Positions 1 to 46,527 of a stretch of DNA of 46,527 nucleotides are shown piece by piece. This stretch comes from a virus. The notes beneath the pieces were generated by a model. It ran no database searches, was not told where the DNA came from, and worked only from the letters and a program-made list of their open reading frames with translations. Position 1 is the first letter of the stretch; each line of letters begins with the position of its first letter. Location of the stretch: the IMG/VR virus record IMGVR_UViG_3300029787_000090, positions 1-46,527 of that record; one strand, 5' to 3'. The position numbers were made by a program, and so were the translations under genes.

Positions 1-286
1 AGAGTTTTATTATATTCAAATATTAGCATTTCGAAGGTACTCCGGCGGGCGTCCGAGGGCGATCCAGGTCTAGGAATCCTGATCCGCACCCCCATACATA
101 TAAATAAAAAAACGACACTAACAACACACTAGCGTTTTACTAAGAGTTTGGTATCTGTATACGTGATATGTGGTATGTGTATCTCTGTATAGGGTGTTTT
201 GGTATATATGGAATGGAATAGCCGTTGGCTTAGCGGCCAAATATAGGGTCCCAAAATTTTTTTGGGGGTATATTTTTATACAAAAG
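1..286. other. Left-edge non-coding stretch with a GC-rich islet
   Basis: No convincing gene is seen here. Bases 37-93 are strikingly G+C-rich in an A+T-rich surround and contain an imperfect hairpin (GATCCAGG at 61-68 against CCTGATC at 78-84). A - strand frame starting with ATG at 95 stays open to the left edge (31 codons, Arg/Pro/Ser-rich start), but no ribosome binding site is visible upstream. It could be the first codons of a gene lying outside the window, or chance. A second small hairpin (CCCAAAA 250-256 with TTTTGGG 260-266) lies just before the DnaA boxes. No tRNA cloverleaf could be drawn from the GC-rich part. Confidence 0.4.
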
Positions 287-362
287 TTATCCACATACTT
301 ATCCACAGGTAAATATTAGGTTAAATCTATGATTATATAGGAGAATTGGAAAGTTATCCACA
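287..362 (+). promoter_or_regulatory. Three exact DnaA boxes (candidate origin)
   Basis: The nonamer TTATCCACA occurs exactly three times in the same direction, at 287-295, 299-307 and 354-362. This is the high-affinity DnaA box consensus of E. coli oriC. The first two are 12 bases apart start to start. The second and third copies continue as TTATCCACAGGTAA, so they share a 14-base repeat. The cluster lies in a gene-free stretch next to an A/T-only segment, the usual layout of a DnaA-dependent bacterial origin. The match is seen directly; the origin function is inferred. An alternative is a DnaA-regulated promoter. Confidence 0.7.
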
Positions 363-376
363 GGTAAGGGGGTCCC

Positions 377-439
377 TTATTATAATATATATATTAATAC
401 TTCTATATAATATATATTATATATATAATATTAATATAT
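377..439. other. A/T-only segment, possible DNA unwinding element
   Basis: Of these 63 bases only two (400 and 403) are C and none is G. The segment is made of TATA/ATAT/TTAATA runs with several overlapping palindromes, starts 15 bases after the last DnaA box, and is preceded by a small palindrome (AAGGG 366-370 with CCCTT 374-378). Such a segment melts easily, and its place beside DnaA boxes fits the unwinding element of an origin. It may also contain promoters; I could not single one out. Confidence 0.5.
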
Positions 440-557
440 CTTTATCTGTTTCTTTATCTATATCTAGTTCCATTTAGCAAAATATTGTGTAGAAATGCTT
501 AAATATATGCTAAATGATTGATCTATTTAAAAAGTGAGACACGAGAACCCCCCAATA

Positions 558-566
558 TGGTATAAT
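558..566 (+). promoter_or_regulatory. Extended -10 promoter for the late block
   Basis: The bases read TGGTATAAT: a perfect TATAAT (561-566) preceded by TGn, the extended -10 motif that can work without a good -35 box. No good -35 hexamer lies 17 bases upstream. Transcription would start near 573, about 100 bases before the first gene of the + strand block and just before a strong leader hairpin. It suggests use of host sigma-70-type RNA polymerase. Single promoters read by eye are easily wrong. Confidence 0.5.
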
Positions 567-580
567 GGTAGTATGAATTC

Positions 581-647
581 GGGGCACGTGTCGGCACATC
601 TCTCCCCTCGATAGAGGGTTCTTCTCCCTTTCTGCTGACACGGCCCC
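581..647 (+). other. Long structured 5' leader hairpin
   Basis: The arms 581-595 and 634-647 pair as GGGGC/GCCCC, CGTGTC/GACACG, one G-T pair and GC/GC, with a single bulged A at 586, giving 14 base pairs. The 38-base loop contains a second hairpin, CCCTC (605-609) with GAGGG (614-618) closed by GATA. The right arm is followed by ATTTTA, a weak U tract. It lies between the extended -10 promoter and the ribosome binding site of the first gene (GGAGA, 661-665). It could be an attenuator, an mRNA-stabilising 5' hairpin or a protein binding site. The pairing is direct; the role is inferred. Confidence 0.55.
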
Positions 648-672
648 ATTTTACAACTATGGAGAATAAAAA

Positions 673-1011
673 ATGTACGGCGGAGATTCTGAAGGTAAGA
701 GTGGTAAATCTGGAGCAAAAAGCTCCAGAGGTACAAGAGCAGGAAAAAATATGGGACGAAGGCGTGGAACCCCAGCGGGAACGCCAGGAAGCTCAGTAAG
801 AGATATGAGAAGCAGCACCAGCGGTGGCCCCAAAAAGAAAAGCTCTTCTGTAATGCGTGAGGCTACTTGGAATAGCATGCCCAAAGGTCAAAGAATGAGA
901 GAGCATGGAACTACATCTTACGCAAAATACAAAGCTGATAAAGTAAAAATGAGGGCTAACGCATCTTCAGCTCGTTCTCAGCGTGGCGGCGGCGGAAGCC
1001 GAAAAGAATAA
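673..1011 (+). CDS. Small basic low-complexity protein, first gene of the late block
   Basis: This 112-residue protein is rich in Gly, Ser, Arg and Lys, with no hydrophobic core that I can see. Its first two thirds are low-complexity GKSG/SSRG/GRRRG-type sequence and it ends in a GGGG-rich basic tail, so it is probably disordered and able to bind nucleic acid. It starts at ATG 673 with a good ribosome binding site (GGAGA, 661-665) and is the first gene after the structured leader. Its stop is followed one base later by the ATG of the terminase small subunit. I do not recognise a family; a packaging-associated DNA-binding role is only a guess from place and charge. Confidence 0.75.
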   Translation: MYGGDSEGKSGKSGAKSSRGTRAGKNMGRRRGTPAGTPGSSVRDMRSSTSGGPKKKSSSVMREATWNSMPKGQRMREHGTTSYAKYKADKVKMRANASSARSQRGGGGSRKE

Positions 1012-1012
1012 T

Positions 1013-1471
1013 ATGGCAGTAAATCCTGTAAAACGTAGGGGTGGTTCTGTAGTACACAACAGTGTATGGAATACCGCTAACAAGAAAAAAGTTATTGAAA
1101 TGTTTGCCGGTGGTGCTACCGTTGTTGAGGTATGCAGATTCTTAGGCATTCATAAAGCTACGTTCTACAGGTGGCTCAAGGACGAAAGGAAAGGAGATTT
1201 TCAGCGTACTGTTGAGCTAGGTATACAGGCTTCGGAAGCTCACTGGATTCAGGTAGGTAGAGACAATCTAGAGAACAAGTCTTTTAATACATCTCTGTAT
1301 GCCTTTATGATGGTCAACAAGTTTAACTATCGTTCCACTTATTCAAAGCAGGAAGTGGATAAAACTGAAACCAAAAAGACTACAGTAGAAGTTAAGAAGG
1401 CTGTAGATGTTGAATCTATTATTGATAAACTAAACGAAAGTATGGAGGAGAAGCCAGAGCTTCTAAATTAA
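1013..1471 (+). CDS. terS: Terminase small subunit (HTH DNA-binding)
   Basis: This protein of 152 residues would recognise phage DNA and hand it to the large terminase. Residues about 33-56 form a resolvase-like helix-turn-helix that ends in HKATFYRWL, typical of small terminases and transposase-type DNA binders. A helical segment follows (60-105), then a charged Lys/Glu-rich tail. I chose ATG 1013, which directly follows the upstream stop. A GTG at 983 in the same frame would add ten residues (Ala/Glu) overlapping the previous gene and is less likely. The large terminase lies two genes downstream. The HTH is clear; the terminase assignment rests on context. Confidence 0.75.
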   Translation: MAVNPVKRRGGSVVHNSVWNTANKKKVIEMFAGGATVVEVCRFLGIHKATFYRWLKDERKGDFQRTVELGIQASEAHWIQVGRDNLENKSFNTSLYAFMMVNKFNYRSTYSKQEVDKTETKKTTVEVKKAVDVESIIDKLNESMEEKPELLN

Positions 1472-1472
1472 T

Positions 1473-1589
1473 ATGCCTAAAGTCGGAACTAAAAAATTTC
1501 CCTACACTAAATCTGGTATGAAAAAAGCTAAAGTCTACGCTAAATCAACCGGAAAAAAAGTAAAGAAAAAGCCCTCTAAGGGATACTGA
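1473..1589 (+). CDS. 38-residue lysine-rich nanoprotein
   Basis: This short reading frame begins MPKVGTKKFPYTK and ends KKKPSKGY, with 15 Lys in 38 residues. ATG 1473 sits two bases after the terminase small subunit stop, so it is probably translated by coupling. The opening motif, Met-Pro-Lys-Val-Gly followed by Lys-Lys-Phe-Pro-Tyr, is one I associate with tiny basic proteins in many marine phages, which supports a real gene despite its size. Function is unknown; binding of nucleic acid is plausible from the charge. Confidence 0.75.
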   Translation: MPKVGTKKFPYTKSGMKKAKVYAKSTGKKVKKKPSKGY

Positions 1590-1590
1590 T

Positions 1591-2565
1591 ATGGAAGTTG
1601 GAGCTGGTCCAGGAATTGGTGATGCTGGCGGTCTAGCGCAAGGCGATGATCAGGGAGGAACCGAAAGCGTAAGCGGGGGAATGATAGGGGCAAGTCCAGG
1701 AGCATCTAGTTCAGACATGTCAATAGCCGATTTTAAATCTGCTATTGCTAAAGCTTTAGGCGTTCAGGACTTAAGCGGTGGTGTAGGTACTATTGGTAGT
1801 CCACAAGCTCAGCCTGGATCACCAGCTCTTGAAGCTCATAATATGGATACAGATGCGGTAAGAGATGCTCTAGACAAAGCAGGCATGTTTGATGATAGAA
1901 TGGATATGACTGAGCCCGCGTCTCAGGAAGATGTAGACACAGGTATACGAACTGTCCGCGCCCACCCATCTAGGGATACACGCATAGGTATGCCAATGGG
2001 AGTTGGAAGACCAGCCACTACAGATCAGGAACAAAATAGAGAGCCTGTAGACATGTATGGTCGTGTCGCTCCTATCGAAGATATAGAAAACCCTGAGCAG
2101 AGGGCTAAAGCTTACAAAATCCTGGGCGAACTACAAAAAGCAGCTACCGAAGCTAGGACTCCTTTAGGAAAATCTTTAAGAGCTATCATGGGTTACGGAA
2201 TGAATGCTCTTCCAGGAATTGGCCAGCTTAATATGATAGGCAACGCAATTAAAGCAGGACTGGCTAAAGCAGGATTTAATGTTGATCCTAACATTATAGG
2301 ACAAGCAATTAGAGCAGCTCACGAACAAACAACACAAGGACCTTTAGGCGCTGGCGGAACTTCAGTAGGATCACGGAATGATTCTTTTATAGAAAACTTT
2401 CTTGATAATATTCCAGCTTCATCATATGATGAACCTTGGATGAAAGGCCTTAGTGAAAGACAAATTAAATATTATCTTGATAGACCAGAAGAATTAGAAT
2501 GGGTTCGTAATCTTTATAATGAAATGAACCCTATGAGTCCTTCATTAGTAACACCTACTAGCTAG
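1591..2565 (+). CDS. Hypothetical protein between the terminase subunits
   Basis: This 324-residue protein is not recognised. The first 140 residues are rich in Gly, Ala, Asp and Gln and look disordered. Residues about 165-245 are Ala/Gly-rich with amphipathic helix and a possible hydrophobic stretch (GYGMNALPGIGQLNMIGNAI). The C terminus (270-324) is acidic and aromatic. Its stop TAG shares a base with the GTG start of the large terminase, so the two are tightly coupled. Its place suggests a structural or packaging accessory protein. A small ejection protein is possible because of the Gly/Ala-rich helix, but there is no direct evidence. Confidence 0.75.
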   Translation: MEVGAGPGIGDAGGLAQGDDQGGTESVSGGMIGASPGASSSDMSIADFKSAIAKALGVQDLSGGVGTIGSPQAQPGSPALEAHNMDTDAVRDALDKAGMFDDRMDMTEPASQEDVDTGIRTVRAHPSRDTRIGMPMGVGRPATTDQEQNREPVDMYGRVAPIEDIENPEQRAKAYKILGELQKAATEARTPLGKSLRAIMGYGMNALPGIGQLNMIGNAIKAGLAKAGFNVDPNIIGQAIRAAHEQTTQGPLGAGGTSVGSRNDSFIENFLDNIPASSYDEPWMKGLSERQIKYYLDRPEELEWVRNLYNEMNPMSPSLVTPTS

Positions 2566-4229
2566 TGAGTTTGCCAGAAATAGTTAGGGATGCTTACATT
2601 GATTCCAAAAATTCAGAAGCTGCATACTCTTTCGCTAATTGGGCTAGGCATGCTAATTATGATCAAGTTGTTTCTGCATACGCTAATTGTCACAATGATC
2701 CTAATATTGACGATACCTTTATTCGCACTCTTGGCCAGCTTGATAGGTATTATCTTGGCGTTTTTTTGTGCAATCGCCACGACATGTTGCATCCTTGGAT
2801 ATATGAAAGATGCCGTGAAGTCGAAAGTGACAAAGATAGAAGACTCGATTTATGGGCACGTTTTCACTATAAAAGTTCTATAATAACTTATCTTGGTTGT
2901 ATTCAGGAAATACTATGTAATCCAGATATAACAATAGGAATACTATCTTATTCTGCAAAACAGGCTAAGCCATTCCTTAGACAGATAATGCAAGAGCTTG
3001 AATCAAACGAAAAGCTTAAAAGTTTGTATCCTGATATACTTTACGATAAACCAAAGCAGTACGCTCCTAAATGGGCAGAAAACGAGGGGCTTTGTGTTAA
3101 AAGAAAATCAAACCCTAAAGAACAAACAGTAGAGGCGCATGGCCTTGTAGATGGCCAACCAACAGGTAGGCACTTTGGTTTGATTATCTATGATGATGTT
3201 GTTGTGCAAGAGAGCGTATCAACTCCAGAACAGATAGCAAAGACAACTACTCAGTGGGAGCTGTCATTAAACCTTGGCTCTACACACAGCCCTAGGTATC
3301 AATACGCAGGAACTAGGTATTCTTATGGTGACACATACGGAACCATTCTACAAAGAGCAGCGGTAAAACCCAGAATACATACAGCTACTCATAATGGTCA
3401 GATGGATGGCATACCAGTGTTTCTTGAAGAAGATCGTTGGGAAGAAATAAAAAAAACTACATCTACTTATACTGTAGCTTGTCAGCAACTGCTTAACCCT
3501 ATTGCGGGAAGTGACGTATCGTTTAAGTCCGAATGGTGGAGAGAGTGGGAAGTTAGGCCTTACACAATGAACGTGTACATTATGGTTGACCCTGCTAGCT
3601 CAAAAAAGAAAGAGTCGAATAGAACCGCTATGTGTGTAGTTGGTGTAGATGCCAACTATAATAAATTTCTTTTAGATGGTGTTTGTCATAGAATGACCCT
3701 TTCTGAAAGGTGGGATTTTTTAAAAAAGTTAAGGGCTAAATGGAAAAGATCACCTGGAATTAGAGAAGTAAAAGTTGGTTATGAAAGATACGGCGCACAA
3801 AGTGACATAGAACACTTTAATGAGATGATGAGAATAGAGGGAAGCAACTTTCCTATATACGAATTAAACTGGGTTGGTGGAGGCGGATCACAATCTAAAA
3901 AGGACAGAATACAAAGATTAGAACCAGACTTAAAAGACGGATCTTTTTTCTGGCCTTATCCAACAGACAAAAAAATGCTTACATCTTTGCAGATGGACGT
4001 AATGGATAGAAAACAAGACTTTCTTATTTCTAAAAAAATTATGTGCAAAGATGAAAATGGAAGCTTATATGATCTTACTAAGTGGGTAAGAGATAATGAG
4101 TATAATCTTTTTCCAACTATACATCCAGATTTCTTGGATGCTTTATCTAGAATTTATGATATGGATGCTACGCCTCCAATTTCTAGAGTCTATAGAAAAC
4201 TGGAGCCTGAAGCTGAGGCAGCATATTAA
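2565..4229 (+). CDS. terL: Terminase large subunit (ATPase and nuclease)
   Basis: This 554-residue protein is the DNA packaging motor. The ATPase half shows the terminase-type P-loop variant RFHYKSSI (99-106, in place of a classical GKT) and a Walker B LIIYDD (206-211). The nuclease half has the expected RNase H-fold acids: D342 in MVDPAS, E407 in VGYER, and D522/D525 in PDFLDAL near the C terminus. The length suits podovirus-type large terminases. It starts at GTG 2565, overlapping the upstream stop by one base, and ends by overlapping the next ATG. The downstream cut mode (cos, headful or terminal repeats) cannot be read from the sequence. Confidence 0.93.
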   Translation: MSLPEIVRDAYIDSKNSEAAYSFANWARHANYDQVVSAYANCHNDPNIDDTFIRTLGQLDRYYLGVFLCNRHDMLHPWIYERCREVESDKDRRLDLWARFHYKSSIITYLGCIQEILCNPDITIGILSYSAKQAKPFLRQIMQELESNEKLKSLYPDILYDKPKQYAPKWAENEGLCVKRKSNPKEQTVEAHGLVDGQPTGRHFGLIIYDDVVVQESVSTPEQIAKTTTQWELSLNLGSTHSPRYQYAGTRYSYGDTYGTILQRAAVKPRIHTATHNGQMDGIPVFLEEDRWEEIKKTTSTYTVACQQLLNPIAGSDVSFKSEWWREWEVRPYTMNVYIMVDPASSKKKESNRTAMCVVGVDANYNKFLLDGVCHRMTLSERWDFLKKLRAKWKRSPGIREVKVGYERYGAQSDIEHFNEMMRIEGSNFPIYELNWVGGGGSQSKKDRIQRLEPDLKDGSFFWPYPTDKKMLTSLQMDVMDRKQDFLISKKIMCKDENGSLYDLTKWVRDNEYNLFPTIHPDFLDALSRIYDMDATPPISRVYRKLEPEAEAAY

Positions 4230-4402
4230 TGGCAAGAACTAGAAGAATAGGCAGAAAAACATATAGGTCTAGGCGTGTAGCTTATCAAATGACGAACTCT
4301 AAAAAGTTCTACGAAAAACAACCAAGGGCATTTCCTTATGGAGAGTTTCCATATGTTCAACCCGAATATTGGGTTGCTGGATATTGCGAGAATGAACTAT
4401 GA
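4229..4402 (+). CDS. 57-residue basic N terminus, aromatic C terminus protein
   Basis: This small reading frame begins MARTRRIGRKTYRSRR and ends with a Tyr/Pro/Phe-rich segment and GYCENEL. Start and stop both overlap neighbours (TAATG with the terminase, ATGA with the next gene), strong support for a real, translationally coupled gene. The first 16 residues hold seven Arg or Lys. I do not recognise the family. A nucleic-acid or capsid-binding role is possible but not shown. Confidence 0.7.
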   Translation: MARTRRIGRKTYRSRRVAYQMTNSKKFYEKQPRAFPYGEFPYVQPEYWVAGYCENEL

Positions 4403-4764
4403 AAAAATTATTATTAGCTCTAGCATTTGCATCTGCTCCTCTAATGGCGCAGACTCCGCCTATAGGTATTAAACCTCTTAACGTACAGATGCAGTTATTC
4501 TGCGCTGATTCGTTTGAATTTTTGATGAACGTTCTTGCGGCTGACTTCAAAGAGTATCCTATTATGATTGGCTACCTTAAAGAAGAGCCTGACAATGCTC
4601 ACACCTTTATTTATTTTGTTAACAAAGAAATGACTACATCAAGTTTAGTTGTATCGAAGAAAAGCGCAGACAGAGAGCAAGCCTGTATAATCTGGTCAGG
4701 TAAATCACCTAGCGGAATGGCGTTTTCTGTAAATCCTAACCCTATGTTTGCTGACGAACTGTGA
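4399..4764 (+). CDS. Exported small protein with signal peptide
   Basis: The 121-residue product begins with a textbook signal peptide: MKK, a hydrophobic run LLLALAFASAPLM, and a likely cleavage after Ala17 before QTPP. The mature part has two cysteines (in LFCADS and EQACIIW) that could form a disulfide in the periplasm. It sits just before two membrane-anchored proteins (4761-5401), so it may belong to a lysis or envelope-associated group. No enzyme motif is visible. Export is well supported; function is unknown. Confidence 0.75.
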   Translation: MKKLLLALAFASAPLMAQTPPIGIKPLNVQMQLFCADSFEFLMNVLAADFKEYPIMIGYLKEEPDNAHTFIYFVNKEMTTSSLVVSKKSADREQACIIWSGKSPSGMAFSVNPNPMFADEL

Positions 4765-4976
4765 TGGAACCGTCTATAATGGTGGACGCCCTGATTGGTA
4801 TAATCCTATTCCTTGGGGGTTGGTTAGTTAAAAGAATATTTTCTCAGATAGACAGGCTACACGCTAGGGTTACAGACCTAGCAACTGTGACGGTTAGTCG
4901 TGGTGAACTAGACACTCACATAGATCGAATACTTGATCGTATAGATACTTTAGAGCAAAGACTCTTAAATAAATGA
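4761..4976 (+). CDS. Small membrane protein with coiled coil, holin-like
   Basis: The protein has about 70 residues, one strongly hydrophobic segment near the N terminus (VDALIGIILFLGGWLV) and then a heptad-patterned coiled coil (HARVTDL to DTLEQRLL). This one-span-plus-coil shape occurs in hemolysin XhlA-like and some class III holin-like phage proteins. GTG 4761 overlaps the previous stop, and ATG 4764 is an equally good start that removes one residue. It overlaps the next gene by ATGA. A role in lysis is inferred only from shape and neighbours. Confidence 0.7.
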   Translation: MMEPSIMVDALIGIILFLGGWLVKRIFSQIDRLHARVTDLATVTVSRGELDTHIDRILDRIDTLEQRLLNK

Positions 4977-5401
4977 GTGATCTAGAAGTATCTGATAAGA
5001 CTAGCGTAGGCCTTCCGTTAAGAAATCTTATAGGTCTTGCCAGTGCTGTAGCCGTAGGAACTTGGGCTTGGTTTGGATTGCAAGAAAGATTGAATGTTAT
5101 AGAAACAAATCAGATTCTAATGCAGAAGTCTGTAGAACAGAATGAAAATTTTAGAATCAAATGGCCTAGGGGTGAGTTGGGAGCCCTGCCAGCGGACGCT
5201 GAACAGTTCATGTTGTTAGAACATCTAGCGAAAGAGTTCTCCAAACTACAGGAGGTGATCGAAGCAGGAAAGGCCCCGTATGATCAGCAGCAGGCGCTCA
5301 CGTTAGATTTTTTTAAACAACGCATCGAGAACTTAGAGCGTCATGTTGAAACACTAAAGGATAAAACATCTGAAATAAAGGCAAGCAACGGAGTACACTA
5401 A
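4973..5401 (+). CDS. Membrane-anchored coiled-coil protein, spanin-like or virion accessory
   Basis: This protein of 142 residues has one transmembrane segment at about 17-36 (LRNLIGLASAVAVGTWAWFG) followed by a long charged helical part (37-140) with coiled-coil character, including EFSKLQEVIEAG and RIENLERHVETLKDK. That is the layout of an i-spanin (Rz-like), but no partner outer-membrane lipoprotein is nested within it. A lipoprotein-like gene does occur further on at 6740. Overlap with both neighbours shows it is part of the coupled run. Function is unproven. Confidence 0.7.
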   Translation: MSDLEVSDKTSVGLPLRNLIGLASAVAVGTWAWFGLQERLNVIETNQILMQKSVEQNENFRIKWPRGELGALPADAEQFMLLEHLAKEFSKLQEVIEAGKAPYDQQQALTLDFFKQRIENLERHVETLKDKTSEIKASNGVH

Positions 5402-5649
5402 TGCAAATAACTATGATGGTGCTTGTGTTATACTTAAATGGCTCTGTTATTGAGTTTATGGGACATCACGAAACAGATGATGGATGGGAGCGAATGGGTA
5501 TGAGCGGTTGCTTACAGGTAAAGCGTACTCTTAAACGCAATGGTTGGAAGGACAACTTAGATGGAAGCACAAGGTACGCCTGTGAAAGACGAGATGTAGA
5601 GCTCAGAACTAACTGGGAGGGCAACGAAGTTATTGCTTCAATTAAATGA
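5401..5649 (+). CDS. Hypothetical small protein
   Basis: These 82 residues begin with a hydrophobic strand-like run (MQITMMVLVLYLNGSVIEF) and continue with a mixed, charged domain holding two cysteines (GCLQVK and RYACERRD), spaced 30 residues apart. The pattern looks like a compact small domain; a weak signal-anchor reading of the first 15 residues is possible. It overlaps both neighbours (TAATG and ATGA). I do not recognise a family with known function. Confidence 0.65.
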   Translation: MQITMMVLVLYLNGSVIEFMGHHETDDGWERMGMSGCLQVKRTLKRNGWKDNLDGSTRYACERRDVELRTNWEGNEVIASIK

Positions 5650-5939
5650 GCAGACAAAAAGCAATACCTAAAACAACCAAAGGTAAAAGCGCTAACTATA
5701 GGCCTACTAAGTCTGGCGCAGGAATGACAAAAAAAGGTGTTGCTGCTCATAGAAAAGCAAACCCTGGCTCAAAACTTAAAACAGCTGTAACAGGAAACCC
5801 AAAGAAAGGATCAAAAGACGCTAAAAGAAGAAAGTCTTATTGCGCTAGATCAAAAGGGCAGCTAGAAAGATCAAGTGCTAAAACTCGTAACGATCCTAAC
5901 TCAAGAATAAGACAAGCAAGGCGTAGGTGGAAATGTTAA
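5646..5939 (+). CDS. Conserved basic phage protein, DUF6321-like
   Basis: This protein is 97 residues long and very basic. The stretch GMTKKGVAAHRKANPG, then LKTAVTG, KKGSKDAKRRKSYCARS, and the C-terminal RQARRRWKC form a pattern I recall from small proteins of cyanophages and other marine phages (DUF6321-type); the family number is from memory. The repeated Lys/Arg clusters and conserved Cys in SYCARS suggest a nucleic-acid binding domain, possibly with a role in packaging or in the virion. It overlaps its neighbours on both sides. Confidence 0.75.
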   Translation: MSRQKAIPKTTKGKSANYRPTKSGAGMTKKGVAAHRKANPGSKLKTAVTGNPKKGSKDAKRRKSYCARSKGQLERSSAKTRNDPNSRIRQARRRWKC

Positions 5940-6055
5940 AGAAAATTAAAAAAGTTTCTAAAGAGTTAACTAAAGCATCTAATATGCATAAAAAACAATC
6001 TAATGTTTTAAAAAAATTAACTAAAGATACTAAAAAGAAAAAGAAGAAAAAATAA
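5933..6055 (+). CDS. 40-residue poly-lysine nanoprotein
   Basis: This reading frame begins MLKKIKKVSKELTK and ends in seven consecutive lysines. It overlaps the previous gene by seven bases and the next by TAATG. About 18 of 40 residues are Lys and there is a helical heptad pattern of Leu/Ile/Val. With the surrounding genes it makes a series of tiny basic proteins. Overlap on both sides and full use of the space support it, but the A-rich sequence makes chance reading frames easier, so confidence is moderate. Confidence 0.6.
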   Translation: MLKKIKKVSKELTKASNMHKKQSNVLKKLTKDTKKKKKKK

Positions 6056-6204
6056 TGGCTAAGAAAGGATTGTACGCAAACATACACGCAAAACGAAAGA
6101 GAATTAAATCTGGCTCTGGAGAGTCTATGAGAAAGCCGGGAAGCAAAGGAGCTCCAACTAACAAAGCCTTTAAAAGGTCTGCTAAAACTGCCAAGAAAAA
6201 ATGA
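6055..6204 (+). CDS. 49-residue conserved basic marine-phage protein
   Basis: The product begins MAKKGLYANIHAKRKRI and continues SGSGESMRKPGSKGAPT, ending in KKK. This signature (Lys-Gly-Leu-Tyr-Ala-Asn-Ile-His-Ala-Lys-Arg) is one I know from many marine phage genomes and cyanophages, always as a protein of about 50 residues of unknown role. Start and stop overlap both neighbours (TAATG, ATGA). It is strongly basic and has no hydrophobic core. The family recognition is from memory and was not searched. Confidence 0.8.
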   Translation: MAKKGLYANIHAKRKRIKSGSGESMRKPGSKGAPTNKAFKRSAKTAKKK

Positions 6205-6383
6205 AACACTTAAGAGATCAAAATGAATCGTATTTGCAACACTTACGAAAAGCAATGTACTTTTCTGGCTGTCTGTTGGTTGGGAGTCTGTGTGCTGTCG
6301 CTCACGCTCTTGTTCCATGCATCCTAACCAAAACAACAACTAACATTATAAACTACATTCAAAATAAACTTGAGGCAAAATGA
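6201..6383 (+). CDS. Small membrane protein, DUF6356-like
   Basis: These 60 residues begin MKHLRDQNESYLQHLRKA, then one transmembrane segment at about 18-42 (MYFSGCLLVGSLCAVAHALVP), then a short polar tail. The pattern of a His-Leu-containing N terminus, one membrane span with Ala-His-Ala-Leu-Val-Pro and a Thr/Asn-rich end matches my memory of the DUF6356 family of small capsule- or membrane-type proteins. It overlaps both neighbours. Its role is unknown. Confidence 0.65.
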   Translation: MKHLRDQNESYLQHLRKAMYFSGCLLVGSLCAVAHALVPCILTKTTTNIINYIQNKLEAK

Positions 6384-6389
6384 AAGACA

Positions 6390-6695
6390 TTGGTAATAAC
6401 GGACAAAGCTCAGGAACAACTAAAAGAAATTCTAACAGATGGGGAGTGTTTAGAGATCGGATTAAAGAGTGGTGGATGCAATGGCCTTATGATAACTTTG
6501 GAGAAAATGAACTCGACAGGTATTACAGAATTGAGCATTGGAGAGAACACCAGATTCGCAGACAAGACATCGAAAACATATTTACAAGGCGGTAATCTTG
6601 ACTACGAAGATAAAGGATTTTCTAAAAGATTTGTGGTTAACCCAAGTGAAAGTACAAGAAGATGCGGATGTGGTGACAGCATTGCTCTTCCATAG
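6390..6695 (+). CDS. HesB/IscA-type Fe-S cluster carrier
   Basis: The 101-residue product is an A-type iron-sulfur carrier, which binds an Fe-S cluster and passes it to client enzymes. The three cysteines of the family are present: C30 in SGGCNGL, and C92 and C94 in the C-terminal RCGCGDS, in line with IscA C35, C99 and C101. The length fits the family. The only start in this frame is TTG 6390. The nearby ribosome binding site (GAGG, 6372-6375) suits ATG 6380 instead, which is in another frame, so the start is odd (see findings). A likely client in this phage is the radical SAM protein at 13914. Confidence 0.85.
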   Translation: MVITDKAQEQLKEILTDGECLEIGLKSGGCNGLMITLEKMNSTGITELSIGENTRFADKTSKTYLQGGNLDYEDKGFSKRFVVNPSESTRRCGCGDSIALP

Positions 6696-6722
6696 GTGTA
6701 ATAACTTTATACTATTTAGGAG

Positions 6723-6824
6723 ATGAGGATGAAAGAAAAATGGAAAGCATTACCAGAAAAAACAAAAATGTATATCATAGGTGGCGTAGCCGTACTTATG
6801 TTAGCCTCTGCTATCTGGGGATAG
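6723..6824 (+). CDS. 33-residue membrane micropeptide overlapping the next gene
   Basis: The reading frame begins MRMKEKWKALPEK and then has one hydrophobic span (MYIIGGVAVLMLASAIW). It has a good ribosome binding site (AGGAG, 6718-6722) just before ATG 6723, and it overlaps the lipoprotein-like frame that starts at 6740. A basic N terminus followed by one membrane segment fits a small inner-membrane peptide. The ribosome binding site belongs clearly to this frame rather than to the longer one. No function can be given. Confidence 0.5.
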   Translation: MRMKEKWKALPEKTKMYIIGGVAVLMLASAIWG

Positions 6825-7186
6825 CGTTAGGAGTTATAGGATGCGGGACGATAAAGAAAGCGGGAGTAGTAGCAACTGGAGCGGCAGTGGGTGCGACTGC
6901 CGGGACTGTATTGAGCGGGGGTGTAGCTGCGCCGATAGTGGGGAGCATGGGAGCTGCGTTTGTGACAGATGTGGCGACATCAGCAATGGGTTCGTCCCGC
7001 ACTACTATGACTGACGGCTCTTGCGCTCCAGATAACTTCTGGACATTACTTGGCTCCCTTACAGAAATGGGCGGTTGGTTGCTTATATTAGTAGTCATAA
7101 TTCCAATGGTTTTGGGGTGGTTTTTACCGGGACCTGTAAAAATGAAAGGAAGAGAGCCTAAACATAATAACCCATATATACGATGA
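6740..7186 (+). CDS. Lipoprotein-like glycine-zipper membrane protein
   Basis: The 148-residue reading starts with a basic region, a hydrophobic run (YVSLCYLGIALGVIG) and a lipobox-like VIGC at about residue 35, as in bacterial lipoproteins. Next come a Gly/Ala-rich zipper region (AGVVATGAAVGATAGTVLSGG, residues about 41-62), a short Cys-containing stretch, and a second membrane span near the C terminus (GWLLILVVIIPMVLGWF). The true start is uncertain: ATG 6740 has no good ribosome binding site, and the first 85 bases are shared with the 33-residue frame. It may start later or be coupled to that frame. A role in envelope passage or lysis is plausible. Confidence 0.6.
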   Translation: MESITRKNKNVYHRWRSRTYVSLCYLGIALGVIGCGTIKKAGVVATGAAVGATAGTVLSGGVAAPIVGSMGAAFVTDVATSAMGSSRTTMTDGSCAPDNFWTLLGSLTEMGGWLLILVVIIPMVLGWFLPGPVKMKGREPKHNNPYIR

Positions 7187-8217
7187 AAGAGTACATGAAA
7201 GACTGTGTTAAGTCTTTTTTTATTGTATTTGCATACATATTTATTTTATTTTGCATTATGTATGTTTCAGTAGGCAAAGCAGATTTTAAATCTACTTTTC
7301 TTATTGGAGAGCCAGAAGGTAGGTATATATCACCATATTCCACTCTGTCTTGGTTATCAAACGATTTAGATGACAATTGGAGAAATCGTGTTTTAGACAT
7401 GATTAGGTCGGACACCCACGCTGATATTATGGCTAGAAGCACAGCAAAAGACTTTGGTAGAGTTGATGGGGTTCATAGAGATAGTTGGCGCAATCGTATT
7501 AGCATCTTGCGTTCTAATGGTATTGCTCCGGTAGTATGGATGATAAGCGATGATAGTCCAGATGTATATGCAAGAGGTTTAGATAACCAAATTGATTACC
7601 AAAGTCAAGTTGTTTCTGCGGTTGATGACGTTGTTAGTCATTATGTGGTTTGTCTTGAGTGTGACGAATATTATAGCCCTGCACAGGTATCTAAACTAAT
7701 AGGGGAACTTAGGAAAAAAACAGATAGACCAATAGGGGTGCATCTAAAGCCTGGGGTTAAGGCTGAGTATGTTAAGGATGCAGATATAATATATCTTCAA
7801 ACAGGATTTAATCTTAATGAAAAACAGTTCCGACAACAAATTGAGAATGCGCTTAGGTTTGGAAAACCAGTTGTCGTATCTGAGTATGAATTACAAGGAA
7901 CGTCAGAGAGAGCGAGAGCGTTTGGCGACATTGCTTGCTCCTATCCCGGAGTTGTCGGAACAGGAAACGGAAGAGGAACTACGTCTTGCCAGACCCTAGA
8001 GTGGGGTCAAAAAAGAAAGAAGTGGCATCAAAGCCACGAAAAGGAAATAGTCGTTTCTGGGATCGTAGTTGCCACCCTCTTCGCAATGTTAAAGGAAAAG
8101 CCGAAACTAAAACTACACTTTGATGACAACGGTTACGAGTTAGGGCTAAAATCTGGAGACTACAACTTAAGGTACTCCGAAGATAGTATAGCGGCTACAT
8201 ACAGGATAGAATTTTAA
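7183..8217 (+). CDS. Signal-anchored TIM-barrel, glycosidase-like protein
   Basis: This protein has 344 residues. Residues 11-30 form a hydrophobic signal anchor (SFFIVFAYIFILFCIMYVSV). Residues about 75-265 look like a TIM barrel of alternating strands and helices. Acidic residues sit at likely strand ends: E159/E162 in CLECDEYY and E234 in VVVSEYEL, placed as the acid/base and nucleophile glutamates of clan GH-A glycosidases would be. A second hydrophobic segment (289-304, IVVSGIVVATLFAML) precedes a small beta-rich C terminus. It could be a membrane-tethered cell-wall or glycan hydrolase, perhaps for lysis. The fold is inferred by eye. It overlaps both neighbours (ATGA, TAATG). Confidence 0.6.
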   Translation: MKEYMKDCVKSFFIVFAYIFILFCIMYVSVGKADFKSTFLIGEPEGRYISPYSTLSWLSNDLDDNWRNRVLDMIRSDTHADIMARSTAKDFGRVDGVHRDSWRNRISILRSNGIAPVVWMISDDSPDVYARGLDNQIDYQSQVVSAVDDVVSHYVVCLECDEYYSPAQVSKLIGELRKKTDRPIGVHLKPGVKAEYVKDADIIYLQTGFNLNEKQFRQQIENALRFGKPVVVSEYELQGTSERARAFGDIACSYPGVVGTGNGRGTTSCQTLEWGQKRKKWHQSHEKEIVVSGIVVATLFAMLKEKPKLKLHFDDNGYELGLKSGDYNLRYSEDSIAATYRIEF

Positions 8218-8804
8218 TGGCAACAATTACATTACGAGAAACAAAAGGTAGTCCATTATCATTTGTGGAAATGGATGCTAATCTTACTAATCTTAACAAC
8301 GATAAGCAAGAAGTTATACCTAATCTTGCAACTGTAGATTCTATAGATGCTACCACTGATAAGTTGCTATTTTACGATGTTTCTTCTGGAGCAGCTAGAG
8401 CAATTCTTCCGCAAGATGTTTTAGCTTTTGTTAATAGGACTTTGATGGTCAAGTGTGTTGCTGACGGTATTGGGCCTTCAGTAGGTAATGGAATTACTCA
8501 TGTTACTATTCCATCTACTCTTAACGGTAAAAATCTTTTGTCTGTTGAGGCGCATGTTTATACTGCCGGAAGCAGTGGAAGTTTGACAAATATCCAAATA
8601 CATAACTTAACTAAAGGTTTGGATATTTTATCGACTCCAATTACAATAGACCTTAACGAAAAAGATTCTAGTACTGCCGCAACGCCTGTTGTAATTGGCG
8701 GAGATAATAATGTTTCTACAGGAGATGTTCTTAGAATAGATGTAGATGCTGTCTCTACCGGAACTTTGGGACTTGAAATAAGAATGGTGTTTACCTCTCC
8801 ATAA
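8217..8804 (+). CDS. Tail fibre-type structural protein
   Basis: The product (195 residues) begins with MATITLRETKGSPLSFVEMDANL, a header typical of phage tail fibre and fibre-associated proteins, in which a conserved SFxExDxNLxxL motif binds the fibre to its base. The rest is beta-rich with many Thr, Ser, Val and Gly, as in fibre shafts or knobs. It starts the fibre region and overlaps the glycosidase-like gene by TAATG. The header supports the call; the exact place in the particle is unknown. Confidence 0.75.
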   Translation: MATITLRETKGSPLSFVEMDANLTNLNNDKQEVIPNLATVDSIDATTDKLLFYDVSSGAARAILPQDVLAFVNRTLMVKCVADGIGPSVGNGITHVTIPSTLNGKNLLSVEAHVYTAGSSGSLTNIQIHNLTKGLDILSTPITIDLNEKDSSTAATPVVIGGDNNVSTGDVLRIDVDAVSTGTLGLEIRMVFTSP

Positions 8805-8821
8805 ACTAAAGGAGTTAATTA

Positions 8822-9667
8822 ATGGAGTCAATCCAAATGGGTGTTCGTTCAGAACCCCCTTCTGTTAGCGTGTTAAAGCCTATTCCAGAAATTGTTTGCG
8901 GCGTTAATGAAGATGTTGAAAAAATTAGAAGCAACATTGAAACAAACATCAAGAGAGGGTTACCGCAAGTACGGCCTTATGAAACACAGTGGGATAAAGT
9001 GGTCGGAATCGTTTTAGGTGGCCCTTCACTAAAAGATACTTTTGATGATTTGTTAGAAAAAAGAAAAAATGGGATGCCAGTAATTACTGTTAATGGCTCT
9101 CATAAGTATTGCGTTGACAACGGATTAGAGCCTTCTGGAATGGTAATGTTGGATAGCAGAGAATTTAATAATAGATTCGTGCATCCATTGTTAGATGATT
9201 GTAAATATTTTATTTCATCTCAGTGTCATCCTTCTGTTTTTGAGACTCTAAAAGGTAACAGTGTTTGGATTTGGCATTGCGCGGGTGACGATAATTTTGA
9301 TTTGTTACAAGAGGTTTATGGAAAAGAATACTATCCTGTAATGGGCGGCGCAACAGTTGCATTAAGGGCTGTTCATTTACTTAGGATGTTAGGGTTTCGT
9401 AAATTTGAAATGTATGGTTTTGATAGTTGTATTAAAGGAGATCATCATGCTTACGAGCAACCCGAAAATGATGGAGAGCAGGAGTTAGATGTGGTTGTAG
9501 CGGGAAAAGAATTTAGATGTACTGCCGCCCACTATCATCAAGCAAAAGAGTTCGTAGATATGATATCAAAAACTGGCGAACACTATGATTTGGCTGTGCA
9601 TGGAGATGGCCTTATTTCACACATAATTAAAAATCCAGATTCATTAAAGTTTAAGGAGGACGTTTAA
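8822..9667 (+). CDS. DUF115/MptE-like Rossmann-fold protein
   Basis: This protein of 281 residues resembles DUF115 proteins, related to 6-hydroxymethylpterin diphosphokinase MptE and to the Maf flagellin glycosyltransferases. Evidence: VVGIVLGGPSLKDT (60-73, nucleotide-type loop), PVITVNGSHKY (86-96), SGMVMLDSREF, and the family-like stretch GGATVALRAVHLLRMLGF (175-192) then KFEMYGFDS (194-202). It lies between two structural genes and has a good ribosome binding site (AAAGGAG before 8822). DUF115 proteins in phages and bacteria often occur with surface sugar genes, so transfer of a sugar-like group is plausible. The family is likely; the substrate is unknown. Confidence 0.75.
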   Translation: MESIQMGVRSEPPSVSVLKPIPEIVCGVNEDVEKIRSNIETNIKRGLPQVRPYETQWDKVVGIVLGGPSLKDTFDDLLEKRKNGMPVITVNGSHKYCVDNGLEPSGMVMLDSREFNNRFVHPLLDDCKYFISSQCHPSVFETLKGNSVWIWHCAGDDNFDLLQEVYGKEYYPVMGGATVALRAVHLLRMLGFRKFEMYGFDSCIKGDHHAYEQPENDGEQELDVVVAGKEFRCTAAHYHQAKEFVDMISKTGEHYDLAVHGDGLISHIIKNPDSLKFKEDV

Positions 9668-9668
9668 A

Positions 9669-10112
9669 ATGGCGGCTACAGCATGGAGTTTTTATAATTC
9701 CTTTAGGGAATATTTAGGCAACGGCCAGTTTGATTTAGATGGTACAGGCACAGGGTTTTACATGGCTCTGCACACAAGCGCTGCAAGTGCTAATGTTAAT
9801 ACCAAAACACTATCTACACAGGCATCTTTAGGTAACGAGGTTTCCAATGGTAATGGTTATGCTACTGGTGGAGCATCAGTAACGGCAAGAACTTGGGCTT
9901 CAGTTGCAACCGATAAATATCGTTTTGATTCGACTGCTGTTGTATGGACTGCAACAGGCGGAACTATTGCAAATGTTAAATACGCTGTTATATATCAAGC
10001 AGGAGGTAAATTAGTTTGTTTTTCTAGGCTAACTACTTCCCAGTTTACATTGGCACAGGATAATACTTTGACAGTTACTCCTAGTGCTAGTGGCATTTTT
10101 GAATTATCGTAG
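9669..10112 (+). CDS. Conserved structural protein in the fibre region
   Basis: The product is 147 residues, beta-rich and low in charge, with the opening MAATAWSFYNSFREYLGNGQFDL and a patterned run of Thr, Ala, Ser and Val. It resembles small phage structural proteins that precede tail fibres in marine podoviruses; I recall the SFYNSFREYLG/ALHTSAA theme but no function. The ribosome binding site GGAGG lies inside the end of the previous gene, one base before its ATG region. Likely a virion component. Confidence 0.65.
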   Translation: MAATAWSFYNSFREYLGNGQFDLDGTGTGFYMALHTSAASANVNTKTLSTQASLGNEVSNGNGYATGGASVTARTWASVATDKYRFDSTAVVWTATGGTIANVKYAVIYQAGGKLVCFSRLTTSQFTLAQDNTLTVTPSASGIFELS

Positions 10113-10121
10113 GGGGTTATT

Positions 10122-10997
10122 ATGGCACTAGAAAGCGCAACATATATCAGTCAACTTGTAGATACAAATCCCACTGCAACTGATCCTATATCTCAGGGAG
10201 ATGATCACCTTAGACTTATAAAGTCTGTGCTACAAGATCAGTTTACCACACTTGGTGCGGCGGCAGTGACTACGACTGCGGCGGAACTCAACCTCTTGGA
10301 TGGAGTTACAGCAAGCACCACTGAGTTAAACTATCTTGATATCACAACTCTTGGTACTTCTGAAAACTCAAAAGCAGTTACTCAGACCGCAGGCGGTGCT
10401 ATTACTATTGGCGCTACCGGTAATAATGAAACCATAGATATTGCATCACATGATCTTGTAGATGGCGGTCTTAAGTTAGCAGGGACATTGGTTACATCAT
10501 CAGCGGCTGAAATAAACAAACTTGACGGATGCACTGCTAGTACCGCAGAATTAAACTACGTAGATGTATCATCTGTTGGTACAGTAGAGGCATCAAAAGC
10601 CGTTACTGCCGATGGCTCTGGAATTGTTAACCATGCTGATTATGTGGTTCAGCGACCAAACTTTAAAGATTACGCAGAAACTCATAATGCTATTGGTGGA
10701 ACCGGAGGAGGAACTCAAGATTTTGACCTTACTTTAGGTAACGTACACAGTGCTACTGTGGATACAAGTGCTAACACATTTACTTTTAGTAATCCCCCCG
10801 CATCTGCTAATTCTGGTTCATTTACTATGCTCCTAACTAATGGAGGTTCTCAAACTGTAAACTGGCCCGGAAGTGTTGATTGGGCAGGAGGATCGGCTCC
10901 TACTTTAACTACTAGCGGTAAAGACATACTTACTTTTACCACAATAGACGGTGGCACTACTTGGTATGGGTTTGCGGCTGGCCTAGCAATGGCTTAA
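10122..10997 (+). CDS. Tail fibre protein with LDG/ELNYLD repeats
   Basis: These 291 residues hold a typical fibre header (ISQLVDTNPTATDPISQGDDHLRLIK) and then repeats of the form AAELNLLDGVTAST-ELNYLD (residues about 49-75), with a second copy as AAEINKLDGCTASTAELNYVD (about 128-148). These repeats are the shaft repeats of many phage tail fibres. The C-terminal part (170-291) is a beta-rich Gly/Ser/Thr domain with NSGSFTMLLTNGGSQTVNWPG, similar to other fibre tips. ATG 10122 has a strong ribosome binding site (AGGGGG). Confidence 0.85.
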   Translation: MALESATYISQLVDTNPTATDPISQGDDHLRLIKSVLQDQFTTLGAAAVTTTAAELNLLDGVTASTTELNYLDITTLGTSENSKAVTQTAGGAITIGATGNNETIDIASHDLVDGGLKLAGTLVTSSAAEINKLDGCTASTAELNYVDVSSVGTVEASKAVTADGSGIVNHADYVVQRPNFKDYAETHNAIGGTGGGTQDFDLTLGNVHSATVDTSANTFTFSNPPASANSGSFTMLLTNGGSQTVNWPGSVDWAGGSAPTLTTSGKDILTFTTIDGGTTWYGFAAGLAMA

Positions 10998-11009
10998 TGG
11001 AGAACAAAT

Positions 11010-12191
11010 ATGCCTTTAGGAGCAGAAAAAGCAGCGTTATTTGCCGCCGCTGCCGGAAGCGGTAACTATTTTGGAGATGGTTCTGATGGTGCGGTAACTA
11101 CTTCTGGAAATGTAACATTTACAGTTGCAAACAAAAGTGGCTCTTACGATGGTGATATGTATGTTGCTAACTATTCAAGTTTAACAATAGGAGCAGGGCA
11201 TACTGTTACAGTAGATCAACCATGTCGCGGTTTACTTGTTTATGTAAAAGGTGATTGTACTATTAGTGGTACTTTGAGCATGGCTTTAAAGGGCGGCAGT
11301 TCTAATCCTACCTCGTCTGGTGGTAATGATAGTTCTGCTGTTAGTTCTACTGGATTAAGATTGCCTATGTTAAAATCAGGTTCTTCTGAAACTTTAGCCG
11401 CCGCTGATTTTGCAGGATCTGGTAGCGCCGCAGTTGCGGCTGTTGCTAATCAAACTGGTATTGATGGCGATGGTAAAATTTATACTATTGCTAAAGCGGG
11501 AGCGTCAGGCGCTGCGTCAGCAAACACTCCTAGTTGCGGCAATTCAAGCTCCCCCGGAGGAAACGCAGGAAACACTGGAAGCGCAGGGTCTTCTAGTCTT
11601 CCAATTAGCACTGGAGGAGGAGGTTCTGGAGCGGCGGTTTATATGTATGGTGCCCCTTCAAGCACATCTGGCGCAGGCGGCGCAGGTGGTTGTTTTTCTG
11701 GTGGGTCAGGAGGCGGAGGGGCCGTGGCTCGGCATTCAGCATATCCCGGAAACGACGGAGCAGATTATGGCGGGCCAGGTGGAGCCGGGGGAACCGCAGG
11801 TGGCTCATCTGGAGCGGCAGGTGGAGCGGGAAATCCTTCAGGGACCAGTAACACAGAAGGCGTAAGTTTTACTGAGGCAGAAGATGGTTCGGGTGGTCTT
11901 TTAATTCTTATTGTTAAAGGTAATCTTACTGTGAATAGTGGCGGCAGTATTTTGGCTACTGGAGCGGCAGGATCAACTAATGGCTCAGGCTATGCGGCGG
12001 CAAATAGTGGCGGCACAGGCGGGGGGGCTATACTAATACTACATGCAGGAACTTATACCAATAACGGAACAGTTGCCGCCGCAGGAGGAGCCTCCGGAAA
12101 TGGGACTGCCGGATGTACTGGGGCTAACCATATTTCTCCGGGCGGAGCAGGTGGAGCCGGGGGAGTTTTTGTAGAAGTAGTAGATGAGTAA
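11010..12191 (+). CDS. Glycine-rich tail adhesin, likely receptor binding
   Basis: This 393-residue protein has a short structural N terminus (residues 1-120: MPLGAEKAALFAAAAGSGNYFG and a beta-rich region with TVDQPCRGLLVYVKGDC), then a long Gly-rich region (about 120-285) with runs such as GGGGSGAAVYMYG, GAGGAGGC, GGSGGGG and GGPGGAGG. This pattern resembles the stacked polyglycine helices of T-even gp38-type tip adhesins, whose loops between Gly runs contact the receptor. The C terminus (300-393) again is Gly-rich. It is the last gene before the oxygenase cassette and is a natural candidate substrate. The comparison with gp38 is by sequence character only. Confidence 0.7.
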   Translation: MPLGAEKAALFAAAAGSGNYFGDGSDGAVTTSGNVTFTVANKSGSYDGDMYVANYSSLTIGAGHTVTVDQPCRGLLVYVKGDCTISGTLSMALKGGSSNPTSSGGNDSSAVSSTGLRLPMLKSGSSETLAAADFAGSGSAAVAAVANQTGIDGDGKIYTIAKAGASGAASANTPSCGNSSSPGGNAGNTGSAGSSSLPISTGGGGSGAAVYMYGAPSSTSGAGGAGGCFSGGSGGGGAVARHSAYPGNDGADYGGPGGAGGTAGGSSGAAGGAGNPSGTSNTEGVSFTEAEDGSGGLLILIVKGNLTVNSGGSILATGAAGSTNGSGYAAANSGGTGGGAILILHAGTYTNNGTVAAAGGASGNGTAGCTGANHISPGGAGGAGGVFVEVVDE

Positions 12192-12203
12192 GTTATCATC
12201 TGT

Positions 12204-12866
12204 ATGAATATAGTAGACAATTTTTTACCAAACCGTTATAAAAAAGAACTTGTAGAAATTATTGCTAGTCATAATTTTCCTTGGTTTTATCACGATTCAA
12301 TGAGTTATCGTGGTAATGATGAGGCTAAAAAACCGTCTATTGTAGATAAAAATATAAAAGAAACCTCTCAGTTTGTTCATTTTTTTATGCTTGATACAGG
12401 AGAATTTTATTGTTCCGATTATTGGGAAAGATTAAAACCTATGTTTTGGCTTTTTGCTGATAAAACCAATATAGATTATAAAAAAATTGTTAGATGCAAA
12501 GCCAATCTTATATTGAAAGATAAAGATTTTAAAATGGGCCAATACAATTTTCCACACACAGATATAAATGAAGATAATGGAAAAGAATATATTACTGCTC
12601 TTTATTATTTAATTGATTCTGACGGGCCAACTTATGTCTTTGATGAAAATTTAAGAGATAATTTAGATAAAGATATTTGGACTAGATCGTGTAATCCTTT
12701 ATCAAACAAAGACTATTCACCACTACCAAAGTCTGTTCATATTAAAGATAAGTCCGAAGTAACTGAGAATAGATTAGTTTATTTTGACGCTTATCAATAT
12801 CACGCATCAAGCAATCCAATTAATTACTCAAGAAGGATAGTAATCAATTTACTAATGGAACTATAA
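12204..12866 (+). CDS. 2-oxoglutarate/Fe(II) oxygenase, first copy
   Basis: The 220-residue product is a 2OG-Fe(II) dioxygenase of the prolyl-4-hydroxylase-like type. Iron ligands are visible as HTD (H118, D120) and H200 in YQYHASSNP, with R210 ten residues after the second His to hold 2-oxoglutarate (SRRIVINL). It begins with MNIVDNFLPN, a typical N terminus of this family. Such enzymes hydroxylate protein side chains or small substrates. The gene is very A+T-rich compared with the adhesin before it, and starts 12 bases after that gene. Substrate unknown; virion protein hydroxylation is inferred from place. Confidence 0.85.
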   Translation: MNIVDNFLPNRYKKELVEIIASHNFPWFYHDSMSYRGNDEAKKPSIVDKNIKETSQFVHFFMLDTGEFYCSDYWERLKPMFWLFADKTNIDYKKIVRCKANLILKDKDFKMGQYNFPHTDINEDNGKEYITALYYLIDSDGPTYVFDENLRDNLDKDIWTRSCNPLSNKDYSPLPKSVHIKDKSEVTENRLVYFDAYQYHASSNPINYSRRIVINLLMEL

Positions 12867-12868
12867 TT

Positions 12869-13375
12869 ATGTATGCTAAAATAGAAAATAACCAAGTATC
12901 GGCTTATCCGTATACATTGGATAATTTAAGATCAGATAATCCTAAAGTATCGTTTCCACAAGACTCTTTATCAAGAGATGAGATCGCATCTGGGTATGGG
13001 GTTGTAGTTGTTGAAAATACTCCCGCACCTACTGGTAAAGGACAGATGGCCGTTGAAGGCACTCCTGAACATGATAACGGAACTTGGAAAAGAACTTGGT
13101 CTTTGGTTCCAAAAGAAAAATCTCAGGTTTCTCCAGACGAAGTTACTAAAGTTGAAAAGCCAGTTAAAGATGGATGGGAATATAATGTTCCAGATATAGA
13201 ATGGGACGGCTCTCAATGGATTCAGGTTTGGACTGGTAAAGAAAGAAGTTGGATTGAAAACAGATTAGAGGCTTATGGATCAGCAGAAAATCAGATAGAA
13301 CATATTGTTGAAAATGGGCTAGACTCTTGGAAGTCTAAAGTAGACGAAATAAAAGCGAAGTATCCAAAATCGTAA
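12869..13375 (+). CDS. Hypothetical fibre-associated protein
   Basis: This 168-residue protein opens with MYAKIENNQVSAYPYTLDNLRSDNPKVSFP, a header I recall from phage tail fibre assembly or fibre-associated proteins of cyanophages. It has many Trp (W in TWKRTWSLV, DGWEYNVPDIEWDGSQW, QVWTG), and a helical C terminus (SWIENRLEAYGSAENQIEHIVENGLDSW). It lies between the two oxygenase genes, so it may be the substrate, partner or neighbour by chance. No catalytic motif is visible. Confidence 0.65.
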   Translation: MYAKIENNQVSAYPYTLDNLRSDNPKVSFPQDSLSRDEIASGYGVVVVENTPAPTGKGQMAVEGTPEHDNGTWKRTWSLVPKEKSQVSPDEVTKVEKPVKDGWEYNVPDIEWDGSQWIQVWTGKERSWIENRLEAYGSAENQIEHIVENGLDSWKSKVDEIKAKYPKS

Positions 13376-13377
13376 AA

Positions 13378-13527
13378 AAAATTAACATTGAAGAAAAGGA
13401 AGTATTTGTCTATGACAATGCTTTTGGGTTTTCTAATAGCCAAATATTACTTACCTTTTTACTAAACTCTTTTTTTAAACCAGTTGGTATAGATGCTCCA
13501 GATAGCAATGTAAAACATCATACTTCA
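13378..13527 (+). other. In-frame coding-like extension of the second oxygenase lacking a start codon
   Basis: Read in the frame of the next gene, these bases give KINIEEKEVFVYDNAFGF and LLTFLLNSFFKPVG, the kind of N-terminal domain expected for a dioxygenase. The frame is open from 13339 and contains no ATG, GTG or TTG until ATG 13528. Candidates for a start are ATT 13381 or ATC 13369, which are rare, or a start hidden by an indel in the run of eight A at 13374-13381. The upstream gene ends inside this A run. Confidence 0.55.
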
Positions 13528-13917
13528 ATGATGTCTGCTTATAGCAAAGATGATGTAGTTAATTCAAATTTTTTTAATTATCTTTCAGTAGACATAAAAA
13601 ATAAACATTCAGTTTCTATAGACAGTATGTTTAATTGCAACATTAATCTGGTTACTCCATCTGACAGGTTTCATATTCATACTGATTCTGGCGGCGGTTC
13701 TAGAGTTACTGCGTTGTATTATCCAAGCAATAATTGGAATATTGAGTTTGGAGGAGACACTTTATTTTTAGACCAAAGTGGTGAGAATATAGAATTTTGT
13801 TCTCAGTACAAAACAGACAGATTAATTATATTTGACTCTAGTATTCCTCATATAATAAGACCATCTACAAATCTATCTCCGTATTATAGGCTTTCTTTGG
13901 CAATGAAGTTTAAATGA
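13528..13917 (+). CDS. 2-oxoglutarate/Fe(II) oxygenase, second copy
   Basis: From ATG 13528 the product is 129 residues and holds a second 2OG-Fe(II) oxygenase core: HTD (His at 13678, Asp at 13684) within FHIHTDSGGGSRV, and the distal His at 13849 in SIPHIIRPS, followed by an Arg (YYRLSL). The family normally has a longer N terminus, and the in-frame sequence back to about 13378 supplies one, so the real protein is probably about 178 residues. Its end overlaps the radical SAM gene by ATGA. It differs clearly from the copy at 12204, so this is not a recent duplication. Confidence 0.75.
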   Translation: MMSAYSKDDVVNSNFFNYLSVDIKNKHSVSIDSMFNCNINLVTPSDRFHIHTDSGGGSRVTALYYPSNNWNIEFGGDTLFLDQSGENIEFCSQYKTDRLIIFDSSIPHIIRPSTNLSPYYRLSLAMKFK

Positions 13918-14705
13918 TTCCATCATATCTTAATCCAGAAGGAATTCATTGGACAGTGTATTTGGGGGAAACAGTTGGCTTGCCTAATGTTTGCGATATG
14001 GATTGTCCTACGTGCGTTGATGATTACTTCAGTTCAGATAACAATCTTGTTGTTGAAGATTTAAGAAATAAAAGAGCATCTAATTGGAAATTTCCAGAAG
14101 ATTGGGAATTTAAAGAAGATTGGAAATTATCTATAAAAAGATTTTTTTCAAAAAGAAAAGAAAGTATAATTAGTTTTGTGTTTACTGGTAGAGGTGATCC
14201 TTTATTTTATATACCTGTCATAAAGGCATATATGCAAGTGTACAGGGATTTAGGGATAAAAGGACATGGAGTTATAAACACTAGCGGTTCTTTGCTTACT
14301 AAAGATATGTTATTTTCTTTAAAAGATTTTGGCATAAATGAAATAGTAATAAATCCTTTAGCATCAAATTTTAATTCTTACGATAAGATTTCTTTAGTAA
14401 AAAAAGAAATGGATGTTTCTGTAGAGACTCCTCTTATACCGCATTGCAGAGATAAAATATTTTCTATGCTTCCAATAATAGAAAATATAGGAGTTAAGAA
14501 TTTAATTCTTTCATTTGCGGAACTCTATTCTACAAATGGCGTAAACAAAATGCATAGATATACAGGAGAATCTCCTGAAATAATAAAACAAAATGGCATG
14601 TCTTTTGTTGATGATAAAAAAATTGGAAAAGAAATTAAAGAAGAGGTTTTAAAAAAACGTTACTCTTATCCTGTGTACATTACAAAAGCAAATATTCTTA
14701 TATGA
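13914..14705 (+). CDS. Radical SAM enzyme
   Basis: The 263-residue protein carries the radical SAM signature C27-x3-C31-x2-C34 (VCDMDCPTC), which binds the 4Fe-4S cluster that cleaves S-adenosylmethionine. A GGE-like motif follows as FVFTGRGDPLF (about 88-98). A TIM-barrel pattern of strands and helices continues with HGVINTSGSLL, INEIVINPLA and VSVETPLIPH. It does not have the QueE-type C-x3-C-x2-C surroundings or an extra Cys-rich SPASM domain that I can see. It overlaps the second oxygenase by ATGA, so the two are probably co-translated. Substrate unknown; peptide or nucleotide modification are both possible. Confidence 0.8.
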   Translation: MIPSYLNPEGIHWTVYLGETVGLPNVCDMDCPTCVDDYFSSDNNLVVEDLRNKRASNWKFPEDWEFKEDWKLSIKRFFSKRKESIISFVFTGRGDPLFYIPVIKAYMQVYRDLGIKGHGVINTSGSLLTKDMLFSLKDFGINEIVINPLASNFNSYDKISLVKKEMDVSVETPLIPHCRDKIFSMLPIIENIGVKNLILSFAELYSTNGVNKMHRYTGESPEIIKQNGMSFVDDKKIGKEIKEEVLKKRYSYPVYITKANILI

Positions 14706-14730
14706 ATAGTTAATAACTTAGAGGTTTTAA

Positions 14731-15633
14731 ATGTCTATATCATCTTGGTCTGCAACTGGAGGAGGATGGGACGACCCACTTTTTTCTAGGGCTTGGGACG
14801 GCCCTGCTTTATCACCAGACAAGGGCGATCTAACATTAAGTTCTTCAGTACCCTTAATTAGTAGACAGTATTTTATATCTCCCGGCGTTGCTAATCTTGA
14901 GATATTGCAGTCTTATGAATGGGATCAATTAACCAGTGCGTGGAGAGATTCTGCGGGTTATTGGAATACCGGCCCTGTTCCTCAGATGGCTGTTGGGTCA
15001 GATGATTCTGTTGATAAAGCAGATTTAACATTTACTGCTTATTCTCCTGATATAGGGAGAATGTATAATTTTGTAATAACTGCGGCTACTCAAACTTTAA
15101 CAGGGTTTGCTCCAGTTGATGGTACTGGGTTTGTTATATCTCCAGATAATGCATCTATACAAATACTCCAAACATATAGTTGGGATGACTATGGAGGTAT
15201 TTGGTCTAATGCCGCTACAAACTGGAATGATGTAGCATTTGCTCCTAGTGCTGTAGAAACAGGTCAGAACCAACCGGACGCAGGTTCCTTATCTCTTACT
15301 GGATCTTCGCCTGATTTTGCTTTAGCGCAACTTTGGTACGTTCCTTCAGGAAGCATGTCCTTGACAGGGTTCTTGCCTCTGTCTACTACAGGGCATATAT
15401 TTACTCCAGATAAAGCAGATTTAACTGGTCTTGACTTTAACAGGTGGGATGATGCTTCTGGAGGTTGGTCTAGTAGTTCAGATACTTGGGCAACTGGAAC
15501 GCTTTTTCCAAGTGTTGGAGTCACTTATACCTTCACTATAGATTCAGCAGGAAACTTAGTCTTTGTTCCTTATGAACCGCAGTGGCCTTATGTTGGTGAT
15601 CCTAAATATGTTCCAGAAATAATAGTCATATAG
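14731..15633 (+). CDS. Structural protein with repeated W-x6-W-x6-W motifs
   Basis: The 300-residue product has three copies of Trp-Asp-x5-Trp-x6-Trp: W64/W71/W78, W151/W158/W165 and W239/W246/W253. The copies are 87 and 88 residues apart. A related pair, W6/W13, lies at the N terminus. Between them are beta-rich Ser/Thr/Gly segments with repeated ISPD/TPDKADLT themes. This looks like a modular beta fibre or decoration protein. It has a moderate ribosome binding site (TTAGAGG) and lies just before the head genes. I do not recognise the family. Confidence 0.7.
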   Translation: MSISSWSATGGGWDDPLFSRAWDGPALSPDKGDLTLSSSVPLISRQYFISPGVANLEILQSYEWDQLTSAWRDSAGYWNTGPVPQMAVGSDDSVDKADLTFTAYSPDIGRMYNFVITAATQTLTGFAPVDGTGFVISPDNASIQILQTYSWDDYGGIWSNAATNWNDVAFAPSAVETGQNQPDAGSLSLTGSSPDFALAQLWYVPSGSMSLTGFLPLSTTGHIFTPDKADLTGLDFNRWDDASGGWSSSSDTWATGTLFPSVGVTYTFTIDSAGNLVFVPYEPQWPYVGDPKYVPEIIVI

Positions 15634-15646
15634 TTTAATATACATT

Positions 15647-15799
15647 ATGGAAAATACAAAAAAAGAAAAAAAAATTAGCTGGTCTGAAGAGTGTTACAAA
15701 GCAGACCCATCTCTTAATGCTCCAAAGCCAATGTATGTATTTAATAATGGAAATAGAATTTTTTATTCTACAGAAAGAAAAGTCAAGGTAAAAAAATAA
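15647..15799 (+). CDS. 50-residue small protein
   Basis: The reading frame begins MENTKKEKKISWSEECYKADP and ends STERKVKVKK. It fills the space between the structural gene and the next one exactly and overlaps the following ATG by TAATG. The middle (KPMYVFNNGNRIFYS) is beta-like. Codon use resembles the A-rich genes on each side. I do not recognise a family. The clean overlap is the main evidence. Confidence 0.6.
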   Translation: MENTKKEKKISWSEECYKADPSLNAPKPMYVFNNGNRIFYSTERKVKVKK

Positions 15800-16131
15800 T
15801 GCATTTTGATGTTGAAAAATCTAGTATATTTAAAGCAACAGATCATACTTTAGCAAAAAATGTTGCAGAAAAATTAGAAGAAAAATATCCAGGATGGCTT
15901 TGGGCAGTTAATGTAATGGATGGAATTGTTGCCGTTAAGTCTATGAGACTTTCAGGTAACTGGGGATTTGTTCTTCATTCTGATAAAATAGATAATGATT
16001 ACAAAATGGTTGTTATGGCTGGAGGAGAAATACTAGAAAGATTTAGACAAAAAAGAGGAGAGTTTAATGATACTTTGTATAGTGATTTAAAAATGGATCA
16101 CAAAGGAAAGTTAAACGGAGAATATAGTTAA
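15799..16131 (+). CDS. Hypothetical head-proximal protein
   Basis: This 110-residue product has a compact alpha/beta pattern: helix (TLAKNVAEKLEEKYPG), strands (WLWAVNVMDGIVAVKS, GNWGFVLHS, YKMVVMAGG), and a basic C-terminal tail. Genes of this size and place, immediately upstream of the portal and overlapping it by one base (TAATG), occur in several marine podoviruses as conserved proteins of unknown function. It may help in portal or head assembly. No catalytic residues can be pointed to. Confidence 0.7.
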   Translation: MHFDVEKSSIFKATDHTLAKNVAEKLEEKYPGWLWAVNVMDGIVAVKSMRLSGNWGFVLHSDKIDNDYKMVVMAGGEILERFRQKRGEFNDTLYSDLKMDHKGKLNGEYS

Positions 16132-18314
16132 TGAGCAGAATTAAACCGCAGCCACCAACAGAAGGTTCAGAAAATGAATCTATTGAACAAATGGATAATA
16201 ACTCTGTTATAGGAGAAAATTTTTGGTTGCGTATTGCTCGTGAAGCTTATGATGAGTCTAGTGACTGGGTTGACTCAAATCTTAGAGAGCAGTGGGAAAA
16301 AAGTATATCTTTATTTAATAGCCAGCATCCTCCTGGCTCCAAGTATAATACAGGAGCTTACGAAAAAAGATCAAGATTTTTTAGGCCAAAAACTAGAACA
16401 GCAGTAAGAAATTTACAGTCAGCAATGGCTGTTGCTTTTTTTACAAATGAAGATGTTGTAAGTGTTCAGCCAAGAAATCCTAATGATATGGAGCAGGTTG
16501 CAGCAGCTTCTGTATCACAATCTATAATGCAATATAGATTAACTAATACAGTTCCTTGGTTTCAAACAATGTCTGCAGCTCTTCAAGACGCTGCTGTTCA
16601 GGGTGTTTGTGTAAGTCATCAATATTGGGATTACGAAGAGCAGGAAGAATCTTACATTAGTGTAGATAGCAAAAATAAAGCTATAATGGATGAAAATGGA
16701 AATCCTGTTTTGTCTACTCAAAAAACATCTATAAAAGATAAACCGGTTATTGATCTTATTTCTCCAGAAAATATTAGAATTGATCCAGCAGCTGATTGGC
16801 ATGATCCTATTGAAAGCAGTCCTTATATAATACACATTATTCCAATGTATATTCAAGATGTACAACAAAAAATTAAAGAAGGTGAATGGATTGATGTTCC
16901 TATTGGAGAGCTTTTAGCTGCTGATTCAGACGATAAAGACAACTCTACTAGATTAGTTAGAGACGAGCCAAGAGAAGATAGGCTTGATAATGAAGCTGGG
17001 TATGGAGAAACAGACTCTTATAAAATTGTATTTATACATAAAAATATTATTAAAAAAGAAGGCATAGATTGGTGTTATTTTACAGTTGGTACTGATGCAA
17101 TGCTTTCAACTCCCACGCCATTGCAAGAAGTATACCCGTGGCTTAGGAATGGAGAGCGCCCTTATGTTATGGGGTATACTAATGTAGAGTCTCATAGAAT
17201 TTATCCAGCAGGTACTGTAGAGTTAACGCAAGAGCTTCAGGCCGCTGCTAATGATATATGGAATCAAAGGTTTGATAATGTTCGTCTTGCAATGAACAAA
17301 AGATATCATATAAGAAGAGATAGAAACATTGATCTTGACGCTTTGTTTCGTTCTGTACCTGGCGGCGCGGTTGAGATGGATGATCCAGATGCTGATGTTA
17401 GGGTTATAGATACAAGAGATGTAACTGGTTCTGCATATGCTGAGCAAGACAGAATAAACATGGACTTTGATGAGTTGCAAGGAAACTTCTCAACCTCGAC
17501 GGTACAGGGTGCACGATCACTCAACGAGACCGTTGGTGGTATGTCTCTCATGGCAAGTAATAGTGGCACAGTTACTGAATATGTTTTGAGGACTTTTTCA
17601 GAGACATGGGTGGAGCGCGTACTTAAGCAGCTGATGCGGCTTGAACAATACTATGAAACTGATGCAGTTATACTTGAGCTGGCTGGAGATGCAGCTGCCC
17701 AAGTTAATGAAAAATACCAAGGGTCTGTAGATGATCTTTTAAAGTATGAAGTTCTTCTTAAAGTTAATGTAGGCATTAGCGCTACAGACCCATTAAGAAG
17801 AGTGCAAAATCTTGTGTCTGGTATCCAGATGCTTGGAGAACTTCCTGGCTTTGCTCAAAGTTTAAATGTTCCAGAAGTTGTTAAAGAAGTGTTTGGTCAG
17901 CTTGGATACAAAGATGGTGAAAGATTTGTTAAGATGGAAGAAGACCCACAGGTTGCAGAGCTTATGGCTCAAATGCAGGAGATGCAATCTTACATACAAG
18001 GCGAACAAGGAAAGCTTGATAACAGGGTTCGTATAGAAGAAATGAAACAGCAAGGCAACCTTGAAACAGCTAATATGAAGTATGGTGCTCAAATTAGAAT
18101 GAAAGAGATGGAAGGTCAGATTAAGAATCTTGATCTTCAACTTAAACAAGAAGATGTAGCTACAAGAAGGGCGGAATTAATGTTACAACGAGAGGCTTTG
18201 ATTAATCAAATAGCTGACGCTGAAATATCTAGGCAAGAAGAAATGGTTGCCGAGGGTGATGTTGGTGTTATGGCTAGAAATGATTACAATCAAATACCTT
18301 ATGCAGTAGGATAA
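16131..18314 (+). CDS. Portal protein
   Basis: This 727-residue protein forms the dodecameric gate at the capsid vertex through which DNA is pumped and ejected. The length and order (before scaffold and capsid) fit podovirus portals. Visible features include the clip/wing region (RSRFFRPKTRTAVRNLQSAMAVAFF, about 82-106), a central region with GYTNVESHRIYPAGTVELTQELQAAANDIWNQRFDNVR (characteristic of P22/T7-like portals), and a long coiled coil at 610-710 (QMQEMQSYIQGEQGKL onward) like the barrel helix of podovirus portals. The stretch 17480-17560 has a noticeably higher G+C content than the rest of the gene. Confidence 0.88.
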   Translation: MSRIKPQPPTEGSENESIEQMDNNSVIGENFWLRIAREAYDESSDWVDSNLREQWEKSISLFNSQHPPGSKYNTGAYEKRSRFFRPKTRTAVRNLQSAMAVAFFTNEDVVSVQPRNPNDMEQVAAASVSQSIMQYRLTNTVPWFQTMSAALQDAAVQGVCVSHQYWDYEEQEESYISVDSKNKAIMDENGNPVLSTQKTSIKDKPVIDLISPENIRIDPAADWHDPIESSPYIIHIIPMYIQDVQQKIKEGEWIDVPIGELLAADSDDKDNSTRLVRDEPREDRLDNEAGYGETDSYKIVFIHKNIIKKEGIDWCYFTVGTDAMLSTPTPLQEVYPWLRNGERPYVMGYTNVESHRIYPAGTVELTQELQAAANDIWNQRFDNVRLAMNKRYHIRRDRNIDLDALFRSVPGGAVEMDDPDADVRVIDTRDVTGSAYAEQDRINMDFDELQGNFSTSTVQGARSLNETVGGMSLMASNSGTVTEYVLRTFSETWVERVLKQLMRLEQYYETDAVILELAGDAAAQVNEKYQGSVDDLLKYEVLLKVNVGISATDPLRRVQNLVSGIQMLGELPGFAQSLNVPEVVKEVFGQLGYKDGERFVKMEEDPQVAELMAQMQEMQSYIQGEQGKLDNRVRIEEMKQQGNLETANMKYGAQIRMKEMEGQIKNLDLQLKQEDVATRRAELMLQREALINQIADAEISRQEEMVAEGDVGVMARNDYNQIPYAVG

Positions 18315-18315
18315 T

Positions 18316-18651
18316 ATGGAATATTATGATCCCCGTGAAATCGGGATTGATGATCTAGTAAAACGAATTAGAATAGGACACGCTACTAGAGATTTTTTAA
18401 ATACTTCTGTTGGGCAAACAATACTAAAAAAGGCTTTAGTTCAGTATAGACAAGGCATAGATAATTTAGAAAAGATTGGGCTCAATGGATTTAACGGCTC
18501 CCAAGAAGAGGAGCTAAAAGAGTACCGGAAGATTATTTCTGATCTCTCAACACCTTTAAAATCGCTTAAGTGGTTTGATAGCGTTATACAAGAAGGAGAC
18601 AATGCTGATAAGATTGCGAAATATAAATCTTCTGGTGATTTAGAACCATAA
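18316..18651 (+). CDS. Hypothetical head-module protein
   Basis: The 111-residue product is mostly alpha-helical (VKRIRIGHATRDFLNTSVGQTILKKALVQYRQGIDNLEKI and EEELKEYRKIISDL). It begins one base after the portal stop and is followed by the scaffold gene, so it is part of the head module. No motif of known function can be seen. Its helical, charged character fits an assembly helper or a minor head protein. Confidence 0.7.
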   Translation: MEYYDPREIGIDDLVKRIRIGHATRDFLNTSVGQTILKKALVQYRQGIDNLEKIGLNGFNGSQEEELKEYRKIISDLSTPLKSLKWFDSVIQEGDNADKIAKYKSSGDLEP

Positions 18652-18663
18652 GGAGATACTAAT

Positions 18664-19656
18664 ATGGAAAACGCTACCCAAGAGGATGCGTTAGAATCAG
18701 AAGATGTTGTAGTAACAGAAGAAGTAACGGAAACGCAAACCGAAGAAGATATAACCACCCCAGTCAACCCTCTTTCTGCTAGAGAAAAAGCTTTAGAAGA
18801 AATCTACAACAGGAGAAGGGAAGAAGAAGGTGTTGAAGATGTTCAAGAAGTTTTAGAAGATACTCCAGAAGCCCCGGTTTGGCATGATGGAGAAAAATGG
18901 CTTACAAAAATAAAGGTTAATGGCGAAGAAGTAGATGTTTCGTTTGATTCTTTAAAGTCTTCTCATCAAAAAGATAAAGCTTCTCAAGAAAAATTTCAAG
19001 CTGCTGCAGTAAAAGAGCGCGAGCTTTTGTATAGAGAGCAGCATTTACAAGAACAATTTGAACAATTAAAATCTCAACCATCTGGTCAGGACGTTGAGAA
19101 AAAGGAAGAAGTTAGTGATGTTGACGACATTGTCGAAAAATATCACGAAGCATTATTCCAAGATGACGCAGTGGAGGCTGCTAAATTACTCAGAACCTTG
19201 GCAAGTAGTGGGCGCGGAAACGCTACCCAGAACATACAAGAGGTTGTAAATCAAGCTATTGTATCTCATGAAGCAAGAAAAAAAGCAGAGCAAGAGCATA
19301 TTCAGAGAGCAGCTTATCAGGCTGAATTAGAAGATGCAGTTAAATCTTTTAATGAAGACTATCCCGATATTGCTGAGTCTGAAGAGCTTCGAGCGATTGC
19401 AGATAGGAAGACGATTACCCTGACGCAGGAGAATCCTGATTGGACACCGTCGCAGATTATCAATGCAGCTGCTGAGTATACTCGTGAGTGGGCTGGAATT
19501 AGTCTTGAATCAAATGGAAGGTTTAATCGCAAGAAAAAAATTGTGAGACAACCTAAATCAGTTAGAGCTTCAGCTAACAGTTCAAAAGAAAGTGTTCCTT
19601 TGACACCTTCTGAGATTGTTGCAGAAATGCGTAAAGCTAGAGGCCAAACTATATAA
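18664..19656 (+). CDS. Scaffold protein
   Basis: The 330-residue product is acidic and mostly helical with several coiled-coil segments (AREKALEEIYNRRREEEGVEDVQEV, REQHLQEQFEQLKSQ, RKKAEQEHIQRAAYQAELEDAVKSFN), and a basic C terminus (NRKKKIVRQPKS). This composition and its position directly before the major capsid gene are typical of internal scaffolds, which shape the procapsid and then leave it. The ribosome binding site is AGGAG before 18664. The identity comes from position and composition; scaffolds share little sequence. Confidence 0.85.
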   Translation: MENATQEDALESEDVVVTEEVTETQTEEDITTPVNPLSAREKALEEIYNRRREEEGVEDVQEVLEDTPEAPVWHDGEKWLTKIKVNGEEVDVSFDSLKSSHQKDKASQEKFQAAAVKERELLYREQHLQEQFEQLKSQPSGQDVEKKEEVSDVDDIVEKYHEALFQDDAVEAAKLLRTLASSGRGNATQNIQEVVNQAIVSHEARKKAEQEHIQRAAYQAELEDAVKSFNEDYPDIAESEELRAIADRKTITLTQENPDWTPSQIINAAAEYTREWAGISLESNGRFNRKKKIVRQPKSVRASANSSKESVPLTPSEIVAEMRKARGQTI

Positions 19657-19674
19657 CTCTTTTGGAGGTTAATT

Positions 19675-20640
19675 ATGGCTGGACAAGTATGGTCAGTTAA
19701 CACCTCTGGTGGTTATATGTATGCCGACAATCTGAGCCGCCTGCTTCGCATGGCAGTTCAGCCGATGGTAAAGTTCCGTCAGTTCTGCGATGTTAAAGAC
19801 GCAGCGCATCAGGGTCTTCACCGAGGCGATACATTCCACTGGAACGTGTACAGCGATGTTGCCACTCAGGGCACCACGCTGACTGAAACAAGTACGATCC
19901 CAGAAACCTCGTTCACTATTTCTCAGGGAACCATGACCATTACGGAAGCTGGTAACAGTGTGCCGTATACTGGTAAATTAGATGATCTCTCTGAGCAGCC
20001 TGTGGCCGAAGTTATCAGGAAAGTGCTGAAAAACGATGCTACTAAAGGATTCGATAATCTTGCTGCTGTGCAGTTTGACGCGTGTAAAGTTCGCGTTGTT
20101 CCTACTGCTGGTACGAGTACGACTTCTTTGGTAGTTACTGAAAATGGCGTATGTGCAGTCAACAATAACGTTGCTCTTGGAAAAGAACACGTTAAGTTGA
20201 TTGTAGACGAAATGAAAGAGCGTAACATCCCGGCTTATGCTGAAGATGATTATTACTCTATCTCACGTCCTTCAACGTACCGCACTCTTAAAAATGATCT
20301 GGAAGGAATCAAGCAGTATATTGATGCCGGTTTCCAGATGATCATGAACGGTGAGATTGGCCGTTATGAGGGTGTGCGTTTTGTTGAGCAGACGCATAAG
20401 GGTGCCGCAGCTCTCGGTACTGCATCAAGCGCATGGACCAACTCTAAGTCTGATTGGTGCCTGTTCTTTGGTGAAGATACCGTTGCTGAAGCAATCGCTG
20501 TTCCTGAAGAAATTCGCGGAAAAATTCCTGGCGACTTCGGAAGGGACCGTGGGATTGCGTGGTATTATTTGGGAGGTTTCGGCCTCGTTCACACACAAGC
20601 AGCCCAGTCACGCGTTGTGATGTGGGATAGCGCGGCTTAA
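19675..20640 (+). CDS. Major capsid protein, N4-gp56/P22-like
   Basis: This protein of 321 residues is the main shell protein. Features I recognise as the N4-gp56-type capsid family: ITEAGNSVPYTGKLDDLSEQPVAE (about 84-107), RKVLKNDATKGFDNLAAVQF, a central loop domain, and RGIAWYYLGGFGLVH near the C terminus. The gene is preceded by a strong ribosome binding site (GGAGG). It is richer in G+C than all its neighbours, with many C- or G-ended codons (CTG, CGC, ACC), as expected for the most highly expressed gene. Its place after the scaffold agrees. Confidence 0.92.
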   Translation: MAGQVWSVNTSGGYMYADNLSRLLRMAVQPMVKFRQFCDVKDAAHQGLHRGDTFHWNVYSDVATQGTTLTETSTIPETSFTISQGTMTITEAGNSVPYTGKLDDLSEQPVAEVIRKVLKNDATKGFDNLAAVQFDACKVRVVPTAGTSTTSLVVTENGVCAVNNNVALGKEHVKLIVDEMKERNIPAYAEDDYYSISRPSTYRTLKNDLEGIKQYIDAGFQMIMNGEIGRYEGVRFVEQTHKGAAALGTASSAWTNSKSDWCLFFGEDTVAEAIAVPEEIRGKIPGDFGRDRGIAWYYLGGFGLVHTQAAQSRVVMWDSAA

Positions 20641-20651
20641 GGAGACATATC

Positions 20652-21047
20652 ATGAGTTATAGCGATCCAAGAGCCTATATCTACCAGGATACGGTTGAAA
20701 CCGATTTCGGTGCTGGTACTGGAACTGCATGGAGCTTTAAAGGTCCTAGCGGAAAACAGGGTAGCCTGAAAAATATTGGTGTTCATGTAACAGAAACTTT
20801 TGCTGATGATTCTACTACTGGCAAAGTTTTGGTAGGTACTTCTTCTGACCCTAATGCTTATGGTCAGTTGGAAATTGCCGACACTACTGCAGCTACCAAT
20901 GTTTTCAACAACCAAGACGATACGAATGCAGTCATTTCTGATGCACTTCCTGCTGATACGCAAATTGAAGTTACTTATGTTCAGTGCGTTGATTCCGGTA
21001 CTGCCGCAGGAAAAGGCTATGCATATGTTGAAGTCGAATGGTACTAG
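20652..21047 (+). CDS. Capsid-associated structural protein
   Basis: The product is 131 residues and beta-rich, with a balanced Asp/Thr/Gly composition (TETFADDSTTGKVLVGTSSDP, DALPADTQIEVTYVQC). It follows the capsid gene by 11 bases with a ribosome binding site (AAGGAG). This position and the Ig-like or jelly-roll-like strand pattern suit a capsid decoration or minor head protein. I do not recognise a family name. Confidence 0.7.
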   Translation: MSYSDPRAYIYQDTVETDFGAGTGTAWSFKGPSGKQGSLKNIGVHVTETFADDSTTGKVLVGTSSDPNAYGQLEIADTTAATNVFNNQDDTNAVISDALPADTQIEVTYVQCVDSGTAAGKGYAYVEVEWY

Positions 21048-21055
21048 GAGGCAAT

Positions 21056-21229
21056 ATGAAAGACAGCGCAAGTGGTAAAATGCCCGATAACGGACTTTCT
21101 GAAAAGAAATCTTTTGCTAACGAATCTCCAGCTTCTATGGGGATGGACAGCAAAGGTCCTGACCAGAAGCCTATCGGCGTTGTAAAAGGTAGCGTCAATA
21201 CTTCTCACGGGAAGTTTGAAACTGCATAA
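21056..21229 (+). CDS. 57-residue small head-module protein
   Basis: The product is small and charged: MKDSASGKMPDNGLSEKKSFAN and a Gly/Lys-rich tail (KPIGVVKGSVNTSHGKF). The start is ATG 21056: a near-perfect ribosome binding site (AGGAGG, 21046-21051) sits just before it, which rules out the upstream start at 21038. It follows the capsid-associated gene, and a hairpin lies right after its stop. No family recognised. Confidence 0.7.
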   Translation: MKDSASGKMPDNGLSEKKSFANESPASMGMDSKGPDQKPIGVVKGSVNTSHGKFETA

Positions 21230-21236
21230 TTGAAGC

Positions 21237-21258
21237 GGGGGAGGGGCAACTCTCCCCC
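21237..21258 (+). terminator. Hairpin after the capsid genes, possible terminator
   Basis: A perfect 7-bp stem (GGGGGAG 21237-21243 with CTCCCCC 21252-21258) with an 8-base loop follows the stop at 21229 by eight bases. The following bases, AATTCATTT, are only partly U-rich, so it may act as a weak terminator or as a hairpin that protects capsid mRNA from 3' decay. This would help keep capsid expression above that of the genes downstream. Confidence 0.55.
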
Positions 21259-21278
21259 AATTCATTTAGGAGAACAAA

Positions 21279-21503
21279 ATGAATATTAACGTAATCACTG
21301 CTTACATTGGCGATAAAGTTGAAACTCCTTTAGAAGGATATGGTTCTACAGAACCAAAACAAAAAGGATACACTAGCGGAAGCCAGTTATTTGATGAGCG
21401 TTGTGAAATGTACAAAGCTGAACAGCCAAGGTCTAACAACGAAGCTAGGGTTAATGGCCGTATGGTTCGTTCTGGAATGTCTGTTTCAGGATGGAGCTAC
21501 TAA
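21279..21503 (+). CDS. Hypothetical small protein
   Basis: This 74-residue protein is polar, with many Gly, Ser and Glu and one Cys (LFDERCEMYKAEQPRS). A clear ribosome binding site (AGGAG, 21268-21272) precedes ATG 21279. It lies between the post-capsid hairpin and the glycosyltransferase. No domain is recognised, and it looks partly disordered. Confidence 0.65.
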   Translation: MNINVITAYIGDKVETPLEGYGSTEPKQKGYTSGSQLFDERCEMYKAEQPRSNNEARVNGRMVRSGMSVSGWSY

Positions 21504-21510
21504 CAAGTAA

Positions 21511-22593
21511 GTGAAAATAATAACAGTTCCTGAAAAGGAAATAAAAGACTTTACCCCAGAAGATTTTGGCGGGATAAGGAAAGAAAAAACAGTTTGTGTA
21601 ATTAGATATGGAGCTTTCGGAGATATACTGCAAACAAGTTCAGTATTACCTTTGTTGAAAAATCAGGGATATAGAGTTTGTGTTAACACCAATGAAACAG
21701 GAAAAGACATATTAAGGTCTAATCCTTATGTTGATGAGCTTTTGGTACAAAGAACTAATCAAATATATCCAGATAAACTAGATGATTATTGGGATCATTT
21801 TTATGGACTGTTCGATAAAGTAATACAATTTTCAGAATCTGTAGAAGGAAGTTTATTAATTGTTGGGGACAGGACCATTCAATTAGAACATGGTCCAGTT
21901 TTAATTGCTGGAGATAAAAAGTTTAAATGGAGTAAAGAAGATATTCATTCTGAGTGTAATGTTAATTACATGGAAAGAATGCATGACATTGCTGAAGTAG
22001 ATTATGAATTTGATACTTCTTTTTACCCAACAAAAAAAGAAGAGTCTAGAATAAAAGACTGGAAGAAGAAAAAAGTAAAGACTAAATACCTTGTTATGAA
22101 TGTTTTGTCTGGTTCTTCTGTTCATAAAGTATGGCCAGGAAATGATCAGTTAATGGCCAAGTTTCTTGATAATCGTAAAGACGTTACATTTATTACTGTT
22201 GGCGATTATGCTTGTAAAATTCTTGAACAAGGTTGGGAAAAAGAAAGAAGGGTTATAACTACATCTGGAGATTGGCCTATTAGAGATGTGCTAACTTTAG
22301 TTAAGCTATGTAATGTAGTTGTTGGCCCTGAAACTGGAGTATTAAATTCAGTGTCATCTAATAATAATGTTCATAAGTCTTTATTTTTATCTCACTCCTC
22401 TAAAGAAAACTTAAGCAAGTATTGGAATAATACTACATCTTTTGAACCGTTTGAGGCAGAGTGTTATCCATGCCATAAAATGCATCATGGATTTGATACT
22501 TGTAATAGGGATGAAGAAACCGGGGGTGCTTTGTGTGCATCAAAAATACCTGTAGGTAAAGTTTACATGGATATAGCGAAGAACTTAAAATGA
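21511..22593 (+). CDS. GT9 heptosyltransferase-like glycosyltransferase
   Basis: The 360-residue protein resembles ADP-heptose:LPS heptosyltransferases (GT family 9, GT-B fold). The N-terminal motif CVIRYGAFGDILQTSSVLP (29-47) matches the acceptor-side Gly-rich loop with catalytic-type Asp, and VVVGPETGVLN (269-279) is the donor-side motif of the family. Near the C terminus, C318, C321, C331 and C342 form a conserved-looking Cys set also seen in GT9-type proteins. GTG 21511 is the only start in frame and lacks a good ribosome binding site. The gene lies in the middle of structural genes. It may modify a virion protein or host surface sugar; the donor is unknown. Confidence 0.75.
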   Translation: MKIITVPEKEIKDFTPEDFGGIRKEKTVCVIRYGAFGDILQTSSVLPLLKNQGYRVCVNTNETGKDILRSNPYVDELLVQRTNQIYPDKLDDYWDHFYGLFDKVIQFSESVEGSLLIVGDRTIQLEHGPVLIAGDKKFKWSKEDIHSECNVNYMERMHDIAEVDYEFDTSFYPTKKEESRIKDWKKKKVKTKYLVMNVLSGSSVHKVWPGNDQLMAKFLDNRKDVTFITVGDYACKILEQGWEKERRVITTSGDWPIRDVLTLVKLCNVVVGPETGVLNSVSSNNNVHKSLFLSHSSKENLSKYWNNTTSFEPFEAECYPCHKMHHGFDTCNRDEETGGALCASKIPVGKVYMDIAKNLK

Positions 22594-23285
22594 GCACTTA
22601 TTTAGTTTTATGCCAGGATATGGCTAGAGATATAGGGATACCAGGCACTGGACCTTCAAGCGTTACTGCTTCTGATCTTTCAGAAGAGGAGACTGCTGTT
22701 GTTCGCTATGTTAAACAAGCTGATTTAGATATTCAAAGGCGATGGTTTAACTGGAATTTTTTGTGGACTGAAGCCACTATTACACCATCAGCTGGCACAT
22801 CAACTTTGTCATCTCCAGCTGACTTAGGAAACTGGAATCTTGATGCTATTGTTTGGTCTAAAGCTACCAACGATTACCAAGAGCTTGACTATATGGATTG
22901 GGACGAATACAAGCTTGAATATAAACTTGGGGTTATAGACTCAGGTACGCCTGAAGTATTTGCTGTAAAACCTGACAATGTTCTAGATGTGTACCCAACT
23001 CCTGATACAACTACATCTATTTCTGTGGAGTATTGGAAGACTCCTACTGAGCTTTCAGCAGATTCAGATACTTCCCCTATACCAGCCAGATTTCATAATA
23101 TTATTATTGCTAGAGCTAAGATATATTACGGAGAGAATGAAGATGCACCTGAAATACTTAATGGAGCATTGGCATCTTTTGAGGATTTAATGGATAAGTT
23201 AGAGTCTGATCAGCTTCCTGGTCAAAAGAATAGAAGGTTTTCTAAGGTTCAGGATTTATTTAACTATACAGTTAGACCAGAATGA
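22590..23285 (+). CDS. Head-tail adaptor (P22 gp4 / T7 gp11 role)
   Basis: The 231-residue product has the helical N terminus and central beta domain of phage adaptor proteins: YLVLCQDMARDIGIPGTG, RYVKQADLDIQRRWFNWNFLW (two helices with Trp-rich contacts), and a later PARFHNIIIARAKIYYGENEDAPE helix. These form the ring between portal and tail tube in podoviruses. It overlaps the glycosyltransferase by ATGA and the next tail protein by ATGA, suggesting co-translation. The family name comes from pattern and position. Confidence 0.8.
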   Translation: MSTYLVLCQDMARDIGIPGTGPSSVTASDLSEEETAVVRYVKQADLDIQRRWFNWNFLWTEATITPSAGTSTLSSPADLGNWNLDAIVWSKATNDYQELDYMDWDEYKLEYKLGVIDSGTPEVFAVKPDNVLDVYPTPDTTTSISVEYWKTPTELSADSDTSPIPARFHNIIIARAKIYYGENEDAPEILNGALASFEDLMDKLESDQLPGQKNRRFSKVQDLFNYTVRPE

Positions 23286-23815
23286 CAAAGTTACGTAATA
23301 GAGCTCTTACGCCTTCAAGTATAAGGTCTAGTTATTTTCCATTTACTGGAGGAATAAATTTAGTTGATCCGGCGTTAACCATTACTCCTGGAGAGTGTGT
23401 ATCTGCGGATAACTTTGAGGTAGACATAAGGGGAAGGTATCAGAGATTAGATGGTTATGAAAGGGCTGACGGACAGACACTTCCATCTGAGGTTGTATAT
23501 TATAGAATTCCTTTTACTCTTGGAACATCTAAAGATTCTGTTTTTAGCAGCGCTTATAGCACGGCTTTTGATCTTCAAATTCCATCTACAGGAGACATGA
23601 TAAAGGGAGAGACAAGCGGAGCTTTAGGGTCAATACTTCAAGTTAGCATTGAAGATGTTACTGGAGATTCTGCCGCAGGTTCTTTTGCTGGGTCAAATGG
23701 TGAAGGATATGTTTATTTTATAGTAACAAGCGGAACACTGCAAGATGGAGAAACCTTGCTATTTTTAAATAAAGACAGCGCTTTTGGTAGCGCATTTAAT
23801 GTGGAGTATAAATAA
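23282..23815 (+). CDS. Tail protein, N-terminal half (split tail tubular B-like)
   Basis: These 177 residues look like the start of the large podovirus tail protein (T7 gp12-like). The opening region FPFTGGINLVDPALTITPGECVSADNFEVD (about 20-50) is the standard N terminus of that family, in which the protein recites its header before a beta-propeller. It ends in a beta module (GDMIKGETSGALGSILQVS to GTLQDGETLLFL) that recurs in the 24435 gene. Here the gene stops and another small gene follows, so one protein seems split into two reading frames around an insert. Confidence 0.75.
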   Translation: MTKLRNRALTPSSIRSSYFPFTGGINLVDPALTITPGECVSADNFEVDIRGRYQRLDGYERADGQTLPSEVVYYRIPFTLGTSKDSVFSSAYSTAFDLQIPSTGDMIKGETSGALGSILQVSIEDVTGDSAAGSFAGSNGEGYVYFIVTSGTLQDGETLLFLNKDSAFGSAFNVEYK

Positions 23816-24435
23816 TGGGAACACCTACAGCCTTAAGAAAAACTAGAGCAGTTTTAACAGGCACGAGTTTTGCTGACAATACTACAGGCGCAATTACAGC
23901 ACAGATGTTACGCCAATATGTAGAGTCAGATATGGGAGGATATGCCTGTATAAATAATGCTGCAGGCGATGGCACTCCCGCTGTACAAGCAATTGCAAAT
24001 GGTACTACAGTAACCGTTGACTTTTCATTAGGATCATCTGGATCAGATGTAGCGCAAGATACCGGAACCGTTTCTTCTACAACTGTTGGCGCTGATGCTG
24101 ATTTTGCAAATGATCAAATAAGAATATATGACAAAGGATTTTATTTTGTTTCATGTAACTTGTGCATAAAGCAAGCCGCAACAGCCAATATTATTTGGAC
24201 TGCAATGGTTTCTACTGACAATACCGGAGGAAGCGCAACGGATTCTCCTGCATTAAAAGGAATTGAATACATTACTAATGCTAATGATGTTGCTAACTTT
24301 AACATGAGCGGTATTATAGACTGCACTGGACACACTACATATACTGATGTGTATGCAAGAATCAAGCATGACAACGGCAGTAGTCAAAATATATATCTAA
24401 ACTACGGTCAATTGTCTGCTCTTAGGATTGGCTAA
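23815..24435 (+). CDS. Inserted small beta-rich virion protein within the split tail gene
   Basis: The 206-residue product shows a C1q/TNF-like beta jelly-roll pattern: QIRIYDKGFYFVSCNLCI, ATANIIWTAMVSTDN, and the ending YARIKHDNGSSQNIYLNYGQLSALRI. Proteins of this type occur as trimeric knobs on fibres or capsids. It overlaps the upstream gene (TAATG) and the downstream gene (TAATG), neatly separating the two halves of the tail protein. It could be a tail knob contributed in place of an internal domain. The fold is inferred by eye. Confidence 0.7.
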   Translation: MGTPTALRKTRAVLTGTSFADNTTGAITAQMLRQYVESDMGGYACINNAAGDGTPAVQAIANGTTVTVDFSLGSSGSDVAQDTGTVSSTTVGADADFANDQIRIYDKGFYFVSCNLCIKQAATANIIWTAMVSTDNTGGSATDSPALKGIEYITNANDVANFNMSGIIDCTGHTTYTDVYARIKHDNGSSQNIYLNYGQLSALRIG

Positions 24436-26378
24436 TGGGTCTTTATGCAACATCAGTTGCCTATGGTCCACCAGTTTTAAGAGATGCTGATGCTGATGCA
24501 TCTCTAGTAACTGAGCTTAGATCAGCTATAGAGGACCAAAGAAGCATAATTACAGTTGTTCCGGGAGAAGGCTCAGTGCTTGGTGTCTGGGTCTACAATG
24601 GATATATTTATGCTTTTAGAAATAAAGTTGGCGGAGCTTCTGCTGGAATGTACAAGTCATCCAGCGCGGGATGGTCTGAAGTAAGTCTTGGTACTGCTTT
24701 AAATTTTGATGGGACCACTACAAATGGAGAGCCTACTCCAGGAGCAACTGGAACACCAACAACTTTAACAGGAGCTACTAGCGGAGCTCAAGCTGATTTG
24801 CTAGGTATATCTTATTATGGTTTATGGGAAACTGGCGCCGCTGGATCAATGGTCTTGGGAAACATAACAGGAACATTCCAAGATGATGAAAATATTCAAA
24901 TGCCGTTACTTGCTTTTGATGCAGGGACATCAGAAATTAGTGCTGGAGATACTATAACAGGTGCTTTATCTGGCAATACAGCAGAGGTTACTAGCGTTAC
25001 TATTACATCTGGATCGTACGCTGGTTCAGATGCAGCTGGATATATTTCAGTAAAAAATAATACTGGAACATGGACAAATAACGAGAATATAAATGTATCT
25101 GGTTCAAGTAAGGCTTTAGTAAATGGAGCGGCTGAACCAACATCTGTTACTGTTGCTGTTGCAGACGGAACTACATATGAACAAACTCTTGCACCAAACG
25201 GCAAGTATGAGTTTATAAATTATAACTTCCGTGGAGATGCTACAGGTATTACTATGTATGGAGTTAATACTGTAGACAATGGGTTTTCTTGGGATGGCAC
25301 TACTTTTATTAAAATTAAAACTGGTACAAGCACAGATACTCCAGAGCATATTATAGCTCACACAAAACATTTGTTTTATTCTTACCCGAATGGATCAATA
25401 CAGCATTCAAGTATTGGGGCTCCAAATAAATGGAGCGCGATAACTGGAGCTGCTGAACTTTCGGTTGGAGACGTAGTCTCAGGATTCTCTACTGAAATAA
25501 ACGATGTAATGTCTATATTTACTAGAAACCAAACGTTTATGTTGTATGGTTCTTCAGCTGCAGATTGGGCACTTAAAAGATTCCATCAAGGAACAGGAGC
25601 AATACCGTACACTCTTCAAAAGATGGACCAAACATTTTTCTTGGATGATAGAGGTATTACATCTGTCTTTACTGTGCAAGCTTTTGGTGATTTTCAGTCT
25701 GCTGTTGCTTCTGATTCTATTGATCCATATATGCAGAAGAAAAAAGACAAGGCTATACTTTCAGTAAAAATTAGAGCTAAGAATCAATACCGTTTATTCT
25801 TTAACGATAAAACAGGTATTACTATGACTTACATAAATAGGCAGAACCAAGGGATTATGCCATTTACACTTAAACATCAGATATATTCTGTATGTTCAGC
25901 TGAAGATTCTAATGGATTTGAAGTTATATATGGTGGGTTTGATGATGGGTATGTGAGGAAGATTGATTCTGGAACAAGTTTTGATGGTCTATCAGTTCCA
26001 TCTTTTATAAGAACCTCTTACTATAACTATGGCTCTCCTCAATCAAAGAAAAGATTTAGAGATATTAATCTAGAGGTTAATGCTGACACAGCAACAACGT
26101 TAACAATACAGCCAAGCTTTGATTATGGAGGGACTTATAGCCCTCGCAGTTCTCCTGCCGCTTCATCATATACTATTAATGTTACAGCAGATCAGTGGAA
26201 TGAAGATGATATATCTAGTGATACTACTGGTGTTACTGTTGTTGCTTCAGAAAGAGTTAAAATAAACGGCATAGGAACTAACATGGGTCTTATTATTAAG
26301 AACGAATCTATTTATGATAAACCAATTACTCTTCAAGGAGCGGTTGTGAACTATTCCCTAAGAGGTATTAGACGATGA
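24435..26378 (+). CDS. Tail protein, C-terminal part (split tail tubular B-like)
   Basis: This protein of 647 residues continues the tail protein. It begins with YATSVAYGPPVLRDADADASLVTELRSAIEDQRS and VPGEGSVLGVWVYNGYIYAFRN, typical internal sequence of a tail tubular protein that would follow the header gene at 23282. Repeats of the GDTITGALSG...TSGSYAGSDAAGYISV type (about 150-230) match the end of the 23282 gene. Later come NGFSWDGTTFIKI, FYSYPNGSIQHSS and a propeller-like series, and the C terminus has YYNYGSPQSKKRFRDINLEV. Start ATG 24435 overlaps the insert stop. Tail location is likely. Confidence 0.78.
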   Translation: MGLYATSVAYGPPVLRDADADASLVTELRSAIEDQRSIITVVPGEGSVLGVWVYNGYIYAFRNKVGGASAGMYKSSSAGWSEVSLGTALNFDGTTTNGEPTPGATGTPTTLTGATSGAQADLLGISYYGLWETGAAGSMVLGNITGTFQDDENIQMPLLAFDAGTSEISAGDTITGALSGNTAEVTSVTITSGSYAGSDAAGYISVKNNTGTWTNNENINVSGSSKALVNGAAEPTSVTVAVADGTTYEQTLAPNGKYEFINYNFRGDATGITMYGVNTVDNGFSWDGTTFIKIKTGTSTDTPEHIIAHTKHLFYSYPNGSIQHSSIGAPNKWSAITGAAELSVGDVVSGFSTEINDVMSIFTRNQTFMLYGSSAADWALKRFHQGTGAIPYTLQKMDQTFFLDDRGITSVFTVQAFGDFQSAVASDSIDPYMQKKKDKAILSVKIRAKNQYRLFFNDKTGITMTYINRQNQGIMPFTLKHQIYSVCSAEDSNGFEVIYGGFDDGYVRKIDSGTSFDGLSVPSFIRTSYYNYGSPQSKKRFRDINLEVNADTATTLTIQPSFDYGGTYSPRSSPAASSYTINVTADQWNEDDISSDTTGVTVVASERVKINGIGTNMGLIIKNESIYDKPITLQGAVVNYSLRGIRR

Positions 26379-27475
26379 AAATCCCAGTTAAAGGAAAAGG
26401 CAATACCAGTCTTGCATATATAACCAATGAAGAAAGAAAACTTCTGAGGCGTAGGGATGCTGTAAAAGGATCGCCTAATAAAAAGATGGATCACGGACTT
26501 CCCAGCTTGAGAGAAGGCGGCGATGGCGGCGGCGGCGGCGACTATCGTGATGATATGCGTAGAGCAAAAGAATTACGAGCTAAAGAAGACGCTCTTAAGG
26601 CTGCTGGTTTTACTAAAGCTCTTACAGTAGGGGGAGGCAAAGGAGCAGGTGGTGCTGAAAAATATGTTCATATAGGAAAAGGTCTTAGCGCTGGTTATGT
26701 GGGAGCTCCCAGAACTCCTACAAAATACGGTTCCGGACCTGATGAGATTAGAAGATTTTCATCAATGGGAGGAATGTTATCATCTACTACACCTACACCA
26801 ACACCTACACCAACACCTACACCAACATCTAGCAGTGGAGGCGGCGGGTCATCAACATCTTCTTCTACTCCAGCCCCAGCTTCCGACCCCTCTCCCGATC
26901 CCGCTCCAGCTGCTTCAGAATCATCAAGCACTTCATCAGATGCTGGTACAATTGATCGCTCTCAACTACAGCAACCTATGCTTGACGAAATTGTAGCAGA
27001 TGGGGTTAATTCTGAACTTTTAGAAACTCGACTTTCAAATCTTATTAATAAAAATAATCCTTTATTTAAAGCTGCTACAACCAAGACCATGCAAGCAATG
27101 GCTGCTCGCGGCTTGGTAAATAGTTCCATTGCTGAAGAAGCTGTAATGAGCGCTATTCTTTCAGTTGCTATGCCTATTGCAGAAAGGGATGCAAGTGCAT
27201 ACATGAACCAGAGGATGCAAAACCAGGCTTATAGCAATGAATTTAGGGAGCAACAGAATCAAGCATACTATCAGTCATTTATTATGAAACTACAGCAGAG
27301 CATGGACATAGCAATGAGGCAGCTTATGGAAAATGCAGCAAACTGGAGAGCCGTTCTTGCTGCTCGTAGCAATATCGTTACTACTGAAGGAATGGGCGCA
27401 GATGCAGCTGAGGCTGCTATGGCAGCAGTAACTCCTGATTGGTTTACAGATGGCACAGATGATACAGAGGATTGA
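26375..27475 (+). CDS. Virion/ejection-type protein with TP repeats
   Basis: The 366-residue product has a basic Gly-rich start (KKMDHGLPSLREGG, GDGGGGGDYRDD), then a low-complexity linker (about 137-195) with six Thr-Pro pairs coded by a 12-base tandem repeat and a run rich in Ser, Ala and Pro. The C-terminal part (about 205-350) is helical with Ala/Gln-rich segments (QAMAARGLVNSSIAEEAVMSAIL, RMQNQAYSNEFREQQNQAYYQSF), similar in character to podovirus core or ejection proteins. It overlaps the tail gene by ATGA. The role is inferred from its place before other ejection-type genes. Confidence 0.65.
   Translation: MKIPVKGKGNTSLAYITNEERKLLRRRDAVKGSPNKKMDHGLPSLREGGDGGGGGDYRDDMRRAKELRAKEDALKAAGFTKALTVGGGKGAGGAEKYVHIGKGLSAGYVGAPRTPTKYGSGPDEIRRFSSMGGMLSSTTPTPTPTPTPTPTSSSGGGGSSTSSSTPAPASDPSPDPAPAASESSSTSSDAGTIDRSQLQQPMLDEIVADGVNSELLETRLSNLINKNNPLFKAATTKTMQAMAARGLVNSSIAEEAVMSAILSVAMPIAERDASAYMNQRMQNQAYSNEFREQQNQAYYQSFIMKLQQSMDIAMRQLMENAANWRAVLAARSNIVTTEGMGADAAEAAMAAVTPDWFTDGTDDTED
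26789..26824 (+). repeat. 12-base tandem repeat coding for TP pairs
   Basis: The unit ACACCTACACCA occurs three times in a row without error (26789-26800, 26801-26812, 26813-26824) and codes for Thr-Pro repeats. Because the unit is a multiple of three, gain or loss of copies changes only the length of the linker. It is a candidate for length variation among related phages. Confidence 0.9.
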
Positions 27476-27485
27476 ATAATATAAA

Positions 27486-28190
27486 ATGGCTAGAAAATAT
27501 AAAACATCTGCATTAAGTACAGAAGGTCTTGCAGTAACCCAAAAGAAAAAAAGCAAAAGCAAAGGAATTTTTAAAGCGGTTGCTGTTGCTGCTTTAGGTG
27601 CTGCTGGATTGTCTGCTTTTGGTGGATTTGGAGGAGGAACCGGAACAACATTTATGCAAGGACTAAGCAAAGGAGTGGGCAAAGCTACAAAAAGCCTTGG
27701 CAATTTTTTTGGTATTGGTTCTAATTTATCTCCTGATGCTTCTGTGACTTTTGATGGGACTTCAGGAAAATATCTTTCTGATTCTCAAATAATGAGCTCA
27801 ACTAATGCTGTTAGCGGCACAAAGAAGGGCTCTTTTCTAGGCGGTACTGGATTAAGCGGTATATTTGATTCCATTACTAATATGAGTTCTGGAACAGCAT
27901 TTACCATTGGCTCTATACTTGAGGCTATTGGAGCTGCTACTGACACAAGCGCAGAAGATTCTCTTGCAAGTAAAATTGCAATGCATGAAGATATGATGGA
28001 TTATAGATATGCAGCTCTTGAGGCAGAAGCAGGGGCAGCAGAAGCTGATTTACAAATGAAGAATAGAGTAGCTGCTCAGTCAGGAACATTTATAGGCCAT
28101 TCAAATCCTATTACTTCTGGAGCTGACGGCGTCCCATCAACTGGCCCAGGATTTATGCCTAAACGACCTACTGGAGGATTGCTATCTTAA
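27486..28190 (+). CDS. Ejection-type virion protein
   Basis: These 234 residues have a basic N terminus, a Gly/Ala/Phe-rich hydrophobic region (KAVAVAALGAAGLSAFGGFGGGTG, about 30-57) and a helical C-terminal segment (SKIAMHEDMMDYRYAALEAEAGAAEADLQMKNRVAA). This composition recalls T7 gp14-like internal proteins that enter the host envelope during ejection. It sits directly before two more genes of the ejection block. I base the call on place and composition. Confidence 0.65.
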   Translation: MARKYKTSALSTEGLAVTQKKKSKSKGIFKAVAVAALGAAGLSAFGGFGGGTGTTFMQGLSKGVGKATKSLGNFFGIGSNLSPDASVTFDGTSGKYLSDSQIMSSTNAVSGTKKGSFLGGTGLSGIFDSITNMSSGTAFTIGSILEAIGAATDTSAEDSLASKIAMHEDMMDYRYAALEAEAGAAEADLQMKNRVAAQSGTFIGHSNPITSGADGVPSTGPGFMPKRPTGGLLS

Positions 28191-28201
28191 GGTAAATTAT
28201 T

Positions 28202-28765
28202 ATGATAAAAGAACAAGCAAGGCCAATGCCTATACCAAGTGGAAAATCAACAATGCCTGAAGAGCAGCAGGAGATGGCTAATTTAGGTATAGAAAATTTA
28301 TCAGAAGAAGAGGTTGCTCAGTCTAAAGGCATTGTAGAAAATATTGTAAGATACATTTATTCTGATGGAGCTCCAGATATTTTAGAACGTGCTGGCAATG
28401 GTAGCCCTCAGATGATTGGAGAGATAGCTGGAAACCTAGTAACTAATGAGATAGCTCTTGAAGAAGAAGATGGTAAAGAAGTATCTAGAGATATGGAAGT
28501 AGCTATCATGGAAGAGGTTGTTCATGAGCTAACAGATTTGCTTATGTATGAAAATATAGTAGATTTACCAGATGAAAAAAGTGAACAGATGTTTATGGGT
28601 GAAGCTCTCACTTATGCGATTGCCGCTGCAATAGAGTCTGATGATCCACAGTTTACTGGCGAATCTATAATGCAGATGTTTACTAACTTAGTAAACTCAA
28701 GCCCTCAACAGGGAGAGCAGCCAACTGGAGTCTTAGCTCCCCAGGAGGTTCCATATGGCAATTAA
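28202..28765 (+). CDS. Acidic helical hypothetical protein
   Basis: This 187-residue product is acidic and rich in Glu, Met and Gly, with several amphipathic helices (MANLGIENLSEEEVAQSKGIVENIVRYIYSD, EIALEEEDGKEVSRDMEVAIMEEVVHELTDLLMYENIV). It overlaps the lysozyme-bearing gene by 11 bases. It may be an ejection core protein or a partner that binds the basic tail protein. I do not recognise a family. Confidence 0.65.
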   Translation: MIKEQARPMPIPSGKSTMPEEQQEMANLGIENLSEEEVAQSKGIVENIVRYIYSDGAPDILERAGNGSPQMIGEIAGNLVTNEIALEEEDGKEVSRDMEVAIMEEVVHELTDLLMYENIVDLPDEKSEQMFMGEALTYAIAAAIESDDPQFTGESIMQMFTNLVNSSPQQGEQPTGVLAPQEVPYGN

Positions 28766-30254
28766 CTTAAGCGCAGGTTTAATTTCTGCTGGCGGATCAT
28801 TAAAAGATTATTCAGCTGTTCTTCTTAAAGAAGAATACATGGCTGAAGCAAAAGCTACTGCTGCACAAACATCTCTTATGGATAGGTACAAAACTGTACT
28901 TGATACCATAGATACATCAATAACAAATAATAGAAATACTATTAGCGGAGGAGTTATTGATTCTAAGTTAGATAGTGAACTTCAAATGGGTAAGGCTGTT
29001 CTTGTTCAGGCGATTTTGGAAGGCAGAGCTTTGCCTATTGATTCATGGAATTCTATATTAAAGTTAGCTGGAGCTGAAACGGAAGAGACTGCTGGCGAAG
29101 AAGAAGATAGTGAAGGTGGATTTATATCTGCTGTGGGTGGGTTTTTAGGCGCAGCTATGAAAGATTTGAATCCTAAGTTACGAGAACTTCAGAAATTATT
29201 AAAGTCTAATATAGATAAAGACGATGTTGTAAGAGGGCCTCGCGGAGCAGTATATCAAGGAACTCCTGAACAAGCGAAAAAGGCTTTAGGCAATGCTAAA
29301 GAAAACGTTCAGGCTATTAAAGATTGGTGGGCAAGCATAACCTTTGGAGATGAGAGAACAGAAGAAGAACAACCTGCAGATACAGAAGGACCTGATCCAT
29401 CTCTTCAAGCAACTTATGGAGACCCTTTTGGTATTGGTCTTATAAATCAAGGAACTGCTACTCCAGAACAAGAGGCTACTATGGCTGCTGGTGGTACAAA
29501 AGGCGGTAGTGAATATGTTGGGCCAGAAATTGGACAAGAAACTGTTAATGGTATTCCACAAACTGGTATTGGATCGGAAGCTACCACAAGGTCTCTTTTT
29601 GAAGATGTTGGTGGCCCAATTGGAGAGCCAGCAGGAAAGACTACAGTTAGAGATTTTGTAATAGGCAAACCAAAAGTAGAAATTGAGGTATCTTCTCCAG
29701 AGATTGAGGAAAGAAAATCTACAATTCTATCTAATGTATTTTCAGCTATTAAAGGTGTCGAATCTAATGTTATGGGTTACAACGCCGTAGCGGATACTAC
29801 AGATGGAGACAGAGGTCTTACTACATCCACTGTTAAAGAAGTGCTTGATAAACATGGTAACACAGCTGTTGGTGTTGGCCAGTTTAAATATAAAGAATTT
29901 ATGAAGCCTACCGCAGAAAAATGGTTTGGCATGACTGAGGATCAGCTTAAAGAACAGATGTTTACACCGCAATTTCAAGATGCTTTACTTATTGCGGGAA
30001 TATATGATGCAGGTTTGCAACAGTTTGTTGATGATAAGATTAGTGTAGATGTATTTCAAAAAAGACTTGCAAACATTTGGAGAGGATTGCCGCCAACTAG
30101 AGAAACAAAAGAAGGAGATATTGTTGATGAGTTTGAAAACAAGGCTAGAATGTCAGGAGAAGAGTTCCGTTCTTTATTGTTACAATTTAACACAATGACA
30201 AAAGGTTTAATTCAGGAAGGAACAGAATCATTACAGGGAATAATGGGTCAATAG
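28755..30254 (+). CDS. Virion protein with C-terminal lysozyme-like domain
   Basis: The 499-residue product has a helical N-terminal region (1-160) and an acidic, Gly/Pro-rich linker (190-320). The C-terminal domain (about 325-470) looks like a muramidase or transglycosylase. It begins AIKGVESNVMGYNA with a likely catalytic Glu at 336, continues with AVGVGQFKYKEF (about 371-382) as the family's Gly-rich loop, and later has QDALLIAGIYDAGLQQFVDDK. Such domains cut peptidoglycan locally when DNA is injected. It ends two bases before the giant protein. The hydrolase class (GH24, GH104 or other) is not settled. Confidence 0.75.
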   Translation: MAINLSAGLISAGGSLKDYSAVLLKEEYMAEAKATAAQTSLMDRYKTVLDTIDTSITNNRNTISGGVIDSKLDSELQMGKAVLVQAILEGRALPIDSWNSILKLAGAETEETAGEEEDSEGGFISAVGGFLGAAMKDLNPKLRELQKLLKSNIDKDDVVRGPRGAVYQGTPEQAKKALGNAKENVQAIKDWWASITFGDERTEEEQPADTEGPDPSLQATYGDPFGIGLINQGTATPEQEATMAAGGTKGGSEYVGPEIGQETVNGIPQTGIGSEATTRSLFEDVGGPIGEPAGKTTVRDFVIGKPKVEIEVSSPEIEERKSTILSNVFSAIKGVESNVMGYNAVADTTDGDRGLTTSTVKEVLDKHGNTAVGVGQFKYKEFMKPTAEKWFGMTEDQLKEQMFTPQFQDALLIAGIYDAGLQQFVDDKISVDVFQKRLANIWRGLPPTRETKEGDIVDEFENKARMSGEEFRSLLLQFNTMTKGLIQEGTESLQGIMGQ

Positions 30255-30255
30255 T

Positions 30256-33200
30256 ATGGCATCAAATTCAGATGTTGTAAATAATAATACACAAGGCCTT
30301 ATTGGTAGAGCTCAGTCAGGACCATTTGGTTCGGCGTTTATATCTAATCAAAGTGTAGATCAACCAGCAGAAGATGAAGCTGGTAGATTTGGTGCTTCGG
30401 CTGATCAAATGCAGTACCTTCTTGGAGCTTCTTTAGAGTTTTTATCTGAAGGGGTAGGCTTTGATAATCTTTCAGCTTATTGGGGCGCTGTAAGAGCTAA
30501 GAACAAAGCACAGTTAGAGCAGTATGATAGATTAACATTTGAAAAAGCTCGTAAGGAAGGGAATGATTTATCTAAATATTTTCTAGATTTATTAGTTATT
30601 GATGGCGCAACTTTGATTACATCAGCGCTTGCTGCTACAGCAACAACAGCATTAACCGGCGGCGGAACTTTAGCAGCTTTATCTGGAGCTGGTATTGCAT
30701 CGTTTGTTTTGAATGCAGGAGATACATTTGCAGAATCTGTTGACGCAGTAGGCAAGGAAAATGTAGACAAGGGTCTTGTTCTCGGAGCCTCTCTTCTTAT
30801 GGCAGGGCTTGACGCAGCTCTTCCAGGAAAGATTGGTGAAGCATTTGTAAGTAGATCAATAAGGGAAAAAGTTAAAGCTTCAGCAGCAAAGAACTTAGCA
30901 AAAAATAAGTGGTTGACTAGAGCGGTAAAGGTTGGTTTTCAGAGTGGTCTAACTGAATCCGGAACTGAAGCGATGCAAGAAGTTCTTCAGGCTGCTACTA
31001 TTAATGCTCAAGAAGGTAAAGACCCGTTTGATTTTTCAGAAGAACAAATTGCTCAATTTCAAGAAGCTGCTTGGGCTGGTGGATTCTTAGGATTTGGCGC
31101 TGGCGCATCAACATCAGGAGTCGGCAGAAGCTCTGCTCGTAAAATTATTGGCCGAAAGGAAGAGGCCGTTGCTCAACTTGATTCTGAACTTGAATTAAAA
31201 ATTGCAGAACTTGAGGCAGAAAGAACAAGTCTTGCTGAGCAAAAAAGAAATTTTAAAATTCAAAAAAGATCTAATGATATTAGAAAAGAAATATCTGAGC
31301 TAAGAGTAGAAGCAAATAAAAAGAAAGCTAAGATATGGGGAGCTGATTCTGAAGCCGCTATAAATAAGATTGTTCCTATAAAAGAACAAGAAACTGAATC
31401 TGAAGCTGCACCAGAAGCTGCACCAGAAAAAGAAAAAACTTTAGCCAAGATCATGGCTGAAGACCCCAGGACCTCTACTCCTCTTAGAACTCAGCCAGGC
31501 GCAGTACTTCCAGAAGGAACACAAAGAGGCCCATCTCCAACTCAAGAAGAGATTAATGCTCGACTAGCTCAAGAACCGTCAGGCCCAACACAGGCTGACG
31601 TAATGCCAGATGTAATGCCAGGAACTCCAGTTGCACCGAGACCTGGAACTGCTACGGCTGAAGCTGCCGCTAGGGCTGACGAAGGATTAGCGCAAGAGGA
31701 ATTCGATCCTTCTGCTGCTTTAGGAACTCCTGTTGCCCCAAGGGAAGGAACTGTTACAGCTAACAGAGCTGCTGATGAGGCCGCTGCTAGAGCGGATGCA
31801 AGGGGGTCATTCCCTATGGGAGAAGACCCTTCTGTTTTTTTAGATTCAGCACCAGATCAGACCGGGGCTGGCCCACAGGGTAGGCCTCGTAGAAGTTTTG
31901 CTGCTATAAGGGCTGCAAGAGAGGCTAGAGATCAAAGCCCTCAAGTAATGAACAGACCTGTCATCAATACAGTTATTGGTGATGGCGAGAATGTTTTGGT
32001 TGATGGTGATGTTCTTATTACTGCCACAGATATCGAAGAAGCTAAGTTTGCTAAGGCTAGTAGAGAGCTAGAAGATATAGCTATGGAAGCTGAATCAAAT
32101 GCTTTTGAGCAAGCAGAAGCTGATGGCATGGATTATCCAGCAGCTGTTGCTGCGGCAGAGGCCGCTCGTAATACTGTCCTTCAAGAAGGAGGAGCAAGAA
32201 GGACAAGGGTGTACTCTTCAAGAGCCGCTAGATTACAGGCTCAGAGGGAGGCAGCAGAGCAGAGGCAAAAAAGAGCGGATGATCTTACTGCTAGAGCAAA
32301 AGCTAGAGTAGAAGAAGAAGAAAGGTTTGAAGCAAAAGAGACAGCAAAGTCTAAGGAAGTTGCTATTTCTATGGCTGATGACTTTATGGATTTTCTTGAT
32401 ACTAATGCAACTGTTGAAGAAATACAGGCCAGACGCAATTCAGATATTGCAATTTTATCTGACAGAATTGGAGGCCAAGCAGCTGTTAATCAGTACAGAA
32501 AGAATGCAAGCAGAGATAGAATAAATAAAATACTTGAGGCTAGAGGTCCAGAAGGAGGAACAGAGGCTCAGGTAGGAGAGGTTAAAGACCCGAAACCTAC
32601 TAAGAAGAAAGCAACCAAGAAGAAAGCAGCTAAGAAACCCGCTGAAGAAGTCCCACCTAAAGGTGGTGTAGGCTCCTCCGGTGGGCCTACCCAAGCAGAA
32701 GTCACGCCACCCGCACCTGAAGCAGCTGGACCGACTGGACCCGCAGCATTTCAATGGGAAGAAGGATCAACGGTTGAGTTTGAAGTTGAAGACGAAGCGG
32801 GTAGTACGTCTGATTTACCACCTGATTGGAAGGAAGGCGATCCGACAACAATAGAAGTTACTGTATCGGGAGAAGTTATAAGACAAGTTGGTTCAGATGG
32901 AACTGTTGCCGAGTTTGTAGAGCGTGTATTACCAAACGGTCAACGTTATAAGGTATATCTGACTATGAACGGGAAACCAACTGGAGATGCAAAAAATGTC
33001 CGGCTTGCTACCCCTAAAGCAGATTCTACACCTACCCAAGCAGATGCTACCCCTCCCGTACCAGATACCCCCACTGAGACTGCGCCAGTTGCTGCTGAAG
33101 ACACGGAAGCTGCACCCGCTACCACCCCACAGGGTGAGGACACAACTCCTGCTCAGGAGGCTGAGACTAAGCCTGACGAGACTGCTGAAGAAACAGGTAA

Positions 33201-36200
33201 AGCTACTACCCCACCTGATGTAGCAGTAACAGATGTTGATGAAGATCAAACTCAGGATCAACAGATTGCTGAGATGAGAGCCAAAGAGCAAGCAACTGTA
33301 GCTAGGGAAACAGCAGATCAAGAAGCTGATGCTGAATTCCAAGCGGGAACAGATGACACTGGCCCTACTGTTGAAGATGTTGAGGGGGGTGTTGATATAC
33401 CAGAAGCTGGTACTATAGCTGCTACTCCAGATTTGGAACAGGTAGATATTGCTGATGAAACTGTTACAGATGAAACAGCTATTGCTGAAACAGTTATAGA
33501 AGAGCCTACTCCTACAGAAGTTCCAGTCCTTGAGTATGCAGAAACAACTGCCAATCCAGATGGCGTTCCCATGAGGATTTATGAGGACCCGGATAATCCT
33601 AATCTGAATATTGTTGAAGTAGACGGAAAGCCATTTAAGCAGAAATATAAAGATAGGGCTAGAGCTGTAGCATTTGCAAATAGGTACACACGTCCACGAC
33701 CTACCGAAAAAGCAGCAAAGGCTGCTCCTAAAGCCAGACCAGAAGGTAAGACCTATACTGGCCCCAAACCAAAAGGAGCAAGCGAATCGTTAGTTAAATG
33801 GATGGGAGGTACTGCGCCATTTAGAGCTACCATTGGAAAGCAGAGAGCATCACAAGCAAGGAATGTAGGGCTTGACCCAGATCAGTATACAACTGAAGAA
33901 GAACTGTATGATGCAATTGTTGCACAGGTAGAAGCTGAGCCAGTTGAAGTAGTAGAGCCAGCAGCTGACATAGCAGAGGAAGTTCAGCGGGTAGCTGAAG
34001 AGATCGTTCCAGAGACTAATCTTGAAAGGATCGCTAGAGAAGCAACAGAGCGTAGAGTTAAAGAAAACGCTATAATGGTTGAGCAAGATTTTACCCCTCA
34101 AGAAATAGCTGAGATGGAACAGTTTGAAGATCGGAATGAAGAAGTAGAGTCTGGTCTTATGGAAGATATTGATGCTGATATTGAGGCAGAGATTGAAGCA
34201 CAAGAAGCTGAGTCTGAAGCAGCTAGAGCAACAAGAAAGCTAGAGATAGAATCAGAAAAGGTTAGCTTTGAAACTGTAGACAACATGGAGGTTGCTGACT
34301 TCTTGCAACTTGCTCAGACTCCTAGAAAACCTGGATGGAGCAAGCAGCAGCTAGTACAGATAGCTAACAATATTCAATCTAATGATCCTACTGTTTCTTT
34401 TGATACCAAAAAGAAAAGAGCTGACCTTGCTCAGGAACTTATAGCTTGGAAAGAATCTGGCGTTACAATAGATGACTCAATACTAGAGCCGGAATACCAG
34501 GATGACGTAACATCTGATGGTGATTTTTATTCTGCACCAAGTGACGATACTGATGTTACTTACGGTTTCGATAATAAGAAGTCCACCCTTAAAGATGTAA
34601 GGGTATCTGAAGAAGAGATATCAAACGTCGAAAGGTCAATCAATAATAATCTAGAGTTAATGTTCAGCAAAAGAAAAGCTGCAATATTAAAGAGGCTTAA
34701 GTTTATTAATATGATCAACTCTTCAGAGGCTAACAGCTTGGGAATAGAGGGAGACTCTATAGCTAGCTATGCATCTGGAGATGTAAAAGTTTATTTTGTG
34801 CTAGAAAGAATTGCTAAGTTTGCAAAAGCTCAGAACAAAGATGTAGATAAACTTACCAGATCATTGATCATGCATGAAGTTGGAGTTCATGCAGGAAAGA
34901 ATGTATTCAGCGGTCAAGAGTTTGATCTGGTTCTAGATCAGGTTGTTAAACTGTACGATCAAAAAGACCCAACATTTGTTAATGCATTTAACGTTGTTGC
35001 TAAAGATTACCCAGACCTTACGTTATTTGAAAGAAAGTTTAATGAAGAAGTTCTTGCTCATGTCATAGAGTCAAAGGCATATGAGATGGAGACAATTAAT
35101 AAATCATTCTTTGATAAACTTAAGACTGCGTTCCAGAAGTTCTTTGAAAAATTATTCTACACTGTTAGCATGGATAAGACCAGAGCAGATAACCTTACTC
35201 CAGATGTAACAGCTGAAGATATGTTTAATCTTATTGCTGGTCACTCAATGAGGAATATATATTCTTATGCATTGAAGAGGCATGGTGATAGCAAGAACTT
35301 TTCTAATGTAAGAACTAGGAATAGAGACAGGTTTATTGAAAACTCTGTAGTTAAAACTCCAATGTTTCATGGAGGATACTATAATTTTTCAGCACCAGTC
35401 CTAGATAAGACCGAGCTTGGGCTTCATGTGGGAACAGAAAAAGCAGCTCTTGATAGAGTCTTCGGTGATGGAGAAAAACTTAAAAAAGGATACATAAAAG
35501 TAAAGAATCCATTTTATTCTGAAGACCTAAACTTTTGGGAATCTTGGGGGTCTTGGTTGCGTGGTATAAATTATCAGTATGAAAAAGATTTGATAGATGA
35601 TACTACTTACAGAAAGTTATTGAAAGTTGTTGCAGAACATAAAGCAGCATACAACAAATTAGTATCAGTTGGTTCTCCAACAATGGCTGATAGAAAGCAT
35701 TCTTTACAAAAACAGTTTTCAGAAGATATGAGAAATGCGCTTATACAGCTTGGGTATGATTCTATATCTTACATAAATCTGGCTGAAGATTTAGGAAGCA
35801 CAAGCTATATTCTTCTTAAAGACAACCAGTTCAAAGATGTTGACTCCCTAATGTTTAGGTCAGGGACCAATGTTTTTATGGATAAGAAGGTTGTAGAGCA
35901 GGAGCCTGATCAAGCGGTTGTTGAACCAAAGAAGATATCAGATATTGCAGGGCCTCAAGTTACTAACACTCGCAAAGCCCAAGGCAAAATGTTCCAAGCT
36001 CTCAAAAAAGTTCAGAGAGCAATTGAACCATTGATGACCATCGAAGGTTACGATGAACTTGAAACTCAGCGCATGCTTGCAAAGGGTGAGATTGGTAAGT
36101 GGCATAACTATGGCAGGGTAGTATTCGATGTGCTATATCAAGCCAACGCCAAAGAGAAGAAGGCTATACTTAAATACTTTGAGACAAGAGGCGCATCACC

Positions 36201-38355
36201 TGATGACTTACCCACAAGGAAGGTACCTGTTGCTAAACTACCTACTGTTGCTAGAGGTACTAGAGCAAAAGGAAGTATGGCTGAGAACAGGTCAATAAGG
36301 GATGTTGCCGTCCAAGCAAAGAGAGAGATTGAAGAACTGGGAGCTAACTTAGTTAAGGCTGGTCTTATTACTGATGAACAGTATAAGAAATGGCAAGGGC
36401 AATACCTCCCCAAAACCTACCTAAAGTATATTGAGAAGGATAGGATTGCCAGAGGCATTGGGACTAGCAGGATGACCTACACTAAGGTTAGGTCTGCTCA
36501 TGAGAACTTCCTTAAGGATGTTATGGAAGGAAGGATTGAAGACCCTGCGTTCCTGGCTGGTAGATACATATCTATGGCTGGCGCTGACCTGTCTACCATC
36601 AACTATCTTAAATTCCTTGCTGCTGATACAGGCAAGAATGGATGGGTTCTTCCTAACCAGACCATAAACTATGAAGGTATGGATGGTACTGTTGGGTACT
36701 GGAATGAATACGTTAATGAAATGCGTAGCAACATTACCAGAATGCGTGAGCTTAACCCTAACAAAGCAAAGGAAATGGAGAAGATTTCTGACGCTATTCA
36801 GAAAAAGATAGATAGTGTGGGAGATATACCAAGCGCTGAAGGATATAAAAAAGTTCCAGATAATGTTCGTTATGGGGCTATGCGCGGACTGTTTGTTAAG
36901 AAAGAAATTATTGATGATGTAATGGGTTTAGAATCTCTTTATACTAACAATGAAGTTCTTAACAATGTTTTATCATACTCATCTAAGGCTACTAAAGTGT
37001 TTAAATATACCAAGGTACCTATGAATATTCCAACTCAGGCGCGTAACGTTATATCCAACGTTGTATTGATGGATGTGTCTGGAACAAACTTCCTTAGAAT
37101 TCCAGGACTTATTAGCAGAGCTATTACAGACATCGTTAAAGATGGTGAGTATGCTCAATTAGCTAGGAAGTATGGTATTGAAAGTACTACGTTTGCGTCA
37201 GAAGAATTAGTGAACATGGATAGGGAGCTTCTTAAGTTAAAAGCAGAGAAGGATAGTTGGAGTGGCATGTGGGCGAAGAGCAAGATATTCTTTAATGATT
37301 ATCTTGATGTAGGTGGAAGGGCTTACCAGAAAACAGAAGTAATGTTTAAGGTTGCCAAGATGATTGATCTCATGGAGAACCACGGTAAGAGTGAGGCTGA
37401 AGCGGCTCGGCTTGCTAACGAAGCGTTGCTTGACTACAGTAACGTATCGCAGGGTGTCAGGGTTATTCGTTCCATGCCTTTAGGCTCTCCGTTTATTACG
37501 TTCAACCTTAAGGCTGGCGCTCAGATGATTCGAAATATTAGGAATCATCCTATTGCTGTTGCTAAATATGCAGCTATACCTTATATTATTTCTGAGATGT
37601 TGCTTGATAACAATGATGATATTGAAGAAGAAGATATTCCAGCAATGCAGAAACTTGTTGCTGACTATATGGAAGGTAACCTTACCACTATGATTCTTCC
37701 TTGGAAGGATGATGAGGGCAGGCTTAGGGTTTTTGATATGGGATACTTCTTGCCTTGGGGTGCTCACTTAAGCATGGCAAAGAATCTTATGGAGGGTGAG
37801 TTTGGTGAGGCCGCTAAGACCCCAGGTTTCTTTGGAGGACCTTTTGAACTTGTTGCTGGTATTAAAACTAATGTTGATCCATTTACAGGCCAAGAGATTT
37901 GGAATGAATCTGACCCGCCACTACAGAGATACCAGGATATGTTAGGGTTTATGGCCAGCTATGCCATGCCTCCTATGTTATGGCCTAGAAATAAATCTGG
38001 CGATGTTATTGGTAATGGTGGTCAGTTAATTAAAACATTGATGGCTATAGGTTTTCTAGATGGCAACATAGATGTTGATGGTCTTCCTAAAAATACTATA
38101 CCTAGCTCTATGCTTAGTTGGCTTGGTATTAATACAAGCCCTCTAACGAAAGAGACAGCAGGAAGAAAGTTGTTCTTTAAAGGTAGGTATGCTAAAAGTA
38201 TACAGAGTAGACTGTTAAAATTAATTGATGATCCTAATATAAGTGAAGAAGATAGGAACAGACTTATTGATGAGTATAGGATGCACCAGCAAAATGCTCT
38301 TGATAAATATCGTGAATACTCAGAAGCATACACACAAGTAAGTGATGTCCTCTAG
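30256..38355 (+). CDS. Giant polyvalent injection protein with zincin-like and ADP-ribosyltransferase-like domains
   Basis: This protein of 2,699 residues is like the polyvalent proteins (DarB, MuF-C or LPD type) carried in virions and injected with DNA. In order: a hydrophobic Gly/Ala-rich region (110-155), a helix-rich region to 300, a long acidic Pro/Thr/Glu/Ala-rich disordered stretch (about 376-1315, with repeats of TPVAPRxGTxTA), an HEVGVH zinc motif (1540-1545) with candidate third ligand E1597/E1598, an ART-like domain with FHG (1704-1706), GLHVGT (1722-1727) and a strand ending SYILLKDNQFK (about 1850-1860), and an 800-residue helical C-terminal part that is compact. It may modify or protect against host enzymes during entry. 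Catalysis is untested. Confidence 0.85.
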   Translation: MASNSDVVNNNTQGLIGRAQSGPFGSAFISNQSVDQPAEDEAGRFGASADQMQYLLGASLEFLSEGVGFDNLSAYWGAVRAKNKAQLEQYDRLTFEKARKEGNDLSKYFLDLLVIDGATLITSALAATATTALTGGGTLAALSGAGIASFVLNAGDTFAESVDAVGKENVDKGLVLGASLLMAGLDAALPGKIGEAFVSRSIREKVKASAAKNLAKNKWLTRAVKVGFQSGLTESGTEAMQEVLQAATINAQEGKDPFDFSEEQIAQFQEAAWAGGFLGFGAGASTSGVGRSSARKIIGRKEEAVAQLDSELELKIAELEAERTSLAEQKRNFKIQKRSNDIRKEISELRVEANKKKAKIWGADSEAAINKIVPIKEQETESEAAPEAAPEKEKTLAKIMAEDPRTSTPLRTQPGAVLPEGTQRGPSPTQEEINARLAQEPSGPTQADVMPDVMPGTPVAPRPGTATAEAAARADEGLAQEEFDPSAALGTPVAPREGTVTANRAADEAAARADARGSFPMGEDPSVFLDSAPDQTGAGPQGRPRRSFAAIRAAREARDQSPQVMNRPVINTVIGDGENVLVDGDVLITATDIEEAKFAKASRELEDIAMEAESNAFEQAEADGMDYPAAVAAAEAARNTVLQEGGARRTRVYSSRAARLQAQREAAEQRQKRADDLTARAKARVEEEERFEAKETAKSKEVAISMADDFMDFLDTNATVEEIQARRNSDIAILSDRIGGQAAVNQYRKNASRDRINKILEARGPEGGTEAQVGEVKDPKPTKKKATKKKAAKKPAEEVPPKGGVGSSGGPTQAEVTPPAPEAAGPTGPAAFQWEEGSTVEFEVEDEAGSTSDLPPDWKEGDPTTIEVTVSGEVIRQVGSDGTVAEFVERVLPNGQRYKVYLTMNGKPTGDAKNVRLATPKADSTPTQADATPPVPDTPTETAPVAAEDTEAAPATTPQGEDTTPAQEAETKPDETAEETGKATTPPDVAVTDVDEDQTQDQQIAEMRAKEQATVARETADQEADAEFQAGTDDTGPTVEDVEGGVDIPEAGTIAATPDLEQVDIADETVTDETAIAETVIEEPTPTEVPVLEYAETTANPDGVPMRIYEDPDNPNLNIVEVDGKPFKQKYKDRARAVAFANRYTRPRPTEKAAKAAPKARPEGKTYTGPKPKGASESLVKWMGGTAPFRATIGKQRASQARNVGLDPDQYTTEEELYDAIVAQVEAEPVEVVEPAADIAEEVQRVAEEIVPETNLERIAREATERRVKENAIMVEQDFTPQEIAEMEQFEDRNEEVESGLMEDIDADIEAEIEAQEAESEAARATRKLEIESEKVSFETVDNMEVADFLQLAQTPRKPGWSKQQLVQIANNIQSNDPTVSFDTKKKRADLAQELIAWKESGVTIDDSILEPEYQDDVTSDGDFYSAPSDDTDVTYGFDNKKSTLKDVRVSEEEISNVERSINNNLELMFSKRKAAILKRLKFINMINSSEANSLGIEGDSIASYASGDVKVYFVLERIAKFAKAQNKDVDKLTRSLIMHEVGVHAGKNVFSGQEFDLVLDQVVKLYDQKDPTFVNAFNVVAKDYPDLTLFERKFNEEVLAHVIESKAYEMETINKSFFDKLKTAFQKFFEKLFYTVSMDKTRADNLTPDVTAEDMFNLIAGHSMRNIYSYALKRHGDSKNFSNVRTRNRDRFIENSVVKTPMFHGGYYNFSAPVLDKTELGLHVGTEKAALDRVFGDGEKLKKGYIKVKNPFYSEDLNFWESWGSWLRGINYQYEKDLIDDTTYRKLLKVVAEHKAAYNKLVSVGSPTMADRKHSLQKQFSEDMRNALIQLGYDSISYINLAEDLGSTSYILLKDNQFKDVDSLMFRSGTNVFMDKKVVEQEPDQAVVEPKKISDIAGPQVTNTRKAQGKMFQALKKVQRAIEPLMTIEGYDELETQRMLAKGEIGKWHNYGRVVFDVLYQANAKEKKAILKYFETRGASPDDLPTRKVPVAKLPTVARGTRAKGSMAENRSIRDVAVQAKREIEELGANLVKAGLITDEQYKKWQGQYLPKTYLKYIEKDRIARGIGTSRMTYTKVRSAHENFLKDVMEGRIEDPAFLAGRYISMAGADLSTINYLKFLAADTGKNGWVLPNQTINYEGMDGTVGYWNEYVNEMRSNITRMRELNPNKAKEMEKISDAIQKKIDSVGDIPSAEGYKKVPDNVRYGAMRGLFVKKEIIDDVMGLESLYTNNEVLNNVLSYSSKATKVFKYTKVPMNIPTQARNVISNVVLMDVSGTNFLRIPGLISRAITDIVKDGEYAQLARKYGIESTTFASEELVNMDRELLKLKAEKDSWSGMWAKSKIFFNDYLDVGGRAYQKTEVMFKVAKMIDLMENHGKSEAEAARLANEALLDYSNVSQGVRVIRSMPLGSPFITFNLKAGAQMIRNIRNHPIAVAKYAAIPYIISEMLLDNNDDIEEEDIPAMQKLVADYMEGNLTTMILPWKDDEGRLRVFDMGYFLPWGAHLSMAKNLMEGEFGEAAKTPGFFGGPFELVAGIKTNVDPFTGQEIWNESDPPLQRYQDMLGFMASYAMPPMLWPRNKSGDVIGNGGQLIKTLMAIGFLDGNIDVDGLPKNTIPSSMLSWLGINTSPLTKETAGRKLFFKGRYAKSIQSRLLKLIDDPNISEEDRNRLIDEYRMHQQNALDKYREYSEAYTQVSDVL

Positions 38356-38632
38356 TAGCCCTTATGTTGAAGTTGAATGGATAGATATTATATCTACGTC
38401 TGGGTGGGAGAAATCTGAAGATACCAAGATGCCAACGTTTTGGTCTTATGGGTACTTGGTTAATCATGATGATGAAGAGGTTCGTATAGCTACTACGAAA
38501 GATGAGGATGATGAATGGTATGGGTTTACTGTGATACCAGCTGGATGTGTTAAAAAAATAACCCCCCTGGGTAAGGGGGGCTATATAATTCAAACAAACA
38601 GCATGATTAGACAGGCAGAGAAAAATATATAG
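38342..38632 (+). CDS. Small acidic hypothetical protein, last gene of the + block
   Basis: The 96-residue product has a beta-rich pattern (YVEVEWIDIISTSGWEKSED, SYGYLVNHDDEEVRIATTKDEDDEWYGFTVIPAG). It starts at GTG 38342 or ATG 38345, overlapping the stop of the giant protein by 14 bases. Its 3' end contains the C6/G6 hairpin that forms the - strand terminator, so the coding sequence here is under a double constraint. The pattern suggests a small beta-sheet domain such as an OB or SH3-like module. No family name is known to me. Confidence 0.7.
   Translation: MMSSSSPYVEVEWIDIISTSGWEKSEDTKMPTFWSYGYLVNHDDEEVRIATTKDEDDEWYGFTVIPAGCVKKITPLGKGGYIIQTNSMIRQAEKNI
38551..38580 (-). terminator. Rho-independent terminator for the - strand block
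   Basis: Reading the - strand, six C (38580-38575) pair with six G (38567-38562) around a 7-base loop, and the hairpin is followed directly by TTATTTTTTTA, a strong U tract. It lies about 80 bases beyond the last - strand gene (38658). On the + strand the same bases are part of a coding sequence, and the run after the hairpin there (CTATATAATT) is a weak U tract. So the terminator serves mainly the leftward transcript and limits readthrough into the opposing gene. Confidence 0.8.
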
Positions 38633-38657
38633 CTAGTATACCAACAAATAAGGTAAG

Positions 38658-38810
38658 CTAAGTCGCCCATCTTGCATTCCACTTCTTAATGGCGGATTCT
38701 TTTTGAGATTCCACCTTGGGATGAAAGCTAAAGAACACAGAACACTTTGCGCACCCTAGCAAGAACTTACCTATTGATGGATTTGCACCACAAAAAGGAC
38801 ATGGCTTCAT
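38658..38810 (-). CDS. Lar-like zinc-ribbon protein, 50 residues
   Basis: A very short reading frame with the pattern MKPCPFCG (C4, C7), then C20 and C23 (GCAKCS), and near its end KKWNARW. The Lar family of restriction alleviation proteins has exactly this build: an N-terminal KPCPFCG, a second CxxC and a final A-x-x-x-WN-x-R. It starts with ATGA overlap with the metallophosphoesterase stop, which supports a real gene. E. coli Rac-prophage Lar modulates type I restriction so that phage DNA escapes. Activity here is inferred from family likeness. Confidence 0.75.
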   Translation of the reverse strand: MKPCPFCGANPSIGKFLLGCAKCSVFFSFHPKVESQKESAIKKWNARWAT

Positions 38811-39601
38811 GTATAATCCCTCAGTAGTTTGCGCTGAGTTACAGCGTGAATGTCATCGTAATACCCCTCCCCATCTAGTCCATTTAAAGTAACAACTCCT
38901 CTCCACCAATTGTATTCAGTATCTCTACACCAACTCTCTGAGTAGTGTGGATGTGAGAAGCATCCTGCGCTTAGTCCGAATATCTTTTGACCATCTGGTC
39001 GTGTTTGCTCTGCGTGATTATACAAGTGAGAATGTCCTTGCACCGCTGAGCAGTGCAGCTTAGAAACTAATTGATGGCCAATGTGTGCTGAACTAATAGG
39101 CCTTCCCGCTACACCAGATGTAAAGTAATGGGAGAAGTTTATTCCCTCCAGGGATAAGCATCCCTTAAATGGAGTTATCTTCCACCCATTCTTTTCATAG
39201 TGTAAGTCCTTCATTGAAATAGCGCCCTCAAGCTCAGGAGCAGAGTTAATTGCTCTGTCTATTCTGTCCTCATGATTGCCTAGACACATATGCATTTTAG
39301 GTTTATATTGTTTCTCCTTTCTTTTTCTTTTGTTCTCATTGAACTTTTTAATAGGAGCAAACAATTTATCCTGTGCATCTAGTATAGAGTCTACGTCCTT
39401 CTTGTATCTCCTACCTTCAAACCCTTTAGTTCCCTTATCGTATGATGAGAGACTAGGCATATCACCAAAGTCTCCCAAGCATACAATAATATCTGGCTGC
39501 TCATCTATTATGAACTTACCTAATGCTGTGAACCTATCGTTGTCATACTCAGGTGCTGCGTGACAATCCGGTATCACTAGTAGATTTTTCTTTCCCTTCA
39601 T
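38807..39601 (-). CDS. Calcineurin-type metallophosphoesterase
   Basis: The 264-residue protein has the metal-binding motifs of this family in order: D12-x-H14 (VIPDCHAAP), G43-D44 (CLGDFGD), G108-N-H-E-D112 (LGNHED), H190 and H192 in QGHSHL. It would hydrolyse phosphoesters (for example a nucleotide, DNA end or protein phosphate) with two metal ions. Such genes are common in phage nucleotide modules, but the substrate is usually unknown. It lies downstream of the RNR and a small gene, and both flanking starts overlap. Confidence 0.9.
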   Translation of the reverse strand: MKGKKNLLVIPDCHAAPEYDNDRFTALGKFIIDEQPDIIVCLGDFGDMPSLSSYDKGTKGFEGRRYKKDVDSILDAQDKLFAPIKKFNENKRKRKEKQYKPKMHMCLGNHEDRIDRAINSAPELEGAISMKDLHYEKNGWKITPFKGCLSLEGINFSHYFTSGVAGRPISSAHIGHQLVSKLHCSAVQGHSHLYNHAEQTRPDGQKIFGLSAGCFSHPHYSESWCRDTEYNWWRGVVTLNGLDGEGYYDDIHAVTQRKLLRDYT

Positions 39602-39779
39602 TTAATTTCTCCCATTCTTTAGGTAACACATTGTTTTTAAAGTTCTCGTTAGCTAAGTATGTAATTACCTCTTTAATTTTTTCATACTCAGCTTCTAAAT
39701 TACCTATCTTTTTTTGAAGTTCTTTTAAATGTATACCATTCTTTGGTGTATTATATCCATCTAGGTTAGCTCCGCTCAT
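39549..39779 (-). CDS. Small coiled-coil protein
   Basis: These 76 residues begin MSGANLDGYNTPKNG and contain a clear helical coiled-coil part (LKELQKKIGNLEAEYEKIKEVITYLANENF). I chose ATG 39779, which overlaps the RNR stop by ATGA; a start at 39803 would lie inside the RNR coding end. It overlaps the start of the metallophosphoesterase by 53 bases, in a different frame. No function can be assigned. Confidence 0.6.
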   Translation of the reverse strand: MSGANLDGYNTPKNGIHLKELQKKIGNLEAEYEKIKEVITYLANENFKNNVLPKEWEKLNEGKEKSTSDTGLSRST

Positions 39780-41413
39780 ATTCCACACACTCCGCTTAAA
39801 CATTGCTCTTCACTGTTGTCTTCATAGATAACACCGCGCTTAGCATGGGCTTCCTCGTAAGGTACTGAGGTAATTGGTTGACCGCCTCTAGCTCCATCAG
39901 GATATACAGTCAGACCACGTAGTCCACTAGCATACTTAGCAATAGTAGTAGCATATTTATCTACAGTATGTTCTCCATTTAGTTCTGTTCCCCATGCTGG
40001 CAGGTTAATGGTGCTGCTAATAGCGTGATCCACATATTTTTGTAGCTCATATTGAAATTTAATTCTACGCTCTGGATCAGATGCCAAGTCAACAGCAGAC
40101 TCAATCTTATCTGGATTAATACCCCCGTCAATTAAGGCTTGGGCCGTACCGTCAACGACAAATTGATGCTTCCATCTTGTCCCATCTGTAAGGTAGCGTC
40201 TGCGGTATGCCACGGCGTAGATTGGTTCCACACCAGAGGTCGTTCCGGCGAGGATACTAATAGTCCCTGTCGGAGCAATTGCTCTATAGCCTTTAGGACG
40301 TTTGAGAAAAAGTCTGTCGCAATGCTGGTCAGCGGATCGTTTGCTTTCTCGTTCATATACTTTCATCCATTGTTTTAGTTCGTCAGTCATTTCATATCTA
40401 GAGTTACGTTTAAGTAACCACTCATGCATTCCCATAAGACCAAGGCCAATACGGCTGTTATCTCTCCTTACCTTGGCTATTTTTTCATACGGTAGTTGCG
40501 CTCTGATAAGTCCGCATACCAAGAACTTACTAGCGAGATTAACCACATCGCTAAACTCTTCGATTGTTTCAATGTTTGCCAGATTAACAGAACCAAGGTT
40601 GCAGACATCACTATCATCTTCACTTGTAATTTCTGTGCAAGCATTCCTAAGCGTTTCATTTTGTTTATCTCCAAAGTTAAATGAGAATCCAGGTTCTCCA
40701 GTCATCATAGCTTGCTTAACATTCTCAATGAACACAGGATTCATTTGGTCTTTTAGCCATGCATCATCATAGTTAAGAGAGATGTTCATCATGTCCAATG
40801 GAGCAGGGAAGTTAAAGTCTGCTTTCTTCAAGTCAGCTATTGTAGTATCACCGACAGTTATATCATGCCAGTTCTTTGCTTTGAGTAATTGTGTTGCATC
40901 TTCATGTTGCCAGTTCATACTACCGTATAGTGCAGAACGACGGCTACCTCCCTGCATTACATTCCTACCAACTTCGTTTAAAGTGTACAGCAGAGGAATA
41001 GGCCCAGATGCTACACCACCTGTTCTTTTTAGTCTCCGTCCGGATGGCCTTGCTTTGGATATATCTACACCTATCCCTCCTCCTGTCATAAGACATGACA
41101 TTGCTCGTTGTGTAACTCCAGCCCATTCTTCTCTTGAATCCTCCTCAAGTCTTAGAAGGTAGCAGTTGTTGTAGAATCTAGCATCCCTTCCTGCGTACCA
41201 AAGATAGCGACCACCAGGAATAAACTTAAACTCAGAAATGTACTGAGCAAGCTGATCCCTTTCAGTCTTTTCCATAAGGTTGTTCTTGGTTCCGTTGAAG
41301 TCACCGCATACACTGTTAACTACGGCATGAGCTTTATCACTCCATGTCTCGTATTCAGTAGACGCATATTTATTTTTAAATATATCTTCACCAAGTTGTG
41401 TTTTAAATTTCAT
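39776..41413 (-). CDS. nrdJ: Class II (B12-dependent) ribonucleotide reductase
   Basis: The 545-residue enzyme makes deoxyribonucleotides from ribonucleotides with adenosylcobalamin. Seen motifs: NNCY (C84, one redox Cys), the active site N257-A-C259-T-E261, CNLGSVNL with C271, and a C-terminal redox pair CLSGVC (C538, C543). There is no sign of a class I small subunit or radical-generating partner in this window, in agreement with class II. The length is shorter than bacterial NrdJ (about 700 or more), as in many phage versions. It overlaps dUTPase by 11 bases. The host must supply cobalamin. Confidence 0.9.
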   Translation of the reverse strand: MKFKTQLGEDIFKNKYASTEYETWSDKAHAVVNSVCGDFNGTKNNLMEKTERDQLAQYISEFKFIPGGRYLWYAGRDARFYNNCYLLRLEEDSREEWAGVTQRAMSCLMTGGGIGVDISKARPSGRRLKRTGGVASGPIPLLYTLNEVGRNVMQGGSRRSALYGSMNWQHEDATQLLKAKNWHDITVGDTTIADLKKADFNFPAPLDMMNISLNYDDAWLKDQMNPVFIENVKQAMMTGEPGFSFNFGDKQNETLRNACTEITSEDDSDVCNLGSVNLANIETIEEFSDVVNLASKFLVCGLIRAQLPYEKIAKVRRDNSRIGLGLMGMHEWLLKRNSRYEMTDELKQWMKVYERESKRSADQHCDRLFLKRPKGYRAIAPTGTISILAGTTSGVEPIYAVAYRRRYLTDGTRWKHQFVVDGTAQALIDGGINPDKIESAVDLASDPERRIKFQYELQKYVDHAISSTINLPAWGTELNGEHTVDKYATTIAKYASGLRGLTVYPDGARGGQPITSVPYEEAHAKRGVIYEDNSEEQCLSGVCGI

Positions 41414-41867
41414 TTATTTTTTCCACTTTAATATCATTAATACCTGTACTACCAAAACCTCCTTCACCTCTTATGTAACTTACTGCAGCTACTTCACTAA
41501 GAACTGGTGACAAGTAATAAGCGAATACCATCTGAGCAATCCTATCTCCTCTTTCAATATCAAATGGAGTAGGACCTGAGTTAAATAACAATACCTTTAC
41601 TTCTCCCTTATAGTCAGGGTCAATAGTTCCTGGAGAGTTTAAAACAAATACACCGTGTTTGTTTGCCAATCCACTACGGGTTCTTATCTGAGCCTCAATA
41701 CCCACTGGAAGATTTAACTTAAATCCTGTGCGAATAAGTTTTTTATCCAACGGCCTAATGCATTGGTCCTCTGCTGAGTAAATATCATACCCAACAGAGA
41801 ACTCGGTTGCTCTTTCCGGTGCGGAGTAAGCAATCTCCATCAAGTCAACTTCTATTTTGTCGCTCAT
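41403..41867 (-). CDS. dut: dUTPase
   Basis: The 154-residue protein is a trimeric-type dUTP diphosphatase, which removes dUTP and makes dUMP for dTMP synthesis. All five motifs are present: VGYDIYS (25-31), RSGLA (64-68), GTIDPDYKGE (80-89), RGDRIAQ (106-112) and the C-terminal RGEGGFGSTG (133-142). The length is normal. It overlaps both neighbours and would work with the RNR to keep uracil out of phage DNA. Confidence 0.95.
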   Translation of the reverse strand: MSDKIEVDLMEIAYSAPERATEFSVGYDIYSAEDQCIRPLDKKLIRTGFKLNLPVGIEAQIRTRSGLANKHGVFVLNSPGTIDPDYKGEVKVLLFNSGPTPFDIERGDRIAQMVFAYYLSPVLSEVAAVSYIRGEGGFGSTGINDIKVEKINEI

Positions 41868-42060
41868 GTATATACTTTTCCTTTAGGTTATTTTTCTTGG
41901 CGTATTCCATATACTCTTGCAAAGTGCATCCTGCATGGTGTCTAAAACATTCTGCCCAAGAACTAAATTTAGAAGTCGGTTCTCTTGGATTAGCATAGAT
42001 ATGTCTTGCAAGGAAATAGATGATCTCATCTCTAGGCTCACCTTTAGAACGGTATGTCAT
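41845..42060 (-). CDS. Small conserved hypothetical protein
   Basis: The 71-residue product contains DEIIYFLARHIYANPRE, SSWAECFRHHAGCTLQEYMEYAKKNNL and a basic tail. ATG 42060 is preferred to ATG 42069 because it lies close to the SSB stop, but both are inside the SSB end. Two His and two Cys are clustered (ECFRHHAGC), which might bind a metal. Its place between SSB and dUTPase in the nucleotide/recombination block is the only hint at function. Confidence 0.6.
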   Translation of the reverse strand: MTYRSKGEPRDEIIYFLARHIYANPREPTSKFSSWAECFRHHAGCTLQEYMEYAKKNNLKEKYIHERQNRS

Positions 42061-42478
42061 CGGCAGCAACCTGGTTGCTAATAGATGCCATCTCTGCTTT
42101 AGCAGATGCTGGAACCTCTCGCTTACCTTCCGGTGCTGATCCCTCTACCTCCTTATATGCATCAGGACTATTAATCATCTGTAACTGATAGCCCTTAATG
42201 TCAGTTGTGTATTTTTCTACACCACTCTTATCAGTATACTTACGATAATCAATTGATCCTTCAACGTACAGGTTTGTACCCTTGGTTACGTAGTTATCTA
42301 CTACCTCGGCTTGCTTGCCAAAGAATACTACGTTATGCCAGTCAGCCTTCTTGTACTCTCCGTACCCTGATTCAGTTACCATAGAAACCTGAGCAATCTT
42401 GCTGTCGTTCTTAGTGGTACGAATGACTGGGTCTTTCCAGACATTGCCAAGGATGATTGCTTTGTTAATTCCCTTCAT
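42044..42478 (-). CDS. ssb: Single-stranded DNA-binding protein
   Basis: The 144-residue protein has the OB-fold N terminus of bacterial SSB (MKGINKAIILGNVWKDPVIR, ADWHNVVFFGKQAEVV, GTNLYVEGSIDYRKYTDKSG) and the acidic tip DDIPF at the C terminus that recruits partner proteins such as exonucleases. The middle linker is Gly/Ala/Ser-poor but flexible. It overlaps the exonuclease gene by 14 bases, and the pair would act in recombination and replication. Confidence 0.92.
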   Translation of the reverse strand: MKGINKAIILGNVWKDPVIRTTKNDSKIAQVSMVTESGYGEYKKADWHNVVFFGKQAEVVDNYVTKGTNLYVEGSIDYRKYTDKSGVEKYTTDIKGYQLQMINSPDAYKEVEGSAPEGKREVPASAKAEMASISNQVAADDIPF

Positions 42479-43226
42479 TATTTTCTCCGTGTCTTTCGGG
42501 CCAATACTTCTTTACATTTTTCCAAACGATTAAAGATGATTCAAATATAGTCCAGTATCTATTTAAGTCATCATTATGCCACTCATGAAATACTACTACT
42601 CCAGGATTGTTTGCGCTAATAAATACATTAGCAATTCTTTTGGGAGGTGCAGGCAATGCTCTTTCATAAGCGATCAATTGGTAAGCCATTGATTCATATG
42701 CCAATTGTTTGCTACCAGTATTGAATTCTTTGGTCTTGAAGTCAATGACCCATTCATCTGATACCAAGTCTATCATACCTCCATAACCTTTCTGAAGATT
42801 ACATACTACCTCTTCTGATCTCCAATTTTGATCGCCACAGTTTATTTTTAATAGTGCATCTACCGCATTAAAGATTTCAGCATCTGCACCGGAAGGCTCT
42901 AACTCTTTCTTAAAGCAGGACTCTAACATATCATGTATCCTACTACCTCTTTCAGATGCCTCTACGGTTTCGCGTTTGCTTTCTTCAATAACCTTGGCTT
43001 TCCATACGTCAACATCAGCAAAACTTCTGTCTACTGTAGCAGCAGCCTCAATAGTTTTGTTGATCTTCCAATTATCAAGGCCTGGTTTTGCTAAAATATC
43101 TAGGACAGATGTAACAGACGGCATCCACCCATGTTTCCTAGCATCTCTTAAAGTTGTTGCTCTAGTCTTTCCGTTCTTTCCTTTGACGAAATGACAAGGC
43201 TCACCTTCTTTGTTATACCAATGCAT
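42465..43226 (-). CDS. RecB/Cas4-type PD-(D/E)XK exonuclease
   Basis: The 253-residue protein has the active-site order of this family: H98 in GSRIHDM, E138/E139, D153 in GYGGMIDLV (the first metal Asp), D162 and K164 in VIDFKTKE, and Q183-Tyr later in YQLIAYERA. These residues cut DNA strands from an end. Partner genes on either side are SSB and a Rad52-type annealing protein, so it fits the 5' to 3' exonuclease of a phage single-strand annealing pair. It overlaps SSB by 14 bases. Confidence 0.85.
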   Translation of the reverse strand: MHWYNKEGEPCHFVKGKNGKTRATTLRDARKHGWMPSVTSVLDILAKPGLDNWKINKTIEAAATVDRSFADVDVWKAKVIEESKRETVEASERGSRIHDMLESCFKKELEPSGADAEIFNAVDALLKINCGDQNWRSEEVVCNLQKGYGGMIDLVSDEWVIDFKTKEFNTGSKQLAYESMAYQLIAYERALPAPPKRIANVFISANNPGVVVFHEWHNDDLNRYWTIFESSLIVWKNVKKYWPERHGENNEGN

Positions 43227-43495
43227 TAGATACCCCTATATCTATACTCTCCAACTACACCTTCGCCCCAGTCCCATTTCTCTGAGACCTTTGGCATATC
43301 TGCTATCTCTTTTTCTCTTTCATAATGCATCACTGCACCTGAGAAGTCTCGGTACATACTATAGTATACATCACCTTCACATTCTGAAAACATATTCTCA
43401 AATGAGATTGCTTCCTTGATTAGTTTATTTTTAGCCTCCTCTACTTGCAGGTTGTCATACTCTTTTTCCTTTTTGTTTTTACTTCTTGGTTTCAT
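43226..43495 (-). CDS. Hypothetical protein in the recombination module
   Basis: These 89 residues are highly charged and helical at the start (MKPRSKNKKEKEYDNLQVEEAKNKLIKEAISFENMF) and have aromatic Tyr/Trp in the second half (DVYYSMYRDFSGAV, SEKWDWGEG). It overlaps the exonuclease and the Rad52-like gene, so all three are co-transcribed. No motif of known function is visible. Confidence 0.65.
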   Translation of the reverse strand: MKPRSKNKKEKEYDNLQVEEAKNKLIKEAISFENMFSECEGDVYYSMYRDFSGAVMHYEREKEIADMPKVSEKWDWGEGVVGEYRYRGI

Positions 43496-43904
43496 TTCTC
43501 TTCTCCATTAGTTCATCGAAACCTTCCGGTGTAGCCCACACAGCAGCCTTCTTATTGCGATCAAAAGCATTAGGGTGGTAAAGATATCTGCCAATTCCAA
43601 ATAGCACTGCTGCTCGTTTGAGAGCGTCTGAGATGCCTCCTTTTGCACCTTCTATATTAGAATCATCTGCACCATCTGACTTGGTAATCCATTCACCATC
43701 AATCTTAACTGATAACTCACAGATCATACGATCACCAATCCACTGGTACTTGGTCTGCCAGTTAGCAATCCCAACAGTATCATCAAACCTATCCATTACA
43801 TCTCGAGCTGTAATGTACGCTAACTCAGCGCCACCTCCACCCTTACGCCAACGAATCTTTGACTCAGGGAACGGTCTCTTTAATGCCATCTCTATCTTAT
43901 TCAT
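43479..43904 (-). CDS. Rad52/ERF-type single-strand annealing protein
   Basis: The protein has 141 residues and pairs complementary single strands during recombination. It shows the core of the Rad52/22 type: RWRKGGGGAELAYITARDVMDRFDDTVG, a beta strand ICELSVKIDG, and GAKGGISDALKRAAVLFGIGRYLYH (about 86-110), the family's signature ending. Length is short but complete for phage versions of this family. It overlaps the genes before and after it. Combined with the exonuclease and SSB, this makes an annealing-type recombination set. Confidence 0.88.
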   Translation of the reverse strand: MNKIEMALKRPFPESKIRWRKGGGGAELAYITARDVMDRFDDTVGIANWQTKYQWIGDRMICELSVKIDGEWITKSDGADDSNIEGAKGGISDALKRAAVLFGIGRYLYHPNAFDRNKKAAVWATPEGFDELMEKRNETKK

Positions 43905-44046
43905 GCTTATCTTTTTCCTTTTTAAGTGAATCTAGATACTCACGGTAATGATCTTCTTCATCGTCCTTTTGCATCTTATCTAACCACTCTTCATATTCCT
44001 CCTTGAATTGTTCTTCTTCTGTTACTTGCTGCTGTCTCCAACTCAT
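43897..44046 (-). CDS. 49-residue acidic helical protein
   Basis: The short reading frame begins MSWRQQQVTEEEQF and continues with EEYEEWLDKMQKDDEEDHYREYLDSLKKEKDKHE. It is highly acidic and helical. ATG overlaps the NinB stop (ATGA) and its end overlaps the Rad52-like start, so it uses exactly the gap between two genes. Probably a small regulatory or partner protein; no family recognised. Confidence 0.65.
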   Translation of the reverse strand: MSWRQQQVTEEEQFKEEYEEWLDKMQKDDEEDHYREYLDSLKKEKDKHE

Positions 44047-44453
44047 AACTGATTGACCTCCCTGCTCATGGTTGTTGGGTTATAGAATCCAGCCTCAATC
44101 AAAACAGATTCAACTCTTTCCATATACTCAGCAAACTTTTCGACGCTAAGCCCTGATGTTTGTACTGCTACCTCTACTGCATCTCCTTCTAGGTTTGTTA
44201 CTGTGTTAGTCCCCAGTATTTGCACAGACATAATGGAGTGCAACTCGTTTGCTGTGTATCCTATTTCATTTGCAGCCTCTCTAATGATATGCCAATACCT
44301 ATTGTTCTGGTCAATAGACCTCTGGTTCTTTTTATTATATGGTCTTATCAGAACTTCATAAGGTTCTTGAGAACTATTCTTTAGTTCTTTTATATAGTCA
44401 ACACATTTATTCTTCTGATGTAGATCATATAACTTAAACCGTTGTGTCTTCAT
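44043..44453 (-). CDS. ninB: NinB-type recombination protein
   Basis: The 136-residue protein resembles lambda NinB (Orf), which binds SSB-coated DNA and acts in RecA-independent recombination. The pattern YEVLIRPYNKKNQRSIDQNNRYWHIIREAANEIGYTANELH with RSxDQNxRYW (about 45-55) is the family's signature. The length is close to lambda NinB (146). It sits between the Rad52-type gene and a Ref-like HNH gene, both of which agree with a recombination role. Confidence 0.88.
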   Translation of the reverse strand: MKTQRFKLYDLHQKNKCVDYIKELKNSSQEPYEVLIRPYNKKNQRSIDQNNRYWHIIREAANEIGYTANELHSIMSVQILGTNTVTNLEGDAVEVAVQTSGLSVEKFAEYMERVESVLIEAGFYNPTTMSREVNQL

Positions 44454-44716
44454 TTTTTACTCCATTCTATTATACCATACTCAAATGCTCGACCTATTGT
44501 TTGTAAGCACCACCTCATCTGCGTTTCCTTATCTATCTCACCGCTATGACATTCAGCATGGTGAGTATAACATACTGGTAACGTAAAATAATCTGGCGCT
44601 TTCTTACCCATCCCTGCACCAAGAGCCTGGACTCTTAGATGGTGAGCCTGTGAATCTTGACCGCAGTATATACATGGTTGTTCTGCTACCCACTGAAGGT
44701 ACTTCTTGTTCTTCAC
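44450..44716 (-). CDS. Ref/DUF968-like HNH-type protein
   Basis: The 88-residue protein has C15-x2-C18, H25-H26, GMGKKAPD (35-42), C49, H52-H53 and C56-H57. This ordered set of Cys and His resembles the zinc and HNH core of the P1 Ref-type (recombination enhancement) and DUF968 proteins, with HHLR near the start and VCYTHHAECH near the end. It may be a nuclease guided by RecA or other annealing proteins. It overlaps the NinB gene by ATGA. Confidence 0.7.
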   Translation of the reverse strand: MKNKKYLQWVAEQPCIYCGQDSQAHHLRVQALGAGMGKKAPDYFTLPVCYTHHAECHSGEIDKETQMRWCLQTIGRAFEYGIIEWSKK

Positions 44717-45243
44717 TTCACTCTCCGGTATGGATTAAATACTCTTTGTAGTTCTAACTCCCATTCTTCTATTGTAGGTATTATATTATTAAAATAATTA
44801 TATTTAATATGTCTATAAAATATATTTCTTTCATTCTTTATATAAATACCTCTTGTTCTGTCAGACATAGCCTTTCTTCCTAAGCCGAAACATAAGTCAC
44901 ACTTATATAGTTTGTCCATTATTATAACCTCTTTTCTTCCGTTACACTTAGGACATATGGACGGGTTAGTCATCTCATCTAATGCTAAACCTACTGTATT
45001 AAATATATCTTCTGGCGTTATTGTTTTATTCCATTTAAGTTTCATTGCTTCATCAAACAACGGCCTTAATAATTTGTTGCGCCATTTCTTTTCAAGACAA
45101 TACTTGTACCTACCATAAGATGCTGCTATGTCGCTTGCTCTTGCTAGAGTTGCTGCAATATCCTCCCAAGGTGGGCCACCTATAGGCTCAAGAACAGAGC
45201 TAGATTTAATTGTTAAATATTTAAGTGATTCCAAACCCGACAT
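44713..45243 (-). CDS. Q-like antiterminator candidate with zinc finger
   Basis: This 176-residue protein has a helical N-terminal region (WEDIAATLARASDIAASYGRYKYCLEKKW) and two CxxC pairs (CPKCNGR at 97-103 and CDLCFGLG at 115-122) that resemble a DnaJ-type zinc finger. Phage antiterminators of the 82/Q type have a similar CxxCxGxG layout, followed by a basic end (RGIYIKNE). The position close to the Ref/NinB genes is like that of lambda Q after the nin region. Whether it acts as antiterminator or in DNA binding is not certain. Confidence 0.5.
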   Translation of the reverse strand: MSGLESLKYLTIKSSSVLEPIGGPPWEDIAATLARASDIAASYGRYKYCLEKKWRNKLLRPLFDEAMKLKWNKTITPEDIFNTVGLALDEMTNPSICPKCNGRKEVIIMDKLYKCDLCFGLGRKAMSDRTRGIYIKNERNIFYRHIKYNYFNNIIPTIEEWELELQRVFNPYRRVK

Positions 45244-45430
45244 TAAATATATCCCTGTAGATTACTTTGTTTGGTTTCCTGCTACCCATTATTTCTCCAG
45301 TTAAGTAATAGTTTTCATATGATTCGCATGCGAGCCTGCTCTCTGCACATCTTTTGTATTCAACACAAGGAATACATGGAGGGTCCTCACTTGCTATCGC
45401 TCTTGCTAGATTAAAGTATTCACGTTTCAT
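45221..45430 (-). CDS. Small cysteine-rich protein
   Basis: The protein has 69 residues with four Cys in a short span (PPCIPCVEYKRCAESRLAC), in the order C-x2-C-x5-C-x6-C, which could bind zinc or an Fe-S cluster. The part LACESYENYYL follows, and the C terminus is basic (GSRKPNKVIYRD). It overlaps the nuclease and Q-like genes. The C-x2-C...LAC-x2-F/Y pattern occurs in small phage proteins of unknown role. Confidence 0.65.
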   Translation of the reverse strand: MKREYFNLARAIASEDPPCIPCVEYKRCAESRLACESYENYYLTGEIMGSRKPNKVIYRDIFNVGFGIT

Positions 45431-45738
45431 TTTAATTTCTCCCTAAAATCTTTAGCCCTAAAGACTATAAGTGTATCATCAAACGGCGCACCATTTTCCT
45501 TTATAAAAACTACAGGAACTTTACCATCCCTGGATGATGCTACCGCTTGCTCCATTGCTTCCTTGATCCATCCAGGTATTGACTTACGATACTTACATTC
45601 AATAGATAGACGATCACTTGTAACATCTGGCGCACTACCTCTTGACCTACCTGTGATTGGAACCCTATTAGATTTATCCCCTAACTCAGTAAGGAATTCA
45701 CCTACCCAACGCTCAAACTTTTTCCATGTCTTATCCAT
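45427..45738 (-). CDS. Holliday-junction-resolvase-like PD-(D/E)XK nuclease
   Basis: The 103-residue protein has the order of an archaeal Hjc-type or VRR-like nuclease: E9, R31, a Ser/Gly-rich loop, D38 in SAPDVTSD, E47-x-K49 in LSIECKYRK, and Q64 in EQAVASS. These sit on a short alpha/beta pattern of strands and helices. It would cut branched DNA or structured ends near recombination. It overlaps both the helicase and the Cys-rich gene, so all are co-transcribed. No sign of inactivation. Confidence 0.75.
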   Translation of the reverse strand: MDKTWKKFERWVGEFLTELGDKSNRVPITGRSRGSAPDVTSDRLSIECKYRKSIPGWIKEAMEQAVASSRDGKVPVVFIKENGAPFDDTLIVFRAKDFREKLK

Positions 45739-46527
45739 TTAATACTATTGGTGGAACTTCTCTTGCAGCATTATATGGCAAGTGATATGTTCCAGTTCTC
45801 CAGTTGTAAGTTAATTCTCCGGTTCCTAAAATACCATCCTGCTTGAACCTTACTTTCTGAACATGAATTTGAATTATACTATTGGCTCTTCCTTCCTCAG
45901 TCATGTCGCGCCATACTGTGATACAGTTATCAGATTTATCCCTCCATCTAGCAGAGCCACTGATATCATATGGAGTTGGGATAGGAATCTTTCCATTCTT
46001 ATCACGATATAACTTGGCAGGATGGGCAACAATCCATAAATGTATACCATACTTTCTAGCAAATTGACGCACCCTCTTTAGTGCCACAGAAATATATTCT
46101 GTCTCAGACTGACCATCTCTACGCAAGTGTTCAAGCTCATTCCACGGGTCAATAACAAGACCACGGATACCCTTTGTAAGCACCAACCTTTTTGCAGCAT
46201 TTAAAATAACATCAATAGACCACTCCTTATCATCGTCAGGAAGAATCCAAGTGAAGTGCTTGGTCAGCCACTGCTTGCCATCTTCCAATTCCTCCCTCGA
46301 CATACAAGGAGTAGGCCCATCGAAGAAAGGATGACCAACATATTTCTCTAGCACCCTAGCCATATGATCCTCAAGTGGTTGATTTTCTGGGGAAAATATA
46401 CCGAAGTTCCAACCATGATTCTTTGCTACGTTCACCATCATCGCATCCAACCAGTTAGATTTACCACTACCTGGTATACCTGTTACTACTGTAAATGCAC
46501 CTGGCCTTACTAAATAGTATGGGTCGA
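45731..46527 (-). CDS. Twinkle/T7 gp4-type replicative helicase (5' end cut by the window)
   Basis: The frame is open to the right edge, so this is a C-terminal part of about 265 residues. Before the first start-like codon (TTG 46450), the frame reads YYLVRPGAFTVVTGIPGSGKSNW, which contains the Walker A GIPGSGKS. Walker B lies at GLVIDPWNEL, then a conserved His in IVAHPAKL and an arginine-finger region VQKVRFKQDG. The pattern is RecA-like, DnaB-type; LVRPGAFTVVTGIPGSGKS is typical of toprim helicases. The upstream primase part, if any, is outside the window. It overlaps the resolvase-like gene by eight bases. Confidence 0.88.
   Translation of the reverse strand, partial: DPYYLVRPGAFTVVTGIPGSGKSNWLDAMMVNVAKNHGWNFGIFSPENQPLEDHMARVLEKYVGHPFFDGPTPCMSREELEDGKQWLTKHFTWILPDDDKEWSIDVILNAAKRLVLTKGIRGLVIDPWNELEHLRRDGQSETEYISVALKRVRQFARKYGIHLWIVAHPAKLYRDKNGKIPIPTPYDISGSARWRDKSDNCITVWRDMTEEGRANSIIQIHVQKVRFKQDGILGTGELTYNWRTGTYHLPYNAAREVPPIVLNG

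Follow-up and report, generated by a model that had tools for sequence, protein, structure and literature searches.

Exchange of a glycine-rich tail adhesin gene together with 2OG-Fe(II) oxygenase and probable radical SAM genes in a viral genome, as indicated by comparative sequence analysis

Marine phages are rich in 2OG oxygenases and tryptophan halogenases, and there is no agreement on the roles of these enzymes. A cyanophage cluster with a halogenase and 2OG enzymes has been proposed to decorate capsular polysaccharide or to make a secondary metabolite (PMC7824862), DNA repair and the control of 2OG levels are among the roles proposed for 2OG genes of cyanophages (PMC3037559), and an antibiotic-like protection has been suggested for halogenases (PMC2984593). 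2OG proteins of marine phages structurally resemble EGLN3 (PMC12774648). In the literature, which was covered in part, these enzymes are treated as auxiliary or as capsule/metabolite enzymes, no link to adhesin exchange was found, and nothing was found on FlmC as an oxygenase or on hydroxylation of phage fibres. Neither the enzyme families nor their occurrence close to fibre genes in cyanophages is new. What is new, within the literature searched, is that adhesin and enzymes are exchanged as a single block, together with the directional enrichment and the radical SAM variant described below.

Cultured phages with a comparable layout exist. Sf-FP1 encodes Gly-rich tail fibre proteins (23-25% Gly) followed by a halogenase and several 2OG genes, while in syn9 and S-SZBM1 the fibre-assembly genes come first, then halogenases and then 2OG genes. 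Gly-rich fibre proteins are present in two of these three phages, the two whose sequences were checked. The fibre proteins of Sf-FP1 and syn9 do not match the N-terminal family of the adhesin studied here, and the association with the enzymes therefore recurs with a second adhesin type. In the actinophage DSL-LC01, a halogenase is located downstream of collagen-like fibre genes. The layout is absent from HTVC008M, Syn1, S-SCSM2R and CP21, in which the 2OG or halogenase genes are located at a distance from the fibre genes.

The sequence analysed is IMG/VR virus record IMGVR_UViG_3300029787_000090, a stretch of 46,527 nucleotides (hereafter the window), in which portal and terminase hits were identified. 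The cassette at 12204-14705 encodes a 2OG-Fe(II) oxygenase, a conserved, probably fibre-associated protein, a second 2OG oxygenase and a probable radical SAM protein, all on the plus strand. The four ORFs listed in the initial annotation (12204-12866, 12869-13375, 13528-13917 and 13914-14705) were all recovered, and all four genes are under purifying selection (dN/dS 0.09-0.18). Upstream on the same strand are a tail fibre gene (10122-10997; phrog_9017 and others, tail fiber, E 1e-13) and a tail adhesin gene (11010-12191) whose product is 24% Gly and is the proposed substrate of the enzymes. Elsewhere in the window, 30256-38355 encodes a protein of 2699 amino acids with no PHROG hit at 0.01.

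Oxygenase 1 (12204-12866) belongs to the phrog_274 type (1.3e-29), a family present in 28 cyanophage records; a Pfam search gave no hit. Its H118, D120 and H200 form the HxD...H triad, followed by R211, and these four residues are invariant across 14 homologues. Members of phrog_274 are named DNA endonuclease V in many records, several cyanophage records among them, despite an intact 2OG triad. As all aligned members have the triad, this name (DenV) appears to be an annotation error propagated as a label. The next gene (12869-13375) encodes a conserved protein of 168 amino acids (cluster c3) that belongs to unnamed phage families (phrog_9114, 1.5e-9; phrog_4998). It follows the adhesin in loci both with and without 2OG genes; since it is present behind the same adhesin where oxygenases are absent, it is probably a member of the fibre set, with a putative fibre assembly-like role, rather than of the enzyme set.

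The identification of the product of 13528-13917 as a second 2OG enzyme holds, while the ATG at 13528 taken as its start makes the protein about 50 residues too short. PF13640 (2OG-FeII_Oxy_3) is matched above its cut-off of 27 bits by both the short form (28.9 bits) and the extended form (27.8 bits), and the HTD motif and the distal His are conserved in the homologue on L002, a related contig described below. The frame is open upstream of the ATG as far as 13339, and its conservation with L002 extends back to about 13372-13381. Between the two sequences, the stretch 13372-13527 shows a dN/dS of 0.069, and 19 of the 30 differences fall at third positions. Residues 1-181 of the extended protein align to residues 2-179 of a 181-residue FlmC oxygenase model (E 3.2e-13). 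No ATG, GTG or TTG is found in this stretch, and both phages keep GTAAAAAAAATTAA near 13372-13381. From the conserved frame, the end-to-end alignment and the lack of a standard start together, oxygenase 2 is placed at 13381-13917 on the plus strand, starting near 13372-13381 at a codon other than ATG, GTG or TTG. AUU at 13381, five bases past the upstream stop, is our guess for the start. Coding sequence that is conserved in both phages and has no standard start suggests that translation begins non-canonically, or by reinitiation past the upstream stop. A -1 frameshift fusing the 12869 protein with oxygenase 2 was considered and judged unlikely, as no slippery heptamer lies ahead of the stop.

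The start of the fourth gene (13914-14705) overlaps the stop of oxygenase 2 by ATGA. Its product possesses an exact CX3CX2C motif (C27-C31-C34), which is conserved in L002, and a GRGDP motif, while PF04055 (Radical_SAM) scores 15.8 bits against a cut-off of 29.5. In a Foldseek search with a model of low confidence (pLDDT 58, pTM 0.57), the best matches are radical SAM enzymes (PqqE at 1.5e-5, also viperin and SuiB), and unrelated barrels also appear. Only four Cys are found in 263 residues, with no auxiliary-cluster cysteines and no SPASM domain. Motifs, sub-threshold hit and model together make this small protein a probable, not a certain, radical SAM enzyme. Its one relative, 81% identical, is encoded by L002. 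No further relative came out when viral contigs were scanned by protein, by alignment and with the CDxDCPTC DNA pattern, or when genome contigs were scanned; five other pattern hits were dismissed as short chance frames. The three-gene order of the initial annotation, radical SAM gene included, was seen in this one other contig only. In contig L086 (7242-13478), an adhesin gene is followed by genes for a radical SAM protein of 420 amino acids, a Cys-rich protein and six 2OG-class proteins. This radical SAM protein (Pfam 1e-10) was considered as a relative of the window protein and rejected, as the two are not homologous by BLASTP.

Combinations of radical SAM and 2OG enzymes are typical of peptide tailoring. 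Maturation of a short phage-encoded peptide into a RiPP-like product would account for this pairing and for PqqE and SuiB being among the structures that the weak model matches best. It is nevertheless highly improbable, for once oxygenase 2 is extended the largest intergenic gap is about 25 bases, which leaves no room for a precursor ORF, and the radical SAM protein possesses neither a SPASM domain or auxiliary cysteines nor a recognised leader-binding domain. For the small product offered as an option in the initial annotation, no precursor-peptide gene is visible in the cassette.

Low G+C content had been taken as a sign that the cassette was acquired. The three enzyme genes do have only 28-31% G+C, as against 38% for the protein between them, 50% for the adhesin and 39.8% for the whole window. 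The gap in GC3 is far smaller (0.19-0.23 in the enzyme genes, 0.27 in the adhesin), and other window genes go down to 0.16-0.20. Composition alone is therefore insufficient, and it was dropped as proof of acquisition. Acquisition itself is borne out in two ways: cassettes differ between homologous backbones, and one and the same cassette occurs on different backbones.

The first of these situations is seen in the near relative L019, which matches the window by blastn at 8051-10690 (88.7% nucleotide identity) and at 14730-15490 (84.6%), with only partial adhesin similarity (70-78%) in between. The block that differs between the two, as delimited by blastn and by the gene content of L019, extends over 10690-14730. 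Its left breakpoint, at about 10690, lies inside the 3' part of the tail fibre gene 10122-10997, and its right breakpoint falls a single base ahead of the start codon of the gene at 14731-15633 (plus strand). This border gene encodes a Trp-rich (14 of 300) virion-region protein of cluster c12 conserved in L019, L022, L051 and L067. Its Trp residues show a repeat-like spacing, and in other phages, too, the island is bordered by homologues of this gene. In the same slot, L019 has a 2OG-like gene, an ORF of 169 amino acids, a halogenase-like gene (tryptophan-halogenase-like, flavin halogenase; assigned by membership in the halogenase cluster), a different Gly-rich adhesin gene, another 2OG gene, and genes for a conserved protein and for the fibre-associated protein. 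Further contents are found on the window's own backbone: two 2OG genes, a 2OG-like gene and a halogenase gene in L051, up to six 2OG genes and a halogenase gene in L022, and one 2OG gene in L052; no 2OG or halogenase set was found in the slot in L048 and L079.

The reverse situation is provided by L002 and L015. L002 is a 7.3-kb contig that keeps the gene order of the window, with an extra PKHD-like 2OG gene between the adhesin and oxygenase 1. It matches 11901-14689 of the window at 80-82% nucleotide identity, and its remainder is unmatched in the window. L015 contains the adhesin and the preceding fibre gene at 75-78% nucleotide identity to the window. The end of L015 is identical over 54 bases to the start of L002, and both come from the same metagenome; judged from their sequences, they very probably derive from one phage. 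Taken together, L015 and L002 carry the adhesin and cassette of the window (75-82% nucleotide identity) joined to a right-hand backbone that has no match in it. Since the same backbone occurs with another block (L019) and the same block with another backbone (L015 with L002), the genomic comparison shows adhesin and enzymes exchanged as one unit, the adhesin 11010-12191 included.

Linkage of this kind is to be expected, too, if the enzymes act on the receptor, modifying a host surface glycan or protein bound by the co-inherited adhesin and so blocking superinfection or the re-adsorption of progeny to debris, for this also predicts an adhesin-matched exchange. The capsule decoration proposed for the cyanophage halogenase/2OG cluster (PMC7824862) agrees with such a role, as does an MptE-like (DUF115) gene upstream at 8822. 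No glycosyltransferase or nucleotide-sugar gene was recognised within the block, however, and the gene at 8822 is common to the flanks of L019 and the window and thus stands outside the exchanged set, so that modification of the receptor is considered unlikely. The MptE-like gene in question (8822-9667, E 3.6e-19) lies among tail genes, and the MptE-like gene of L019 is likewise outside the exchanged block.

The adhesin was further studied as a family. Its AF2 model is good (pLDDT 83.6, pTM 0.86), a fold search of the PDB gave no match despite this, and the viral structure library returned weak collagen-like and Gly-rich matches only, with TM at most 0.38. In the phages collection, the region had no DNA match, and the adhesin and the radical SAM protein had no protein match. 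A profile of the N-terminal domain detected 73 loci on viral contigs, dereplicated to 50 groups, around which 2OG genes were identified by iterated profiles. Pfam confirmed representative neighbour clusters, among them Trp_halogenase at 1e-31, and halogenase-cluster genes are found near the adhesin in L019, L022, L033, L034, L039, L051 and L085. Across the 50 dereplicated loci, 2OG genes within 2 kb account for 31 of 143 genes downstream (22%) and 1 of 111 upstream (1%; Fisher p 1.2e-7), and within 8 kb for 53 of 397 downstream against 5 of 243 upstream (Fisher p 2.7e-7); as upstream coverage is smaller (195 versus 256 kb) and the sides differ in gene type, the test is one of asymmetry, not of mechanism. 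Farther downstream, the share declines to 12 of 111 genes between 2 and 4 kb and to 10 of 143 between 4 and 8 kb. At least 1 kb of downstream sequence is available in 44 groups, of which 18 have a 2OG gene and 26 have none within 8 kb downstream, and the adhesin therefore does not need a 2OG gene. Adhesin composition with and without a neighbouring 2OG gene was no different beyond chance, and no modification signature was found in its residues. In L071, the product of 3252-4403, right behind an adhesin-adjacent 2OG gene, is fusion-like, with a DUF6817 N-terminus and C-terminal 2OG-like motifs.

The highly variable content of the slot and the many loci with no 2OG gene could also reflect a recombination hotspot at which adhesin exchange brings in unrelated auxiliary genes, the oxygenases being directed at small molecules, at nucleic acid or at the 2OG pool and unconnected with the adhesin. 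2OG genes do occur elsewhere in cyanophages, where DNA repair or 2OG control has been suggested (PMC3037559). The cargo is non-random, however: one enzyme class makes up 22% of the genes in the first 2 kb downstream as against 1% upstream, halogenases repeatedly join it, and a similar layout lies beside an unrelated Gly-rich adhesin family. A hotspot of this kind is a rather doubtful explanation.

The reading we prefer, with a probability of roughly 0.45, is that the enzymes modify the co-inherited Gly-rich adhesin or fibre, the cassette supplying the enzymes of a module in which adhesin and enzymes are exchanged together. A single recombination event would bring in a receptor-binding Gly-rich adhesin along with the oxidative enzymes acting on it. 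While virions are being assembled inside the infected cell, both 2OG oxygenases would hydroxylate side chains of the new adhesin or of its fibre. The radical SAM protein would then make a further change by C-H chemistry, such as a crosslink, an epimer or a thioether, on the same polypeptide. These modifications may alter receptor specificity or the stability of the fibre tip. The activity of the enzymes, the adhesin as their substrate and the effect on receptor binding or stability are what we infer. The initial annotation had suggested a post-translational change of a virion protein, which fits the co-movement with the adhesin and the enrichment of 2OG genes beside its family; the modification itself is presumed. 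More tentatively, marine phages might in general tune receptor binding by post-translational oxidation of Gly-rich adhesins (hydroxylation, halogenation and radical SAM chemistry), each adhesin being inherited with its own enzymes as a swappable module. Enzymes that, in a single phage adhesin family and in certain cultured cyanophages, are encoded directly behind Gly-rich fibre genes and exchanged with them lead to a specific hypothesis, the tailoring of the receptor-binding tip or of its receptor. If true, this would add to phage host recognition a chemical layer invisible from the genome sequence alone, and the cultured phages with such a layout make it testable.

Compared with described proteins, the radical SAM protein resembles viperin, PqqE and SuiB in its CX3CX2C motif and perhaps in its predicted barrel, but it is shorter, has no SPASM domain and shows no detected sequence homology to them, the model being of low confidence. 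The catalytic segment of oxygenase 2 (101-165) matches HIF prolyl hydroxylases (EGLN) at E 0.002, a weak and short match that gives no substrate class. The extended oxygenase 2 aligns over its full length with the FlmC family oxygenase NF052475, yet at 50.1 bits against a cut-off of 240 it is not a member. The closest described systems are the cyanophage islands (syn9 gp41-gp54, Sf-FP1 93-100 and S-SZBM1 gp042-046). Unlike these islands with their tryptophan halogenase, the window has no halogenase, possesses a radical SAM gene and an adhesin of another family, and is a much shorter record (46.5 kb). The islands and the window are alike in having several 2OG oxygenases after fibre or fibre-assembly genes, and an oxygenase of the phrog_274 type is common to the window, syn9 and Sf-FP1.
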